Shown here: piece by piece, positions 1 through 41,979 of the stretch
How positions within the stretch are numbered: position 1 is the first letter of the stretch
Layout: every line of letters starts with the position of its first letter
DNA from: a virus
Virus record (IMG/VR): IMGVR_UViG_3300048042_000182
Location: 1-41,979 of that record
Reading direction: 5' to 3' (one strand)
Length of the DNA stretch: 41,979 bases
Translations under genes and position numbers: made by a program
The notes under the pieces: generated by a model
What the model was told of the DNA's origin: nothing
The model's database searches: none
What the model saw: the letters and a program-made list of their open reading frames with translations, nothing else

Positions 1-435
1 CTAGCTTGGTAGCATTTTGGTAGCAAATTCCAAAACCTTACCGCGAGCAGGACGCGTGATTGCTGCTTTCTTCCTCTCCGAAGAGGCTGCTTGTAGAACT
101 TCTCCTTTCAGTGTTGCTTCCCCTGCCGAAAAGTTTTCAATCCGTTGCCTGACCCTGGCTCTGGCCGGGTGTTGGCCTGTAGTGCCGGTCCCCATCAGTT
201 CCTCATGGATCGAAGTCACCGTGGAGCGCACACCGTCTTCCATCGTCTGCATGTAGACATCGGTCGTGGTGGCCACCCGCGAGTGGCGCAGCATCCCCTG
301 AATGTCTTTGACATGCCCTTTGTCCTTGGCCAGCGTCGCGACGGTGCGCCGGATGACCTGGAAGGTCAGCTTGGGCAGCCCCAACTCTTTCGCCAGCTTG
401 TGTAGCACTCTTTTCCGGTAGTTGCTCGGGTCCAT
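1..435 (-). pseudogene. C-terminal part of tyrosine integrase, cut by the prophage
   Basis: This is the catalytic C-terminal part of a phage-type tyrosine recombinase. The motif FQVIRRT (the HxxR box, with Gln in the His position), then MLRHS and TTTDVYMQ with the nucleophile Tyr, are all visible, and the TAG stop lies at 1-3. The matching N-terminal part is at 40810-41695. Joining 40810-41695 to 1-430 restores continuous coding across the junction (GNFM followed by DPSNYRK), so the break is the prophage insertion. The open frame continues upstream to about 612 only because the prophage end happens to be open; that part is not integrase. The duplicated target creates an ATG at 433-435, so a short C-terminal peptide could be made. 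It cannot be an active enzyme alone because the catalytic Arg region lies in the other half. Confidence 0.93.
431..435. repeat. Left target-site duplication TCCAT
   Basis: The five bases TCCAT directly before the left prophage terminus (TGTAGC…) recur directly after the right terminus (…CTCACA) at 40810-40814. Mu-type DDE transposition makes 5-bp duplications. Deleting one copy plus the prophage restores the integrase frame. Confidence 0.93.
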
Positions 436-441
436 TGTAGC

Positions 442-463
442 TGCAGCCGCTCGGTGAGAGTGA
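442..463 (+). repeat. End site L1 (transposase-binding candidate)
   Basis: TGCAG, seven bases, then GTGAGAGTGA. It starts 6 bp inside the left terminus, the same offset as R1 at the right end. The other copies are L2, R1 and R2. Terminal position and symmetry point to recognition by the transposase. Confidence 0.82.
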
Positions 464-464
464 A

Positions 465-486
465 TACAGCCGTACGATGAGAGTGG
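465..486 (+). repeat. End site L2
   Basis: TACAG, seven bases, then ATGAGAGTGG. It lies in direct orientation 23 bp from L1, about two helical turns, so both sites face the same side of the DNA. Confidence 0.8.
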
Positions 487-598
487 CCGGAGACGGAGCT
501 CAAATCTACAGTTTTTCATAGGCTCAAACACTGTTCCGAAGTTGTACAAAGGGTAAACACTCCAGCCACCGCCGAAAAGCCTACCCATTTGATCCACC

Positions 599-2998
599 TC
601 AAGACACCGCAATCGTGATCGTAATCGCGTTGAGAGACGTCATAGTCGATGGCATGGTAAAGGGTGATCCCAAGAGGAATGAGCCGCTGGGAAGTGAAAG
701 GGTCTGAGACGCCGCACAGATCCCAGGAGCCCCACCACGCTGCGTCCCTGTGAGATAAAGAACCCATGGACCGGTTCCCCCGAGCAGACTGGGATTGAAG
801 CCAGTGTATACGTCGGCCTGAGTGGTCTGGCCGGCGGTGTATTCAACCAGCGTGCCATCATAATCGACGATGAAATTCGGCCACTGTACTGTACCCAACG
901 GCTCGGATGGCGGATTGTATCCAGCAGAGGGCGTCGTCGCTGTGAAGTCGAAAGGAACAATCGTCACTCCCGAGGTTCCAGTGCCGCCCATCGTCCCTGC
1001 ATACGGCAGTTGTCCAGGCACCGTCGCAAAGGAAGCAGTCGCAACCGGCGACACATCCGTAAAGATTGCAGCACTACGATTAAAGGTCCGCAAGATGAGT
1101 TGCAGGACGCCCGAGTTTTGGTCAGTTCCCGTATTCATTGCGCCCGAACGACTGGTGGCCTGAACGAAGCCGCCGCCGGTCGTATCTTCCACTTCTACCT
1201 GGATGGGGTTGAAAGTTCTCCCCGTAATTTCATAGTCGCCGGAGAACTCAAAGAACACCGTGGGATCGAGTGTGACAACGTCCCCAACCATCTGAGCCTT
1301 CAGCGCGCGCCAAAGTGCCGGATTTGTCTGGCCTACGCTTGCATCCTGGCTCTTATCTACCCACTCAGCCCATAGATTCAGCGTGATCTGCCACGGCGGG
1401 GTGTATGGAGATCCAATAAGGTTGAGGTTACCGAATGCCTGCAGCAACAAATTTGGATTTAGATAGTCGATGCCCAGATCTCGGTAGACCTCATACTGGA
1501 GCAGTCGCATCGCCTGGTCATAAGTTGCGCTGGCAAAGTCGTAATTGACCTTGATCCTCTTCAGCCGCGTTCCCGTTACGTTGGGGGGCAGCACCTGGCC
1601 CTCGCATATCTGGTGCTGCTGGTGGTTGATCTCCGGGTTGCGCTGGCTGAAGCGGCTCTGGATATAGCCAATGCTTCCACCTGTGCTGGCAGTGCCGGCC
1701 GGAATGATCCCGGCGCCAATCGTGCAGGTGAACTGGGTTGGTGAGGGCGTCGACACTCCATCCACGGTCGTCGTTGGAATTGCTGTGACCAAGACATTCA
1801 AATTAAATGCCGAATTCTGCACGCCACCGATGCTTATAAGGTCGCCGACAGCGCAAGGATTCGGGTTCACCGTGTTGACGGTCAAAATTGTTCCAGTGGA
1901 ATCAACAGAGATCGTTGCGATGGTCGCCACGGCCGGCAGCCCCGTTTCCAAAAACTGCCCCTGATATCGGTTCGCGTTCTGATTGACAAGCGCGTTGTCA
2001 ATTTCAATCGATCCGCCCGCGAGTGCCTGAGCCGTGATCAGGCAGGTCGACGGTCTTGGCTGATCCACAAACACATAGATCTGGCCTGCGTACTCATACC
2101 AGTAACCACGGCAAGAAAGAAGGACCTGCTCCAGCATGGCCGCCAGCGTGGATCCAGCCGCGAAGACATAACTTCCTTGGAAACGCGGCATCCCGGCCGG
2201 ATTCTGCGCCGTGATATTGATAGCCTGGTCGCAAAACTTCGCGGCGGCCACAATCGAAGGCCAGTTGAACAAAGCGCTTTCCTGAGCCGTCAAGGGATCC
2301 GGTCCAAGCACGGGATCGATGCCATATTCCGGCTTGATGGCCCTGCGCAGCCACAAGTCCACAAAGTGCCAGATAGGATTGGTGGTAAAGCTGTAGCTGG
2401 TCTGAGTGCCGTAAGGTGGCGGTGCAGAGAAGCCGGTAAAAGCTGTCTCGCCATCCGCGTAGAACTGGCGGCACCGCATTCCCCGCATATCGAGCAGCGG
2501 CGATAAGGTTCCACCATCGTTGATAGCCGGAGTCCAGGCAATCGAATAGTAACACCGCCGCGAGAAGGCAAGCGGAGTGACAAGCGATCCTAAGTAACTC
2601 CAAAGGCCGTCAACCGCATTCCCTGTCAACGGTGCATCCGCTCCCGTGTGGAAGTTGAAAGCGCTGAGCGTCGGCGTGTTACCCAGGTTCTCAGTTGCGC
2701 TGGAGCTGTTGCTCGGCACATAGCCCAGCAACGTATTTCCCATGAGCGCGCCCCCACCGCCAGGTGCATAAGCCATCTGCAGAACATCATTGATCCAGAG
2801 AGCGCTAGGGCCATCCAACTCTCCCTCTCCGAGATCCCAGAACCCAATTTGCATGGAGGCCGGCTGAAAACTCCCGTTCATCGCAGTGGGTGCGGGGACG
2901 GAATAGTCGATTTGTTGCGACCCGGTGGCCCGAAAGTACCCATAAGAAAGAGGCCAGGGCGTGCCGATATTTGCGGTGCAAATGCTTCCTCCTGGCAT
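599..2998 (-). CDS. Tail-tip / host-specificity protein (J-like central hub)
   Basis: A 799-residue protein, the last and most distal gene of the leftward tail operon. Its place after tape measure, Dit-like and gpL-like genes and its size fit the central tail-tip hub that closes the siphovirus tail and contacts the host (J or gp27-like). A segment at about residues 345-450 is rich in Thr, Val, Gly and Pro and looks like a beta-rich insertion between the more conserved-looking flanks. The ATG overlaps the stop of the upstream gene (TAATG), so translation is probably coupled. I do not see a clear enzymatic domain. The family assignment rests on position and general composition. Confidence 0.7.
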   Translation of the reverse strand: MPGGSICTANIGTPWPLSYGYFRATGSQQIDYSVPAPTAMNGSFQPASMQIGFWDLGEGELDGPSALWINDVLQMAYAPGGGGALMGNTLLGYVPSNSSSATENLGNTPTLSAFNFHTGADAPLTGNAVDGLWSYLGSLVTPLAFSRRCYYSIAWTPAINDGGTLSPLLDMRGMRCRQFYADGETAFTGFSAPPPYGTQTSYSFTTNPIWHFVDLWLRRAIKPEYGIDPVLGPDPLTAQESALFNWPSIVAAAKFCDQAINITAQNPAGMPRFQGSYVFAAGSTLAAMLEQVLLSCRGYWYEYAGQIYVFVDQPRPSTCLITAQALAGGSIEIDNALVNQNANRYQGQFLETGLPAVATIATISVDSTGTILTVNTVNPNPCAVGDLISIGGVQNSAFNLNVLVTAIPTTTVDGVSTPSPTQFTCTIGAGIIPAGTASTGGSIGYIQSRFSQRNPEINHQQHQICEGQVLPPNVTGTRLKRIKVNYDFASATYDQAMRLLQYEVYRDLGIDYLNPNLLLQAFGNLNLIGSPYTPPWQITLNLWAEWVDKSQDASVGQTNPALWRALKAQMVGDVVTLDPTVFFEFSGDYEITGRTFNPIQVEVEDTTGGGFVQATSRSGAMNTGTDQNSGVLQLILRTFNRSAAIFTDVSPVATASFATVPGQLPYAGTMGGTGTSGVTIVPFDFTATTPSAGYNPPSEPLGTVQWPNFIVDYDGTLVEYTAGQTTQADVYTGFNPSLLGGTGPWVLYLTGTQRGGAPGICAASQTLSLPSGSFLLGSPFTMPSTMTSLNAITITIAVS

Positions 2999-3726
2999 TA
3001 GACCTGCCTCCGGTACTGCACCTGGTTGACGCTGATGTTGGCCACGGCCGCGGGTGGAAAAACCACTGTATTCAGAACGCCTCCAAAGCGGTTAGGGAAA
3101 TGACTGAGGCAGGTCTGATAGGTGTTGTCGCACGCCGAGGCATAGTTCGGATCGCCGTTCGCCTGCGTCGCACCACACTGCGGGCTTCCGAAGCGCCATT
3201 GGCAAGTCTCGGAATAGTCGTAGGGATTGCCGTCGTAATCGTTGGGGTTGAAAAGAGGGTTTGCCCCAAACGGGCATTGCATCTCAGTCCCGCCTGTCAC
3301 AGTCAAGCGGCCGTGCTGCTCATACTCTGCAGACTGCGCCACCAGGTTCCACTCTCTGAAAGCAAAGAGCGCTCCTTCGAAGGTGCGCGCTGTCAGGAGT
3401 CCGGCCAGATCGCGCTGTATGGTATTGCCGCTCACGTTCTGAATTTCAATCGTCGCGGTGGTAGATTGCATCGCTCGCGACTCTTGGAAACCGCTTGCGC
3501 TCAGCAGCCAGGGAAAGTAGTGAGTGTCGTAATTGGCCGGAGGATTGGCCAACCCTGCAAGCCAGGAAGGATGAGTGCCTGTGTAGACCGGAGTTACGTC
3601 GATCTCGACATTCGCCCAGTGGTAGCTCGTCCCATCCGTCGTCACCACGTCCAGCAGGCAAACAGGAGCCGATCCGCCGTGTGCGGACATGATCTGAACC
3701 AGTTCAATTGGATAAGGGTAAGGCAT
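2998..3726 (-). CDS. Minor tail protein, gpL / BR0599-like with four-Cys C-terminus
   Basis: A 242-residue protein. The N-terminal two thirds look like the DUF2163 beta domain of tail-tip proteins. The C-terminal part has Cys175, Cys184, Cys199 and Cys206 followed by PNRFGG, the arrangement of phage_BR0599 proteins and of lambda gpL, which binds a [4Fe-4S] cluster through four Cys with outer spacings of 9 and 7, as here. The inner spacing is 15 here instead of 23. The protein should sit in the tail tip next to the J-like hub. Whether a cluster is bound here is inference. A start at 3726 leaves three bases to the upstream stop. Confidence 0.72.
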   Translation of the reverse strand: MPYPYPIELVQIMSAHGGSAPVCLLDVVTTDGTSYHWANVEIDVTPVYTGTHPSWLAGLANPPANYDTHYFPWLLSASGFQESRAMQSTTATIEIQNVSGNTIQRDLAGLLTARTFEGALFAFREWNLVAQSAEYEQHGRLTVTGGTEMQCPFGANPLFNPNDYDGNPYDYSETCQWRFGSPQCGATQANGDPNYASACDNTYQTCLSHFPNRFGGVLNTVVFPPAAVANISVNQVQYRRQV

Positions 3727-3729
3727 CGG

Positions 3730-4554
3730 CTATCTCATCACCTGCAATGCGTCCCACCACACCGCGTTACCCGTGCTGGCATCGTCCTTCGAATTCAGCG
3801 GCTGCAGACTGACGATATGAGATCCGAGAGGAACGTTCCGCACCTGAAGCAACATCGAAGATGGGCTAGCCGCAGGTGAGTAGAAATCCACAGTGCCTAC
3901 AATCGCTGGAGTAGATCCGTTCATATTCATCGTTTGCAAAAGGACCGAGGCCTGCCCACCGGCCGGGCCAGTTGGTGCCCAGAACTGGAAACCGTAGCCT
4001 ACATAGCAATAAGCAGCCATGTCTGTAGTTACCGTGCCGGCGTTCGCAAAGTGATATTTACTCTTCGCGCTCGCGTCGGCCGTCAATGTCCATGTCCCCG
4101 AGACGGCCGCAACCATGCGATTCCCGAAGTCATCGAGCAACGGCCGCCAGATTGCATCGTCCTGCCAGTCGCCGGGATAGACCTGCATGGGCGCCAGCGG
4201 AACTTCGTCAAAGAGAACCTGCTGGATGGCCCAGTGATTGTGCGAAGTGGGCACGGGCTCGACCGGCTGAGAGAAGCGGCCCACATACTGCCGTCCTCCC
4301 CCTTCGTGATCGATCAGTGTGAAGAAGCCGTCGCGGTACTGCTCGTAATACCACTTGAGCTTCCGCGCGTGGGTGGCCAGTTTTTCGTTCCAGTTGAGGC
4401 TGAACTGGTGGCCCGTGTCGGTGATGTCGCGGAAGTAAGGCGCGCCCTGGCTCGCTTTCGCGTTCAGGTGTGTCAGCGGCCGCTTCTTCTGAAAACCGTA
4501 ATCGGGATTCAGCGGGTGCGTCGGCGTCGGGTTGAGAATATCGAACTGTGACAT
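3730..4554 (-). CDS. Distal tail protein (Dit-like)
   Basis: A 274-residue protein directly after the tape measure, where siphoviruses encode the distal tail protein joining tube to tip. The N-terminal half (about 1-120) has the pattern of a tail-tip barrel that opens with the phage end of the operon (PNPDYGF, FRDITDTGHQFSL). The C-terminal half, about 140-274, is beta-rich and Gly/Ser/Ala-rich and resembles a carbohydrate-binding-module-like domain, which many Dit proteins carry. That last point is inference from composition and from the ending WWDALQV, common in such domains. The ATG follows the tape-measure gene's ATG-proximal neighbour without a gap. Confidence 0.62.
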   Translation of the reverse strand: MSQFDILNPTPTHPLNPDYGFQKKRPLTHLNAKASQGAPYFRDITDTGHQFSLNWNEKLATHARKLKWYYEQYRDGFFTLIDHEGGGRQYVGRFSQPVEPVPTSHNHWAIQQVLFDEVPLAPMQVYPGDWQDDAIWRPLLDDFGNRMVAAVSGTWTLTADASAKSKYHFANAGTVTTDMAAYCYVGYGFQFWAPTGPAGGQASVLLQTMNMNGSTPAIVGTVDFYSPAASPSSMLLQVRNVPLGSHIVSLQPLNSKDDASTGNAVWWDALQVMR

Positions 4555-7500
4555 TTAACCTCTCCCCACGCCGCTGTATTGGCGCTGTGCCTGGTTCAGC
4601 GCGGACATCAGTGCAAGACCGCCCCCACCCTTGGCCCAGGCGGCCACGCTCTTCGAGTCGAGTGCTTGGACGGTAAGAGTCACCGGGGCTCCGCTGCCGG
4701 AGATGGCCGGCATGCGCGGCTGAACGCTGCTGCCATAACTCACGTTGTTACTCTGGATCGCATTCAGCAGCGGAGCGTGCGCCTGTGCCATCGAGGGCTG
4801 CACAACAAATTCATTCCGCATGGCGTGGATAAAGCCTTCTGTGTCGCTGGTGGCCAGATCGCCAAAATCATCTACCAAGCCGCCGGTGTGGTATTGGCCT
4901 GCGGTCAGCGTCACCTGACTGCGTCCGCCAATCTCCTGCTTTTGCAGAGAGCTGAGCGCGGCATTGATCTCAGGAGCGATGGTCGAGCCATAATAACTGC
5001 GCGCCCCGCTTCCCATGCTGGCCGTCGAGTTCTTAGAAGAAATCAGCAGGCTGTTCAGCTCTGACGAAAGCGAGCTGTATCCGCTGCGTCCGGCCTCATA
5101 ATCCTGCATGTCTTTGAGCAACGTCGGCTGGATCGTACCCACGTCCAAGCTCTCGGCCTGTCCTTTACCCTGGTCACCGAAGATGCCCGCCAGCAAGCCG
5201 GTGACGCCGCCCACGACCGCGCCGATCGCGCCACCCACTACCGTGCCCAAGCCCGGGACGATACTGCCCAAGGCCGCGCCTGCTTCCATGCCGCCCATGG
5301 CGCCACCCACCGCGCCTGCAGTGGGATTCGAATTCTCGTAAGCCGAGTAGATACTGCTTCCGGCCATGAGTGAGCCGCCGGCCATGCCCATCGCGGCGCC
5401 GAGATATTTTGAGGAGCTTCCTGCCCCCGCACTTGTAAAGCTACCGTCGGCATTCAATGTGCCGCTCAAGTCCGGGTTTTGAGTATCAGGCATCGCACCG
5501 GCGTTGATGAAGTTTCCATCGGAAAGCAGTGTGCCGCTCAGGTCTGGGCTTTCCGCTCCGGGCATAGCTCCGGCCATTCCGGATGCACTCGCACCGCCTG
5601 TGCTGCCCGACATCCCAAAGCCGCCTCCGCCCATCGATCCCATGCCACCGCTGGCAGCCATGGTTCCAGCGGCAGACTGCAACGTGGTGGCAGCAGTCAG
5701 GAGGGCTTGGCTGCCAGTGAGCAACGTCGTGCTGCCGTTCTGGAACGAGATCATTGAGGGATTGACGGTCTGTGTCGTGCCACCCGCACCGTGACCGCCC
5801 ATCCCAAATGCAGACTCGATGTCGGTCAAGGGATTGGTGCTGGTGCTCATCTGCGGACCCATGCCGAAGAGATATTGCAGCATCCCTCCTGTGGAGCTGT
5901 TGCTCTTGAACGCACCGAGCATTTGATTCGCCATCATCTGATAGGCGGTGTCCATCGCGCGGTTCTCGAAGAACTGCGCTGGATTGCTGAACATGCTCTT
6001 CAGTCCGGATGCCAACTTGTCGCGCGTCTCCTCGTCGGCCTGCTGCATCTGCGCATTCATCAGTTGATATGCAGCGGTCCTCTTCTCGTTTCCTTCCTGT
6101 TCGACCATCACCGCGGCCTCGGAATTCTGTTTGACATGCGCGAGTTGCTGGTCTTCAGCCTCAGTGATCGCCCGCACCTTGTCCTGCCACTCGTCCTGGA
6201 TCTTCAGCGCTGTTTGTTGCCAGGGAGCCAGCGACAACCGCGCTGTCTGCTCCTCTTCCTTGGCAATCTGATCCATCGCCTTCTGGTGGAGTTGCGCCAT
6301 TTCGCGATCAGAGTCCAACTCAATCTGAATCTTTTTCTGCTGGTATCCGGCCCATAGAGACCCGTCCGTGCTGTATTGGTGCTCAAAGTCATCCGAAAGG
6401 GCTTTCAAATGCTTTGATTCTTCGACCTCGATCCGCGCGTAGCCTTCCAACTGGGCGTCATCGGCCGAATCAGTGAGTGCGCGGATACGCTCGTTGAATT
6501 GCTCTTGTGATTCCAAAATCTTTTGATTTGAGCTTTGATGTGCGGAGGTACGCTGCGAAGCAAAATCGGAAGTTTGTTGCGGCGTTTCGATGCCGCCCGC
6601 GCCTACGGCTTTCCGCTCGGCTGCATCGATCGCATCTAATTGAGTCTGTAGCTGGGCATTGAGAAGAGGAATGCCCTTCAATCCAGATTGCGCAGCCTCG
6701 TCGGCCATGTGCCTGGTCTGCTCGTCGAGCTGCTCTTGAAGTTTCAGAGCTTCCGCGCCGAATTTCCGCTGTATTGCTGAAGTCTCTGCCGACTCCGCCC
6801 GTTTGGAGATCTCACCCTCTAGAAATTTGCGAGTGATGGCATCGATCTGCTCTTGTTCCTGCCGAGCGCGCAGCGCGTTGCCCTCAAGGCCCGCGTTTAC
6901 GGCCTCGTTTTGCATCTGGATAATCTGGTCGGTTTCCTGACGTTGCAGCTCAATCTCTTCTGCATGAGCTTTATTCTTTGCAGCCAGATCCTCGCTTGCC
7001 TGGAGCGTCGCTCCAGCGTTGGATGGTCCTGGATTGCCCCTCTCACGATCTTCGATCGCAGTATATTTTTGCTTCTCCTTGTCTATTTCGAGTTGCTTTT
7101 GATACTCGGCCGTGATTTTGGCTTGTTTTCCAAGCTGAGAATCTCCGGCATGTTCAGCTTCGATGTCTGCCATGCGTTGCTGATGGAGCAGGCTCTGCTG
7201 TTCGGGTGAAATCTCTTGAGATTGTCCGGCTCCTTTTACCGAGGCTCCCGAAAAACTCCGCGCCATCAAAAGCTCGCCGATTCCTGCTCCAATTTGACTT
7301 GGGTTACTCGCTCCAATGAGTAGATCAAGCCACCCCGCCTTCGACATTGATTCTCCAGCGCTCCGGAAGTTTGTCATCGCCGAAGTGGCCTGCTCGATGC
7401 GGAGTTGTGCCGTCTCAATCGAGTGAACATTGACAAAATCTTTGTCTTTGTTCTGCTCCATCGTCTTCAAGAATTCTTTCTGCGCGGCATTTATATCTAT

Positions 7501-7857
7501 GTATTTCTCGTAGAGATTATAGGCGCCCTCAGCCATGTGAGCGAAGATATCTACCGCTCCAAGCCCGATCAAGGCAGGTCCAATCATGCTGAGTGCACTA
7601 CTCATCATCTGGCTGTTGGCAATGACGCTCTGCATCGCGCGCGGAACACGCAATCCGAGATCCTCGTTTAGGAGCCGGACATTCTCACGCGCGCCCAGCG
7701 CATGATCTCCCACTTCATCGAGCCCGGCACCAGCTCGAGCGCCGGCAGCCTCCCCCGCCGGTCCCAACGCCTCAAGCTGTGCAACAACCTGCTGCACCGC
7801 CTCAGCGGCGTTGCCATCAGTGACGTTGATCGTGATCTGAACAACCTGGCCGGGCAT
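4555..7857 (-). CDS. Tape measure protein
   Basis: A 1100-residue protein, the longest of the late operon apart from none, and in the expected place between chaperones and Dit. It sets tail length and is threaded into the host envelope. Residues about 210-650 are charged, Gln/Glu/Lys/Arg/Ala-rich and predicted coiled coil. Residues about 660-820 are Gly/Ser/Met-rich. A hydrophobic Gly/Ala/Val stretch (about 842-896) can form the membrane segment typical of tape measures. Two near-identical units containing DLSGTLLSDGNFINAGA and DLSGTLNADGSFTSAGA lie at about 752-809, a tandem duplication. The stop is at 4555 and the next gene starts at once. Confidence 0.9.
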   Translation of the reverse strand: MPGQVVQITINVTDGNAAEAVQQVVAQLEALGPAGEAAGARAGAGLDEVGDHALGARENVRLLNEDLGLRVPRAMQSVIANSQMMSSALSMIGPALIGLGAVDIFAHMAEGAYNLYEKYIDINAAQKEFLKTMEQNKDKDFVNVHSIETAQLRIEQATSAMTNFRSAGESMSKAGWLDLLIGASNPSQIGAGIGELLMARSFSGASVKGAGQSQEISPEQQSLLHQQRMADIEAEHAGDSQLGKQAKITAEYQKQLEIDKEKQKYTAIEDRERGNPGPSNAGATLQASEDLAAKNKAHAEEIELQRQETDQIIQMQNEAVNAGLEGNALRARQEQEQIDAITRKFLEGEISKRAESAETSAIQRKFGAEALKLQEQLDEQTRHMADEAAQSGLKGIPLLNAQLQTQLDAIDAAERKAVGAGGIETPQQTSDFASQRTSAHQSSNQKILESQEQFNERIRALTDSADDAQLEGYARIEVEESKHLKALSDDFEHQYSTDGSLWAGYQQKKIQIELDSDREMAQLHQKAMDQIAKEEEQTARLSLAPWQQTALKIQDEWQDKVRAITEAEDQQLAHVKQNSEAAVMVEQEGNEKRTAAYQLMNAQMQQADEETRDKLASGLKSMFSNPAQFFENRAMDTAYQMMANQMLGAFKSNSSTGGMLQYLFGMGPQMSTSTNPLTDIESAFGMGGHGAGGTTQTVNPSMISFQNGSTTLLTGSQALLTAATTLQSAAGTMAASGGMGSMGGGGFGMSGSTGGASASGMAGAMPGAESPDLSGTLLSDGNFINAGAMPDTQNPDLSGTLNADGSFTSAGAGSSSKYLGAAMGMAGGSLMAGSSIYSAYENSNPTAGAVGGAMGGMEAGAALGSIVPGLGTVVGGAIGAVVGGVTGLLAGIFGDQGKGQAESLDVGTIQPTLLKDMQDYEAGRSGYSSLSSELNSLLISSKNSTASMGSGARSYYGSTIAPEINAALSSLQKQEIGGRSQVTLTAGQYHTGGLVDDFGDLATSDTEGFIHAMRNEFVVQPSMAQAHAPLLNAIQSNNVSYGSSVQPRMPAISGSGAPVTLTVQALDSKSVAAWAKGGGGLALMSALNQAQRQYSGVGRG

Positions 7858-8256
7858 CTACGCAGACCTCCGCACAAAATCTGTGCCACACTTGTGGCAG
7901 GTTGTGGCAAAGGGCGAATCCTGGAGTGCGCCGCACACGCCGCAGGGCGGATGATTGCGCTCGAACTCTGCGCGTGCTTCGGCAACTGCCATCAAGCCAT
8001 CCGCCTCTGCCATACTGAAGTCGCCAGAGGCGAGCCCCGTGTTCTTGCACTTCTCCAGCCACAGCAGATACTCGGCGCGCTTGTAGTAGCCGGGCGAAAG
8101 CGTCAAGGGCGGCAGCGAGCCGAAGATGCGCTCGCGGCCACTGTCGTCGCTGTCATCGAGCGACCGCGCGACGCGGCCCTGGGCAAAGCCCTGCTCCAGC
8201 ATCTCGTTGATAGCCTGCCGCAGCCCTTCCGCATCGCGTGTCACATCGATCGACAT
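7858..8256 (-). CDS. Small tail protein with C-terminal zinc ribbon, putative assembly chaperone
   Basis: A 132-residue protein directly before the tape measure. The C-terminus has CGVC and CHKCGTDF, a four-Cys zinc ribbon at about 105-125. In siphoviruses the two genes before the tape measure encode assembly chaperones, often as a frameshifted pair; here the two are separate frames joined by a TAG-ATG junction at 8256-8257. I see no obvious slippery heptamer at the boundary. The role as second chaperone is positional. The zinc ribbon is unusual for that role and may bind the tape measure. Confidence 0.55.
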   Translation of the reverse strand: MSIDVTRDAEGLRQAINEMLEQGFAQGRVARSLDDSDDSGRERIFGSLPPLTLSPGYYKRAEYLLWLEKCKNTGLASGDFSMAEADGLMAVAEARAEFERNHPPCGVCGALQDSPFATTCHKCGTDFVRRSA

Positions 8257-8958
8257 CTACTTGTCGTCCTCGTCGATTTCGTCCTCGATTTCGACCGCAG
8301 CCGGAGCGAACAATTGCATAGCCGCAGCCACCTTGTGGTAGGTGTCCATGGTTCGCGCGATCGTGTCGCGGCCTTCCAGGGCCACGCCGTTTTCCGCATA
8401 CCCAGCGACGCTCACAATCAACTCGTCATAGAGTGCGGCCAGGGTGCGCTGTGCGCCGCGGTAGACAGTGGTTCCCTTGCGCGATCCGGTCACGATCTGT
8501 GCGCGAGTGTCGTCGCGCCTGTAGCGCCGGAACTGCTCGGCCGTGGGCGAATCGAACCAGTGCACCAGGTTCTTATAGCGGCGCATCGCGTTGCCATCCC
8601 CGGCGCTCCACACAGCATTCAGTCGCACAACCTCGCGGCCAGCGTCGTACGCTTCGGGAATGTCTTCTGTGACCGCATAAGCGGAAGTGAGCACATTGGC
8701 AACGGCCAGGCGATGAGCCAGAGCCCCGCTTGTGCCCTCGGTAATGACAGCGTCGGCCAGTTCCAAGCCGGCGGATGCGGCATCGGTATGCTGGATCACC
8801 TGTTTTCCGTCGCGCTCGGCCGTCGAGACGATGCCGTCGAAATACTTGAACCACCGCGCCTCGGTGATGGGCTTCACTGTGAAGCTGTAGGTTCTCGCGC
8901 CCTGCCGGATCACGATGATCCGAGGTTGCGCGAGATCGATAAAGTCTGTCGTGGACAT
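8257..8958 (-). CDS. Putative tail assembly chaperone
   Basis: A 233-residue acidic-ended protein (EIEDEIDEDDK) between tail tube and tape measure. The ATG at 8958 is chosen over the longer frame because GGAAGGA lies 6-7 bases upstream and the extra N-terminus (28 residues) reads like untranslated leader. The body is alpha-helical with a motif-free Arg/Asp-rich stretch. Position is the main argument for a chaperone that loads tape measure and tube protein. The leader of 182 bp before it holds a strong terminator-like hairpin (9090-9127). Confidence 0.5.
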   Translation of the reverse strand: MSTTDFIDLAQPRIIVIRQGARTYSFTVKPITEARWFKYFDGIVSTAERDGKQVIQHTDAASAGLELADAVITEGTSGALAHRLAVANVLTSAYAVTEDIPEAYDAGREVVRLNAVWSAGDGNAMRRYKNLVHWFDSPTAEQFRRYRRDDTRAQIVTGSRKGTTVYRGAQRTLAALYDELIVSVAGYAENGVALEGRDTIARTMDTYHKVAAAMQLFAPAAVEIEDEIDEDDK

Positions 8959-9089
8959 AGGGGTCCTTCCTTTGTGTTTGGGATTTTGTGATGTTCCCAG
9001 GGTGGAGGACCCTGTCCTGCACGAGGCCCGCGTAGCCATGCGTTGCCTCGAAACGGCCGCCGTAGGAAGCAGCCGGTATTGCCCGATGG

Positions 9090-9127
9090 AAAAAGCCCGG
9101 AGCGCTCTCGCTCTAACAGCGCTCCGG
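9090..9127 (-). terminator. Stem-loop with T run after the tail-tube gene
   Basis: On the minus strand a perfect 10-bp stem (CCGGAGCGCT with AGCGCTCCGG, at 9118-9127 and 9097-9106) and an 11-base loop are followed by GGGC and TTTTT (9090-9094). It sits just after the highly expressed tail-tube gene and before the chaperone gene, so it may lower downstream expression. The rest of the gap 8959-9140 holds no gene. Confidence 0.78.
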
Positions 9128-9140
9128 TGGAGAAAGCTCT

Positions 9141-10154
9141 TCAGGCGCCGATCAGATAGGCAGTGGCCTGGCTGTTGGTGACTGCTGCGGTCAGCACGCC
9201 GCTGCCGCCCTGGTTGTAGATGGTGGTCTCGTCACCCTCGATCTGCCACACCGTCATATTGCCGCTGGCGCCCAATTTGGTCGTCTTCAGGTTGCAGTAG
9301 GGAATGTCAAGATTCAGAATCGATGTGCCGCTGGTGCCGGTCCAGTTCACTTCCTGCAACACGTTGGTGTTGAAGATCACGCGCACGTCGTCCGCGCTGG
9401 TGGCCGCGATGGTGCTCTGGAAGCTCACCTTACGGAGGCCGGTACGCGGAAAAGCGCCGAAGAGTCCCAGGCCGGGCGCCGTGTGATTGGTCACACCCGT
9501 CGAGATCTTGATGGTGGTCGACATGTGGCGGCCCACCTTCGAAACCGTTGCGCCGTGCGCGCCGATCGACATGATGACGTCTGAACCGAGCAGGTAAGCA
9601 AGAGATGCGGGCAATGCCGGCAGCGAGGCGATAACGCCGTCCTGCCAGTGCCCAGTGCCGATGAAACTCGCCTCAATGGTGATCGGTCCACGCGCCGGAA
9701 TGGTGATCGTCACGTCGCTGATGCCCATGTCGATCAGCGTCCAGCACACATCGTTCGTGTCCTGCAGATAAATACTGGCGGCCGGGGCCTGGGTTGTGGT
9801 TTCGTCGAAGCTCAGGGTGTGCACGTAGGGGCCAGCGCCGGTAATGACGTCCTTGCCCAGCGCGAGCGCAAGCAGCAAGCCTGCCAGCCAGTCGTCGGCA
9901 TCGGCCTTCACGCTGAAGGAGGAATCCCAACCAGTGAGCTGGCCCTGCGTCGCAAACTCGGTGCCTTTGCCGGCCATTGCCTTGTCGCTGTACCTGGTCT
10001 GCTTCAGTTCGGCCACTGCGGAGCCGTCGAACTTCTGGCGCCTGGTCATGGAGGCCGTGGCGATCGGCGTGCCGTAGGCGAGCTGCTTGTTGGGGCTCAG
10101 CACCAGATTCCGTGCTGTGATCTTCTGGGATTCAAAATTGTACGGTCCAGCCAT
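9141..10154 (-). CDS. Major tail tube protein (siphovirus type)
   Basis: A 337-residue beta-rich protein with the feel of the phage tail-tube family (PF18906-like tail tube proteins): an N-terminal part with SPNKQLAYGTPIATASM, a central repeat of Ser/Thr-rich strands, and TTIKISTGVTNHTAPGLGLF near the middle. It replaces the contractile sheath and tube pair of Mu, so the phage should have a flexible non-contractile tail. I use ATG 10154, overlapping the upstream stop (TGATG), rather than GTG 10157. AAGGATGG lies upstream. It is followed by a strong terminator-like hairpin, as expected for a protein needed in many copies. Confidence 0.78.
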   Translation of the reverse strand: MAGPYNFESQKITARNLVLSPNKQLAYGTPIATASMTRRQKFDGSAVAELKQTRYSDKAMAGKGTEFATQGQLTGWDSSFSVKADADDWLAGLLLALALGKDVITGAGPYVHTLSFDETTTQAPAASIYLQDTNDVCWTLIDMGISDVTITIPARGPITIEASFIGTGHWQDGVIASLPALPASLAYLLGSDVIMSIGAHGATVSKVGRHMSTTIKISTGVTNHTAPGLGLFGAFPRTGLRKVSFQSTIAATSADDVRVIFNTNVLQEVNWTGTSGTSILNLDIPYCNLKTTKLGASGNMTVWQIEGDETTIYNQGGSGVLTAAVTNSQATAYLIGA

Positions 10155-10456
10155 CACTCACCATCCTTCACGCCGCGTTTGCGCGATCCGCCGCGCGGCT
10201 GTTCATCTTCGCTCACAGCGTTGGCCGTGGCCTCAACATCTTCAGGGACTTCTTCGAGAATCGCTTCACCTTCGAACTGCTCGTGGCGGAGCAGATGGTT
10301 CCACTCAAAGCTGCGTTCCACTTCCTGCGTTTCGCCAGCCACAAAGTGGAAGTGCCGGCGGCCGTTGGCCCAGCCGACCGTTCCCGCTTCGCCTGCCATG
10401 CGCCGGCCAGCTTCACTGAGCTGGATCGTGATGAAATCGGGGCGTGCATTGCTCAT
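10154..10456 (-). CDS. Small head-tail region protein
   Basis: A 100-residue protein between the gp37-like gene and the tail tube. The N-terminal half reads like a small folded domain (GRRHFHFVAGETQEVERSF), and the C-terminus is acidic then basic (SRKRGVKDGE) and probably disordered. The start overlaps the upstream stop (TGATG) and GAGGA precedes it. I do not recognise the family; the place fits a tail-completion or tube-associated protein. Confidence 0.6.
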   Translation of the reverse strand: MSNARPDFITIQLSEAGRRMAGEAGTVGWANGRRHFHFVAGETQEVERSFEWNHLLRHEQFEGEAILEEVPEDVEATANAVSEDEQPRGGSRKRGVKDGE

Positions 10457-10956
10457 CAGTTGTCCTCATTTCCTGGCGTCGGTGTGCCGGCCGCCAGCGT
10501 GCCGGGGAACTGGGCGATTGCGCAGACCTCGACGGTGCAGATGTAGATTTGCCCCACAATATCGTCAGGCAGCTTGCCGATGCCCTTGAGAGCCACTGGC
10601 TCCGTGACCGACCCATCCGGCAGAGTCAAGCGCGCACCGGCCACCAGTGGGAGTACCAGGGCAACGACGGCCAGCGTGGCCGTGCGCTGGGCTTCCTTGC
10701 TGGTCAAGTTCTCAGCCGCACACCAGATCTCGAAGATGTGGCTCACGTCGTAGGTGAGCCATTGATTGTCACCCTGATTTCTGTATTCAGTGCTGGCGTA
10801 GCGCTGCCTTGCACAGGGCATCTGGAGTACAAGCTCGTCGTTGTCGTTAATGTCGCTTTCACCGATCGCGCCGACATTGATGCCTGTCAGTCCAGCGGTG
10901 AGCGCGGCCAGCAACGCCTGCTCCGCATCGCCCGGCAATACCATCGAGGCTGGCAC
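10456..10956 (-). CDS. Mu gp37-like tail terminator / DUF1834 protein
   Basis: A 166-residue protein in the place of Mu gp37. The body has the pattern of the Gp37/Gp68 family: a hydrophobic helix near the start (EQALLAALTAGLTGINVGAI) and a central strand (YDVSHIFEIWCAAEN). In this family it acts at the top of the tail or as tail terminator. The GTG start at 10954-10956 overlaps the TAG of the upstream gene, with a GGGGG ribosome site 7 bases upstream. Function is by family position. Confidence 0.6.
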   Translation of the reverse strand: MPASMVLPGDAEQALLAALTAGLTGINVGAIGESDINDNDELVLQMPCARQRYASTEYRNQGDNQWLTYDVSHIFEIWCAAENLTSKEAQRTATLAVVALVLPLVAGARLTLPDGSVTEPVALKGIGKLPDDIVGQIYICTVEVCAIAQFPGTLAAGTPTPGNEDN

Positions 10957-11573
10957 TACTTAACCCCCAGTCCAGAGGCCTTGGCGGCCTTGGCCACGTA
11001 GATTTCAACCTCTTCCTGGATCCGCGCGGGATCTTCCGGACGGAAGACGAGAGGATTTCTGGCGGGGATGTGGATATGGCGAGAGAAGCCGCGCACATTG
11101 ACCGTCGCGACACCGCTCGCGGCTTTCCGGGTGACCGTTTGATGACGCCCAAGCTTGTTGGTGATTTGCTGCTTTTCAAACCGATCACGGCTACGCTGCC
11201 GGCGCGTATAGCTGTAAGGCCTCACCGACTGAGTTCCATCGAACCCGTTGAACAAAGGCTCTGCGTAGCGCAGCGCGGTGCCAATCACTACGGAGTTGCC
11301 TTGAACCGCGAACGTGACAGAGTTCAAGAGCAGTCCTTTGTTGATCATCAGTTTGTGACCGGCGGAGTACTTCCGCCACCTCAAAGACACGGGACTGAGC
11401 GGTGCCCAGGAGCCGGCCGGAGATCCGGAATCCCGGAAGGTCTGCCGCACGCTCTTGAGCTGGCCGAGCCCGATGATGCGCAGCAGCTGCTCCTTCGCAC
11501 CCAGCGAAAGCGAAAACTGGCGCAAGGAGACCGTCACGTTGGACGCATCGGATTTGACGACGACGGCGGACAT
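10956..11573 (-). CDS. Phage virion morphogenesis protein (Mu G / tail S family)
   Basis: A 205-residue protein of the Phage_tail_S (virion morphogenesis, Mu gpG) type. Signature stretches are SGSPAGSWAPLSPVSLRWRK, which opens the family core, and LLLNSVTFAVQGNSVVIGT followed by a tyrosine-rich loop with basic residues. In this family the protein helps tail completion and head-tail joining. The start ATG 11573 overlaps the TAA of the gp36-like gene (TAATG) with AAGGGG upstream; the longer reading from 11597 adds eight residues and lacks a ribosome site. Position in the Mu-type order is shifted: in Mu G precedes I, here it follows gp36. Confidence 0.78.
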   Translation of the reverse strand: MSAVVVKSDASNVTVSLRQFSLSLGAKEQLLRIIGLGQLKSVRQTFRDSGSPAGSWAPLSPVSLRWRKYSAGHKLMINKGLLLNSVTFAVQGNSVVIGTALRYAEPLFNGFDGTQSVRPYSYTRRQRSRDRFEKQQITNKLGRHQTVTRKAASGVATVNVRGFSRHIHIPARNPLVFRPEDPARIQEEVEIYVAKAAKASGLGVK

Positions 11574-12007
11574 TAAACGAACCCCTTGAGCTGGCACTCA
11601 TCGAAGATCAGCGGCTTGGTGCTCTTTTGCACGCTGGAGTCGGCCGTCTGCGGAGTGCTGCCCACGGGCTGATCGAGCGTGGCTTTTCCTGTGGAGACCT
11701 GGCCAAGAAATGCGATCGCATCCTCATATCCTTGACGGATGATTTCGCCATTCTTCGCATTGCGGCGGCGGCGGAAGAGCAGCCAGACGGCGATGTCCAG
11801 TGTCTTGCCTTTTACGTCGTCGCCGGCCTGGAGCGGTGTCTGGTAGCGCTGACGGCAATAGCTATCCACAATGCCCGACGCCTCTTCAAGCGCGGCGGAC
11901 ACGGTGGCGACGTTGACCGTCGCGGTCGCGTCGTCGCAGGTGAGCTGCACCAGCTCCGCCTGGGTCAGGCGGAGCGGCACAAGGTCGGATTGGACAGCGT
12001 AGGCCAA
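11573..12007 (-). CDS. DUF1320 protein (Mu gp36-like)
   Basis: A 144-residue protein. It starts with MAYAVQSDLVPLRLTQAELVQ and continues with a segment containing ASGIVDSYCRQRYQTP and a hydrophobic DIAVWLLFRRRR, both typical of DUF1320 (Mu gp36), a head-tail connector-type protein that assembles on the portal. Spacing to neighbours is three bases upstream and a TAATG overlap downstream. Its place after the capsid gene fits the family. Confidence 0.85.
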   Translation of the reverse strand: MAYAVQSDLVPLRLTQAELVQLTCDDATATVNVATVSAALEEASGIVDSYCRQRYQTPLQAGDDVKGKTLDIAVWLLFRRRRNAKNGEIIRQGYEDAIAFLGQVSTGKATLDQPVGSTPQTADSSVQKSTKPLIFDECQLKGFV

Positions 12008-12010
12008 CGG

Positions 12011-12241
12011 TTACCCTTCGACAGCAGGTTCGACTTCGGTGGGTTGGGCGGTGGGAGTGGCGATCGGCTTGGCCGCGCCAAGCTCTTCCAGCCTGGTGGC
12101 GTCTTTGCCGGCCAGTGTGATCAGGGAGTTGCGCGGGTAGTACTTGCCATCGTGGCGGATCGGGTGGATGACGACGTGGGTCTGCTTCCCCTTGGGGATC
12201 TCGACCTCGGCGGCTTCAGGTTCGTTCTTGGTTCGGGCCAT
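12011..12241 (-). CDS. Small capsid-region protein (Mu gp35-like)
   Basis: A 76-residue protein between major capsid and gp36-like genes. It begins basic and acidic (ARTKNEPEAAEVEIPKG), has one compact core (HVVIHPIRHDGKYYPRNSL) and a Pro/Thr/Glu-rich tail. Small proteins of this pattern sit at this place in many Mu-like and B3-like phages. Its molecular role is not known to me. AGAAAGG lies about 10 bases before the ATG. Confidence 0.6.
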   Translation of the reverse strand: MARTKNEPEAAEVEIPKGKQTHVVIHPIRHDGKYYPRNSLITLAGKDATRLEELGAAKPIATPTAQPTEVEPAVEG

Positions 12242-12261
12242 CGGAGCTTGCCTTTCTTTGG

Positions 12262-12294
12262 AAAACGAGCGCGGACCATTCAGATCCGCGCTCG
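12262..12294 (-). terminator. Stem-loop with T run after the major capsid gene
   Basis: On the minus strand CGAGCGCGGA pairs perfectly with TCCGCGCTCG (10 bp, 9-base loop) and is followed by TTTTC. It lies in the leader between the major capsid gene and the gp35-like gene and probably reduces read-through, so that capsid is made in excess. Confidence 0.72.
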
Positions 12295-12324
12295 GCTCAA
12301 TTAACGGTTACCGATTGCGGCTGG

Positions 12325-13311
12325 TTAGCCGGCGACCGGAGCGCCGACGGCGCCCATGACGGGAGCGGCAACGCAGCCGGAGAAGAGGTAGATGGTTTCC
12401 TGGGCGGTGATGCGCGTGTCCCAGTACCAGTCCACCGAGACCACATCGCCCTTGGCGTCCAGGTCGGGAAGCGGGAATTCCAGCACCCCGTAGCCGTCCA
12501 CCGTCATTGGAGCTGCGGACCAGGAGAACGTCTTAAGGGCGCTCAGGTCGTCCATGCTCGACGCCGGCTGTACCGATACCAACACCGCACTTGTACCCCA
12601 GACATACGAGGCGTTGTTCGCCTTGTCGAGGGAGACGGCCGCCGCGCGCACGCACTGTACGCCGAAGACCTGGGTGAGCTGATCAATGGTGATGGCGCCC
12701 CCCGCGGTGTACTTGAAGCGATCGATGATGTCCGGGTGGTTGCAGAGTGCGGTCACCACGGGATCGCTGAGAATCAAGTGCGTCGCTTCGACACCAGATT
12801 GCCGGACCAGGGCCTTGGCGGCCTCGACCACAGGAATCGGATGCGAGACGCCGGTGTAGTTGTCCCACATCGACGTGCCCGAGATGGACTGGTTGTTGGT
12901 GACGTTGGCCAGGGTGGTAACGAGCTGTGCGATGTAGTTCTCGCGATCGAGCGAGATCTTGTCGATCAACCGGCGGGTGGCCGCCTGCTTCTCGCTGAAG
13001 CCCAGGCCCAGGGCGTACTGCTCCTGTTCGTAGGGCACGATAGCGCGCAAAGCGCGGCTCTTGCAGAAGTACGGATACTCGGAATAGTTCATCCGGTCGG
13101 TCTGCGGCGTGGTACCGGGAGCGCGGAGGGTCTGGCGATCGAGGCGCTGATTCGAGCGATCGAAGACGGTGTACTGGAAGCTCTGGCGGCCGACAGGCAC
13201 GCGCGGAGCGATCAGGTCCCCCACGAACGCATTGTTGCGAAAGCTCTTGGCGTAGTTGGAAAGAGCTACGTTCAGAGTTCCCGCCGGAAGACTTGGTGCG
13301 AAACTGCCCAT
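12325..13311 (-). CDS. Major capsid protein (HK97 fold)
   Basis: A 328-residue protein at the major-capsid position. The sequence has the pattern of the Mu-like/E. coli prophage major head subunit family: the N-terminal region ALSNYAKSFRNNAFVGDLIA with APRVPVGRQS, the Tyr/Arg-rich segment NYSEYPYFCKSRALRAIVP, and the C-terminal WYWDTRITAQETIYLFSG. The protein forms the icosahedral shell and no separate delta domain is evident, which fits the nested scaffold gene upstream. The ATG at 13311 leads to a 90-bp spacer with a hairpin (13357-13388). Confidence 0.9.
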   Translation of the reverse strand: MGSFAPSLPAGTLNVALSNYAKSFRNNAFVGDLIAPRVPVGRQSFQYTVFDRSNQRLDRQTLRAPGTTPQTDRMNYSEYPYFCKSRALRAIVPYEQEQYALGLGFSEKQAATRRLIDKISLDRENYIAQLVTTLANVTNNQSISGTSMWDNYTGVSHPIPVVEAAKALVRQSGVEATHLILSDPVVTALCNHPDIIDRFKYTAGGAITIDQLTQVFGVQCVRAAAVSLDKANNASYVWGTSAVLVSVQPASSMDDLSALKTFSWSAAPMTVDGYGVLEFPLPDLDAKGDVVSVDWYWDTRITAQETIYLFSGCVAAPVMGAVGAPVAG

Positions 13312-13356
13312 TGTTTTGACTCGCTTTCTTCCGCACTCGCGGAGGGAGTATCCAAC

Positions 13357-13388
13357 CGGGCCGCGTCCTTGAAGGCGTACGCGGCCCG
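13357..13388 (-). other. Hairpin in the leader of the major capsid gene
   Basis: CGGGCCGCGT and ACGCGGCCCG form a perfect 10-bp stem with a 12-base loop between the decoration and capsid genes. There is no T run on the minus strand, so it is more likely an mRNA-stabilising or processing hairpin than a terminator. Confidence 0.6.
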
Positions 13389-13401
13389 AACTTCAATCTG
13401 T

Positions 13402-14097
13402 TTAGCTGAGGACGGCCGTTCCGACCAGCGACCGCACGTTCCACACGGTGGCCATAGCCTCAACCACTGCGCCATCGCCTTGGGCGGCAAACGTGATCAC
13501 ATGCTTCGTGCCGTTGATCCCGTTGGCTGCGAAGGTGGTGGTGTGCGCATGCGCCGTCTCAGCCGTGATGAAGATCTGCATCCCATCCTGGGCGGCCGTG
13601 GGTTGTGCCAGAGTCATCGCCAAGGCTGCAGCGGAGCCGATGCCGGCCGTACCGGGAGCCACCGGAATTGCTCCCGCGACGATGTAGTGCGTGACCGCGT
13701 CCTGGGTGGGGCCGTTGTCGGGGGAGACGAACACAACGATATAGTCGCCTGCGTTGCTGCCACTAGAGACGGCGCGCGCCACGATGTTCTGGTTGGTGGC
13801 GCCAGTTGCGGGAATGAGCTGCCCGGCGGCGTTGGTGATCAGATTCTGTCCAGCCTGGACTGCCGCGCCGATGATCGCGACTGCCTCACCCTCATAGATA
13901 GCTGAGATCGCATCGCCAGCGTAAACGGTGGACTCTTCGAGAATCGCGAAAGCCGGCGCATTAGCTGCGCTGGCGACGGCCAGGGTGGCATCGTTCGCTC
14001 CCTGTACAAGCGCAAAGCCTCGGGTCATGCCTGCGGCTGCGGCAACGTAGCTCCGGCGTTGCGGATTGCCGGTTACGCCAGTAGTTTCAACATTCAT
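13402..14097 (-). CDS. Head decoration protein (capsid cement)
   Basis: A 231-residue Ala/Gly/Val-rich beta protein directly before the major capsid gene, the classic place of the cement protein. The first 110 residues (…AAAAGMTRGFALVQGANDATL…AYEGEAVAI) look like the DUF2190-type decoration fold; the C-terminal 110 residues have the pattern of a Thr/Ala/His-rich extension (AETAHAHTTTFAANGINGT). I chose ATG 14097, preceded by GGAGGGG at a good distance, over the longer frame from 14121. It should bind outside the capsid shell. Confidence 0.75.
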   Translation of the reverse strand: MNVETTGVTGNPQRRSYVAAAAGMTRGFALVQGANDATLAVASAANAPAFAILEESTVYAGDAISAIYEGEAVAIIGAAVQAGQNLITNAAGQLIPATGATNQNIVARAVSSGSNAGDYIVVFVSPDNGPTQDAVTHYIVAGAIPVAPGTAGIGSAAALAMTLAQPTAAQDGMQIFITAETAHAHTTTFAANGINGTKHVITFAAQGDGAVVEAMATVWNVRSLVGTAVLS

Positions 14098-14126
14098 TGA
14101 CTCACCCCTCCTCAGGGCCATTGCTC

Positions 14127-14157
14127 AAAAAGCGCTGGGCGAGCATGGCAGCCCAGC
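14127..14157 (-). terminator. Stem-loop with T run after the protease/scaffold gene
   Basis: Reading leftward, GCTGGGC, 10 bases, GCCCAGC and GCTTTTTG form a 7-bp stem followed by a T run. It sits in the 120-bp spacer between the protease/scaffold gene and the decoration gene. The remaining spacer (14158-14217) holds no gene. Confidence 0.65.
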
Positions 14158-14217
14158 ATTTTCCACGACGCCATACCGTCGCCGCCTCGCCGCGTCGCCG
14201 CGGCTAGCGTTGGAATT

Positions 14218-14850
14218 CTAGACAGCGCCGGCGCTTGCGTTGCCCGGCTTGGTCAGCGCGGGATTCTCCTGCGCCACCTGAGTCAAGGCCTCGCCGTAGC
14301 TGATGCTCTTTTCGCTGGCACGCTTGGAAGCCAGTGTGTGCAGCTGCACAGAGTTCTGGTCGGCCTTCTCGCCGTAATCCACCGTGGTGGCTTGAGCGGC
14401 GGCCTGGGGCGTGAACTTTGTGCCGGCAGGAACCACCGCGGGCAAGCCCTCCATGAAGTTCTCGAACATCTCAAGCGGGCTCAGCGTCTTCTTCGCATCC
14501 CCCTCGCCAAACTCGACGGTGTTGCTCAGGCCGGCCAGCTCCGCGAACAGCAGTTCGCCGCCCATCTTTTCGAAAGCGGGAATCCATTTCCCCTTGCTCT
14601 TGAGCCGGGTAACGGCCTGCTGAGCCTTCGACTGCAGCTCCGCGCCGGTCAGTTTGCCTTCACGCTCGGCAAAGTCCGTGGCCTGCTTGGCAATCTGAGC
14701 CTTGAGCGGATCCACAGCCGCGGTGACGGCCGTATTCACAGCCGAGGTTACGAGGGCTGTGACGTCAGCCTCGCTGAAGTTCTTTGGGGTTCCGACGCCA
14801 AGTAGTCCGGCAAGATATTCCTTGACCTGTTCGGCAATTGTCTTTTCCAT
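14218..14850 (-). CDS. Nested scaffold protein from internal start (Mu Z-like)
   Basis: The protease reading frame has an internal ATG at 14850 preceded by GAGGAAGAGGAGCAG, a near-perfect ribosome site that also encodes the EEEEQ run. The product would be 210 residues with only the helical scaffold part (EKTIAEQVKEYLAGLLG…). Mu and lambda (C/Nu3) make scaffold from such internal starts. The strength of this site compared with the weak GTG of the full gene supports a high scaffold-to-protease ratio. It is not proven by sequence alone. Confidence 0.7.
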   Translation of the reverse strand: MEKTIAEQVKEYLAGLLGVGTPKNFSEADVTALVTSAVNTAVTAAVDPLKAQIAKQATDFAEREGKLTGAELQSKAQQAVTRLKSKGKWIPAFEKMGGELLFAELAGLSNTVEFGEGDAKKTLSPLEMFENFMEGLPAVVPAGTKFTPQAAAQATTVDYGEKADQNSVQLHTLASKRASEKSISYGEALTQVAQENPALTKPGNASAGAV

Positions 14851-15321
14851 CTGCTCCTCTTCCTCGCCGAAGTCCACCTCAATGAACTTGCGGCCGTTGT
14901 CGTCGAACTGCACGTCCTGCAAACCTTTGACCTCGGGCGGCATTGCGCCGAGCCATCCCACATGCCGGAGGCCGGCGATCTTACCGTCGGCGTCGGTGTA
15001 AAACGAAGCAGAGCGCTTCTTGAATCGCCCAGCCTGCCGCAGTTCGTTGAACTGCGGATCGACCTGCTTTTCCTGCGCCATCAGCAGATCACCACGCACC
15101 ATCAGCTGATCGATCCAGCCAAATGCGGGAAGATTGTCTTTTGGGTGCCCCACTGTCACGGGAGCTTCATGGAAGGATGAATCGTAGCTCGCGGCCACGC
15201 GGCTGAGATCTTCCCGCGTCACGAGGCCTTTTCCTTTGCTGCGGTAGTCGCCAGCGCGGAAGATCTCGATCCAAGGAGAGGACCCTGTGGTGCTAGCTGC
15301 CGGAATGGGTGTGGTTGCCAC
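14218..15321 (-). CDS. Prohead protease with scaffold C-terminus (Mu gpI-like)
   Basis: A 367-residue protein of the Mu I/Z type. Residues 1-150 form the protease domain: FRAGDYRSKGKGLVTREDL, TVGHPKDNLPAFGWID (His of the dyad in GHPKD) and RSASFY with the probable catalytic Ser. Residues 158-367 are the helical scaffold part, rich in Ala, Lys, Glu and Gln. In Mu the protease matures the prohead and the scaffold is made from a start inside the same gene. Start here is GTG 15321 with a weak ribosome site and a hairpin (TGAGCT/AGCTCA, 15323-15340) next to it, which may keep protease synthesis low. Confidence 0.87.
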   Translation of the reverse strand: MATTPIPAASTTGSSPWIEIFRAGDYRSKGKGLVTREDLSRVAASYDSSFHEAPVTVGHPKDNLPAFGWIDQLMVRGDLLMAQEKQVDPQFNELRQAGRFKKRSASFYTDADGKIAGLRHVGWLGAMPPEVKGLQDVQFDDNGRKFIEVDFGEEEEQMEKTIAEQVKEYLAGLLGVGTPKNFSEADVTALVTSAVNTAVTAAVDPLKAQIAKQATDFAEREGKLTGAELQSKAQQAVTRLKSKGKWIPAFEKMGGELLFAELAGLSNTVEFGEGDAKKTLSPLEMFENFMEGLPAVVPAGTKFTPQAAAQATTVDYGEKADQNSVQLHTLASKRASEKSISYGEALTQVAQENPALTKPGNASAGAV

Positions 15322-15392
15322 TTGAGCTATCTTCAGCTCAGGTAGCTTTAGCCATTGCGGTAGATGGCAAACTCGCGCTCCATGGCGAGAAG

Positions 15393-16238
15393 CTATGCGG
15401 CGATGCGGAAGATTTTCCCGAATCCAGGCTGAGGAACTTTCAATTGCGCGAGCAGCGGAAGCCGCAACAGGCCTGGCTCATTCGCATTCTTGTCTGCCTT
15501 CAGCGCTTCGCTCTCAAGGATGGGCGCCACCGAGCAGCGGCAATTAAATCCATTCGGCGGATAGATCTTCATCCACACTGGATCCTCGGCCCTGGCTGTG
15601 AATTGATCAATCACCGCGTGTTCGGGACGCACACAATCGTCGCCAACCGTCCAGTACTGCCAGAAGGGCAGTACTTCTGTCACGGCCGGGTCCTTCATTT
15701 GTTCATAGCGGCCCAGGCTGAAAGCCTTCTGCATGGCCGTCTGGAAGGCGGTGTCGAGCGTAAAGGCATTCAGCCGTGCGATTCCCGCGTCGTCGGTGAG
15801 TTTGTTCACCGCCGCTTCAAAGTCAGCTGCTGTGCCGCCCTCTTTCGCCACGCCGGCCAACTCGTCGCGGATCTTGGCAATCAGCCGCACATCGGCAGCG
15901 CCGGCCAGGGTGAATGCATCCTTGCGGTATTGCGCCGTGAGCCCGTCGAAGACGTCTTTGTTTACCGGGACCAGGCTGCCGATGTAATCGGAGATGTCAT
16001 CCGAGGGAAGATCGGTCGAGAAGCCCGCGGAAAGATCGATAGGGTCGTCGTCAAAATTGACGCTCAACCGCGAGCTGCTCACCATCTGCAGCAGGTTCCC
16101 GGTCTTCTTGTGAACATGCTTCAGGATCTGCGCGCGTCCCAGTATATTGCTGGCGGCCAGGTGACGCGCCAACAGATCGCCCATGCGGTGCTGCACCGCG
16201 GCGTCGCGCATGATCCCGTGGTGTAAGTGAAGAGCCAA
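15393..16238 (-). CDS. Minor head protein F (SPP1 gp7 / Mu gp30 family)
   Basis: A 281-residue protein between portal and protease. The C-terminal motif DPVWMKIYPPNGFNCRCSV (about 223-241) with the preceding VRPEH is the hallmark of the Mu F-like head morphogenesis domain. These proteins bind the portal inside the procapsid. The open frame begins with TTG 16238 right after the portal stop; an ATG at 16211 is the alternative, and neither has a strong ribosome site, so translation may be coupled to the portal gene. The 71-bp spacer to the protease gene holds no gene. Confidence 0.88.
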   Translation of the reverse strand: MALHLHHGIMRDAAVQHRMGDLLARHLAASNILGRAQILKHVHKKTGNLLQMVSSSRLSVNFDDDPIDLSAGFSTDLPSDDISDYIGSLVPVNKDVFDGLTAQYRKDAFTLAGAADVRLIAKIRDELAGVAKEGGTAADFEAAVNKLTDDAGIARLNAFTLDTAFQTAMQKAFSLGRYEQMKDPAVTEVLPFWQYWTVGDDCVRPEHAVIDQFTARAEDPVWMKIYPPNGFNCRCSVAPILESEALKADKNANEPGLLRLPLLAQLKVPQPGFGKIFRIAA

Positions 16239-17675
16239 TTACTTCACCACCGCAGGCTTCACGGCTTCCGCGATTTCTTCAATGCGCTCCTTGTAGAGCT
16301 TGGTTGCGCCTTTCTGGAGCCCAAGGAATATCCGGTCGTACTCGTCCAGGTCCTCGCGAATCGCATCCTCCGGCTCGCTGAATGATGCTGCTGACGTGTC
16401 GCGCACTGTGACGGCTGGGGCATTTGCACCGGGCGTTGCGATCTGATCGTTGATTGACGCCTGCGGCACGTCGTAACGGTCGGTGAGGTAACTGAGCGGC
16501 ATGGGAACGCCCATTCCCTGCAGAGCGGAGTCGATGCCGATACGCGCAGCCAGGTCTTCATCCTCTTCCAGGTCAAACGACCAAGTGGGCATCGGCGCAT
16601 CCGGACCGAAGTTCCATAGCACCAGCGGGCGGACCAGCTGGCGATTGACAACCGACATCAGGCCGCGGCAAAGCTCGACCGTCTTCTTCTCCAAAGTATC
16701 GGCGTGGGTGTCGCCCTGGGCCTTTGAGCCGCCGCCGCCTTCATTGCCAAATGTGGTCAGCGTCTCGCCCAGAATCCTGCGCGCGATCGCGTACTGCATA
16801 AGCAGGAATAGTTCCTTGTAGACGGCGGGGTCCAGGGCGCGGGCGATCTTGAGCAGCTCCTGGTCGTATTGCATGTTCTCCGGCATGGCCAGCGCGGCTT
16901 CGCTGATGATGGCCTGGGCAATGGCTGCAGCTTGCTGCCGTGCAGACACGTCGGCGCCATCCGCGTAACGCACCACGGCCGTGCCAGGTCCCTTCTCGCC
17001 GTACTGCAGCCAGAGGCGCAGAGTGTTCCGTTTGAACCAGCTCGGCCAGAAGACACTCTTGAGCAGTGGACGACCCATTCGGTTGCGCGAGCGGCCGCGG
17101 TAGGTAGAGATCAGGAACTTCTGCTCCGGCATCGGCGTGCCCTCCATCATGAAGGGCGAGTCGAGCAGCTGGAGCTGGCCGATCTGTGGCTGGAATCGGT
17201 TGCCGAAGAGAAACAACTCCTGAGGGCAATCGTTGATCTCAGTGAGCGCGGCCTGGCCCATGCTGGCATCGAAGATCATCTCCTGGACGCTGAATCCATA
17301 GCCTGGTGCGTCCAGCATGCAATCCAGTGTTCCATGGAAGTTGGGCAGCCCATCGAGCTGCGCCTGGACGAATGCTGCCACGTCCTGCGCTTTACCCGAG
17401 TCGTCTGCCGGTCGCACACTGCGATCGCGCTCAAGCACGTTCAGCTTCAGCGTGTCCATGGCGTTGCCGACGTCCTCGTCTTTGTCCTCGAGCTCGCGGT
17501 AGTAGAGGATGGACATCGCCTCGTTGCGCACCATCGAGCCCCAGATCGTGGAGGGACTGCGCTGGCCACCAAAGGCCAGCGCGTTCTGGTAGAGCGAGAT
17601 TTGCGTGAGATAAAGTTTCTGTTCGCCAACGATCTCGCCCGCAGGCGGCATCGGCGGAATCTGTTCGTCTGCCAT
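16239..17675 (-). CDS. Portal protein (DUF935, Mu gp29-like)
   Basis: A 478-residue protein with the DUF935 pattern: QISLYQNALAFGGQRSPSTI near the N-terminus, RDRSVRPADDSGKAQDVAAF at about 85-105, RNRMGRPLLKSVFWPSWFKR in the middle, ARRILGETLTTFGNEGGGGS and WNFGPDAPMPTWSFDLEEDE towards the end. The protein forms the dodecameric DNA channel at one capsid vertex. The ATG overlaps the terminase stop (TGATG) and GGAGG lies 9 bases upstream. Confidence 0.93.
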   Translation of the reverse strand: MADEQIPPMPPAGEIVGEQKLYLTQISLYQNALAFGGQRSPSTIWGSMVRNEAMSILYYRELEDKDEDVGNAMDTLKLNVLERDRSVRPADDSGKAQDVAAFVQAQLDGLPNFHGTLDCMLDAPGYGFSVQEMIFDASMGQAALTEINDCPQELFLFGNRFQPQIGQLQLLDSPFMMEGTPMPEQKFLISTYRGRSRNRMGRPLLKSVFWPSWFKRNTLRLWLQYGEKGPGTAVVRYADGADVSARQQAAAIAQAIISEAALAMPENMQYDQELLKIARALDPAVYKELFLLMQYAIARRILGETLTTFGNEGGGGSKAQGDTHADTLEKKTVELCRGLMSVVNRQLVRPLVLWNFGPDAPMPTWSFDLEEDEDLAARIGIDSALQGMGVPMPLSYLTDRYDVPQASINDQIATPGANAPAVTVRDTSAASFSEPEDAIREDLDEYDRIFLGLQKGATKLYKERIEEIAEAVKPAVVK

Positions 17676-19030
17676 CAGAGATAGCCTCCAGACTGGGAAA
17701 AGCTGCTAGGAATTGGGCTTGAGGTCATGCCCAGGGTGCATACAGCGCCGTTATCTCCGGCCAGAAGCCCCAGCGCTTGAGCCCAAAATTCATCCGCATG
17801 GCCGGCCTCAGTGCGATCGGCATCAAATCGGAAGTTGTTGGCTGCTGTCGGGATCTTTCGGATCGCGTGAATTGCCCCACGAAGGTTGGTATCGTCCGGA
17901 TTGCGAATCGTCCCATCCTCGTAATTTCGCTTTGCCCTCACCGCCAGGTCTTCTTTAGAAGCCGCGGTGAAAGTGACAGGCTCAACGCGATAGGTCCCAT
18001 ACTTCGTCACTAACTCTTCAGCCATTTGCATGCCGATTCCCGTGCAGTCCTGGCAGAGCCGCTTGATCGGCAGATTCTCCATAAACCACTCGATCTTGGT
18101 TCGTTGAATCCGGAACGGAGTCGCGCGCATGCGCACAATTGCGCGAGTCCAATAGACTCCAAGCACCTTTTCGAGGAGATAGATGACCGTGAGATCCTTC
18201 TTGCGGCCAACGTCCACGCCCAGGAATAGTTCGCCCGTGGGAATGTAATACTCCGGGAGATCTGTAGTAGCGTACGAAGACTCCGCAGCCCTAATCTGCG
18301 CCCAGGTGATCCAGCTCGAAGCATCGCTGATGAACTTGCAGCAGTACTCCTGATCCCATATGTCGTCATCCGGGCAGCCCTCGCGCAGCTTCACCGGGTC
18401 GGCATTCAAGCCCTGGGCGACGGCGTCGTAGATCGTCGTGCAGTGCTTCGAGTAGCCGTTTTCCTTCTCGCACAGTTCGTAGAACATGCCCGACTCGCCA
18501 AAGCAAGTCGAGCCGATCTCAATCGAGTAGCCGCGAGTCACGGAAGGATAGATAGCCGCATAGATGCGTTTTGCATCTTTGTGGAAGGCGAACTCGTCGG
18601 CCAGGACGTTTCCCGTGTAACCGCGGGCCGTGTCGGGGTTCGCCGGCAGAAAGATCATTCTGGATTTGTTTGAAGGGAAATGGATCACCGACTGGGTCAG
18701 CTCCACGGCCTGGACAAATTCGCCCGTGCCTTCCTTCTCGAAAACCCCGGTTCCTTCCCTTTCGACAAACTCAAAGCCGCGCGCCGCCTGCTCGATCTGC
18801 GCGATCGCTTCCACATGCTCCCTGGCCTTGTGCGCCAGCTCGTTCGATTGGCGCTGTCCGGCCGAGAGTGCGATCCAGAGAGTTTTACGCCGCACCATAT
18901 CGGCAACAGCCCGGAAGGTGGCGCAGAAGCTGAAGCCAATCTGCCGCCCCTTCTTCCATATTTTGAGAGGAGACTTGTCGTTGATCCAGTCCTGCTGGTA
19001 TTTGAGGAAGATCTGGTTAGACTGCCCCAT
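17675..19030 (-). CDS. Terminase large subunit (Mu gp28-like)
   Basis: A 451-residue packaging motor. Residues 26-34 (KKGRQIGFS) form the Walker-A-like loop, 141-149 (NVLADEFAF) the Walker B with Asp145-Glu146, and Asp273 in FLGVDVGRKKDL opens the RNase-H-like nuclease domain; further acidic positions are in LCQDCTGIG and TEAGHADEF. As in Mu, it should package by headful from a site in the prophage and so include flanking host DNA. It overlaps the small terminase gene by 14 bases. Confidence 0.93.
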   Translation of the reverse strand: MGQSNQIFLKYQQDWINDKSPLKIWKKGRQIGFSFCATFRAVADMVRRKTLWIALSAGQRQSNELAHKAREHVEAIAQIEQAARGFEFVEREGTGVFEKEGTGEFVQAVELTQSVIHFPSNKSRMIFLPANPDTARGYTGNVLADEFAFHKDAKRIYAAIYPSVTRGYSIEIGSTCFGESGMFYELCEKENGYSKHCTTIYDAVAQGLNADPVKLREGCPDDDIWDQEYCCKFISDASSWITWAQIRAAESSYATTDLPEYYIPTGELFLGVDVGRKKDLTVIYLLEKVLGVYWTRAIVRMRATPFRIQRTKIEWFMENLPIKRLCQDCTGIGMQMAEELVTKYGTYRVEPVTFTAASKEDLAVRAKRNYEDGTIRNPDDTNLRGAIHAIRKIPTAANNFRFDADRTEAGHADEFWAQALGLLAGDNGAVCTLGMTSSPIPSSFSQSGGYL

Positions 19031-19700
19031 AGATCTCCCTCACCTTTTCGAGCAGGTCCTCGCGGGTGAGCTGCACCGGGGGCTTGCCTTCGCGGCCTTC
19101 GATATCGCCCAGCAGGTTGCCGGCCTTTTGTTTGACCAGGTCGAGCTTCATCTGGACCGTCTTCTCTTCCACGGCGACTCTGCGCGCCTGCAGCTCTACG
19201 CGCTGGAGCCGGGACATGGTCAGTGAGAGCAGGTTAAGGCCTGCAAGGAACTTCCCCTGGTCGCCCGGTCCAACCTGCTGCATCAGGGTGAAGACCTGGT
19301 CACGCATGGCATTCATCACCGCGGCGTTCGATCCTGGCAGATCATTACTAGAGAAAGCCTGCGCCCACTCGCGCGCTTTGGCGCTCTCGGCCAGGACCTG
19401 GGAGCGCACCTGCGCGACGCGTAGATCGAACCACCTTTGCAACGAGGACTTCGCCAGGCGCAATCCGGGGAAGAGATCCAGATCTTCGCTCTCCACCAGA
19501 ACCCAGTCAATAAAGCCACCGCCGTCCTTTTCCCAGTCAGCGCTATACGGCCGCGCTGATTGCTCGGCGATTTCCACCCAGGTGCGTCCCCGGTCGTAGA
19601 GCGTCTTGATCGCGTCCTGCGCGCTCTGCGGCAGTCGATCGATCTTGAGCGGCTGCTTCACTACGCGGGGCTCTCCCGTTTTTGGTCTGGGCTTAGTCAA
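19017..19700 (-). CDS. Terminase small subunit (DUF3486, Mu gp27-like)
   Basis: A 227-residue helical protein. It contains an N-terminal HTH-type segment (LPQSAQDAIKTLYDRGRTWVEIAEQ) and a long helix pair after residue 150 with charged residues, as in DUF3486. It should recognise the packaging start and load the large subunit. TTG at 19700 is the start used; GGAG lies 7 bases upstream. The family in Mu is gp27 and the order 27-28-29-30 is preserved here. Confidence 0.85.
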   Translation of the reverse strand: MTKPRPKTGEPRVVKQPLKIDRLPQSAQDAIKTLYDRGRTWVEIAEQSARPYSADWEKDGGGFIDWVLVESEDLDLFPGLRLAKSSLQRWFDLRVAQVRSQVLAESAKAREWAQAFSSNDLPGSNAAVMNAMRDQVFTLMQQVGPGDQGKFLAGLNLLSLTMSRLQRVELQARRVAVEEKTVQMKLDLVKQKAGNLLGDIEGREGKPPVQLTREDLLEKVREIYGAV

Positions 19701-19718
19701 ATTGAAACTCCACGCCGC

Positions 19719-20045
19719 TCAACCCTGGTTGTACTGCACGTCGTCATTGCTCTTGCGGAGCGTCATAAAGCGCAGGCCTGCGGCCGTCAGCTCGATCTGG
19801 CTGATTACGGTGCGTCCCGTGTCTTCATTCATGCCCTGCTTGAACACGATGTAATCGAGCACTGCGAGATCCTGAAGGAGGGTGATCACTTGTTCGCGGC
19901 CCACCGTCATGCCGAGCTTCAGAAACATGCCCCAGATTTGGAGGTCATCCATGCGCGAGAGCTGGTTTTGGTGACCTTCCCGTACCCAGCTCATGATGAT
20001 GCCCCTGCGCCGTCTTTCTTGCATCAGCTTCAGATCACCTTCCAT
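19719..20045 (-). CDS. Winged-helix phage protein (Mu gp26 position)
   Basis: A 108-residue protein in front of the small terminase. The pattern ERRRRGIIMSWVREGHQNQL, then GMTVGREQVITLLQDLAVLDY and ELTAAGLRFM is a winged-helix domain like the VpaChn25_0724-type proteins found at the same place in Mu-like phages. It may act in packaging or late regulation. GGAG lies 7 bases before the ATG. Confidence 0.68.
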   Translation of the reverse strand: MEGDLKLMQERRRRGIIMSWVREGHQNQLSRMDDLQIWGMFLKLGMTVGREQVITLLQDLAVLDYIVFKQGMNEDTGRTVISQIELTAAGLRFMTLRKSNDDVQYNQG

Positions 20046-20049
20046 GTGT

Positions 20050-20589
20050 TCACTCCGTTCCTTGGTGTGCCGACTGTTCTTTACTCAGCATCGAGTGCAG
20101 CCCTTTTATGCTGCGAGCCAGATCCTGCAATACGTTGTCTTGCTGGTCCATCCGCTCATAGAGACCGTTGACTCCCTGGGCGGCAAATATGGTGAGCCGC
20201 TCCATCTCTTCCGCCTGACGGCCGCCCTGGTCTGCCAGCTTGGTCAGCGCGTCGGCTTGGCGCCCGCTGGCGTGTGCTTGCTGCTGCACGCCCTCCACAA
20301 CCGAGCTGAACGTGGTCTGGATTGTGTCGTTCATCCGCGAAAGAAAACGGCCAAGAAACATTAGCCCCAGCAGCGCGATGAATGGCCACGGCCCCCATTG
20401 CGCCAAAAGCGTGAACCCGGCCTGCGGCTGCCGCTGCAAAAGCTCAAAGGCCGCCAAAATCACGGCAGCGCCGCCGGCGGAACTGAGCCCGATCCGCAAG
20501 TGCTTCAGCCAGCCGCCGCGGAAACTCACTGCGGCTTCACCCCGCGGAATGGCCGACATGCTGATTCCACCCAACCCGAGCGTCGTCAC
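20050..20589 (-). CDS. Membrane protein with coiled coil (lysis region)
   Basis: A 179-residue protein with hydrophobic helices at about 34-48 and 62-82 followed by a long amphipathic helix rich in Gln, Ala, Asp and Glu (residues 85-175). The arrangement TM plus coiled coil recalls DUF2730 proteins (Mu gp25) and also spanin or holin-like components. The GTG at 20589 overlaps the stop of the upstream gene, with GGGGAG about 9 bases before. An internal ATG (20559, MSAIPRGEAA) is an alternative start. Confidence 0.55.
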   Translation of the reverse strand: MTTLGLGGISMSAIPRGEAAVSFRGGWLKHLRIGLSSAGGAAVILAAFELLQRQPQAGFTLLAQWGPWPFIALLGLMFLGRFLSRMNDTIQTTFSSVVEGVQQQAHASGRQADALTKLADQGGRQAEEMERLTIFAAQGVNGLYERMDQQDNVLQDLARSIKGLHSMLSKEQSAHQGTE

Positions 20590-20939
20590 TTGGCAGTGCT
20601 CCCCGCATCGGATGTTGAAAAAGAGCGAGCTATCTCCGGGAACGCGTTAGCTGCCACAGATTCCACCGTCGCCGCGGTCATAGCCGTGTTGCCTGCCCTT
20701 ATATTGATACCGGCCGCAGCCACGCCCTGGAGGGCGGTCAGCAGCTCCGCCTGGTGGCGATTCTGCTTGGCGCTGAATCCGGCGATCGACAAGCCGACCC
20801 CGAAGACCGTGAGGCCGTCCACCGGCTCCAGCTTTCCGTACCAGACGCCGGCCACCGCCGCCGCCATCACCAGGGTCCCCCCGACGATGGTTTTCTTCCC
20901 CTGCCACCAAACCAGTACCGCCGCCCAAATCTTCCCCAT
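20586..20939 (-). CDS. Holin-like two-helix membrane protein
   Basis: A 117-residue protein with two hydrophobic segments (KTIVGGTLVMAAAVAGVWYG at about 16-35; GLTVFGVGLSIAGF at about 42-55) separated by a short charged turn, and a soluble Ala-rich tail. This is the layout of a class II holin. It lies between the secreted nuclease-like gene and the terminase block, in the lysis module. GAGGGGG stands five bases before the ATG. No family is recognised with certainty. Confidence 0.55.
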   Translation of the reverse strand: MGKIWAAVLVWWQGKKTIVGGTLVMAAAVAGVWYGKLEPVDGLTVFGVGLSIAGFSAKQNRHQAELLTALQGVAAAGINIRAGNTAMTAATVESVAANAFPEIARSFSTSDAGSTAK

Positions 20940-21117
20940 AAATCCCCCTCAAACCCCGAATCCCGCTCCGAGGGTCGAACCACAGCCGTCAGGTGCCGAT
21001 TCCGGCCCCGATAAGGCCGCGTCGACCCCGTTTAGTCATTTTGCAAGTACTACCCCCGCCGAAAATCCTCCCGGCGCGCACAGAACGCCCTCTGGCGCGT
21101 TTTGACTTTTTCGCCCC
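20940..21117. other. 178-bp gene-free spacer in the lysis module
   Basis: I find no credible gene here. It is rich in C and G, contains short GC-rich inverted repeats such as CGCCC-TCA-type near 21111-21125, but lacks a clear T-tailed terminator on the minus strand. Confidence 0.55.
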
Positions 21118-21705
21118 TCAGGGCGTCTCCAGAGCCTGCGCGACCGTCAGGTTGTCCGGCCGGAACCACATCGCCTGAAACTTCGTCTCGAACTCCCCAG
21201 CCGTCTCAGCACCGAGGGTAAAAGTCGCAGAGTTGTCCTGGTTCTTCTCACCCTGCTCGCTGAAGTTTGCAGAACCGTCGCGGACCAGGCGGGAATCCAA
21301 GCAATAGCTCTTGAGGTGCATCAGCACCTTCGAGTGCTTCACGCGGATCTCGACGCCTTTCAAACCGATCAGCGCGCGCAGGGGAATCCGTGCACAGGTG
21401 GCGTCGCCTCGGCACTCGGCCTGCAGCTCACCGCGGTCCAGGTAGATCCGGATCGCCACACCGTGAGCTGCCCGATCCACCAGCGCGTCCACAATCGCCT
21501 GGTCAGTCAGGCTGAAGGCTGCCAGGTCAACGGTCTTGTTCGCCAGGCCAATTTCGGCCACGTCCGCTTGCTCCAAGTTCTGATCCGGCGAGTACTCCGT
21601 GCTCACGGCTCCCTGGGCGTAGGCAGGTTGCGCGCAACTTGCCATCCCCATAGCGATCCCAAAGACCATCCCCAATCCCATCCGTCCCCGCATCCGCATC
21701 GTCAT
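21118..21705 (-). CDS. Secreted phospholipase-D-type nuclease-like protein
   Basis: A 195-residue protein with an N-terminal signal peptide (about 1-31: a basic start, a hydrophobic core ending QPAYAQG, AYA-Q cleavage). The mature part has one HKD motif, HLKSYCLD (H-x-K-x4-D), followed by GSANFSEQGEKNQDNS, as in Nuc/PLD-family endonucleases that act as dimers with one motif each. With the signal peptide the enzyme should act outside the cytoplasm, in the periplasm or outer surface. Within the lysis operon this could degrade DNA at lysis or block entry of competing DNA. The ATG overlaps the upstream stop (ATGA). Function on the phage is inference. Confidence 0.75.
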   Translation of the reverse strand: MTMRMRGRMGLGMVFGIAMGMASCAQPAYAQGAVSTEYSPDQNLEQADVAEIGLANKTVDLAAFSLTDQAIVDALVDRAAHGVAIRIYLDRGELQAECRGDATCARIPLRALIGLKGVEIRVKHSKVLMHLKSYCLDSRLVRDGSANFSEQGEKNQDNSATFTLGAETAGEFETKFQAMWFRPDNLTVAQALETP

Positions 21706-21956
21706 AGTGTCGTCACCAGGGCGCGAATCTTGTCCGCGACCAGCCCTTCAGAAATAAAAAACGGTTTGTCTGTGCACTGAATAGAGAGTGTCTGGGCGGC
21801 CTCGTCATAGGTCCAGGTGGCCGTAAAGCCATTGCCGCTCGCGGTTCCCGTGTCGCCCATGACGGACACGTCGGCCTGAGCCCTGATCCGCGCCCGGATC
21901 GCCTGAAAGCGTTCCCGCGGGATGTTTTGAAAGGTGATAGGCTTGCAGGCAGCCAT
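21702..21956 (-). CDS. Small protein of unknown function (lysis operon)
   Basis: An 84-residue protein starting at ATG 21956, where GGGGGGAG stands just upstream. A 37-residue longer reading has no ribosome site. It has an N-terminal helix (IPRERFQAIRARIRAQADVS) followed by beta strands (GNGFTATWTYDEAAQTLSIQ) and PFFISEGLVADKIRAL. I do not know the family. No signal peptide or membrane segment is evident, so it is cytoplasmic; it is translated with the secreted nuclease-like gene through an ATGA overlap. Confidence 0.6.
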   Translation of the reverse strand: MAACKPITFQNIPRERFQAIRARIRAQADVSVMGDTGTASGNGFTATWTYDEAAQTLSIQCTDKPFFISEGLVADKIRALVTTL

Positions 21957-22100
21957 CGGCTCCCCCCTTATTCTTAGCGGCATCCGGTCTGGTTGAACCG
22001 GATGCCGCCGGGTTGGTTGAGTCCTCGGGGCAAGCGCGGCACTCTCCGTACAGGCACTTCGCCGCAATCCCGAGTTTGGTGCTCTCGTCAGGGTGTATGT

Positions 22101-22724
22101 CTAGAATCCCGCGTGCGCCTCGTAGGCGTAGAAGCCGTCGACCGTGGTGCCATAGCTCTCGGCCACTGGTCGCAATCGCTGCGCATCCATATAAGGGCGT
22201 ACCTGGGCCAGCTTGATAGTGGAGGCGGAGGCCATCTGAGCCACCGCAGCCTTGCCTGAGACCGACTGCACCAGGCCCAATATGGCCGTGACGATCGTTG
22301 CCACTCCGTTGATCGACGCCAGCACATGCTGCTGACTCGCCGGGTTCGTAATCTTCGCGGCAGAAAGCAGCGATGCGTTCACTTGCTGCTGGAAAATCAC
22401 AACAGCGGTTTGCAGTTGCGCCAGCACTCCAGCCGAGGGGTTGGCCAGGTAAGCCTTGGCTTGGGCCACCAGCACATTTGAGGCGGCGTCAAAGCCTATC
22501 GTCGCCGCCACAAAGATCGGCGCTTCAGTCGGGGCCAACAGCGCGGCCGTCGAGTCCACCGTCGCCACTGCGCTCTGCAGTGCCGGCGTCCAGTTCACAA
22601 TGTTCTGCGCCACCTGGTTCCCGGTGCAGCCCACCATCGGCAGGGTGCCCATCACCAGCACGGCACAAAGCATCACGGCGCCCAGCAGGCGCGTCGATAC
22701 GTTCTTGAGAAAGTTCAGCTTCAT
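22101..22724 (-). CDS. Lipoprotein (lysis region)
   Basis: A protein of about 207 residues with a lipobox (LPMVGC, Cys at about residue 33 from ATG 22724). After the lipid-modified Cys the chain is Ala/Val/Gln-rich with several hydrophobic helical stretches (LASINGVATIVTAILGLVQS). It follows the endolysin gene directly, so it may be an outer-membrane disruptor or inner-membrane anchored lysis protein, or a surface lipoprotein made by the lysogen. ATG 22724 has GAAGGA 8 bases upstream; the frame also opens at 22733, overlapping the endolysin stop. No homologous family is recognised. Confidence 0.62.
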   Translation of the reverse strand: MKLNFLKNVSTRLLGAVMLCAVLVMGTLPMVGCTGNQVAQNIVNWTPALQSAVATVDSTAALLAPTEAPIFVAATIGFDAASNVLVAQAKAYLANPSAGVLAQLQTAVVIFQQQVNASLLSAAKITNPASQQHVLASINGVATIVTAILGLVQSVSGKAAVAQMASASTIKLAQVRPYMDAQRLRPVAESYGTTVDGFYAYEAHAGF

Positions 22725-22729
22725 GGTTC

Positions 22730-23233
22730 TCATCCTTCCGCCGGCGTCGCCGGGCTGTTTCCAGATTCAGAGTCGTATTGGGTAAGGTCGAATTCGTGTA
22801 CCAGAGAAAGCAGGGATTCCGCATAGAAGGGGTTAGTCGAATATCCGCAGTGCTCGAGCGCAATGGCGAACTTGGCCGCATCGCCGCGCACGGCCATGGC
22901 CGGCGCGTAGCGCGAGGCCTGGGCCAGCAACAGGCCGTGGGCCTTGAAGCTGTCGGCCACGGTGGAGTAGCGGGCGAACGTGGCCCGCTCCTCCACCGAA
23001 TGGCCGTGAACCACCTCATGCGTAGGTAGTTCGATATAGCTTTCCGGTGCTACGTGGACAGCCGTTTTGATGCCGAAGTAGTTGTTGGCCTGCTTGGCCA
23101 GGCCGGTCTGGCCCCAGCCGCTCTCGAGGATTGCCTGGGCGATGGTGATCGACGCCGGCACACCCGTCGCGTGTTGCGAGGCAAGCGCCGCCGGCACTGC
23201 CAATTTCAAGAATGTCGATTCGCCCTCGGTCAT
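22730..23233 (-). CDS. Endolysin (glucosaminidase family)
   Basis: A 167-residue protein with the glucosaminidase (FlgJ/LytG, GH73-type) pattern: ITIAQAILESGWGQTGLAKQ with the catalytic Glu37, ANNYFGIK, then the Tyr-rich part (RYSTVADSFKAHGLLL) and CGYSTNPFYAESLLSLV. It cuts peptidoglycan glycan strands. No signal peptide or SAR helix is seen, so a holin should control its release. The ATG 23233 has GGGAGTGGG upstream and is the first gene of the late leftward operon as seen; the 285-bp leader before it should hold the late promoter. Confidence 0.88.
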   Translation of the reverse strand: MTEGESTFLKLAVPAALASQHATGVPASITIAQAILESGWGQTGLAKQANNYFGIKTAVHVAPESYIELPTHEVVHGHSVEERATFARYSTVADSFKAHGLLLAQASRYAPAMAVRGDAAKFAIALEHCGYSTNPFYAESLLSLVHEFDLTQYDSESGNSPATPAEG

Positions 23234-23374
23234 GTCCCACTCCCTGGCTCAGAGTTCGGGAGGCCGGGCGTTGAAGAGGCGGCTCTCGCTTTCCGCCCCA
23301 TTGCAACGCCCGAGACACTCTCGGCTCTGGCACCCGCACAACCTCTTCTCGGATGTATGTGCGGTTCCGACCTT

Positions 23375-23396
23375 ACCGGTCTGAATTGAGAGTAGG
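23375..23396 (+). promoter_or_regulatory. Possible internal copy of the end site (enhancer or regulatory site)
   Basis: TACCG, seven bases, TTGAGAGTAG. It fits the end consensus (TACAG-N7-RTGAGAGTR) in spacing and at 13 of the 15 defined positions, and shares TGAGAGTAG with R2. It lies outside the termini in the control region, where Mu has the enhancer (IAS). The role is inference; the match could be partly chance. Confidence 0.5.
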
Positions 23397-23470
23397 GGCG
23401 GCGATAGCGCAGAGATGCGCTAGGTGGCAAAGCCGCGCTCCATGGCTAAATGGGTGAGAGGCGAGGGGAG

Positions 23471-23497
23471 AAAAACAGACCCGCGAGGAGCGGAGTC
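23471..23497 (-). terminator. Intrinsic terminator of the repressor operon
   Basis: On the minus strand GAC-T-CCGC, a five-base loop, GCGGGTC and TG then TTTTT form a 7-bp stem with one bulge and a T run. It lies 22 bp downstream of the last gene of the leftward repressor operon and would keep lysogenic transcripts out of the late operon. Confidence 0.7.
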
Positions 23498-23518
23498 CGA
23501 TTGAACCCAAGATGCGTA

Positions 23519-23746
23519 CTACGCGAGAAGTGCTTTCAAGATAGCCGCGACAATCCCCGCAGTTATTCCGAAGGCCCAGAGTGCCCCGAAAACAGACCAG
23601 AAGATGGTGCTACCGCTGAGGGGCTTCGAAGGAAGAATTTCGATAAAGCTGTCAATGGCCTTTCCCTGTGCGGACGCCTGTGCACAGTCGAAGTGCTCAT
23701 CGTCAAATAAACCGCTCCATTTCCCGCAATATTTGCACTTTGCCAT
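23519..23746 (-). CDS. Zinc-ribbon membrane protein in the repressor operon
   Basis: A 75-residue protein. CKYCGKWSGLFDDEHFDC near the N-terminus can bind a metal; one or two hydrophobic segments (STIFWSVFGALWAFGITAGI and VAAILKALLA) make up the C-terminal half. It is the last gene of the leftward operon headed by the repressor, so it is probably made in the lysogen. A superinfection-exclusion or immunity role is an inference from that position. ATG 23746 is preferred to GTG 23755 because GAGGAAAG stands at the right distance. Confidence 0.58.
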   Translation of the reverse strand: MAKCKYCGKWSGLFDDEHFDCAQASAQGKAIDSFIEILPSKPLSGSTIFWSVFGALWAFGITAGIVAAILKALLA

Positions 23747-23772
23747 TGGGCTCACTTTCCTCGCGAATTTCG

Positions 23773-24117
23773 CTATTGTTCCCTGATTGTTGCGGGAGCG
23801 AGCCTCGAACTGGGCACGCGCTGTTCGGGGTGCCTTTGGGAGATGGCTTCGACCGCGCTAGCCATCAACCTACGAATATCCACGGTTGACTCTTTATTGC
23901 GAGCCGATCCTCGGTTTTTCCGCGCGGCGTGGCTGCTCTCTCGGTCACCTATGTGAATGTTGATCTCGATCCGGTCGCCGGTCACAACATAGTTATCAGA
24001 TGAGTTCACGTTAACCGTGACTCCGGAGCGTTGCTGGTCTTTCTGGTTCTCTGGTTCGACCTCGGCCATAAACTCTCCCATTTGTTCAACAAGATGAAGT
24101 CTTTCCTTATCTGTCAC
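23773..24117 (-). CDS. Unknown protein in the repressor operon
   Basis: A 114-residue hydrophilic protein. A short N-terminal helix (DKERLHLVEQMGEFMAEVE) is followed by beta-like NVNSSDNYVVTGDRIEINIHIG and a basic C-terminal helix (RRLMASAVEAIS). GTG at 24117 is the only start in reach. It lies 33 bp behind the repressor gene and should be lysogenically expressed. I recognise no family; a small repressor partner or an immunity factor are possible. Confidence 0.5.
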   Translation of the reverse strand: MTDKERLHLVEQMGEFMAEVEPENQKDQQRSGVTVNVNSSDNYVVTGDRIEINIHIGDRESSHAARKNRGSARNKESTVDIRRLMASAVEAISQRHPEQRVPSSRLAPATIREQ

Positions 24118-24150
24118 TACAGGCCCCGGCGTTAAGATGTCGATCGCTTA

Positions 24151-24711
24151 TCAGGCGGTCCTTAAGAATCGCTCCACCATAGCAGGGTCCTCAGTCTTCA
24201 TTTTGTGACATAGCTCATAGAAGAAAACAACCTTGTCAGCGTATTCGCGGTCAGACAGGGTGCCCGTCTCCACCCCGAGTTTTTTGTTCAGCGCCTCGAG
24301 CACCACAGATAATAATTCTGGATCCCATGAGATTCCCCCTCTTGGGTTTCGCGCTTTTTCCGCCATATCCTGCAGTGATATCCGCTCTTCCGGTGGTGTG
24401 GACTGGTGGGGCATCAGTCCGGTCTCGATCATCTCTTCGAGTGAGATTCTTGTCTCAACAAATCCGGCCGCCCGAATCCAAAATCCCTTCTCTTTTGGCT
24501 CCACGAGTTTCGACATCGCCAGAAGAGCGGAAATAGGCGGGCTGTCCTTCCCACGCTCCCATCTCGTTATTGCTCCTTGAGAGCTTCCAAGCATTTCAGC
24601 TAGTTCGGTTTGCGTGAGCCCCAAATGTTTACGCGCCCCACGAAGCGCCTCTGCGATCTCAGGGCGTTCTTCGCGAGATACGCGCAAGCGCGTTTTTTCG
24701 TTGACATTCAT
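24151..24711 (-). CDS. XRE-family repressor of the lytic cycle (Mu c / CI analogue)
   Basis: A 186-residue protein. The N-terminal HTH (residues about 17-72: AEALRGARKHLGLTQTELAEMLGSSQGAITRWERGKDSPP) is of the XRE/Cro type; the C-terminal part (about 75-186) is a helical oligomerisation-like region. The ATG at 24711 overlaps a 16-bp palindrome in the early promoter. Divergence from the transposition genes and the control position fit the phage repressor. The open frame continues to 25011 in front of the ATG, but this part overlaps the divergent early promoter and genes and looks artificial. It probably regulates its own synthesis. Confidence 0.85.
   Translation of the reverse strand: MNVNEKTRLRVSREERPEIAEALRGARKHLGLTQTELAEMLGSSQGAITRWERGKDSPPISALLAMSKLVEPKEKGFWIRAAGFVETRISLEEMIETGLMPHQSTPPEERISLQDMAEKARNPRGGISWDPELLSVVLEALNKKLGVETGTLSDREYADKVVFFYELCHKMKTEDPAMVERFLRTA
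24680..24693. promoter_or_regulatory. Operator-like palindrome O2
   Basis: ACGCGC-AA-GCGCGT is a perfect 14-bp palindrome similar to the one in the promoter (24711-24726), 32 bp centre to centre (about three turns), inside the 5' part of the repressor gene. It probably binds the repressor cooperatively with O1. Confidence 0.6.
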
Positions 24712-24730
24712 ACGCGGTTCCGCGTAAAGT
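24701..24730 (+). promoter_or_regulatory. Early promoter of the transposition operon
   Basis: TTGACA (24701-24706), an 18-base spacer and TAAAGT (24725-24730) make a good sigma-70 promoter facing the early genes. The spacer holds the 16-bp palindrome 24711-24726, so bound repressor would block polymerase. The first start codon (GTG) follows at 24757. Confidence 0.75.
24711..24726. promoter_or_regulatory. Operator-like palindrome O1 in the early promoter
   Basis: TACGCGG-TT-CCGCGTA is a perfect 16-bp palindrome between the −35 and −10 boxes, starting at the repressor's own initiation codon. It should couple early repression to repressor autoregulation. Confidence 0.72.
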
Positions 24731-24756
24731 GCTTTCTCAGAGAGTTGATACCCACC

Positions 24757-24960
24757 GTGGATTTTACTTCGTTTAGCACCGAATTCCGAGAGGCTGCCAA
24801 AATACGCGGCATAGTTGCCGACGTTGCCCGGCGGCTTCACTTGTCGCACGAGCACGTAAGGCAAGTTGCTCTGGGCGCGCGAACCAGCAAACGAGTGGCT
24901 AAGGCACTGTCCACTGAGCTGCGCCAGCGAAAGCGCCAGGATCGTGAGCAAGCGGCATGA
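24757..24960 (+). CDS. Small HTH regulator (Ner/Cro-like)
   Basis: A 67-residue protein, the first early gene. IRGIVADVARRLHLSHEHVR followed by QVALGARTSKRVAKAL forms a HTH domain. In Mu the first gene of the early operon is ner, a Cro-like repressor that shuts down early and repressor transcription; this gene has the same place and size. GTG 24757 is chosen because it lies about 20 bp after the predicted transcription start; an earlier ATG (24610) would extend over the promoter and the repressor gene. Ribosome site is weak (GAGAG). The stop overlaps the next ATG (ATGA). Confidence 0.68.
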   Translation: MDFTSFSTEFREAAKIRGIVADVARRLHLSHEHVRQVALGARTSKRVAKALSTELRQRKRQDREQAA

Positions 24961-25460
24961 GAGATAAATCAGCACGGTCTCAGCTTGCTCCAGAGTCAAC
25001 CTCCTCTGCAACGGCTAATTTGCGAGAGAAATTTACCGTCCCGGTACAACAATCCTTATTTTCGAGCCGCTCTGAGGCCCGCCAAGGCTGCATGGATGAC
25101 TCCGCGCTGGTACGCGGAGTCATCGCCCAAGCCATCCGCCGATGTGGCAAATCCCGCGCCCAGCTTGCAGAAGAGATCAGCTTCCTGTTTGGTCGCGAGG
25201 TCACGGAAATTTCATTGAACAAATTTACCGCCGAGAGCCGCTCGGACTATCGCTGGCCCGCCGAACTGGACCGCGCGTTCTGTGAGGCGACCGGAGACAA
25301 CACTCTTCTAAGCTGCCGTGCCGAACTTGCTGGATACAAAATGATCAACGCAATCGACGCCGAATTGCTTGAACTCGGGCGCGAGTACCTGAAACAAAAG
25401 CGCGCCAATGAGAAGGTCGCAGCGCTCGAAATGCGGCTGCGGGGGGTAGAGAATCTATGA
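24957..25460 (+). CDS. Early protein upstream of transposase
   Basis: A 167-residue protein. Residues 1-45 look disordered, the remainder folds as helices (DDSALVRGVIAQAIRRCGKS, RAQLAEEISFLFGREVTEIS) and ends in a coiled-coil-like EYLKQKRANEKVAALEMRLRG. Proteins of this general pattern stand between ner and A in several transposable phages, but the role is unknown. An internal ATG at 25092 starts the conserved-looking part and lies inside a perfect 12-bp hairpin (25095-25124). Both ends overlap neighbours by ATGA. Confidence 0.6.
   Translation: MRDKSARSQLAPESTSSATANLREKFTVPVQQSLFSSRSEARQGCMDDSALVRGVIAQAIRRCGKSRAQLAEEISFLFGREVTEISLNKFTAESRSDYRWPAELDRAFCEATGDNTLLSCRAELAGYKMINAIDAELLELGREYLKQKRANEKVAALEMRLRGVENL
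25095..25124. promoter_or_regulatory. Perfect 12-bp inverted repeat inside an early gene
   Basis: GATGACTCCGCG and CGCGGAGTCATC, with the 6-base loop CTGGTA, form a strong hairpin in the early transcript, with an ATG three bases before it at 25092. It also carries the sequence TACGCGG that makes up half of operator O1. It could be a third operator or an mRNA hairpin that controls translation. Confidence 0.6.
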
Positions 25461-27337
25461 GCGCCCTCTCACAGCCGATTCTTCCGCAGTTTGGTCTTAC
25501 TATCCCGTCCTTGGCACCTGCCGTGGGTCGCCTTCAGCGCGTGGCGCTTACCAACGCCGACGACCTGGCCCAGGCTGAAGCCCGGTATAAGATCATCTAT
25601 CCCCTCCTGACCTACCGGTTGGAAGTTCCTGGACAGCGGTTACTCCGCCTGAAAGACGGAACTCCTGTCACGAGCTTTACTCGGATGGTCGAGTACGTTT
25701 CTGAAAATTCTGGAATCGCCGTGGGCACCCTATATAGATGGCTGGCCCGGTACAAGGAAGGAGGCCTGCCCGCGCTTGCCGATCAGCGGCGGTGCGACAA
25801 GAACACCAGCCGGTATTTTGCGAAGTATCCGAAGTCGGCGTGGATGGCAGCCTACCTCTACCTCGAAGAGCGCATGAGCATCAAGGTTTGCCACGAGGTC
25901 ATCGTTCGCGAACACGAGCTGCTTGAGATCCCCGTGGACGAGTTGCCCAGCTACGAAACGGTCCGCGCCTTCTTGAAGTCCATGCCTCCGGCCCTGGAGG
26001 TTTACGCACGTCGGGGCCGGAAGGCCTACCGCGATCGCATGTCCCCTTATCTCAAACGGCTGTATACGGACATTTACTCCAATGAGATTTGGGTCGGCGA
26101 TCACATGATCCACGATGTCGAAGGCGCAAACGACTGCTATGACGAAGCGGAATACGGTTCCCCGGTCCGTATCCGTCTATCGATGCTGCTTGATTTTCGC
26201 TCCCGTTATCCAGTTGGACGCACCTGGTGCTGGGAGGGGAGTTCCCGCGCGATTGTTGCGTCGATGATACGTGGATTCGAGACATGCGGGATGCCGGACG
26301 GTGTCCTTTTCGACAACGGCCACGACTACGACAAAGTGGCAAAGGGCGCCGCACATCGCCTTGTAAAAGATTCGCCCGTGGCCCCAAAAGCTTGGTGGAA
26401 GTCTGAGATCGAAGGTATTGAGAATTCCGGTTTTTTGCGCCGCTGCGGCATCACCATCACGAACTGCCTCCCCTACCACCCCCAGGGGAAGCATATTGAG
26501 CGATTCTTCCGCGGGCTACATGAACGCTTTGACAAACTCTGGCCCACCTACACTGGCGGCACGCCATTCAGCAGGCCAGACACAACCTCCGTGGCAATGG
26601 CGGAGCACCGCAGGCTTGTGCGTGCTGGCCGCGTGGACGAATCCAAGCATCCGCGGGTGAGCCGCATCATCGCCGAGTGCGACGCCTGGATGGAAGAGTA
26701 CGCAGACACCGAGCACCGCGGCGAGGGCATGGAGGGCGCGACGCCGCGCCAGATCTTCAAGGAGTACCGCAACCCTAATCAAAAGCCCACGCCCGACCCC
26801 GCCGCCCTTGTGCTTCTTATGGCCGACCGTGAAAAGCGCCGGGTCCGCGAGTGCGCCGTGACAGTCGACAAGCGCCGCTATATGCCCGTGGACCAGCCTG
26901 GCTGGGCCACCATGCACGAATTCAACGAACGTGACGTGCTGGTGGCCTATGAAAAAGGCGCCTACGAGTTCGCCGCCGCGCTTGATTTGGACGGCAATTT
27001 CCTTGCGTGGCTCAACGTCGAGACGCTCGTGCGCTTTGCGCCAGGCGATCCCGCCACCCAGATCATCGTCTCCGAATCCATGGCGAACCGCCGCCGCCTC
27101 GAAAAGGGCGTGCGCGAGACGGTCACCACGATCACCCGTGTCGCCCGCCAGATCGGCGCTGTCTCGCCTCTCCAGGCGATGCAGGCGCGCCACCAGCTCA
27201 CCGCTCAACCCGATGTTGAGGGCATCATCACCCACCGCCCACAGCTTGCTCCGCCAACCACAACAGAGCCGGAAAACAGGCTCGTACCTGGCCAAGCGGC
27301 TGACCGCCTGGCCGAACGGCTTCGGAGGACCAAATAG
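25457..27337 (+). CDS. A: Mu-type DDE transposase (MuA homologue)
   Basis: A 626-residue enzyme close to the 663 of MuA. The N-terminal part (about 80-200) has HTH-like segments for end binding, including GIAVGTLYRWLARYKEGGLP. The RNase-H-type core carries the acidic triad Asp215 (IWVGDH), Asp286 (GVLFDNG) and Glu348 (QGKHIERFF). The C-terminal beta-barrel (Mu-transposase C domain) is visible in VDKRRYMPVDQPG and EFAAALDLDGNFLAWLNVE, and the very C-terminus is basic. It should cut the TGT/ACA ends and join them to target DNA, giving the 5-bp duplication seen. ATGA overlap with the gene before and a 1-base overlap with B after. Confidence 0.97.
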   Translation: MSALSQPILPQFGLTIPSLAPAVGRLQRVALTNADDLAQAEARYKIIYPLLTYRLEVPGQRLLRLKDGTPVTSFTRMVEYVSENSGIAVGTLYRWLARYKEGGLPALADQRRCDKNTSRYFAKYPKSAWMAAYLYLEERMSIKVCHEVIVREHELLEIPVDELPSYETVRAFLKSMPPALEVYARRGRKAYRDRMSPYLKRLYTDIYSNEIWVGDHMIHDVEGANDCYDEAEYGSPVRIRLSMLLDFRSRYPVGRTWCWEGSSRAIVASMIRGFETCGMPDGVLFDNGHDYDKVAKGAAHRLVKDSPVAPKAWWKSEIEGIENSGFLRRCGITITNCLPYHPQGKHIERFFRGLHERFDKLWPTYTGGTPFSRPDTTSVAMAEHRRLVRAGRVDESKHPRVSRIIAECDAWMEEYADTEHRGEGMEGATPRQIFKEYRNPNQKPTPDPAALVLLMADREKRRVRECAVTVDKRRYMPVDQPGWATMHEFNERDVLVAYEKGAYEFAAALDLDGNFLAWLNVETLVRFAPGDPATQIIVSESMANRRRLEKGVRETVTTITRVARQIGAVSPLQAMQARHQLTAQPDVEGIITHRPQLAPPTTTEPENRLVPGQAADRLAERLRRTK

Positions 27338-28335
27338 TGCCAATTCTCGCTAGCCACAAAGCTCATCTTCAATCGCTGGGGCTGCCCTGCGATGCGGACA
27401 CGATCCGGAGGGCTCGACATTTTGTGCTTCGGGCCGGACTCACTCTGGCCGAGTTTGCCGACCTGGCTAATCTCAACCCGTCGTCCCTCCGTGTCTATCT
27501 CAGCGGTCACTATGACGCCCACCAGGGAGCCGAATCCAACACGCTCGCTGTCCGTGCCGCCCTAAAGCAACTGATGGACCGATACGAGATCGAGCACATC
27601 GAGCCGCTCCAGGGTACGCACTATCCGACCGCCGAATACGAGGCGGTGCGGAAATCGATGTGGACAGCATTGCGGCAGGGAACCTCTGCTCTCGTGGACG
27701 GCCCTCCGGGGACCAAGAAGTCCTACACCTTCCACCAGGTCATCGACGAGATCAATAAGTCGCGTGAGGGACACGCTTTCTACGTGTACGTCGAGATCAA
27801 CCAGAGCCCGCAGAGCTTTCTCATTGAAGCATGTACCGTGGCCGGCATTCCGAATCGAGGAACAATTGGCCAGATGATGCGTAAACTGCGCTTCTTCTTG
27901 AGCGGCCAGCGCACCCTCCTGGTCGTCGATGAAGCTCAGCACCTTGGCGTCGCCGGCATGGAGGTACTACGCGAACTATTGGACACGCCTCCCTATTTTG
28001 GCGTCGTGCTGGGCGGATCGCATGATCTCTCGGTTAGACTGCGCGACTGGCGCATGGAGCAGTGGCGCTCTCGTTTGCGTCGTACTCATCTGCTTATGGG
28101 GCTGACCGAGTCCGAGGCCGCGGAGATCCTTACGGGCGAACTGGGACCGATGCATCCCCAGGACATCGCGGATACCATCGCCGACGCCACGGTCGAAGCC
28201 GTTCGCGACCGCAAGACCTTCAAGTACATCTCAGCCCGTAATCTCTTCTTTGCAATCGAGGACGCCAAGCTCGCACTGGCCGAATCCGCTGTCAATTCGA
28301 AGCCGGAACCGGAAGAGCAGGAGGCCATCGCATGA
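27337..28335 (+). CDS. B: AAA+ ATPase target-DNA activator (MuB homologue)
   Basis: A 332-residue protein (MuB has 312). Residues about 36-57 form a HTH (LTLAEFADLANLNPSSLRVY). Walker A is GPPGTKKS at 122-129, Walker B LLVVDEAQ at 194-201. The C-terminal helical domain follows. MuB binds target DNA and stimulates MuA strand transfer, and gives target immunity. The start is GTG and overlaps the transposase stop by one base, so both are translated together. Confidence 0.96.
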   Translation: MPILASHKAHLQSLGLPCDADTIRRARHFVLRAGLTLAEFADLANLNPSSLRVYLSGHYDAHQGAESNTLAVRAALKQLMDRYEIEHIEPLQGTHYPTAEYEAVRKSMWTALRQGTSALVDGPPGTKKSYTFHQVIDEINKSREGHAFYVYVEINQSPQSFLIEACTVAGIPNRGTIGQMMRKLRFFLSGQRTLLVVDEAQHLGVAGMEVLRELLDTPPYFGVVLGGSHDLSVRLRDWRMEQWRSRLRRTHLLMGLTESEAAEILTGELGPMHPQDIADTIADATVEAVRDRKTFKYISARNLFFAIEDAKLALAESAVNSKPEPEEQEAIA

Positions 28336-28616
28336 CGCCCCCGTTGCCTACATCCTTGCAGCAGATGCTCGACACCGAAACTGGACCTGAGCCTTTGGGC
28401 GTTCCGGTGCGCGGCATCTGGTCGCAAGCCATGACCTGGACGCCCACCGAGGAACAGCTTCGCCACATCGTGAGCCGTGCCACCCGCTCCCTGCGGCTCT
28501 TTAACTCCGTGCTGAATGTCGCCGTGATCTTTGCTGTGATCTACCTGGTCGTCGAGATCGGCGCGGCCTTCCTGCACGGCGGAGCCGTGGAGCGCGTTTT
28601 GGGAGGCGCGCAGTGA
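28332..28616 (+). CDS. Small membrane protein after B
   Basis: A 94-residue protein with one hydrophobic segment (NSVLNVAVIFAVIYLVVEIG at about 58-77) after a soluble N-terminal half. The ATG overlaps the stop of B (ATGA). No family is recognised; the topology fits an inner-membrane early protein. Confidence 0.6.
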   Translation: MTPPLPTSLQQMLDTETGPEPLGVPVRGIWSQAMTWTPTEEQLRHIVSRATRSLRLFNSVLNVAVIFAVIYLVVEIGAAFLHGGAVERVLGGAQ

Positions 28617-28801
28617 TTGAGCGCTACATCCTGATCCGCTGCGATCTTTGCAAGGACACCTCCGACACCGAGGATCTGGCGATCGTTACTGAGACACAGT
28701 TTCGCCGCGATCTCAAGAAACTCGGCTGGCTGTTCGAACGTGAGACGCGCCTCCACGACAAGATGGACCGCTGCCCCAACTGCGCTACCGGAGGCCACTG
28801 A
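28613..28801 (+). CDS. Small zinc-ribbon-like early protein 1
   Basis: A 62-residue protein with CDLC near the N-terminus (residue 10-13) and CPNC near the end (54-57), the two halves of a zinc ribbon. GTG start overlapping the previous stop. It is one of several small Cys-rich proteins in this operon. Confidence 0.58.
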   Translation: MIERYILIRCDLCKDTSDTEDLAIVTETQFRRDLKKLGWLFERETRLHDKMDRCPNCATGGH

Positions 28802-29058
28802 TGCAGATCCCTGAACACATCTCCTGCGACGTATGCGGCCAGCCCAAGGGCGCCACCAATCACTGGCTGATCGCCATCACGGATCCGCATCCCGGCACGG
28901 TAGGCATCGCCTTCGGAAAGCTTGGCCAGGAAGTCGGCGACCCGGACTTCAAGCTTGAACATCTCTGCGGCCAGGCCTGCGCCCACAAGCGGCTCTCGCA
29001 ATGGCTTGACGAACTCAACGCACCTGCTCCAACAACCCAACAAAGTGAGGCAGCATGA
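28801..29058 (+). CDS. Small zinc-ribbon-like early protein 2
   Basis: An 85-residue protein with CDVC near the N-terminus and HLCGQACAH (residues about 54-62) in the C-terminal half, probably one zinc site. The core HWLIAITDPHPGTVGIAFG is beta-rich. The ATG overlaps the previous stop by one base (TGATG). Confidence 0.58.
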   Translation: MQIPEHISCDVCGQPKGATNHWLIAITDPHPGTVGIAFGKLGQEVGDPDFKLEHLCGQACAHKRLSQWLDELNAPAPTTQQSEAA

Positions 29059-29633
29059 CCACCGATAAGAAGTCAGCACCCACAGCCACCGAGATCGACG
29101 ATCTTTGCCTGAAGTTCGATACGGCCAAGATCGCCGTCGAGAAAGGCCAACAGGCTTTCTCAGCCGCCAAAGGCGATCTGCTGGCCATCGTGCAGGATTA
29201 CGGCTACACGCCAAGCCACGCCGAGAAGACCACCAGGATGGAGGGGGCGCTCTACATCGCCGACGCCACCGTAGCCACCACAGTTGTGGTCAACGAGGGC
29301 CCAGTGGGAGAGCTGCAGAGCGAACTCTCGCGGCTGAAGAGGCCGAAGGTCTTCGGCTCTCTGTTTGAGCGCAAGGTGAAGCACACCCTCAAAAAGGACG
29401 CAGCCAGCACGCTCAAGCTGCAGATCGGCAGCTTTGAACTCGAAACGCAGAAGCGTCTGCTCGGACTCTTCGCTGGGTGCTTCACTGCAGACTCAAAGGC
29501 TCCGGCGCTCAGCGTAGACCTGGCCGCGGCGTTGCGCCAGAAGGAAGCCGAAGCGCAAGCGAAAGCCGAAGCGAAAGCAGCCAGGGCCGCAGCCAAGGAA
29601 GTGAAGGCTGCGAAGAAAGCTGGCCGCAAATGA
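29055..29633 (+). CDS. Unknown early protein with Ala/Lys-rich tail
   Basis: A 192-residue protein. Residues 10-50 form a helix (EIDDLCLKFDTAKIAVEKG), the middle part is mixed with conserved-looking GYTPSHAEKTTRMEG and FERKVKHTLKKDA, and the last 40 residues are an Ala/Lys/Glu repeat helix. The place two to four genes after B matches that of Gam in Mu, but I see no sequence resemblance to Gam, so I do not name it so. ATGA overlaps both sides. Confidence 0.55.
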   Translation: MTTDKKSAPTATEIDDLCLKFDTAKIAVEKGQQAFSAAKGDLLAIVQDYGYTPSHAEKTTRMEGALYIADATVATTVVVNEGPVGELQSELSRLKRPKVFGSLFERKVKHTLKKDAASTLKLQIGSFELETQKRLLGLFAGCFTADSKAPALSVDLAAALRQKEAEAQAKAEAKAARAAAKEVKAAKKAGRK

Positions 29634-30178
29634 CCGTGAACGCAACCGGATTCTCCACCCGCGACCTGATCGTGCTGGACGCTCTCGAACATTGCCGACT
29701 GCCCGTTGAGATCACCGCCCTGGCCGAGATGTTGCGCTCGGCCAGTCAGCCCCCCGTGGGCATCGGCGAGCTTGGTACGATCCTCCGCGACCTGCTCTCT
29801 GAAAACGAAGTGAATCGTATCGATGGGCCCGACAGCAGTGTGCCTTGCTGGGCCATCACGCGCGGCGGTGTGGACCGCCTCGTGGACGCGAAGAGCGATG
29901 CGGCTCTGGCTGATCGGGCGTCGAAGCTGGAGGAGCCGCCAACGGCGCTCCTCTGCATCGACGAGGACGAGCTGGACAACTGGTGGCAGAACCTCGATGT
30001 GGAGCAAAAGGCCGATGCATTCTCCGGCTACACGCTCGATCCCTCCGGCAGCCGTTCTCACATCTACATCGAGCCGGCCATTCACGTCCTGGGCACCATT
30101 GGCGCCGATGCCGTCCGTAGAGCGAGCCAGGATCTGAGAGACATGGAATCTCAGGTAAAAGCGGCGGTGCGGCAATGA
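29630..30178 (+). CDS. Winged-helix-like early protein
   Basis: A 182-residue protein starting at ATG 29630, overlapping the previous stop (ATGA). Residues about 8-80 have a winged-helix pattern (TRDLIVLDALEHCRLPVEIT, then ALAEMLRSASQ, a recognition-type helix and a beta wing ending WAITRGGVDRLVD). The rest is mixed and acidic with NWWQNLDVEQ. A DNA-binding regulator or a chromatin-type protein is likely; the target is unknown. Confidence 0.5.
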   Translation: MTVNATGFSTRDLIVLDALEHCRLPVEITALAEMLRSASQPPVGIGELGTILRDLLSENEVNRIDGPDSSVPCWAITRGGVDRLVDAKSDAALADRASKLEEPPTALLCIDEDELDNWWQNLDVEQKADAFSGYTLDPSGSRSHIYIEPAIHVLGTIGADAVRRASQDLRDMESQVKAAVRQ

Positions 30179-30513
30179 TCCAAGGAAGCCACAAACCCTG
30201 CTTCGCCGCCGGTTGCGAGACTGTCGTTGCGCGACACCTGCTCATGTGCCCGAAGCACTGGAACCAGGTTCCAGCCGATTTGCAACAGGCGGTAGAGCGC
30301 ACGCTTGCCGACTGGCAAGCCGGTGGCACCCCGCGCCCCTACATCATCGCCATCAAGCAGGCGCGGACCGCCGTGGAGACCGGGCAGAAGCGCGCGGAGG
30401 CCGTCGCAAACGGTCCCGACTTCGACGCCTGGTGGGCGCGGCAGAGCCGTGAGACCAGAGCACGGATTTACGCGGGGAATCGCTCTATCCGCGTGGAAGG
30501 GATCGTGCGATGA
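30175..30513 (+). CDS. Small Cys/His-rich early protein 3
   Basis: A 112-residue protein. CFAAGC near the start and HLLMCPKHW (residues about 21-29) make a possible metal site (Cys-x4-Cys … His-x3-Cys-x2-His). A basic helix follows (AIKQARTAVETGQKRAEAV) and a basic C-terminus. Unknown family; ATGA overlaps on both sides. Confidence 0.55.
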   Translation: MIQGSHKPCFAAGCETVVARHLLMCPKHWNQVPADLQQAVERTLADWQAGGTPRPYIIAIKQARTAVETGQKRAEAVANGPDFDAWWARQSRETRARIYAGNRSIRVEGIVR

Positions 30514-30734
30514 GCCAGACAGCTCTCAGCGCCGCATACAAGAACGTATCCCGCCGACTTGACGACCTGGACGCTGTGTTTGGACAGGCCCCAAACGCCG
30601 CAATCAATCTCAACGCCGCCATCGTCCTGGCTGAGGCTCTCGACGCGCGGATCGGCGCGCTCATAACCGGAGTCGGCCTGCTGCGCCACGAAGCCACCCG
30701 CGTAATCGCAGCGCGGAAAGGAACAACGGCATGA
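30510..30734 (+). CDS. Unknown small helical early protein
   Basis: A 74-residue mainly helical protein (KNVSRRLDDLDAVFGQAP, ALDARIGALITGVGLLRHEA). No motif recognised. Tight overlaps with both neighbours show that it is translated within the operon. Confidence 0.5.
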   Translation: MSQTALSAAYKNVSRRLDDLDAVFGQAPNAAINLNAAIVLAEALDARIGALITGVGLLRHEATRVIAARKGTTA

Positions 30735-30961
30735 GGAAGGTGACGAAATCCCATGACGCGTGGGCATTCTGGCGGCACTCTCAGACCGCAATCAATGACC
30801 TCAGCGATGTCATGCAGCAGCTCGCCACGGCCGTCGCGCAGGACGATCCCACGCTGCAGCTCCCGCCGCATGTTGTGAGGCAGGCAAAGCGCGCTCTGGC
30901 CAGGTTCCAGGAGAACTTCACTCTGCTCGTCCGCGAACAAAAACGGAAGGCGGCACGCTGA
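30731..30961 (+). CDS. Unknown small basic early protein
   Basis: A 76-residue helical protein with a basic C-terminus (NFTLLVREQKRKAAR) and a central DLSDVMQQLATAVAQDDPTL helix. No family is recognised. ATGA overlap upstream, TGATG overlap downstream. Confidence 0.5.
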   Translation: MRKVTKSHDAWAFWRHSQTAINDLSDVMQQLATAVAQDDPTLQLPPHVVRQAKRALARFQENFTLLVREQKRKAAR

Positions 30962-31263
30962 TGCTACTTACAGGCTATCTGGGACCGAAGGAGCGTTGGC
31001 ATGCCGAACTGGAGCGCGTGAATAAGCCCGGACTGCTTGCGGCCATTGAGTCTCTGATGCTTCATCTGGATGTAATCACCGGCGGGATGGATCGCGACTC
31101 GCTGCTTAAGCTGGTTCGGCAATCGAAGCAATACGGAAAGTGGGACGTGGTGGACAAGCGGAATGCACGGTTCATGGCAGATCCGCAGAAGGCTATCGAC
31201 GAGAGCTTTCGGCGTTCGCGAGCGGCCAAGAAGGCCGCGCGGCGCAGAAAGAAGAGCCGCTGA
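30961..31263 (+). CDS. Unknown small early protein with basic tail
   Basis: A 100-residue protein. N-terminal YLGPKERWHAELERVNKPG and a helix pair precede a strongly basic C-terminus (RSRAAKKAARRRKKSR), which could bind nucleic acid. The start overlaps the previous stop by one base. Confidence 0.5.
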   Translation: MLLTGYLGPKERWHAELERVNKPGLLAAIESLMLHLDVITGGMDRDSLLKLVRQSKQYGKWDVVDKRNARFMADPQKAIDESFRRSRAAKKAARRRKKSR

Positions 31264-31517
31264 TGGCCTGTGAAATCCGCTACGACGATCAGGGCAAGGT
31301 CACGATGTTCCTCTGCGGACGCAGCCGCCGGCAGACCTGCAAGTTCTGCCACAACGGCTACGTGACCAAGCTCTGCGACTATCCGGCAGCCAAAGGCAAG
31401 ACGTGCGACGCCGGCATGTGCACCAGGTGCGCTACCAACATCGCACCCGAATTGGACTACTGCCCAACCCACAAGCATCAGGCACCCCCACCGCAACGCA
31501 ACCTCTTCGGGGAGTAG
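31263..31517 (+). CDS. Small zinc-ribbon-like early protein 4
   Basis: An 84-residue protein with about nine Cys/His in its middle: CKFC, CDYP, CDAGMCTRC and YCPTHK, enough for two zinc sites. ATG 31263 overlaps the previous stop; a longer in-frame reading from 31140 lies within the preceding gene and is not used. Unknown family. Confidence 0.58.
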   Translation: MACEIRYDDQGKVTMFLCGRSRRQTCKFCHNGYVTKLCDYPAAKGKTCDAGMCTRCATNIAPELDYCPTHKHQAPPPQRNLFGE

Positions 31518-31519
31518 AC

Positions 31520-31990
31520 ATGCAAACGCTATTCGAACTGCGTACCGATGACGACCTTCGCCGCGAAGCTGTGGCCAGCAACGAGCGGCGCATCCACGAG
31601 GTTCTGCTGGGCCACGGCCCATGGGAACTGACCGAGCGCCAGCGCACGATCCTGGAATGCCTCCGCGGCCGCCAGGGTCGGCTGCTGGCCATGTCAATAA
31701 ACGATCTGGTCGACAAACTCGGAGTGGATCCGCGTGCCATCAAGGGTGATGTGCGCGAACTCGTGGTGAGCTTTCGGTTGCCGATTGTCGCCAGTCGCGA
31801 CGCTGATGATGGAGGCTACTTTTTTGCCGTCACCGCGGAGGAGCGCATCTCTGGCACCGCACACTACCTGAAAGAGGCCGTCAAGCTCATCCGTCGCGCA
31901 GCCATCATCCGCACCGAAACCGACATGCAAACGCTTCTCGGCCAGGTCGCCCTCGACCTGAACCAAAGCGAAGAAAGGATCTCCAGATGA
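31520..31990 (+). CDS. Winged-helix early protein
   Basis: A 156-residue protein. Residues about 36-105 have a winged-helix pattern: LTERQRTILECLRGRQG, SINDLVDKLGVDPRAIKGDV (recognition helix) and a beta wing in SRDADDGGYFFAV. The C-terminal helix pair may dimerise. ATG 31520 has GGGGAG upstream. This is a possible DNA-binding regulator of the middle or late genes. Confidence 0.58.
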   Translation: MQTLFELRTDDDLRREAVASNERRIHEVLLGHGPWELTERQRTILECLRGRQGRLLAMSINDLVDKLGVDPRAIKGDVRELVVSFRLPIVASRDADDGGYFFAVTAEERISGTAHYLKEAVKLIRRAAIIRTETDMQTLLGQVALDLNQSEERISR

Positions 31991-32097
31991 CTCCGAGAGA
32001 ATCGGGTCGAGCCATGATGATCGGCAGCTTATGCCTGATGATCGCAACCGCCTTCGGCATCTTTATCGGCTTTCTCATCGGGCTCTTTTGGAGGTAG
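31987..32097 (+). CDS. 36-residue single-pass membrane peptide
   Basis: A small gene overlapping the previous stop by ATGA. After MTPRESGRAMM a hydrophobic run of about 21 residues ends FLIGLFWR. The upstream coupling and a ribosome site for the next gene at its end (GGAGG) support it. A small membrane peptide of unknown role. Confidence 0.5.
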   Translation: MTPRESGRAMMIGSLCLMIATAFGIFIGFLIGLFWR

Positions 32098-32099
32098 AG

Positions 32100-32297
32100 T
32101 TGGCAAACACACGCAAACTGCAAAACGAAATAGACCGCATCCGCCGTGAATCGGACGCCCTGCTGGTGCTCATCATCCAGCCGGATTGGGGCTATATCTC
32201 GACTGACCCCAGACTCGCCCCAAAGGATGCAATCGAAACCCTTCGCAACGAGATCCCGAGCCTTGCGGACTACCTGCAAAAGAAAGCGGCACGATGA
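32100..32297 (+). CDS. Small early protein with TTG start
   Basis: A 65-residue protein. GGAGG at 32090-32094 stands 5 bases before TTG 32100, better than any upstream ATG in this frame, whose leader lies in the preceding gene. Helical core NTRKLQNEIDRIRRESDALL, then DWGYISTDPRLAPKDAIE. Unknown family. Confidence 0.55.
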   Translation: MANTRKLQNEIDRIRRESDALLVLIIQPDWGYISTDPRLAPKDAIETLRNEIPSLADYLQKKAAR

Positions 32298-32800
32298 CCA
32301 AGCAAGTCAAGAACGTCCCTCCCGACCCACGCCACTCCATTGTGAAGGGCCTGCTCGGTGCTTACTGGCTGCGCGAGAATCCCTCGATTCCGTCGCTGCC
32401 CTGGGGACCGGCCGATGCCGGTGCGCTTGGACAGTTCCTTCGCGCCAATCCGGACCTGGTCACCGAGATCGTAGCAACTTGCCTGGATAATCGTCTGCGC
32501 AGCGAAGACCACGCTCCGGCCGAGCGGGTGCATCGCTGGATCGGCGATCTGCTGCGCTATGCCAGCGGCCCGCTCAACAAATTCAAGCAGCCCATGCGCG
32601 ACTCAGCTCTCTCGGCCGAAGCCTCTGTGGGTTCTTACAAGCCTGGCAAGACCTGGGGCGCGCCACTCCCCGAGGAGACCATCCGGCAGTTCATGGGTGA
32701 GGAGTGGTTCGAGCGCGCGTGCAAGCGCCTGAAGTCCGACCCCTCGAAGCTCAATGAAACAGAGCGCAGATGCCTCCGCGATGAAGGGATGCTGGCGTAA
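32294..32800 (+). CDS. Unknown early protein
   Basis: A 168-residue protein. Its core (WIGDLLRYASGPLNKFKQPM, EEWFERACKRLKSDPSKLNE) is helical and charged. It ends the stretch of overlapping early genes; a 59-bp gap without gene follows, with AGAGGAG before the next ATG. Family not recognised. Confidence 0.52.
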   Translation: MTKQVKNVPPDPRHSIVKGLLGAYWLRENPSIPSLPWGPADAGALGQFLRANPDLVTEIVATCLDNRLRSEDHAPAERVHRWIGDLLRYASGPLNKFKQPMRDSALSAEASVGSYKPGKTWGAPLPEETIRQFMGEEWFERACKRLKSDPSKLNETERRCLRDEGMLA

Positions 32801-32859
32801 CGGGCCCAGCAGTTAAACCGCTGTGACTACGGTACTCGCGCACTAAGAGGAGCACGCCA

Positions 32860-33114
32860 ATGACAGGGCCGTTTATCGAAGACCGCAACACTGAGTTTCT
32901 CGTGTGCTGCTACTGCCATCGAATTGTGGCGGTCGGCGCTCTAGCTGAAGATGGAACCCCGCTTGCGGCTGATCACATGCGAAAGGTAGAGGCATCCGAA
33001 AAGTTAACGTTTCGCGGACGCTCTATTTCAAAGATCAAATGTTCGGGATCACTTCGCGAGGGGTTCTGCAAGGAGCAAAACAAAGTACGGAATTCGCATT
33101 CAGGAAGCTTGTGA
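32860..33114 (+). CDS. Small Cys-rich protein 5
   Basis: An 84-residue protein with VCCYCHRI near residues 15-22 and KCSGS and FCKEQ later, compatible with a metal site. AGAGGAG stands 9-10 bases before the ATG. It overlaps the next start by one base. Unknown family. Confidence 0.5.
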   Translation: MTGPFIEDRNTEFLVCCYCHRIVAVGALAEDGTPLAADHMRKVEASEKLTFRGRSISKIKCSGSLREGFCKEQNKVRNSHSGSL

Positions 33115-33398
33115 TGTGGAAGATGCGGAGACTGCTGGCATGGGAACATCCCCAACTGTGGCACCTACAGGTTGATGAATCCAACGGGTACTACAGGACT
33201 GCTTGCGGCTTGCGTTTCGGAGTAGCGGGAAGTGCGACCAAATCAACCGTTCCCGCTGGAGCTTGCAGTAAATGCCTACGGGCAACACAGGCATCGTCGC
33301 GATGGGAACGGCGGCACATAAGAGGAACAACACACAGGGGAGAAAGCGGGACATGGAATACCGAAGGCAATGTCAGCGGATGGGGTGCAAGAACCTAA
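33114..33398 (+). CDS. Small Cys-rich protein 6
   Basis: A 94-residue protein starting at ATG 33114, overlapping the previous stop by one base; AGGAAG lies just upstream. ACGLRFG and ACSKCLRA make a possible zinc site (Cys at about residues 31, 50 and 53). The C-terminal third is polar and overlaps the next gene by 46 bases in another frame, so its last part may not be constrained. Confidence 0.45.
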   Translation: MWKMRRLLAWEHPQLWHLQVDESNGYYRTACGLRFGVAGSATKSTVPAGACSKCLRATQASSRWERRHIRGTTHRGESGTWNTEGNVSGWGART

Positions 33399-33529
33399 TC
33401 GATCCAAAGCGCAGACTGCAGAAATTCTGCTCGGACGCGTGCAGGCAAAAGGACGGCCGAGAAATGCGGAAGCTCCGGGCGCCCATTCTCTGCGACCACT
33501 GTAAGCAAGCTCTCAACAAGAAGGACTAG
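33353..33529 (+). CDS. FCS-like zinc-finger protein 7
   Basis: A 58-residue protein starting at ATG 33353 (GGGGAGAAAGC upstream). CQRMGC, FCSDACRQK and CDHC make a compact zinc-binding domain; the RRLQKFCSDACRQKDG stretch resembles FCS-type fingers of phage proteins. A nucleic-acid or protein-binding role is likely, target unknown. Confidence 0.58.
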   Translation: MEYRRQCQRMGCKNLIDPKRRLQKFCSDACRQKDGREMRKLRAPILCDHCKQALNKKD

Positions 33530-33531
33530 CC

Positions 33532-34044
33532 ATGCAGATTACCAAACCACAACTCGGCCGACTCCAAACCCTCTACGCGCAGTTCGCCCGCCGCGAGATC
33601 GGCGTAGGCGTCTCGCGCGCCGCGCGGATCGCCTGGGCGACAGAGCGGCTGCACAAGAGCGTGAGCAGCTTCAGTGACCTGACGATGGAGGATGCCGGCT
33701 GGCTGATCGACCAGCTCCAGCAGCAGCTCGGCATCAAGGCGCCACTCAAGAGCCGCCCTGACCGCGACCAGGCGCGCCGCGCCGGCCTCGACGGCCGCAA
33801 GGATGGTGCAGAGTTCGCAGCTGCTCCGCAGATGGCCACAGCGCAGGATCTGCGCCGCATCCAGGCTATGATCTCTCAGCTTGGCTGGAGCCATGACACC
33901 TACGCCAACTTCATCGCCTCGCAGCGCAGCCCGCTCGCCAAGCGCGCCGACAAGCAGATCCGCACCACCGCCGACGCCAACAAGGTTTGGTGGGCACTCA
34001 AGCGCATCGCCCAACAGAAGGGCGTGTGGAGGAAGACCGCATGA
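33532..34044 (+). CDS. GemA-like (DUF1018) regulatory protein
   Basis: A 170-residue protein. Residues about 1-75 are helical; residues about 100-168 read QMATAQDLRRIQAMISQLGW and HDTYANFIASQRSPLAKRAD followed by ANKVWWALKRI, which resembles the second half of DUF1018 (GemA, Mu gp16) proteins. GemA acts on gyrase expression and host regulation in Mu. Resemblance is moderate. AAGGA stands upstream; the stop overlaps the next ATG (ATGA). Confidence 0.55.
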   Translation: MQITKPQLGRLQTLYAQFARREIGVGVSRAARIAWATERLHKSVSSFSDLTMEDAGWLIDQLQQQLGIKAPLKSRPDRDQARRAGLDGRKDGAEFAAAPQMATAQDLRRIQAMISQLGWSHDTYANFIASQRSPLAKRADKQIRTTADANKVWWALKRIAQQKGVWRKTA

Positions 34045-34577
34045 TTCCACACTTCAGCGCAGATCAACTAATTCTGCCCTTCGCCGAAAAGGAATACGTC
34101 AATGTGAACCGGACGGCCCGGATACTCGGTGTTGGCATCACCACCGTCTATCGGCTAGCCAGGCTGCAGGATAAAACGGGACACACTTTGCTGACCCTCG
34201 TCGAGTATCGTCCCCAGGCGCGCAAGCGGATTCTCTATTCGTCGATCGTGCGGTTCTGCGACAGCTTGCGTACGCGCTATGGCATCGAGGACCGCAGGCC
34301 CAAACTCGATCACCCGATGTTCCGGCACCGTGACGAGGATCTGCTCCCATTCCCGTTGAGCGACACAATCGGCAGCATTGAAGCGCTGAGCGCGCTGGGG
34401 CATGAAGACACCCGGCCACTCGTCTGCCTCATCGAAGAGGGGCGCTTTGACGCCTACCAAATCATGCGCGAATCTCCCTGGAGGATCTCGCGCGGCTCCT
34501 TCAAGGCATTCTTGGCCTCCACACGCGACCGCGAACTCGCCACACAGCGCAATTTCACCACCGCAATCCATTCATAA
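34041..34577 (+). CDS. Double HTH DNA-binding protein (excisionase-type folds)
   Basis: A 178-residue protein with two MerR/excisionase-type segments: residues about 18-45 (YVNVNRTARILGVGITTVYR) and about 120-165 (VCLIEEGRFDAYQIMRE, then SPWRISRGSFKAFLAS). The second carries the helix-wing-helix pattern ending in SFKAFL that is typical of HTH_17 proteins. No Mor/C-type activator is seen elsewhere in the prophage, so this and the winged-helix early protein are the best candidates for a late-gene activator. ATGA overlap with the GemA-like gene. Confidence 0.6.
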   Translation: MIPHFSADQLILPFAEKEYVNVNRTARILGVGITTVYRLARLQDKTGHTLLTLVEYRPQARKRILYSSIVRFCDSLRTRYGIEDRRPKLDHPMFRHRDEDLLPFPLSDTIGSIEALSALGHEDTRPLVCLIEEGRFDAYQIMRESPWRISRGSFKAFLASTRDRELATQRNFTTAIHS

Positions 34578-34602
34578 GCCTCCCGCGCGTGAAGATGCCT
34601 TC

Positions 34603-34995
34603 ATGGCATCTATTTCTATCGCCTCTATCTCCATTCCTAATTGGGATCTCAGCTCTGACGTTGCACTACGTATCTATGCGCTCCAGAGCTTCATCGCCGC
34701 AGACGGCACCATGATGGCGGCCGGCGTTCCCAGCGAAGACTCCTCGCAAAACGACAACTTCTTTGAGAGCGTACCCTGCACGCTGACAGGGACCACGCTG
34801 GCGATCGCCGCGTGCACGCTCGAATCCACCACTGACTCGCAGGACAATCCGAGCGCTCAGTACGGGGCCTACTTCTTCACCACCGAAGGGCAGCGCCTTG
34901 GAACCTTTGCCGAGTTCGCGACCTTCTCGCTGCCACCAGCGCCGACCAGCACCACCTGGAACGCCATCGCCATCGCACAAAAGGGAGCACTATGA
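34603..34995 (+). CDS. Small fibre-associated protein
   Basis: A 130-residue protein rich in Ser, Thr and Ala with beta-like segments (SVPCTLTGTTLAIAACTLES, GAYFFTTEGQRLGTFAEFAT). It directly precedes the long fibre gene and overlaps it by ATGA. It is probably a structural or connecting protein of the fibre module. The ribosome site is weak; the ATG 34603 is the first one after the previous gene. Confidence 0.55.
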   Translation: MASISIASISIPNWDLSSDVALRIYALQSFIAADGTMMAAGVPSEDSSQNDNFFESVPCTLTGTTLAIAACTLESTTDSQDNPSAQYGAYFFTTEGQRLGTFAEFATFSLPPAPTSTTWNAIAIAQKGAL

Positions 34996-37900
34996 AGCGC
35001 CTGTTGATTGCAGTACTGCTGTTTTGCAGCGCATCCATCTATGCGCAGAACACCGTCGTAACGGCCACCAATTTCGTGGACGGCGGCGCGAACAAGATAC
35101 AGTCCGGCAGAATCACCATGCTGCCGACCGATATCAATGGCAACCCAATCAACGCCTCGCTGGGCACATCTGCTGGGCTCATGCTGCCGCGCGCGGCCGT
35201 TTGCCTCATCGCGAACGGCGCGATCACCACGACGCCCACGGGCGGCGTCTGCACGGTGCTGGATACCTCGCTTACTAACTCCTCCCACTTCTGCTATAGG
35301 ACGACAGTGATCGACACGGTCACGCAATGGACAGCGCCCGTCATGGCGTGCGTGCAGCCGACAGGATCGACCTGGACCTTTGATACCTATGTTCCGCCAG
35401 CAGCTCCTACGGCCCAGGTAGTTGTAGGCCCGACAGGTGCGGCAGGACCTGCATGCTCCACCGGCACCGGCACATGCAACATGACCGTGCCAATCGTACT
35501 TCCGGCGAATCCAACGACCGCCTTGCAAGCTGCCACAAAGCAATATGTGGACTCCGCAACAGCGCCTCTGCTCCCCGCAAATGGCGTGACAACTACGCCT
35601 GGAGGCGGTCTTCAAGCAAGCACCGTCGTGGCTGGCGCTGCGACGGTGAGCGGACCGCTGTCTCAGACCGTCACAAACCCTCCCGCGATTCCGACAGGGT
35701 CGCTCTCGTTTTATGGGATGTATCATGCGCTCACGTTCAATGGGCCTGAATTCGTGCAAAGTGTATGCACATCAACGTGGTGCTCAGAAGGTAAGGGAAT
35801 ATCGAAATCTAGCGTGGTGGTAACTTCACCCGGTTGGAATCGAGGATCTTTCTCCGGATTCACTACGCCCCCCCAAGGTGGCTGGAGTGAGCGAGGAATC
35901 CACTATTCTACCATCACAAATTATGGAACCGGCCAACTCATCGACTATGCCTTCAAAACTCAGGCTGGCGTTGGAGATTTTCAAGGCATCTACGATGTAA
36001 TGTGGGATTATGGCGAAGGCTTGGCTCCAACAGATGAAGGATTTTCTTATTTTGGCTCTCAAGGCGGGGAATCGCCCACTGCCAATGCTGCCTCTGTAGC
36101 TCTCGGTGGTTTTGGAACAGTGTCACTGTCGGTGACGTGCCCGAGCACAAATGATTGCAACTTTGGCGGCAGCCGCTATCTCCTCGACCTCTCTCAACCT
36201 GTTGCGGCGGGATATGCTACAGGGTATGCAAGCTCCCAGCATTTCTTTGGAAGTTCGACGGCTATTCTTCCTGGGGCAACCGCTGAAACTCCAGAACAGT
36301 ACACGGCGGTCATCACGAGTGGCACAGTCACACCTTCGGTAGCGTGGGGTACGCTAGTCAGCGATCTACTCACCCCAATTAGCGACCCTGTAGGTACAGG
36401 GACAACCGCTGAGGTCGCAACCGTTACCATGGCGGGAGGCAGCGGTAGCGCAGTCACGACATCGACTCTCGCGTGCTTTGCTGGAACATTTCACGAGCAA
36501 GCGTACCCCGCGAGTGTTTCGTGGAACAGCGGGACTAGTACACTTACTGCCACGTTTAACCTTCGCCAACCGCACGAGCACGGAAGTTATGTCTACTTCG
36601 GGGGAATGTGCGGCGATTACGTGGTGTTCACTGCGAACATCTCCGATGGCTTGCGGTACCCTGTGGACGTGTTAGGCGCTATCGACGCAACGCATCTAGT
36701 GACGCGCGCCTTTGCATTTGGACAAAACCCGTCGTTAGTACCGTCTAGTTATGGTAATACCCTGTTCATGGCCACGGGGGCCACGGGGCTAAGTCGCTCG
36801 GGCTCAACGGTTGCCATGCATATTGGCTTGTGGTCAGGAAATCTACCCTACTACAACGGTGCATCAAAACTGTTCATTTCTGGTGACGCCACGGGAAAGT
36901 TCAATGGTCTGTGCACGGCTGCGACTTACGCTACAGCAACCAGCACTCTTACCTGCACGCAGGCAGGCACGAGTGGTGACACATCCACTGCGGCCACGAT
37001 TGCAGTGGGTGACAATGCCTATGGTAACGTCGATTTCACGATTTACCCCGGCGCAGAAGTCCTCAGTTCCGACAATTTGCAACAGAACATTCTCGCAAGT
37101 CCGAGTGTGCGAACTGGTAATTTGAATGTTGAACCTAACAACACGACTTGGGGCATAGGCGACTCTGTCGAGGAAGAGCACGCAACCGTCAGAGCGTACC
37201 ATACGCAAAACCTTAGCTTGAGCGTACATAATCCCGGTCAAGTTGGCACCGCAAACGCACTGCTTGAGGGGATCAAGCTTAATTGGGGCGGGTCTGGCAT
37301 AACTGGAAATGGCTATGGACCCAACCATGGATCTGGCAATAACGCCATGAACATCTCTAACGGTGCACCAGTTACGAATTATCAATACTATGGTGGCGTT
37401 CAACCGCCTCCAAATGGATTTTCATTCATTGGACCTGTTGGCCAGCTTATTGGTAATAGTCCTGCGTACGGTTCTTATGGTCTGTATTACTCCGCTCCCT
37501 TCACGGCTACCGTTGGTGGAGTAACTGTCGGTGGGGTCAATGATCCTAACTTCTTCTATTCTCCCCTTGTCATGACCGGGGCGGCAGGACTCGACACTTT
37601 TACGTATACGCCATTTAATGACACCTTAAAATTGGTGATGAATAGTGCAAGTGGCGGCTGCACATTCACGTTCGCTCCAACCGGATACTCCAATTCTGGT
37701 AGTGGATGTATCTCTAGTCCCTATATTACTGATCAGTCGTCACCACAATCTATTGCTGGTGGTTCAAACGCAAATGGCACTGTATATACTTCGTGGAGTG
37801 CTTATGCACCACTCCCTGAATGGGATCAGTGGGTTCCTACGTCAACAGGGTACTGGTGGGAAACTGGATGGGCTGCTGATACTGGCGGTGGATTTTCAAT

Positions 37901-38312
37901 CATGCAAAATGCTGCTCCAACTTCAAATAAAGCACCGTATCAGGTTGTTAGTCGTAGGACATGGAGCTTTTACAATAACGTAACCAACACTGCGAATAAC
38001 TATGATGTTACGTTGAAAGCTCAAAACGAAAGTAGCTCAAGTACTAAGACGTTTTGTTTGGGCAACTGCACACTTGCAGCGACAAGCCAACTGCCTCTCG
38101 TCGGGACCGCGACCACAACTGCAAGCGCCTCTGATTCTGTTGCAGTGCCTGGACTCACTTCAAGCGGGCACTGTGGAGCGCCAGCGGCTACCAATGCAAC
38201 TGCGGCAGGGCTAACCGGTGTCTACATTGGCGTGGCTGGCAGCGGCACAGTGACCCTTTACCATAGCGCGACGGCGGGTGGAACGTTCAATGTGATTTGC
38301 ACGCCGAACTAA
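34992..38312 (+). CDS. Tail-fibre-like protein with signal peptide
   Basis: A 1106-residue protein, the largest gene of the right arm. It begins with a typical Sec signal peptide (KR, hydrophobic core, SIYAQ). Residues about 140-160 include a collagen-like VVGPTGAAGPA, about 180-215 the fibre repeat ATKQYVDSA. The long middle, roughly 230-1010, is Gly/Ser/Thr/Asn/Tyr-rich beta structure; its DNA (about 35.7-38.05 kb) is clearly AT-richer than both flanks, which suggests an exchanged receptor-binding part. The last about 90 residues are again GC-rich and start SQLPLVGTATTTASASDS. A signal peptide is unexpected for a fibre assembled in the cytoplasm. It could be exported adhesin-like protein instead. 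Confidence 0.68.
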   Translation: MKRLLIAVLLFCSASIYAQNTVVTATNFVDGGANKIQSGRITMLPTDINGNPINASLGTSAGLMLPRAAVCLIANGAITTTPTGGVCTVLDTSLTNSSHFCYRTTVIDTVTQWTAPVMACVQPTGSTWTFDTYVPPAAPTAQVVVGPTGAAGPACSTGTGTCNMTVPIVLPANPTTALQAATKQYVDSATAPLLPANGVTTTPGGGLQASTVVAGAATVSGPLSQTVTNPPAIPTGSLSFYGMYHALTFNGPEFVQSVCTSTWCSEGKGISKSSVVVTSPGWNRGSFSGFTTPPQGGWSERGIHYSTITNYGTGQLIDYAFKTQAGVGDFQGIYDVMWDYGEGLAPTDEGFSYFGSQGGESPTANAASVALGGFGTVSLSVTCPSTNDCNFGGSRYLLDLSQPVAAGYATGYASSQHFFGSSTAILPGATAETPEQYTAVITSGTVTPSVAWGTLVSDLLTPISDPVGTGTTAEVATVTMAGGSGSAVTTSTLACFAGTFHEQAYPASVSWNSGTSTLTATFNLRQPHEHGSYVYFGGMCGDYVVFTANISDGLRYPVDVLGAIDATHLVTRAFAFGQNPSLVPSSYGNTLFMATGATGLSRSGSTVAMHIGLWSGNLPYYNGASKLFISGDATGKFNGLCTAATYATATSTLTCTQAGTSGDTSTAATIAVGDNAYGNVDFTIYPGAEVLSSDNLQQNILASPSVRTGNLNVEPNNTTWGIGDSVEEEHATVRAYHTQNLSLSVHNPGQVGTANALLEGIKLNWGGSGITGNGYGPNHGSGNNAMNISNGAPVTNYQYYGGVQPPPNGFSFIGPVGQLIGNSPAYGSYGLYYSAPFTATVGGVTVGGVNDPNFFYSPLVMTGAAGLDTFTYTPFNDTLKLVMNSASGGCTFTFAPTGYSNSGSGCISSPYITDQSSPQSIAGGSNANGTVYTSWSAYAPLPEWDQWVPTSTGYWWETGWAADTGGGFSIMQNAAPTSNKAPYQVVSRRTWSFYNNVTNTANNYDVTLKAQNESSSSTKTFCLGNCTLAATSQLPLVGTATTTASASDSVAVPGLTSSGHCGAPAATNATAAGLTGVYIGVAGSGTVTLYHSATAGGTFNVICTPN

Positions 38313-38352
38313 GTTGTATGCACTGCGGTGCCTGGGGAAACCCAAGGGATAG

Positions 38353-38380
38353 GGGTAGCGGCTCTGCAAGACCGCTACCC
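38353..38380 (+). terminator. Terminator-like hairpin after the fibre gene
   Basis: GGGTAGCGG and CCGCTACCC form a perfect 9-bp stem with a 10-base loop, followed by GTTTGGTTGTG. A smaller GNRA hairpin (TGGG-GAAA-CCCA) lies just before it, at about 38330-38343. The region 38313-38428 holds no gene. Confidence 0.6.
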
Positions 38381-38428
38381 GTTTGGTTGTGACCGGGCAC
38401 ACATTCGAAGGCCTATCTGGGACCTATC

Positions 38429-39439
38429 ATGTTCGACTTAACCATGGAAACCATCACAACTCAGATTGCCTATCTCGGTCCGGCCCTGAACGAGGGGATT
38501 ATGGACGTCAGAGACCTTGCGCCAGCTTTGATCGGTCTCAGCGACTATGTTCAGGATGCGAACCGGGTTCTCTACGGTGACGGAAACAAAGTGGAAGTCC
38601 AAGTCCACTCAAATTTCGAGCGCGGTTCGTTCATCGTCACGATCAGCATTCTCCACACCCCAATCCAAGCATTTGTACAGCTCTTCTCGAACCCGGCTGC
38701 GTCAGCGTTGGCGAATTTACTGGGGCATCTCGGCCTGATACCGCTTGCGACTGGATATAGCTTGATAGGGCTGATCAAGGCCCTTAAGGGCAAACTCATC
38801 AAGCCAGCCGAGGGAGACAAGACAAAGGTCGAGATAGTCATTGATGGGAAGAAAGTGACCATCGAGATTGACAACGACTTGCTGAAGCTTTACAACAGCC
38901 CAACCGTGAGGGAGGCAGCGCGAAGGATGCTCGAACCTCTCCGCCGTGAAGGCTTTGACGAATTTCAGACAAGACATAATGAAAAGCCGGTCGAGTCTGT
39001 AGCTGCAGATGAAATTGGTTACTTCGATTTCAAGCCCGAAGGAGACTCCCCTTTAACCCAGGATCGACAGGTGGTACTTGAGATCGTTAAGCCATCGTTC
39101 AGACGGCACCTTGCATGGAATTTGGCGGAGGGTGAGTCTGATTTTTCGGCACACATCGAAGATCCAGACTTCTGGTCAGATGTGGATAAGCGGACCGATC
39201 TATTCGGAGCTGGGGACTCGCTGCGCGCCACCTTGCATGAAGAGGTGCAAAAGAAGCAGGAAGGCGGTTTCAGGGTGCAGAGGACGATCACAAAGGTCCT
39301 TGGTGTAATTCGCCCTGAGAAGCCCTCACAGCGTCCACTTTTTGATGTGCCCAAGACGGATGAACCAGAGAAAACTCCGAAGGATTCCGGTCCTTTGACC
39401 AAGCCCAACCGGAGTCGACAGGTGCGGTGGCTCCAATGA
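38429..39439 (+). CDS. Cargo protein of unknown function with central hydrophobic region
   Basis: A 336-residue protein near the right end. Residues 1-60 include GIMDVRDLAPALIGLSDYVQ and NRVLYGDGNKVEVQV, then FERGSFIVTISI, a pattern I have seen in uncharacterised proteins of many bacteria but cannot name. Residues about 75-135 contain two hydrophobic segments that could span a membrane. The C-terminal half is soluble, charged, with a beta-rich domain and a basic tail. Lying outside the operons, at the end of the phage, it looks like accessory cargo (moron); defence or superinfection exclusion is only a guess. An internal ATG at 38444 is an alternative start. Confidence 0.62.
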   Translation: MFDLTMETITTQIAYLGPALNEGIMDVRDLAPALIGLSDYVQDANRVLYGDGNKVEVQVHSNFERGSFIVTISILHTPIQAFVQLFSNPAASALANLLGHLGLIPLATGYSLIGLIKALKGKLIKPAEGDKTKVEIVIDGKKVTIEIDNDLLKLYNSPTVREAARRMLEPLRREGFDEFQTRHNEKPVESVAADEIGYFDFKPEGDSPLTQDRQVVLEIVKPSFRRHLAWNLAEGESDFSAHIEDPDFWSDVDKRTDLFGAGDSLRATLHEEVQKKQEGGFRVQRTITKVLGVIRPEKPSQRPLFDVPKTDEPEKTPKDSGPLTKPNRSRQVRWLQ

Positions 39440-39450
39440 TGTACAAGTCA

Positions 39451-39474
39451 GCAGGCCGGATCTCTCCGGCCTGC
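39451..39474. terminator. Bidirectional hairpin between convergent cargo genes
   Basis: GCAGGCCGG-ATCTCT-CCGGCCTGC is a perfect 9-bp stem with a 6-base loop between the 39439 and 39481 gene ends. T runs are short, so efficiency is uncertain, but the position between convergent genes is typical. Confidence 0.65.
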
Positions 39475-39480
39475 GACGGT

Positions 39481-40341
39481 TTAAAGGTAGGACGGCGCAT
39501 GCATTCGATATTCCTCCTGGAGACGGGCCGGAGCACTATGCAGATAGCGCATCGTTGTGTCGATGTACACATGCCCGAGCTGCTCTTTGATTGCAAGCAA
39601 CCCGCTCCCCTGGTTAAGCATATTGGCGCCGAGACTATGCCTCACCAGGTGGGGGTAAACGCGCCTTGTAATCCCGGCGCGCTTGGCCGCGACGCGCACC
39701 AATTTTCTGAGGTCCTGCTGTTGCATCCGGTGGCCGTGGCGAACGGTCAAAAACATCCAGTCGTCGGGTTGCCCAGCGCGAACCGCGAAGTATTCCATCA
39801 TCAGCGCGCAGCAGGCAGACGAGATCATTACCGCGCGTTCCTTGAGCTTCTTCGTCCCGTTGATATGGAGCAGCTGGTGGGCAGTGTCGAGGTCGCGGAT
39901 ACGGAGCCAGCAGATCTCTTTGTTGCGGCCGCCGCTGTACGCCAGGAGAGCCAGAATCGCCTTCTCGCGGAGCGTCTTGCTGGCGCCGATCAATCGCGCC
40001 ACCTCGGCCTGCGAGAGGGCTCCTGTCACCAACGTCTGAGGTTGCTTCGGCCGTGCCAGATGAATCCCGATGTGCATGAAAGCGCCATACCTTTCGAGCG
40101 CGATCGAGGTGTTGACCAGGTGCGAGTGCGAGTATCCTTTCTTGCGCATTTCGGCGATGAGTTTATCCACCGCGCGCGCCGTCGGCCGAACGCCCAGGAC
40201 GGGCATCAAACGGCGCATTGTCGAGAGGTAATTACCGATCGTGGTCTCGCCCAGGCCGACCTGGGCGGAGAGGTAGACAGCGAAGTTTTTGAGGACGGTG
40301 TCGGGGTTGAGATTGCGGGGTTTCGGGGCGCGATTCTGCAT
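39481..40341 (-). CDS. XerC/D-like tyrosine recombinase (cargo)
   Basis: A tyrosine recombinase of about 286 residues, nearest in layout to XerC/XerD. Counting from the upstream ATG at 40356, catalytic residues are Arg144 (SGGRNKEIC), Lys169/170 (GTKKLKER), His236 and Arg239 (HLVRHS), His262 (QLGHVYIDTT) and the nucleophile Tyr271 (TTMRYLH). All are present, so it should be active. The N-terminal SAM-like core-binding domain is at about 15-100. I prefer ATG 40341 because GAGGAAG stands 6 bases upstream. It lies at the right end, read against the cargo gene, beside the terminal sites; a DDE phage does not need it for integration. Confidence 0.9.
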   Translation of the reverse strand: MQNRAPKPRNLNPDTVLKNFAVYLSAQVGLGETTIGNYLSTMRRLMPVLGVRPTARAVDKLIAEMRKKGYSHSHLVNTSIALERYGAFMHIGIHLARPKQPQTLVTGALSQAEVARLIGASKTLREKAILALLAYSGGRNKEICWLRIRDLDTAHQLLHINGTKKLKERAVMISSACCALMMEYFAVRAGQPDDWMFLTVRHGHRMQQQDLRKLVRVAAKRAGITRRVYPHLVRHSLGANMLNQGSGLLAIKEQLGHVYIDTTMRYLHSAPARLQEEYRMHAPSYL

Positions 40342-40367
40342 CGGATTCTTCCTCATTTTTGGGCACG

Positions 40368-40390
40368 AAAAAGCCGCCAGAATTGGCGGC
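40368..40390 (-). terminator. Leftward terminator just before the recombinase gene
   Basis: Reading leftward: GCCGCCA, ATTC, TGGCGGC, TTTTT. A 7-bp GC-rich stem with a T run, 12 bp before the first ATG of the recombinase gene. It can stop transcription entering from the host integrase promoter or act as attenuator in the recombinase leader. Confidence 0.78.
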
Positions 40391-40675
40391 GTGGGTGAAG
40401 TTTTAAGGTGGCCATCCAGGCTAAGGAGATGGCGTGAAGCGTTATCTAGTGGTAAACAGCTACGGTTTTCTGTAGATTTCTCATTTCAAGCCCTTTATGC
40501 GGCTAGATCAGGCTGATGTTTGAGCTGTCCAGAACCCGTAAACGGCCATCTGGCGCGGGTTCTGTGAGTTTTCCACTTTTTGGGTATCGTCGGGTTTGCG
40601 GGGTGTTTTGCGGGCCGACTGAAGTTTTACCTGAAATCAACAACTTAGCGAAGCGGAGCGGGCGATTTTTCCCCT

Positions 40676-40697
40676 CTACTCTCACTCAATTCCTGTA
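40676..40697 (-). repeat. End site R2
   Basis: On the minus strand TACAG, seven bases, GTGAGAGTAG. It has the same orientation as R1 and shares TACAGGAATT with it; the two sites are 106 bp apart. Confidence 0.78.
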
Positions 40698-40781
40698 TGG
40701 TGTTTCGCTCGATGTACTGTGGAAAAGCGTGCCGTACCCGCGTCAATCCCGTCGTTTCCCGCCGCCGCCCGCCGTATACCG

Positions 40782-40803
40782 TCACTCTCATGTAATTCCT
40801 GTA
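40782..40803 (-). repeat. End site R1
   Basis: On the minus strand TACAG, seven bases, ATGAGAGTGA, exactly 6 bp inside the right terminus, mirroring L1. Confidence 0.82.
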
Positions 40804-40809
40804 CTCACA

Positions 40810-40814
40810 TCCAT
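40810..40814. repeat. Right target-site duplication TCCAT
   Basis: Second copy of the 5-bp target, after the terminal …CTCACA of the prophage, identical to 431-435. Confidence 0.93.
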
Positions 40815-41695
40815 GAAGTTTCCGCTGCGGCCGGCGAAGATGAAGTCCTCCGGCGCGCATACTTCGAGATGCGCCGCCACTCCTCCAACTCTTCGACCTG
40901 CTCCCCTGTGACCGGGATCGCCGTTAGGCTCCCCTTCGTCTTACCCCAGGGACGGATCTTGCCCTTGTAGATCGTCTCCCGGATGTCGAGCTTGTTGTGC
41001 TCTTCATCAAGAGAAGACCAGCGGAACGCGAACAGCTCTCCCGGACGAAGAGCATTGGTCATGTCAAGTTTCAGCAGAATCCGGTTGCGGAGTTCCAGGG
41101 CGGCCAGCGCGGAACGCAGTTGATCCCACGTCAGCACTGTCTTGTCGGTGTCCCGGAGGTTGACCGGTGTCTTGAGCTTGCGCGCGGGATCTTTGAGGAG
41201 GAAGTCCTGATCGACCGCCTCGGCAAAGATCGAACGAATGTAAGCTCGGCACTGCAAGACTCTGTCCTTGGACCGGGTTTTTGCCAGCTTGTTGAGGTGG
41301 GCCTGGAGAACGAGCTTGTCGAAGCGTTCCAGCCGGATTTCTCCAAACTCGGCGAGCAGGTCGGCCTCGATCAGGTGCTTCTTGACCTTGGCCGTCTCCT
41401 CTTTCCAGTCCGCCTCTTTGAGTGGCAGGTAGCGGTTGTGGACAAACCAGCGCAGAGAGACGCTGCCATTCCTGACAACCCCCTCTTCGGTGGTGTGCCC
41501 CGTAAGCCGGGCGATCTCCCGCTCCAGCTTTTCTCGCGCCTCGAACTTCGTCATCTCCGACTTCAGCCCGAGCACGACCGGCGTGATGATTGGTTTGGGT
41601 TCGTTTGCAGCCGGGTCGAGAACGGTGCGCCGAAAGTAGCCGTACCACTTCTTTCCCCGAACCATCACCCAACCCTTCTGGTGCGATGTACCCAT
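40810..41695 (-). pseudogene. N-terminal part of the interrupted tyrosine integrase, with frameshift
   Basis: The N-terminal DNA-binding and first catalytic part of the integrase whose end is at 1-430. GWVMVRGKKWYGYFRR opens the arm-binding domain, the SAM-like core follows (about 100-200), and TNALRPGELFAFRW carries the first catalytic Arg. The frame from the ATG at 41695 ends in a stop at about 40805. The true continuation is in the next frame (CAPEDFIFAGRSGNFMD), so there is a one-base deletion near 40855-40866. The total length supports this: 886 plus 430 is 1316, one base short of 439 codons. The integrase was therefore broken twice, by frameshift and by the prophage. Confidence 0.9.
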
Positions 41696-41739
41696 GTGTT
41701 TCTCGATTTCTGTGGGGAAAAACAGTGGGCGTCCCCATT

Positions 41740-41979
41740 TTACCGTGGTTTTCTACGTAAATTGGAGAGCCTTTCCCGCTCGTGGACGAACTCTTCGATC
41801 TGGCTTTGGCGATACCGTAAGATTCCGTCGCCAATGCGAATGACGGGCAGCAAGGGGGCTCGACGCGAGGAATGATCCCAGACCCAATCCGTGCTGACGT
41901 TGAGGCGATGCGCCACATTTTCGGCAGTGAGCAACGGGTCTGTCTCAGGCGTTTGCGGGGAAACAACGGCCCGCGGCAT
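41740..41979 (-). CDS. HTH excisionase-like protein (partial or complete)
   Basis: 79 residues to the window edge. LLTAENVAHRLNVSTDWVWD followed by VIRIGDGILRYRQSQIEEF is the HTH_17/excisionase pattern. It lies 44 bp before the interrupted integrase, in the same direction, as Xis-like genes often do. The ATG coincides with the edge of the window, so the true start could lie outside. It belongs to the older element, not to the prophage. Confidence 0.78.
   Translation of the reverse strand: MPRAVVSPQTPETDPLLTAENVAHRLNVSTDWVWDHSSRRAPLLPVIRIGDGILRYRQSQIEEFVHERERLSNLRRKPR

What the first reader, a model, noticed from the sequence alone, without database searches (positions are those of the whole stretch)
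38429..40341. Right-end cargo: an unknown protein facing a complete tyrosine recombinase
Two convergent genes insulated by hairpins on both sides sit beside the right end of a phage that integrates by DDE transposition. The recombinase keeps Arg, Lys, His-x-x-Arg, His and Tyr. Possible roles are resolution of dimers or cointegrates after replicative transposition, inversion of a nearby segment, or a passenger. The partner has a motif pattern (MDVRDLAPAL, FERGSF) seen in uncharacterised proteins and could be a defence or exclusion factor.
Basis: partly seen in the sequence, partly recalled or inferred. Interest (0 to 1): 0.63.

Follow-up and report, generated by a model that had tools for sequence, protein, structure and literature searches.

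The report
Prophage exclusion gene beside fibre-linked recombinase
Near the right end of a Mu-like prophage sit two unrelated modules: a probable, untested gene that shields the host from other phages, and a recombinase that in many different phages lies beside the host-recognition fibre gene.

Summary
The prophage is 436-40809 (TGT...ACA, paired MuA-type end sites, 5-bp duplication TCCAT) and sits in another element's integrase gene; joining the flanks restores the reading frame. The 38429 gene is a LAPAL-family protein (NF053583; PADLOC candidate PDC-S42). NCBI calls it 'putative structural', but 15 of 55 relatives lie just downstream of a CI-type repressor on the same strand and 7 lie beside an integrase. 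Its C-terminal half has an OB fold and matches a mycobacteriophage Pipsqueaks protein encoded in a region where related phages express lysogenic defence genes. I read it as a lysogen-expressed exclusion factor; no defence assay exists. The recombinase is complete and Xer-like, without an arm-binding domain. It is not LAPAL's partner: no other LAPAL locus carries it. In 15 of 17 testable loci it lies beside, or one gene from, a tail-fibre-type gene, including in a non-Mu-like phage (69% identity). That favours fibre-locus recombination (compare bifidophage Rin) over cointegrate resolution. I found no inverted repeats or alternative fibre segments, so inversion is unproven. In a sibling phage an acyltransferase fills the gap between fibre and recombinase.

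The parts
431..435 (.). left copy of the 5-bp target-site duplication TCCAT
436..40809 (.). the prophage, 40,374 bp, ends TGT...ACA, Mu-like
   Evidence: end sites, duplication and restored host reading frame; MuA/MuB
442..484 (+). two MuA-type end sites at the left end (TACAGN7RTGAGAGT; the one at 442 has 1 mismatch)
   Evidence: no shuffle reached 6 matches (largest 4)
25457..27337 (+). MuA-type transposase
   Evidence: PHROG 310, 7.6e-67
27337..28335 (+). MuB-type ATPase
   Evidence: PHROG 296, 6.6e-26
34992..38312 (+). fibre-type protein, 1106 aa, N-terminal signal-peptide-like segment; N-terminal ~150-216 aa shared with five other phages, the rest mostly unrelated
   Evidence: homologues in L093, L100, L130, L132, L125
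38353..38380 (.). hairpin between fibre gene and LAPAL gene
38429..39439 (+). LAPAL-family protein (NF053583 / PHROG 3243 / PDC-S42), predicted lysogen-expressed exclusion factor
39451..39474 (.). hairpin just after the recombinase stop codon, between the two convergent genes; hairpins also follow the stop codon in L122, L130 and L132
39481..40341 (-). armless Xer-like tyrosine recombinase, 286 aa, fibre-linked family
40373..40390 (-). intrinsic terminator on the strand of the recombinase, about 30 bp upstream of its start codon
40678..40803 (-). two MuA-type end sites at the right end (40678-40697 and 40784-40803)
40810..40814 (.). right copy of the duplication TCCAT

Best explanation
The two genes are separate modules that share the right-end region of a Mu-like prophage. 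(1) The 38429 gene is a LAPAL-family protein. Shown by sequence and model: an N-terminal alpha/beta part with the LAPAL motif, a glycine-rich hydrophobic segment and a C-terminal OB-fold domain. Inferred: it is made in the lysogen and blocks superinfecting phages, with the OB domain as sensor and the hydrophobic segment acting at the membrane, comparable in role to lambda RexAB. (2) The recombinase is an armless Xer-like tyrosine recombinase of a family whose home is next to tail-fibre-type genes. Shown: the linkage in most testable loci, a fibre family in this lineage with a shared N-terminus and an otherwise divergent remainder, and different genes in the gap between fibre and recombinase. 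Inferred: it recombines DNA at the fibre locus to change the fibre or the gene next to it; it does not integrate this phage.
For: LAPAL: PDC-S42 1.6e-68. Upstream neighbours of relatives are mostly repressors. 15 of 55 relatives lie within 1.5 kb downstream of a CI-type repressor on the same strand, 11 of them within 300 bp; 7 of 55 lie within 1.5 kb of an integrase. In E. coli the gene directly follows the S24/XRE repressor. In Listeria phage vB_LmoS_188 it lies between a gene annotated 'putative superinfection immunity protein' and the integrase. OB fold: best solved matches are the SSB Rim1, probability 1.00, TM-score 0.55-0.60 on the target. Homology of residues 139-296 to Pipsqueaks gp31, HHalign probability 97.2, encoded between lysin/holin and integrase; centrally located cluster N genes are lysogenically expressed and confer defence (PMC6426596). 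Sibling phage L100 has a hexapeptide acyltransferase in the same gap. Recombinase: 15 of 17 testable loci place it beside or one gene from a fibre-type gene (PHROG tail families). The 69%-identical homologue is in a phage with a J-type tail protein and no detected MuA in its locus. No arm-binding domain.
Against: No defence assay exists for any LAPAL protein known to me. Some relatives lie among head genes (PHROG head/neck/portal families in about 3 upstream neighbours each, head protease families in 3 and 2 downstream neighbours), which fits NCBI's 'structural' label. In this phage the gene is far from the repressor. Only 34 of 58 members reach the usual hydrophobicity threshold for a membrane helix. 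For the recombinase, no convincing inverted repeats of 18 bp or more and no alternative fibre segments were found; the best 11-bp candidate (35796 / 39504) is near chance and was not found in the sibling. L160 has no fibre-type neighbour and L133 is unclear.
Confidence: 0.55

Rival explanations
1. The LAPAL protein is a minor virion component, as NCBI's family name suggests, and the right-end position is incidental.
For: NCBIfam name 'putative phage structural protein'; some family members have head-gene neighbours.
Against: Repressor- and integrase-adjacent positions are far commoner; the family occurs downstream of repressors in E. coli prophages and on Burkholderia and Caballeronia replicons; no structural match to virion proteins among the top Foldseek hits.
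Confidence: 0.15
2. The recombinase resolves multimers or transposition cointegrates (Xer/dif-like or TnpI-like).
For: Closest solved relatives are archaeal XerC-like/XerA and XerD; a 208-aa tyrosine recombinase of phage phiCbK was given such a role by its authors (PMC3556154).
Against: It recurs in phages whose loci show no Mu-like transposase and does so beside fibre-type genes; no palindromic site upstream of the gene was recognised in the window.
Confidence: 0.2
3. The recombinase is a simple DNA invertase that flips the fibre gene end, a tyrosine counterpart of Gin, like Rin.
For: Armless tyrosine recombinase next to the receptor-binding protein gene, as in Rin (PMC6109161); [quoted passage not shown]
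Against: No second fibre segment in opposite orientation; inversion between those 11-bp matches would reverse LAPAL and cut the recombinase's own 3' end; not seen in the sibling.
Confidence: 0.2
4. The recombinase is an inactive passenger; a terminator upstream of its start keeps it silent.
For: Terminator 40373-40390 on its own strand about 30 bp before the start codon.
Against: All catalytic residues are kept in family members at 39-68% identity to this one, which indicates purifying selection.
Confidence: 0.1

Closest known systems
LAPAL family NF053583 / PHROG 3243 / PADLOC PDC-S42
   Same: Full-length profile match above the NCBI cut-off (206 vs 60 bits), same conserved residues.
   Different: C-terminal tail of about 40 residues beyond the family model; position at the right end of a transposable phage.
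Lambda RexAB and the RexAB-type system of Pseudomonas putida prophage P1 (PMC12894663)
   Same: In lambdoid E. coli prophages LAPAL occupies the slot directly after the repressor gene. Possible functional analogy: a nucleic-acid sensor part plus a hydrophobic part in one protein.
   Different: No detected homology; one gene instead of two; no phenotype known.
Pipsqueaks gp31 (mycobacteriophage cluster N)
   Same: Homologous to LAPAL residues 139-296; also encoded between the lysin/holin genes and the integrase.
   Different: Lacks the LAPAL N-terminal half; its own function was not found in the papers read.
Rin shufflon of bifidophages (PMC6109161)
   Same: Armless, XerD-like tyrosine recombinase beside a receptor-binding protein gene.
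   Different: No alternative C-terminal cassettes and no repeated crossover sites found here.
Gin/Cin of phages Mu and P1
   Same: Recombinase and fibre gene near the right end of a transposable phage (Mu).
   Different: Gin/Cin are serine recombinases with an invertible segment; here a tyrosine recombinase without one.
XerA/XerC/XerD
   Same: Closest solved structures; same size and core.
   Different: Scores far below the XerA/C/D equivalog cut-offs (156.6 of 220, 108 of 335, 107 of 330).

Membership tests
LAPAL family NF053583 | score above the curated cut-off over the whole model | tested here: met
   206 bits vs 60, residues 13-294 to model 3-291 of 292
LAPAL family NF053583 | being a phage structural protein (the family's name) | tested here: inconclusive
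   neighbours mostly repressors and integrases, a few head genes
PADLOC PDC-S42 | profile match | tested here: met
   1.6e-68
PADLOC PDC-S42 | anti-phage activity | not testable with these tools
   PDC entries are candidates only; no paper in the library holds PDC-S42
tyrosine recombinases | catalytic R, K, HxxR, H, Y | tested here: met
   R139 K164 H231 R234 H257 Y266 invariant in A8
tyrosine phage integrase of this phage | phage ends are att sites made by the recombinase | tested here: not met
   ends are TGT...ACA with a 5-bp duplication and MuA-type sites
XerA/XerC/XerD | equivalog score cut-off | tested here: not met
Rin-type receptor-binding-protein shufflon | armless tyrosine recombinase adjacent to the receptor-binding protein gene | tested here: met
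Rin-type receptor-binding-protein shufflon | alternative C-terminal cassettes flanked by inverted short crossover sites | tested here: not met
   sites as short as 11 bp cannot be excluded
Gin/Cin DNA invertases | serine recombinase | tested here: not met
   Pfam PF00589, tyrosine type
Mu-like transposable phages | MuA/MuB, TG...CA ends, 5-bp target duplication | tested here: met

The most novel reading that the evidence does not exclude
The recombinase family is the engine of a widespread fibre-locus exchange system: it swaps or captures cassettes at the fibre gene in unrelated phages, and in this transposable lineage the slot now captures host-protection genes such as LAPAL or an acyltransferase, so host range and superinfection exclusion are exchanged at one site.
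Probability: 0.2. Interest if true: 0.75.

Novelty: new variant of a known kind. Interest (0 to 1): 0.5.

Why it matters
It suggests that a protein family now labelled 'putative structural' and found in 34 of 5,426 complete E. coli genomes (one version) is instead a lysogen-expressed phage-exclusion gene, which a simple plating assay can settle. It also identifies a family of tyrosine recombinases tied to fibre-type genes across diverse phages. Tyrosine recombinases acting on receptor-binding protein genes have, as far as the papers read show, been reported only for the bifidophage Rin system, described there as the first phage-encoded tyrosine DNA invertase (PMC6109161).

Tried and rejected
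(a) Host-gene origin of the pair: rejected, the phage end is at 40809. (b) Conserved pair: rejected. (c) Invertible segment with repeats of 18 bp or more: none in six of seven regions of recombinase loci; only weak pairs in AT-rich L140, and only weak pairs at a 15-bp threshold in the window. (d) Direct repeats at the edges of the cargo as traces of cassette insertion: none of 8 bp or more in the window, L100/L122 or L130; one 9-bp match in L132 near chance. (e) Hairpins as recombination sites: those after the recombinase stop codon look like terminators between convergent genes. (f) Relation to EACC1 or DUF7946: one of 50 members matches EACC1 at 0.0026 and three match DUF7946 at best 6e-4, all too weak; a search for EACC1 in 61 genomes found none. 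(g) Protein scans of viral contigs with single sequences found nothing; alignments were needed. (h) The single genome-contig scan gave only one 29%-identical protein. (i) The host of the phage could not be named.

Full report
WHAT IS THERE. The window is an IMG/VR virus record of 41,979 bases. The two genes exist as described: a 336-aa ORF at 38429-39439 (+) and a convergent ORF at 39481-40356 (-). For the second, ATG at 40341 follows a GAGGAAG ribosome-binding-site-like motif, so 286 aa is the likely product. Hairpins lie at 38353-38380, 39451-39474 and 40373-40390; only the last was flagged as having the T-run of an intrinsic terminator.

WHERE THE PHAGE ENDS. The right flank codes on the - strand for the N-terminal part of a tyrosine integrase, matching phrog_1 positions 120-357. 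The left flank codes for the C-terminal part, phrog_1 371-478. The sequence TCCAT occurs at 431-435 and at 40810-40814, directly outside TGT...ACA ends. The motif TACAGN7RTGAGAGT occurs twice near each end in mirror orientation (442 with one mismatch, and 465, on +; 40678 and 40784 on -). With up to two mismatches the window has 6 matches; 100 shuffles gave a mean of 0.93 and at most 4. Joining the flanks with one TCCAT copy gives an uninterrupted integrase frame across the junction (...EDFIFAGRSGNF|MDPSNYRKRVLHKL...). The prophage is therefore 436-40809, 40,374 bp, and both genes are inside it. It sits in the integrase gene of another element; a frame change just upstream of the junction suggests that integrase gene is also damaged.

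THE 38429 GENE. It matches NCBIfam NF053583 (LAPAL motif-containing putative phage structural protein, 8e-61), PHROG 3243 (unknown function) and PADLOC PDC-S42 (1.6e-68). PDC entries are candidates, not tested systems (usage in PMC11514479), and no paper in the library mentions PDC-S42. Pfam has no match for this protein. A search of viral contigs found 130 encoded relatives, of which 80 loci were kept. In 50 aligned proteins G17, L30, A31, P32, L34, G66, F68, P170, W230, G235, D245, F248 and D263 are invariant.

CONTEXT OF THE FAMILY. PHROG tallies of the upstream neighbours are dominated by repressors and transcriptional regulators; downstream neighbours show no dominant family. Seven of 55 lie within 1.5 kb of an integrase. 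In E. coli, 34 of 5,426 genomes carry one version; in the two annotated ones I opened, the gene directly follows the S24 or XRE repressor, where lambda has rexAB (the rexAB comparison is from general knowledge). In Listeria phage vB_LmoS_188 it lies between a gene annotated 'putative superinfection immunity protein' and the integrase; in Lactobacillus phage A2 between lysin and integrase. Some members lie among head genes, which is the counter-evidence. No formal null was computed for the adjacency counts; a typical 40-kb phage has one repressor among several dozen genes, so 11 of 55 directly downstream is far above what random placement would give.

STRUCTURE. AlphaFold2 gave mean pLDDT 83.8 and pTM 0.66. 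The C-terminal domain (residues about 209-294) has the strand order of an OB fold, and the best solved matches are SSB proteins (Rim1, probability 1.00, TM-score 0.55-0.60 on the target), although no PDB hit reached E 0.001. The viral library gave Pipsqueaks gp31 (E 7.2e-6), and profile comparison confirmed homology over residues 139-296 (probability 97.2, E 3.3e-11). That gene lies between lysin/holin and integrase. According to PMC6426596, centrally located cluster N genes are lysogenically expressed and confer defence; that gp31 itself does so was not shown in anything I read. A glycine-rich hydrophobic segment (about residues 89-119 here) is shared by the family; 34 of 58 members reach a Kyte-Doolittle value of 1.6 over 19 residues. 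A membrane role is an inference.

THE RECOMBINASE. It is a complete tyrosine recombinase (Pfam 2.2e-34), closest by sequence among solved structures to archaeal XerC-like/XerA and to XerD, well below the XerA/C/D equivalog cut-offs, and without an arm-binding domain. Its closest relatives came from viral contigs through alignment-based scans: L130 (69%), L100/L121 (57%), L132 (55%) and about 20 more, mostly at 33-46%.

FIBRE LINKAGE. In the window, L100, L130 and L132 the recombinase is convergent with a fibre-type gene whose first 150-216 residues are related (27-38% identity; 100% over 216 residues in the sibling L093). Beyond that, similarity mostly stops: L100 and L130 align further, to about residues 360-410, and L125 and L132 share one short further match. 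L100 continues into a pectate-lyase-like helix and L125 into a collagen stretch. In more distant loci (L134, L136, L137/L139, L140, L150, L154, L155, L156, L158, L159, L161) the gene beside it, or one gene away, carries VGIGT-type repeats and/or a signal-peptide-like start. The fibre-type genes that I scanned from eight of these loci matched PHROG tail or virion families, two of them only weakly. L160 has no fibre-type neighbour and L133/L146 is unclear. That makes 15 of 17 loci in which the neighbours could be judged; loci cut off on the relevant side (L135, L138, L149, L153, L157) and the weak homologue L141/L162 were left out. L130, the closest relative, lies next to a 1,601-aa J-type tail protein (phrog_31, 2.2e-76) and shows no MuA in its 12.6 kb.

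THE SLOT. Between the fibre gene and the recombinase the window holds LAPAL, L100 a 187-aa hexapeptide acyltransferase on the other strand, L132 a 206-aa ORF and L130 a short second fibre-like ORF; in L140 and L150 fibre and recombinase abut directly. Acyltransferases are known to alter phage receptors in other prophages (general knowledge), so the L100 gene could be another exclusion-type cargo; this is inferred.

MECHANISM. For the LAPAL protein, lysogen-expressed exclusion is most likely (about 0.65 on its own). For the recombinase, action at the fibre locus is most likely (about 0.6 on its own, with simple inversion only one form of it). Rin in bifidophages is the direct precedent (PMC6109161). 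What is missing here is any second fibre segment or repeated site: no inverted repeats of 18 bp or more in the recombinase loci except weak pairs in AT-rich L140, and one 11-bp inverted match in the window (35796 / 39504) that is near chance and not found in the sibling. Cointegrate resolution is not favoured, because the family is not tied to transposable phages. The pair itself is not a unit: in LAPAL loci the best hit of the recombinase profile outside the window is 73.8 bits (a generic integrase) against 458 for the window, and LAPAL is absent from the recombinase loci.

SCORES. The finding is real and both genes belong to families with untested functions. The surprise is moderate: 0.5.

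Noticed in passing
window 40815-41979 and 1-430: The prophage interrupts the integrase gene of another mobile element, with an HTH_17-type (excisionase-like) ORF at 41740-41979; the integrase N-terminal part also has a frame change just before the junction.
   Followed up: partly
window 34992-38312: The fibre-type protein begins with a signal-peptide-like segment, as do fibre-type proteins beside the recombinase in L100, L130, L132, L137, L154, L156 and L159. Unusual for a tail fibre; it might be exported by the lysogen.
   Followed up: partly
window 40373-40390: An intrinsic terminator lies on the recombinase strand about 30 bp before its start codon, leaving no obvious room for a promoter; expression of the recombinase is unexplained.
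   Followed up: no
L134:1227-4995 vs L137:8396-12160: Two related phages align at 82% from the last ~190 bp of the fibre gene through the recombinase and onward, but not upstream in the fibre gene: a sharp mosaic border inside the fibre gene.
   Followed up: partly
L080 and L082: Two other Mu-like phages carry LAPAL genes 5.6-6.6 kb from the transposase gene, without the recombinase.
   Followed up: partly
L091:2250-2804: Mycobacteriophage Pipsqueaks gp31 is a short homologue of the LAPAL C-terminal half in the cluster N central region; an easy defence test.
   Followed up: partly
L160:2787-6875: The one recombinase locus without a fibre-type neighbour has a large PHP-domain-like protein and nuclease-like ORFs upstream, possibly a defence locus (judged by eye).
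   Followed up: no
L133:7109-8335: A gene with about eleven 69-bp tandem repeats lies beside two recombinase-family genes in a 177-kb contig.
   Followed up: no
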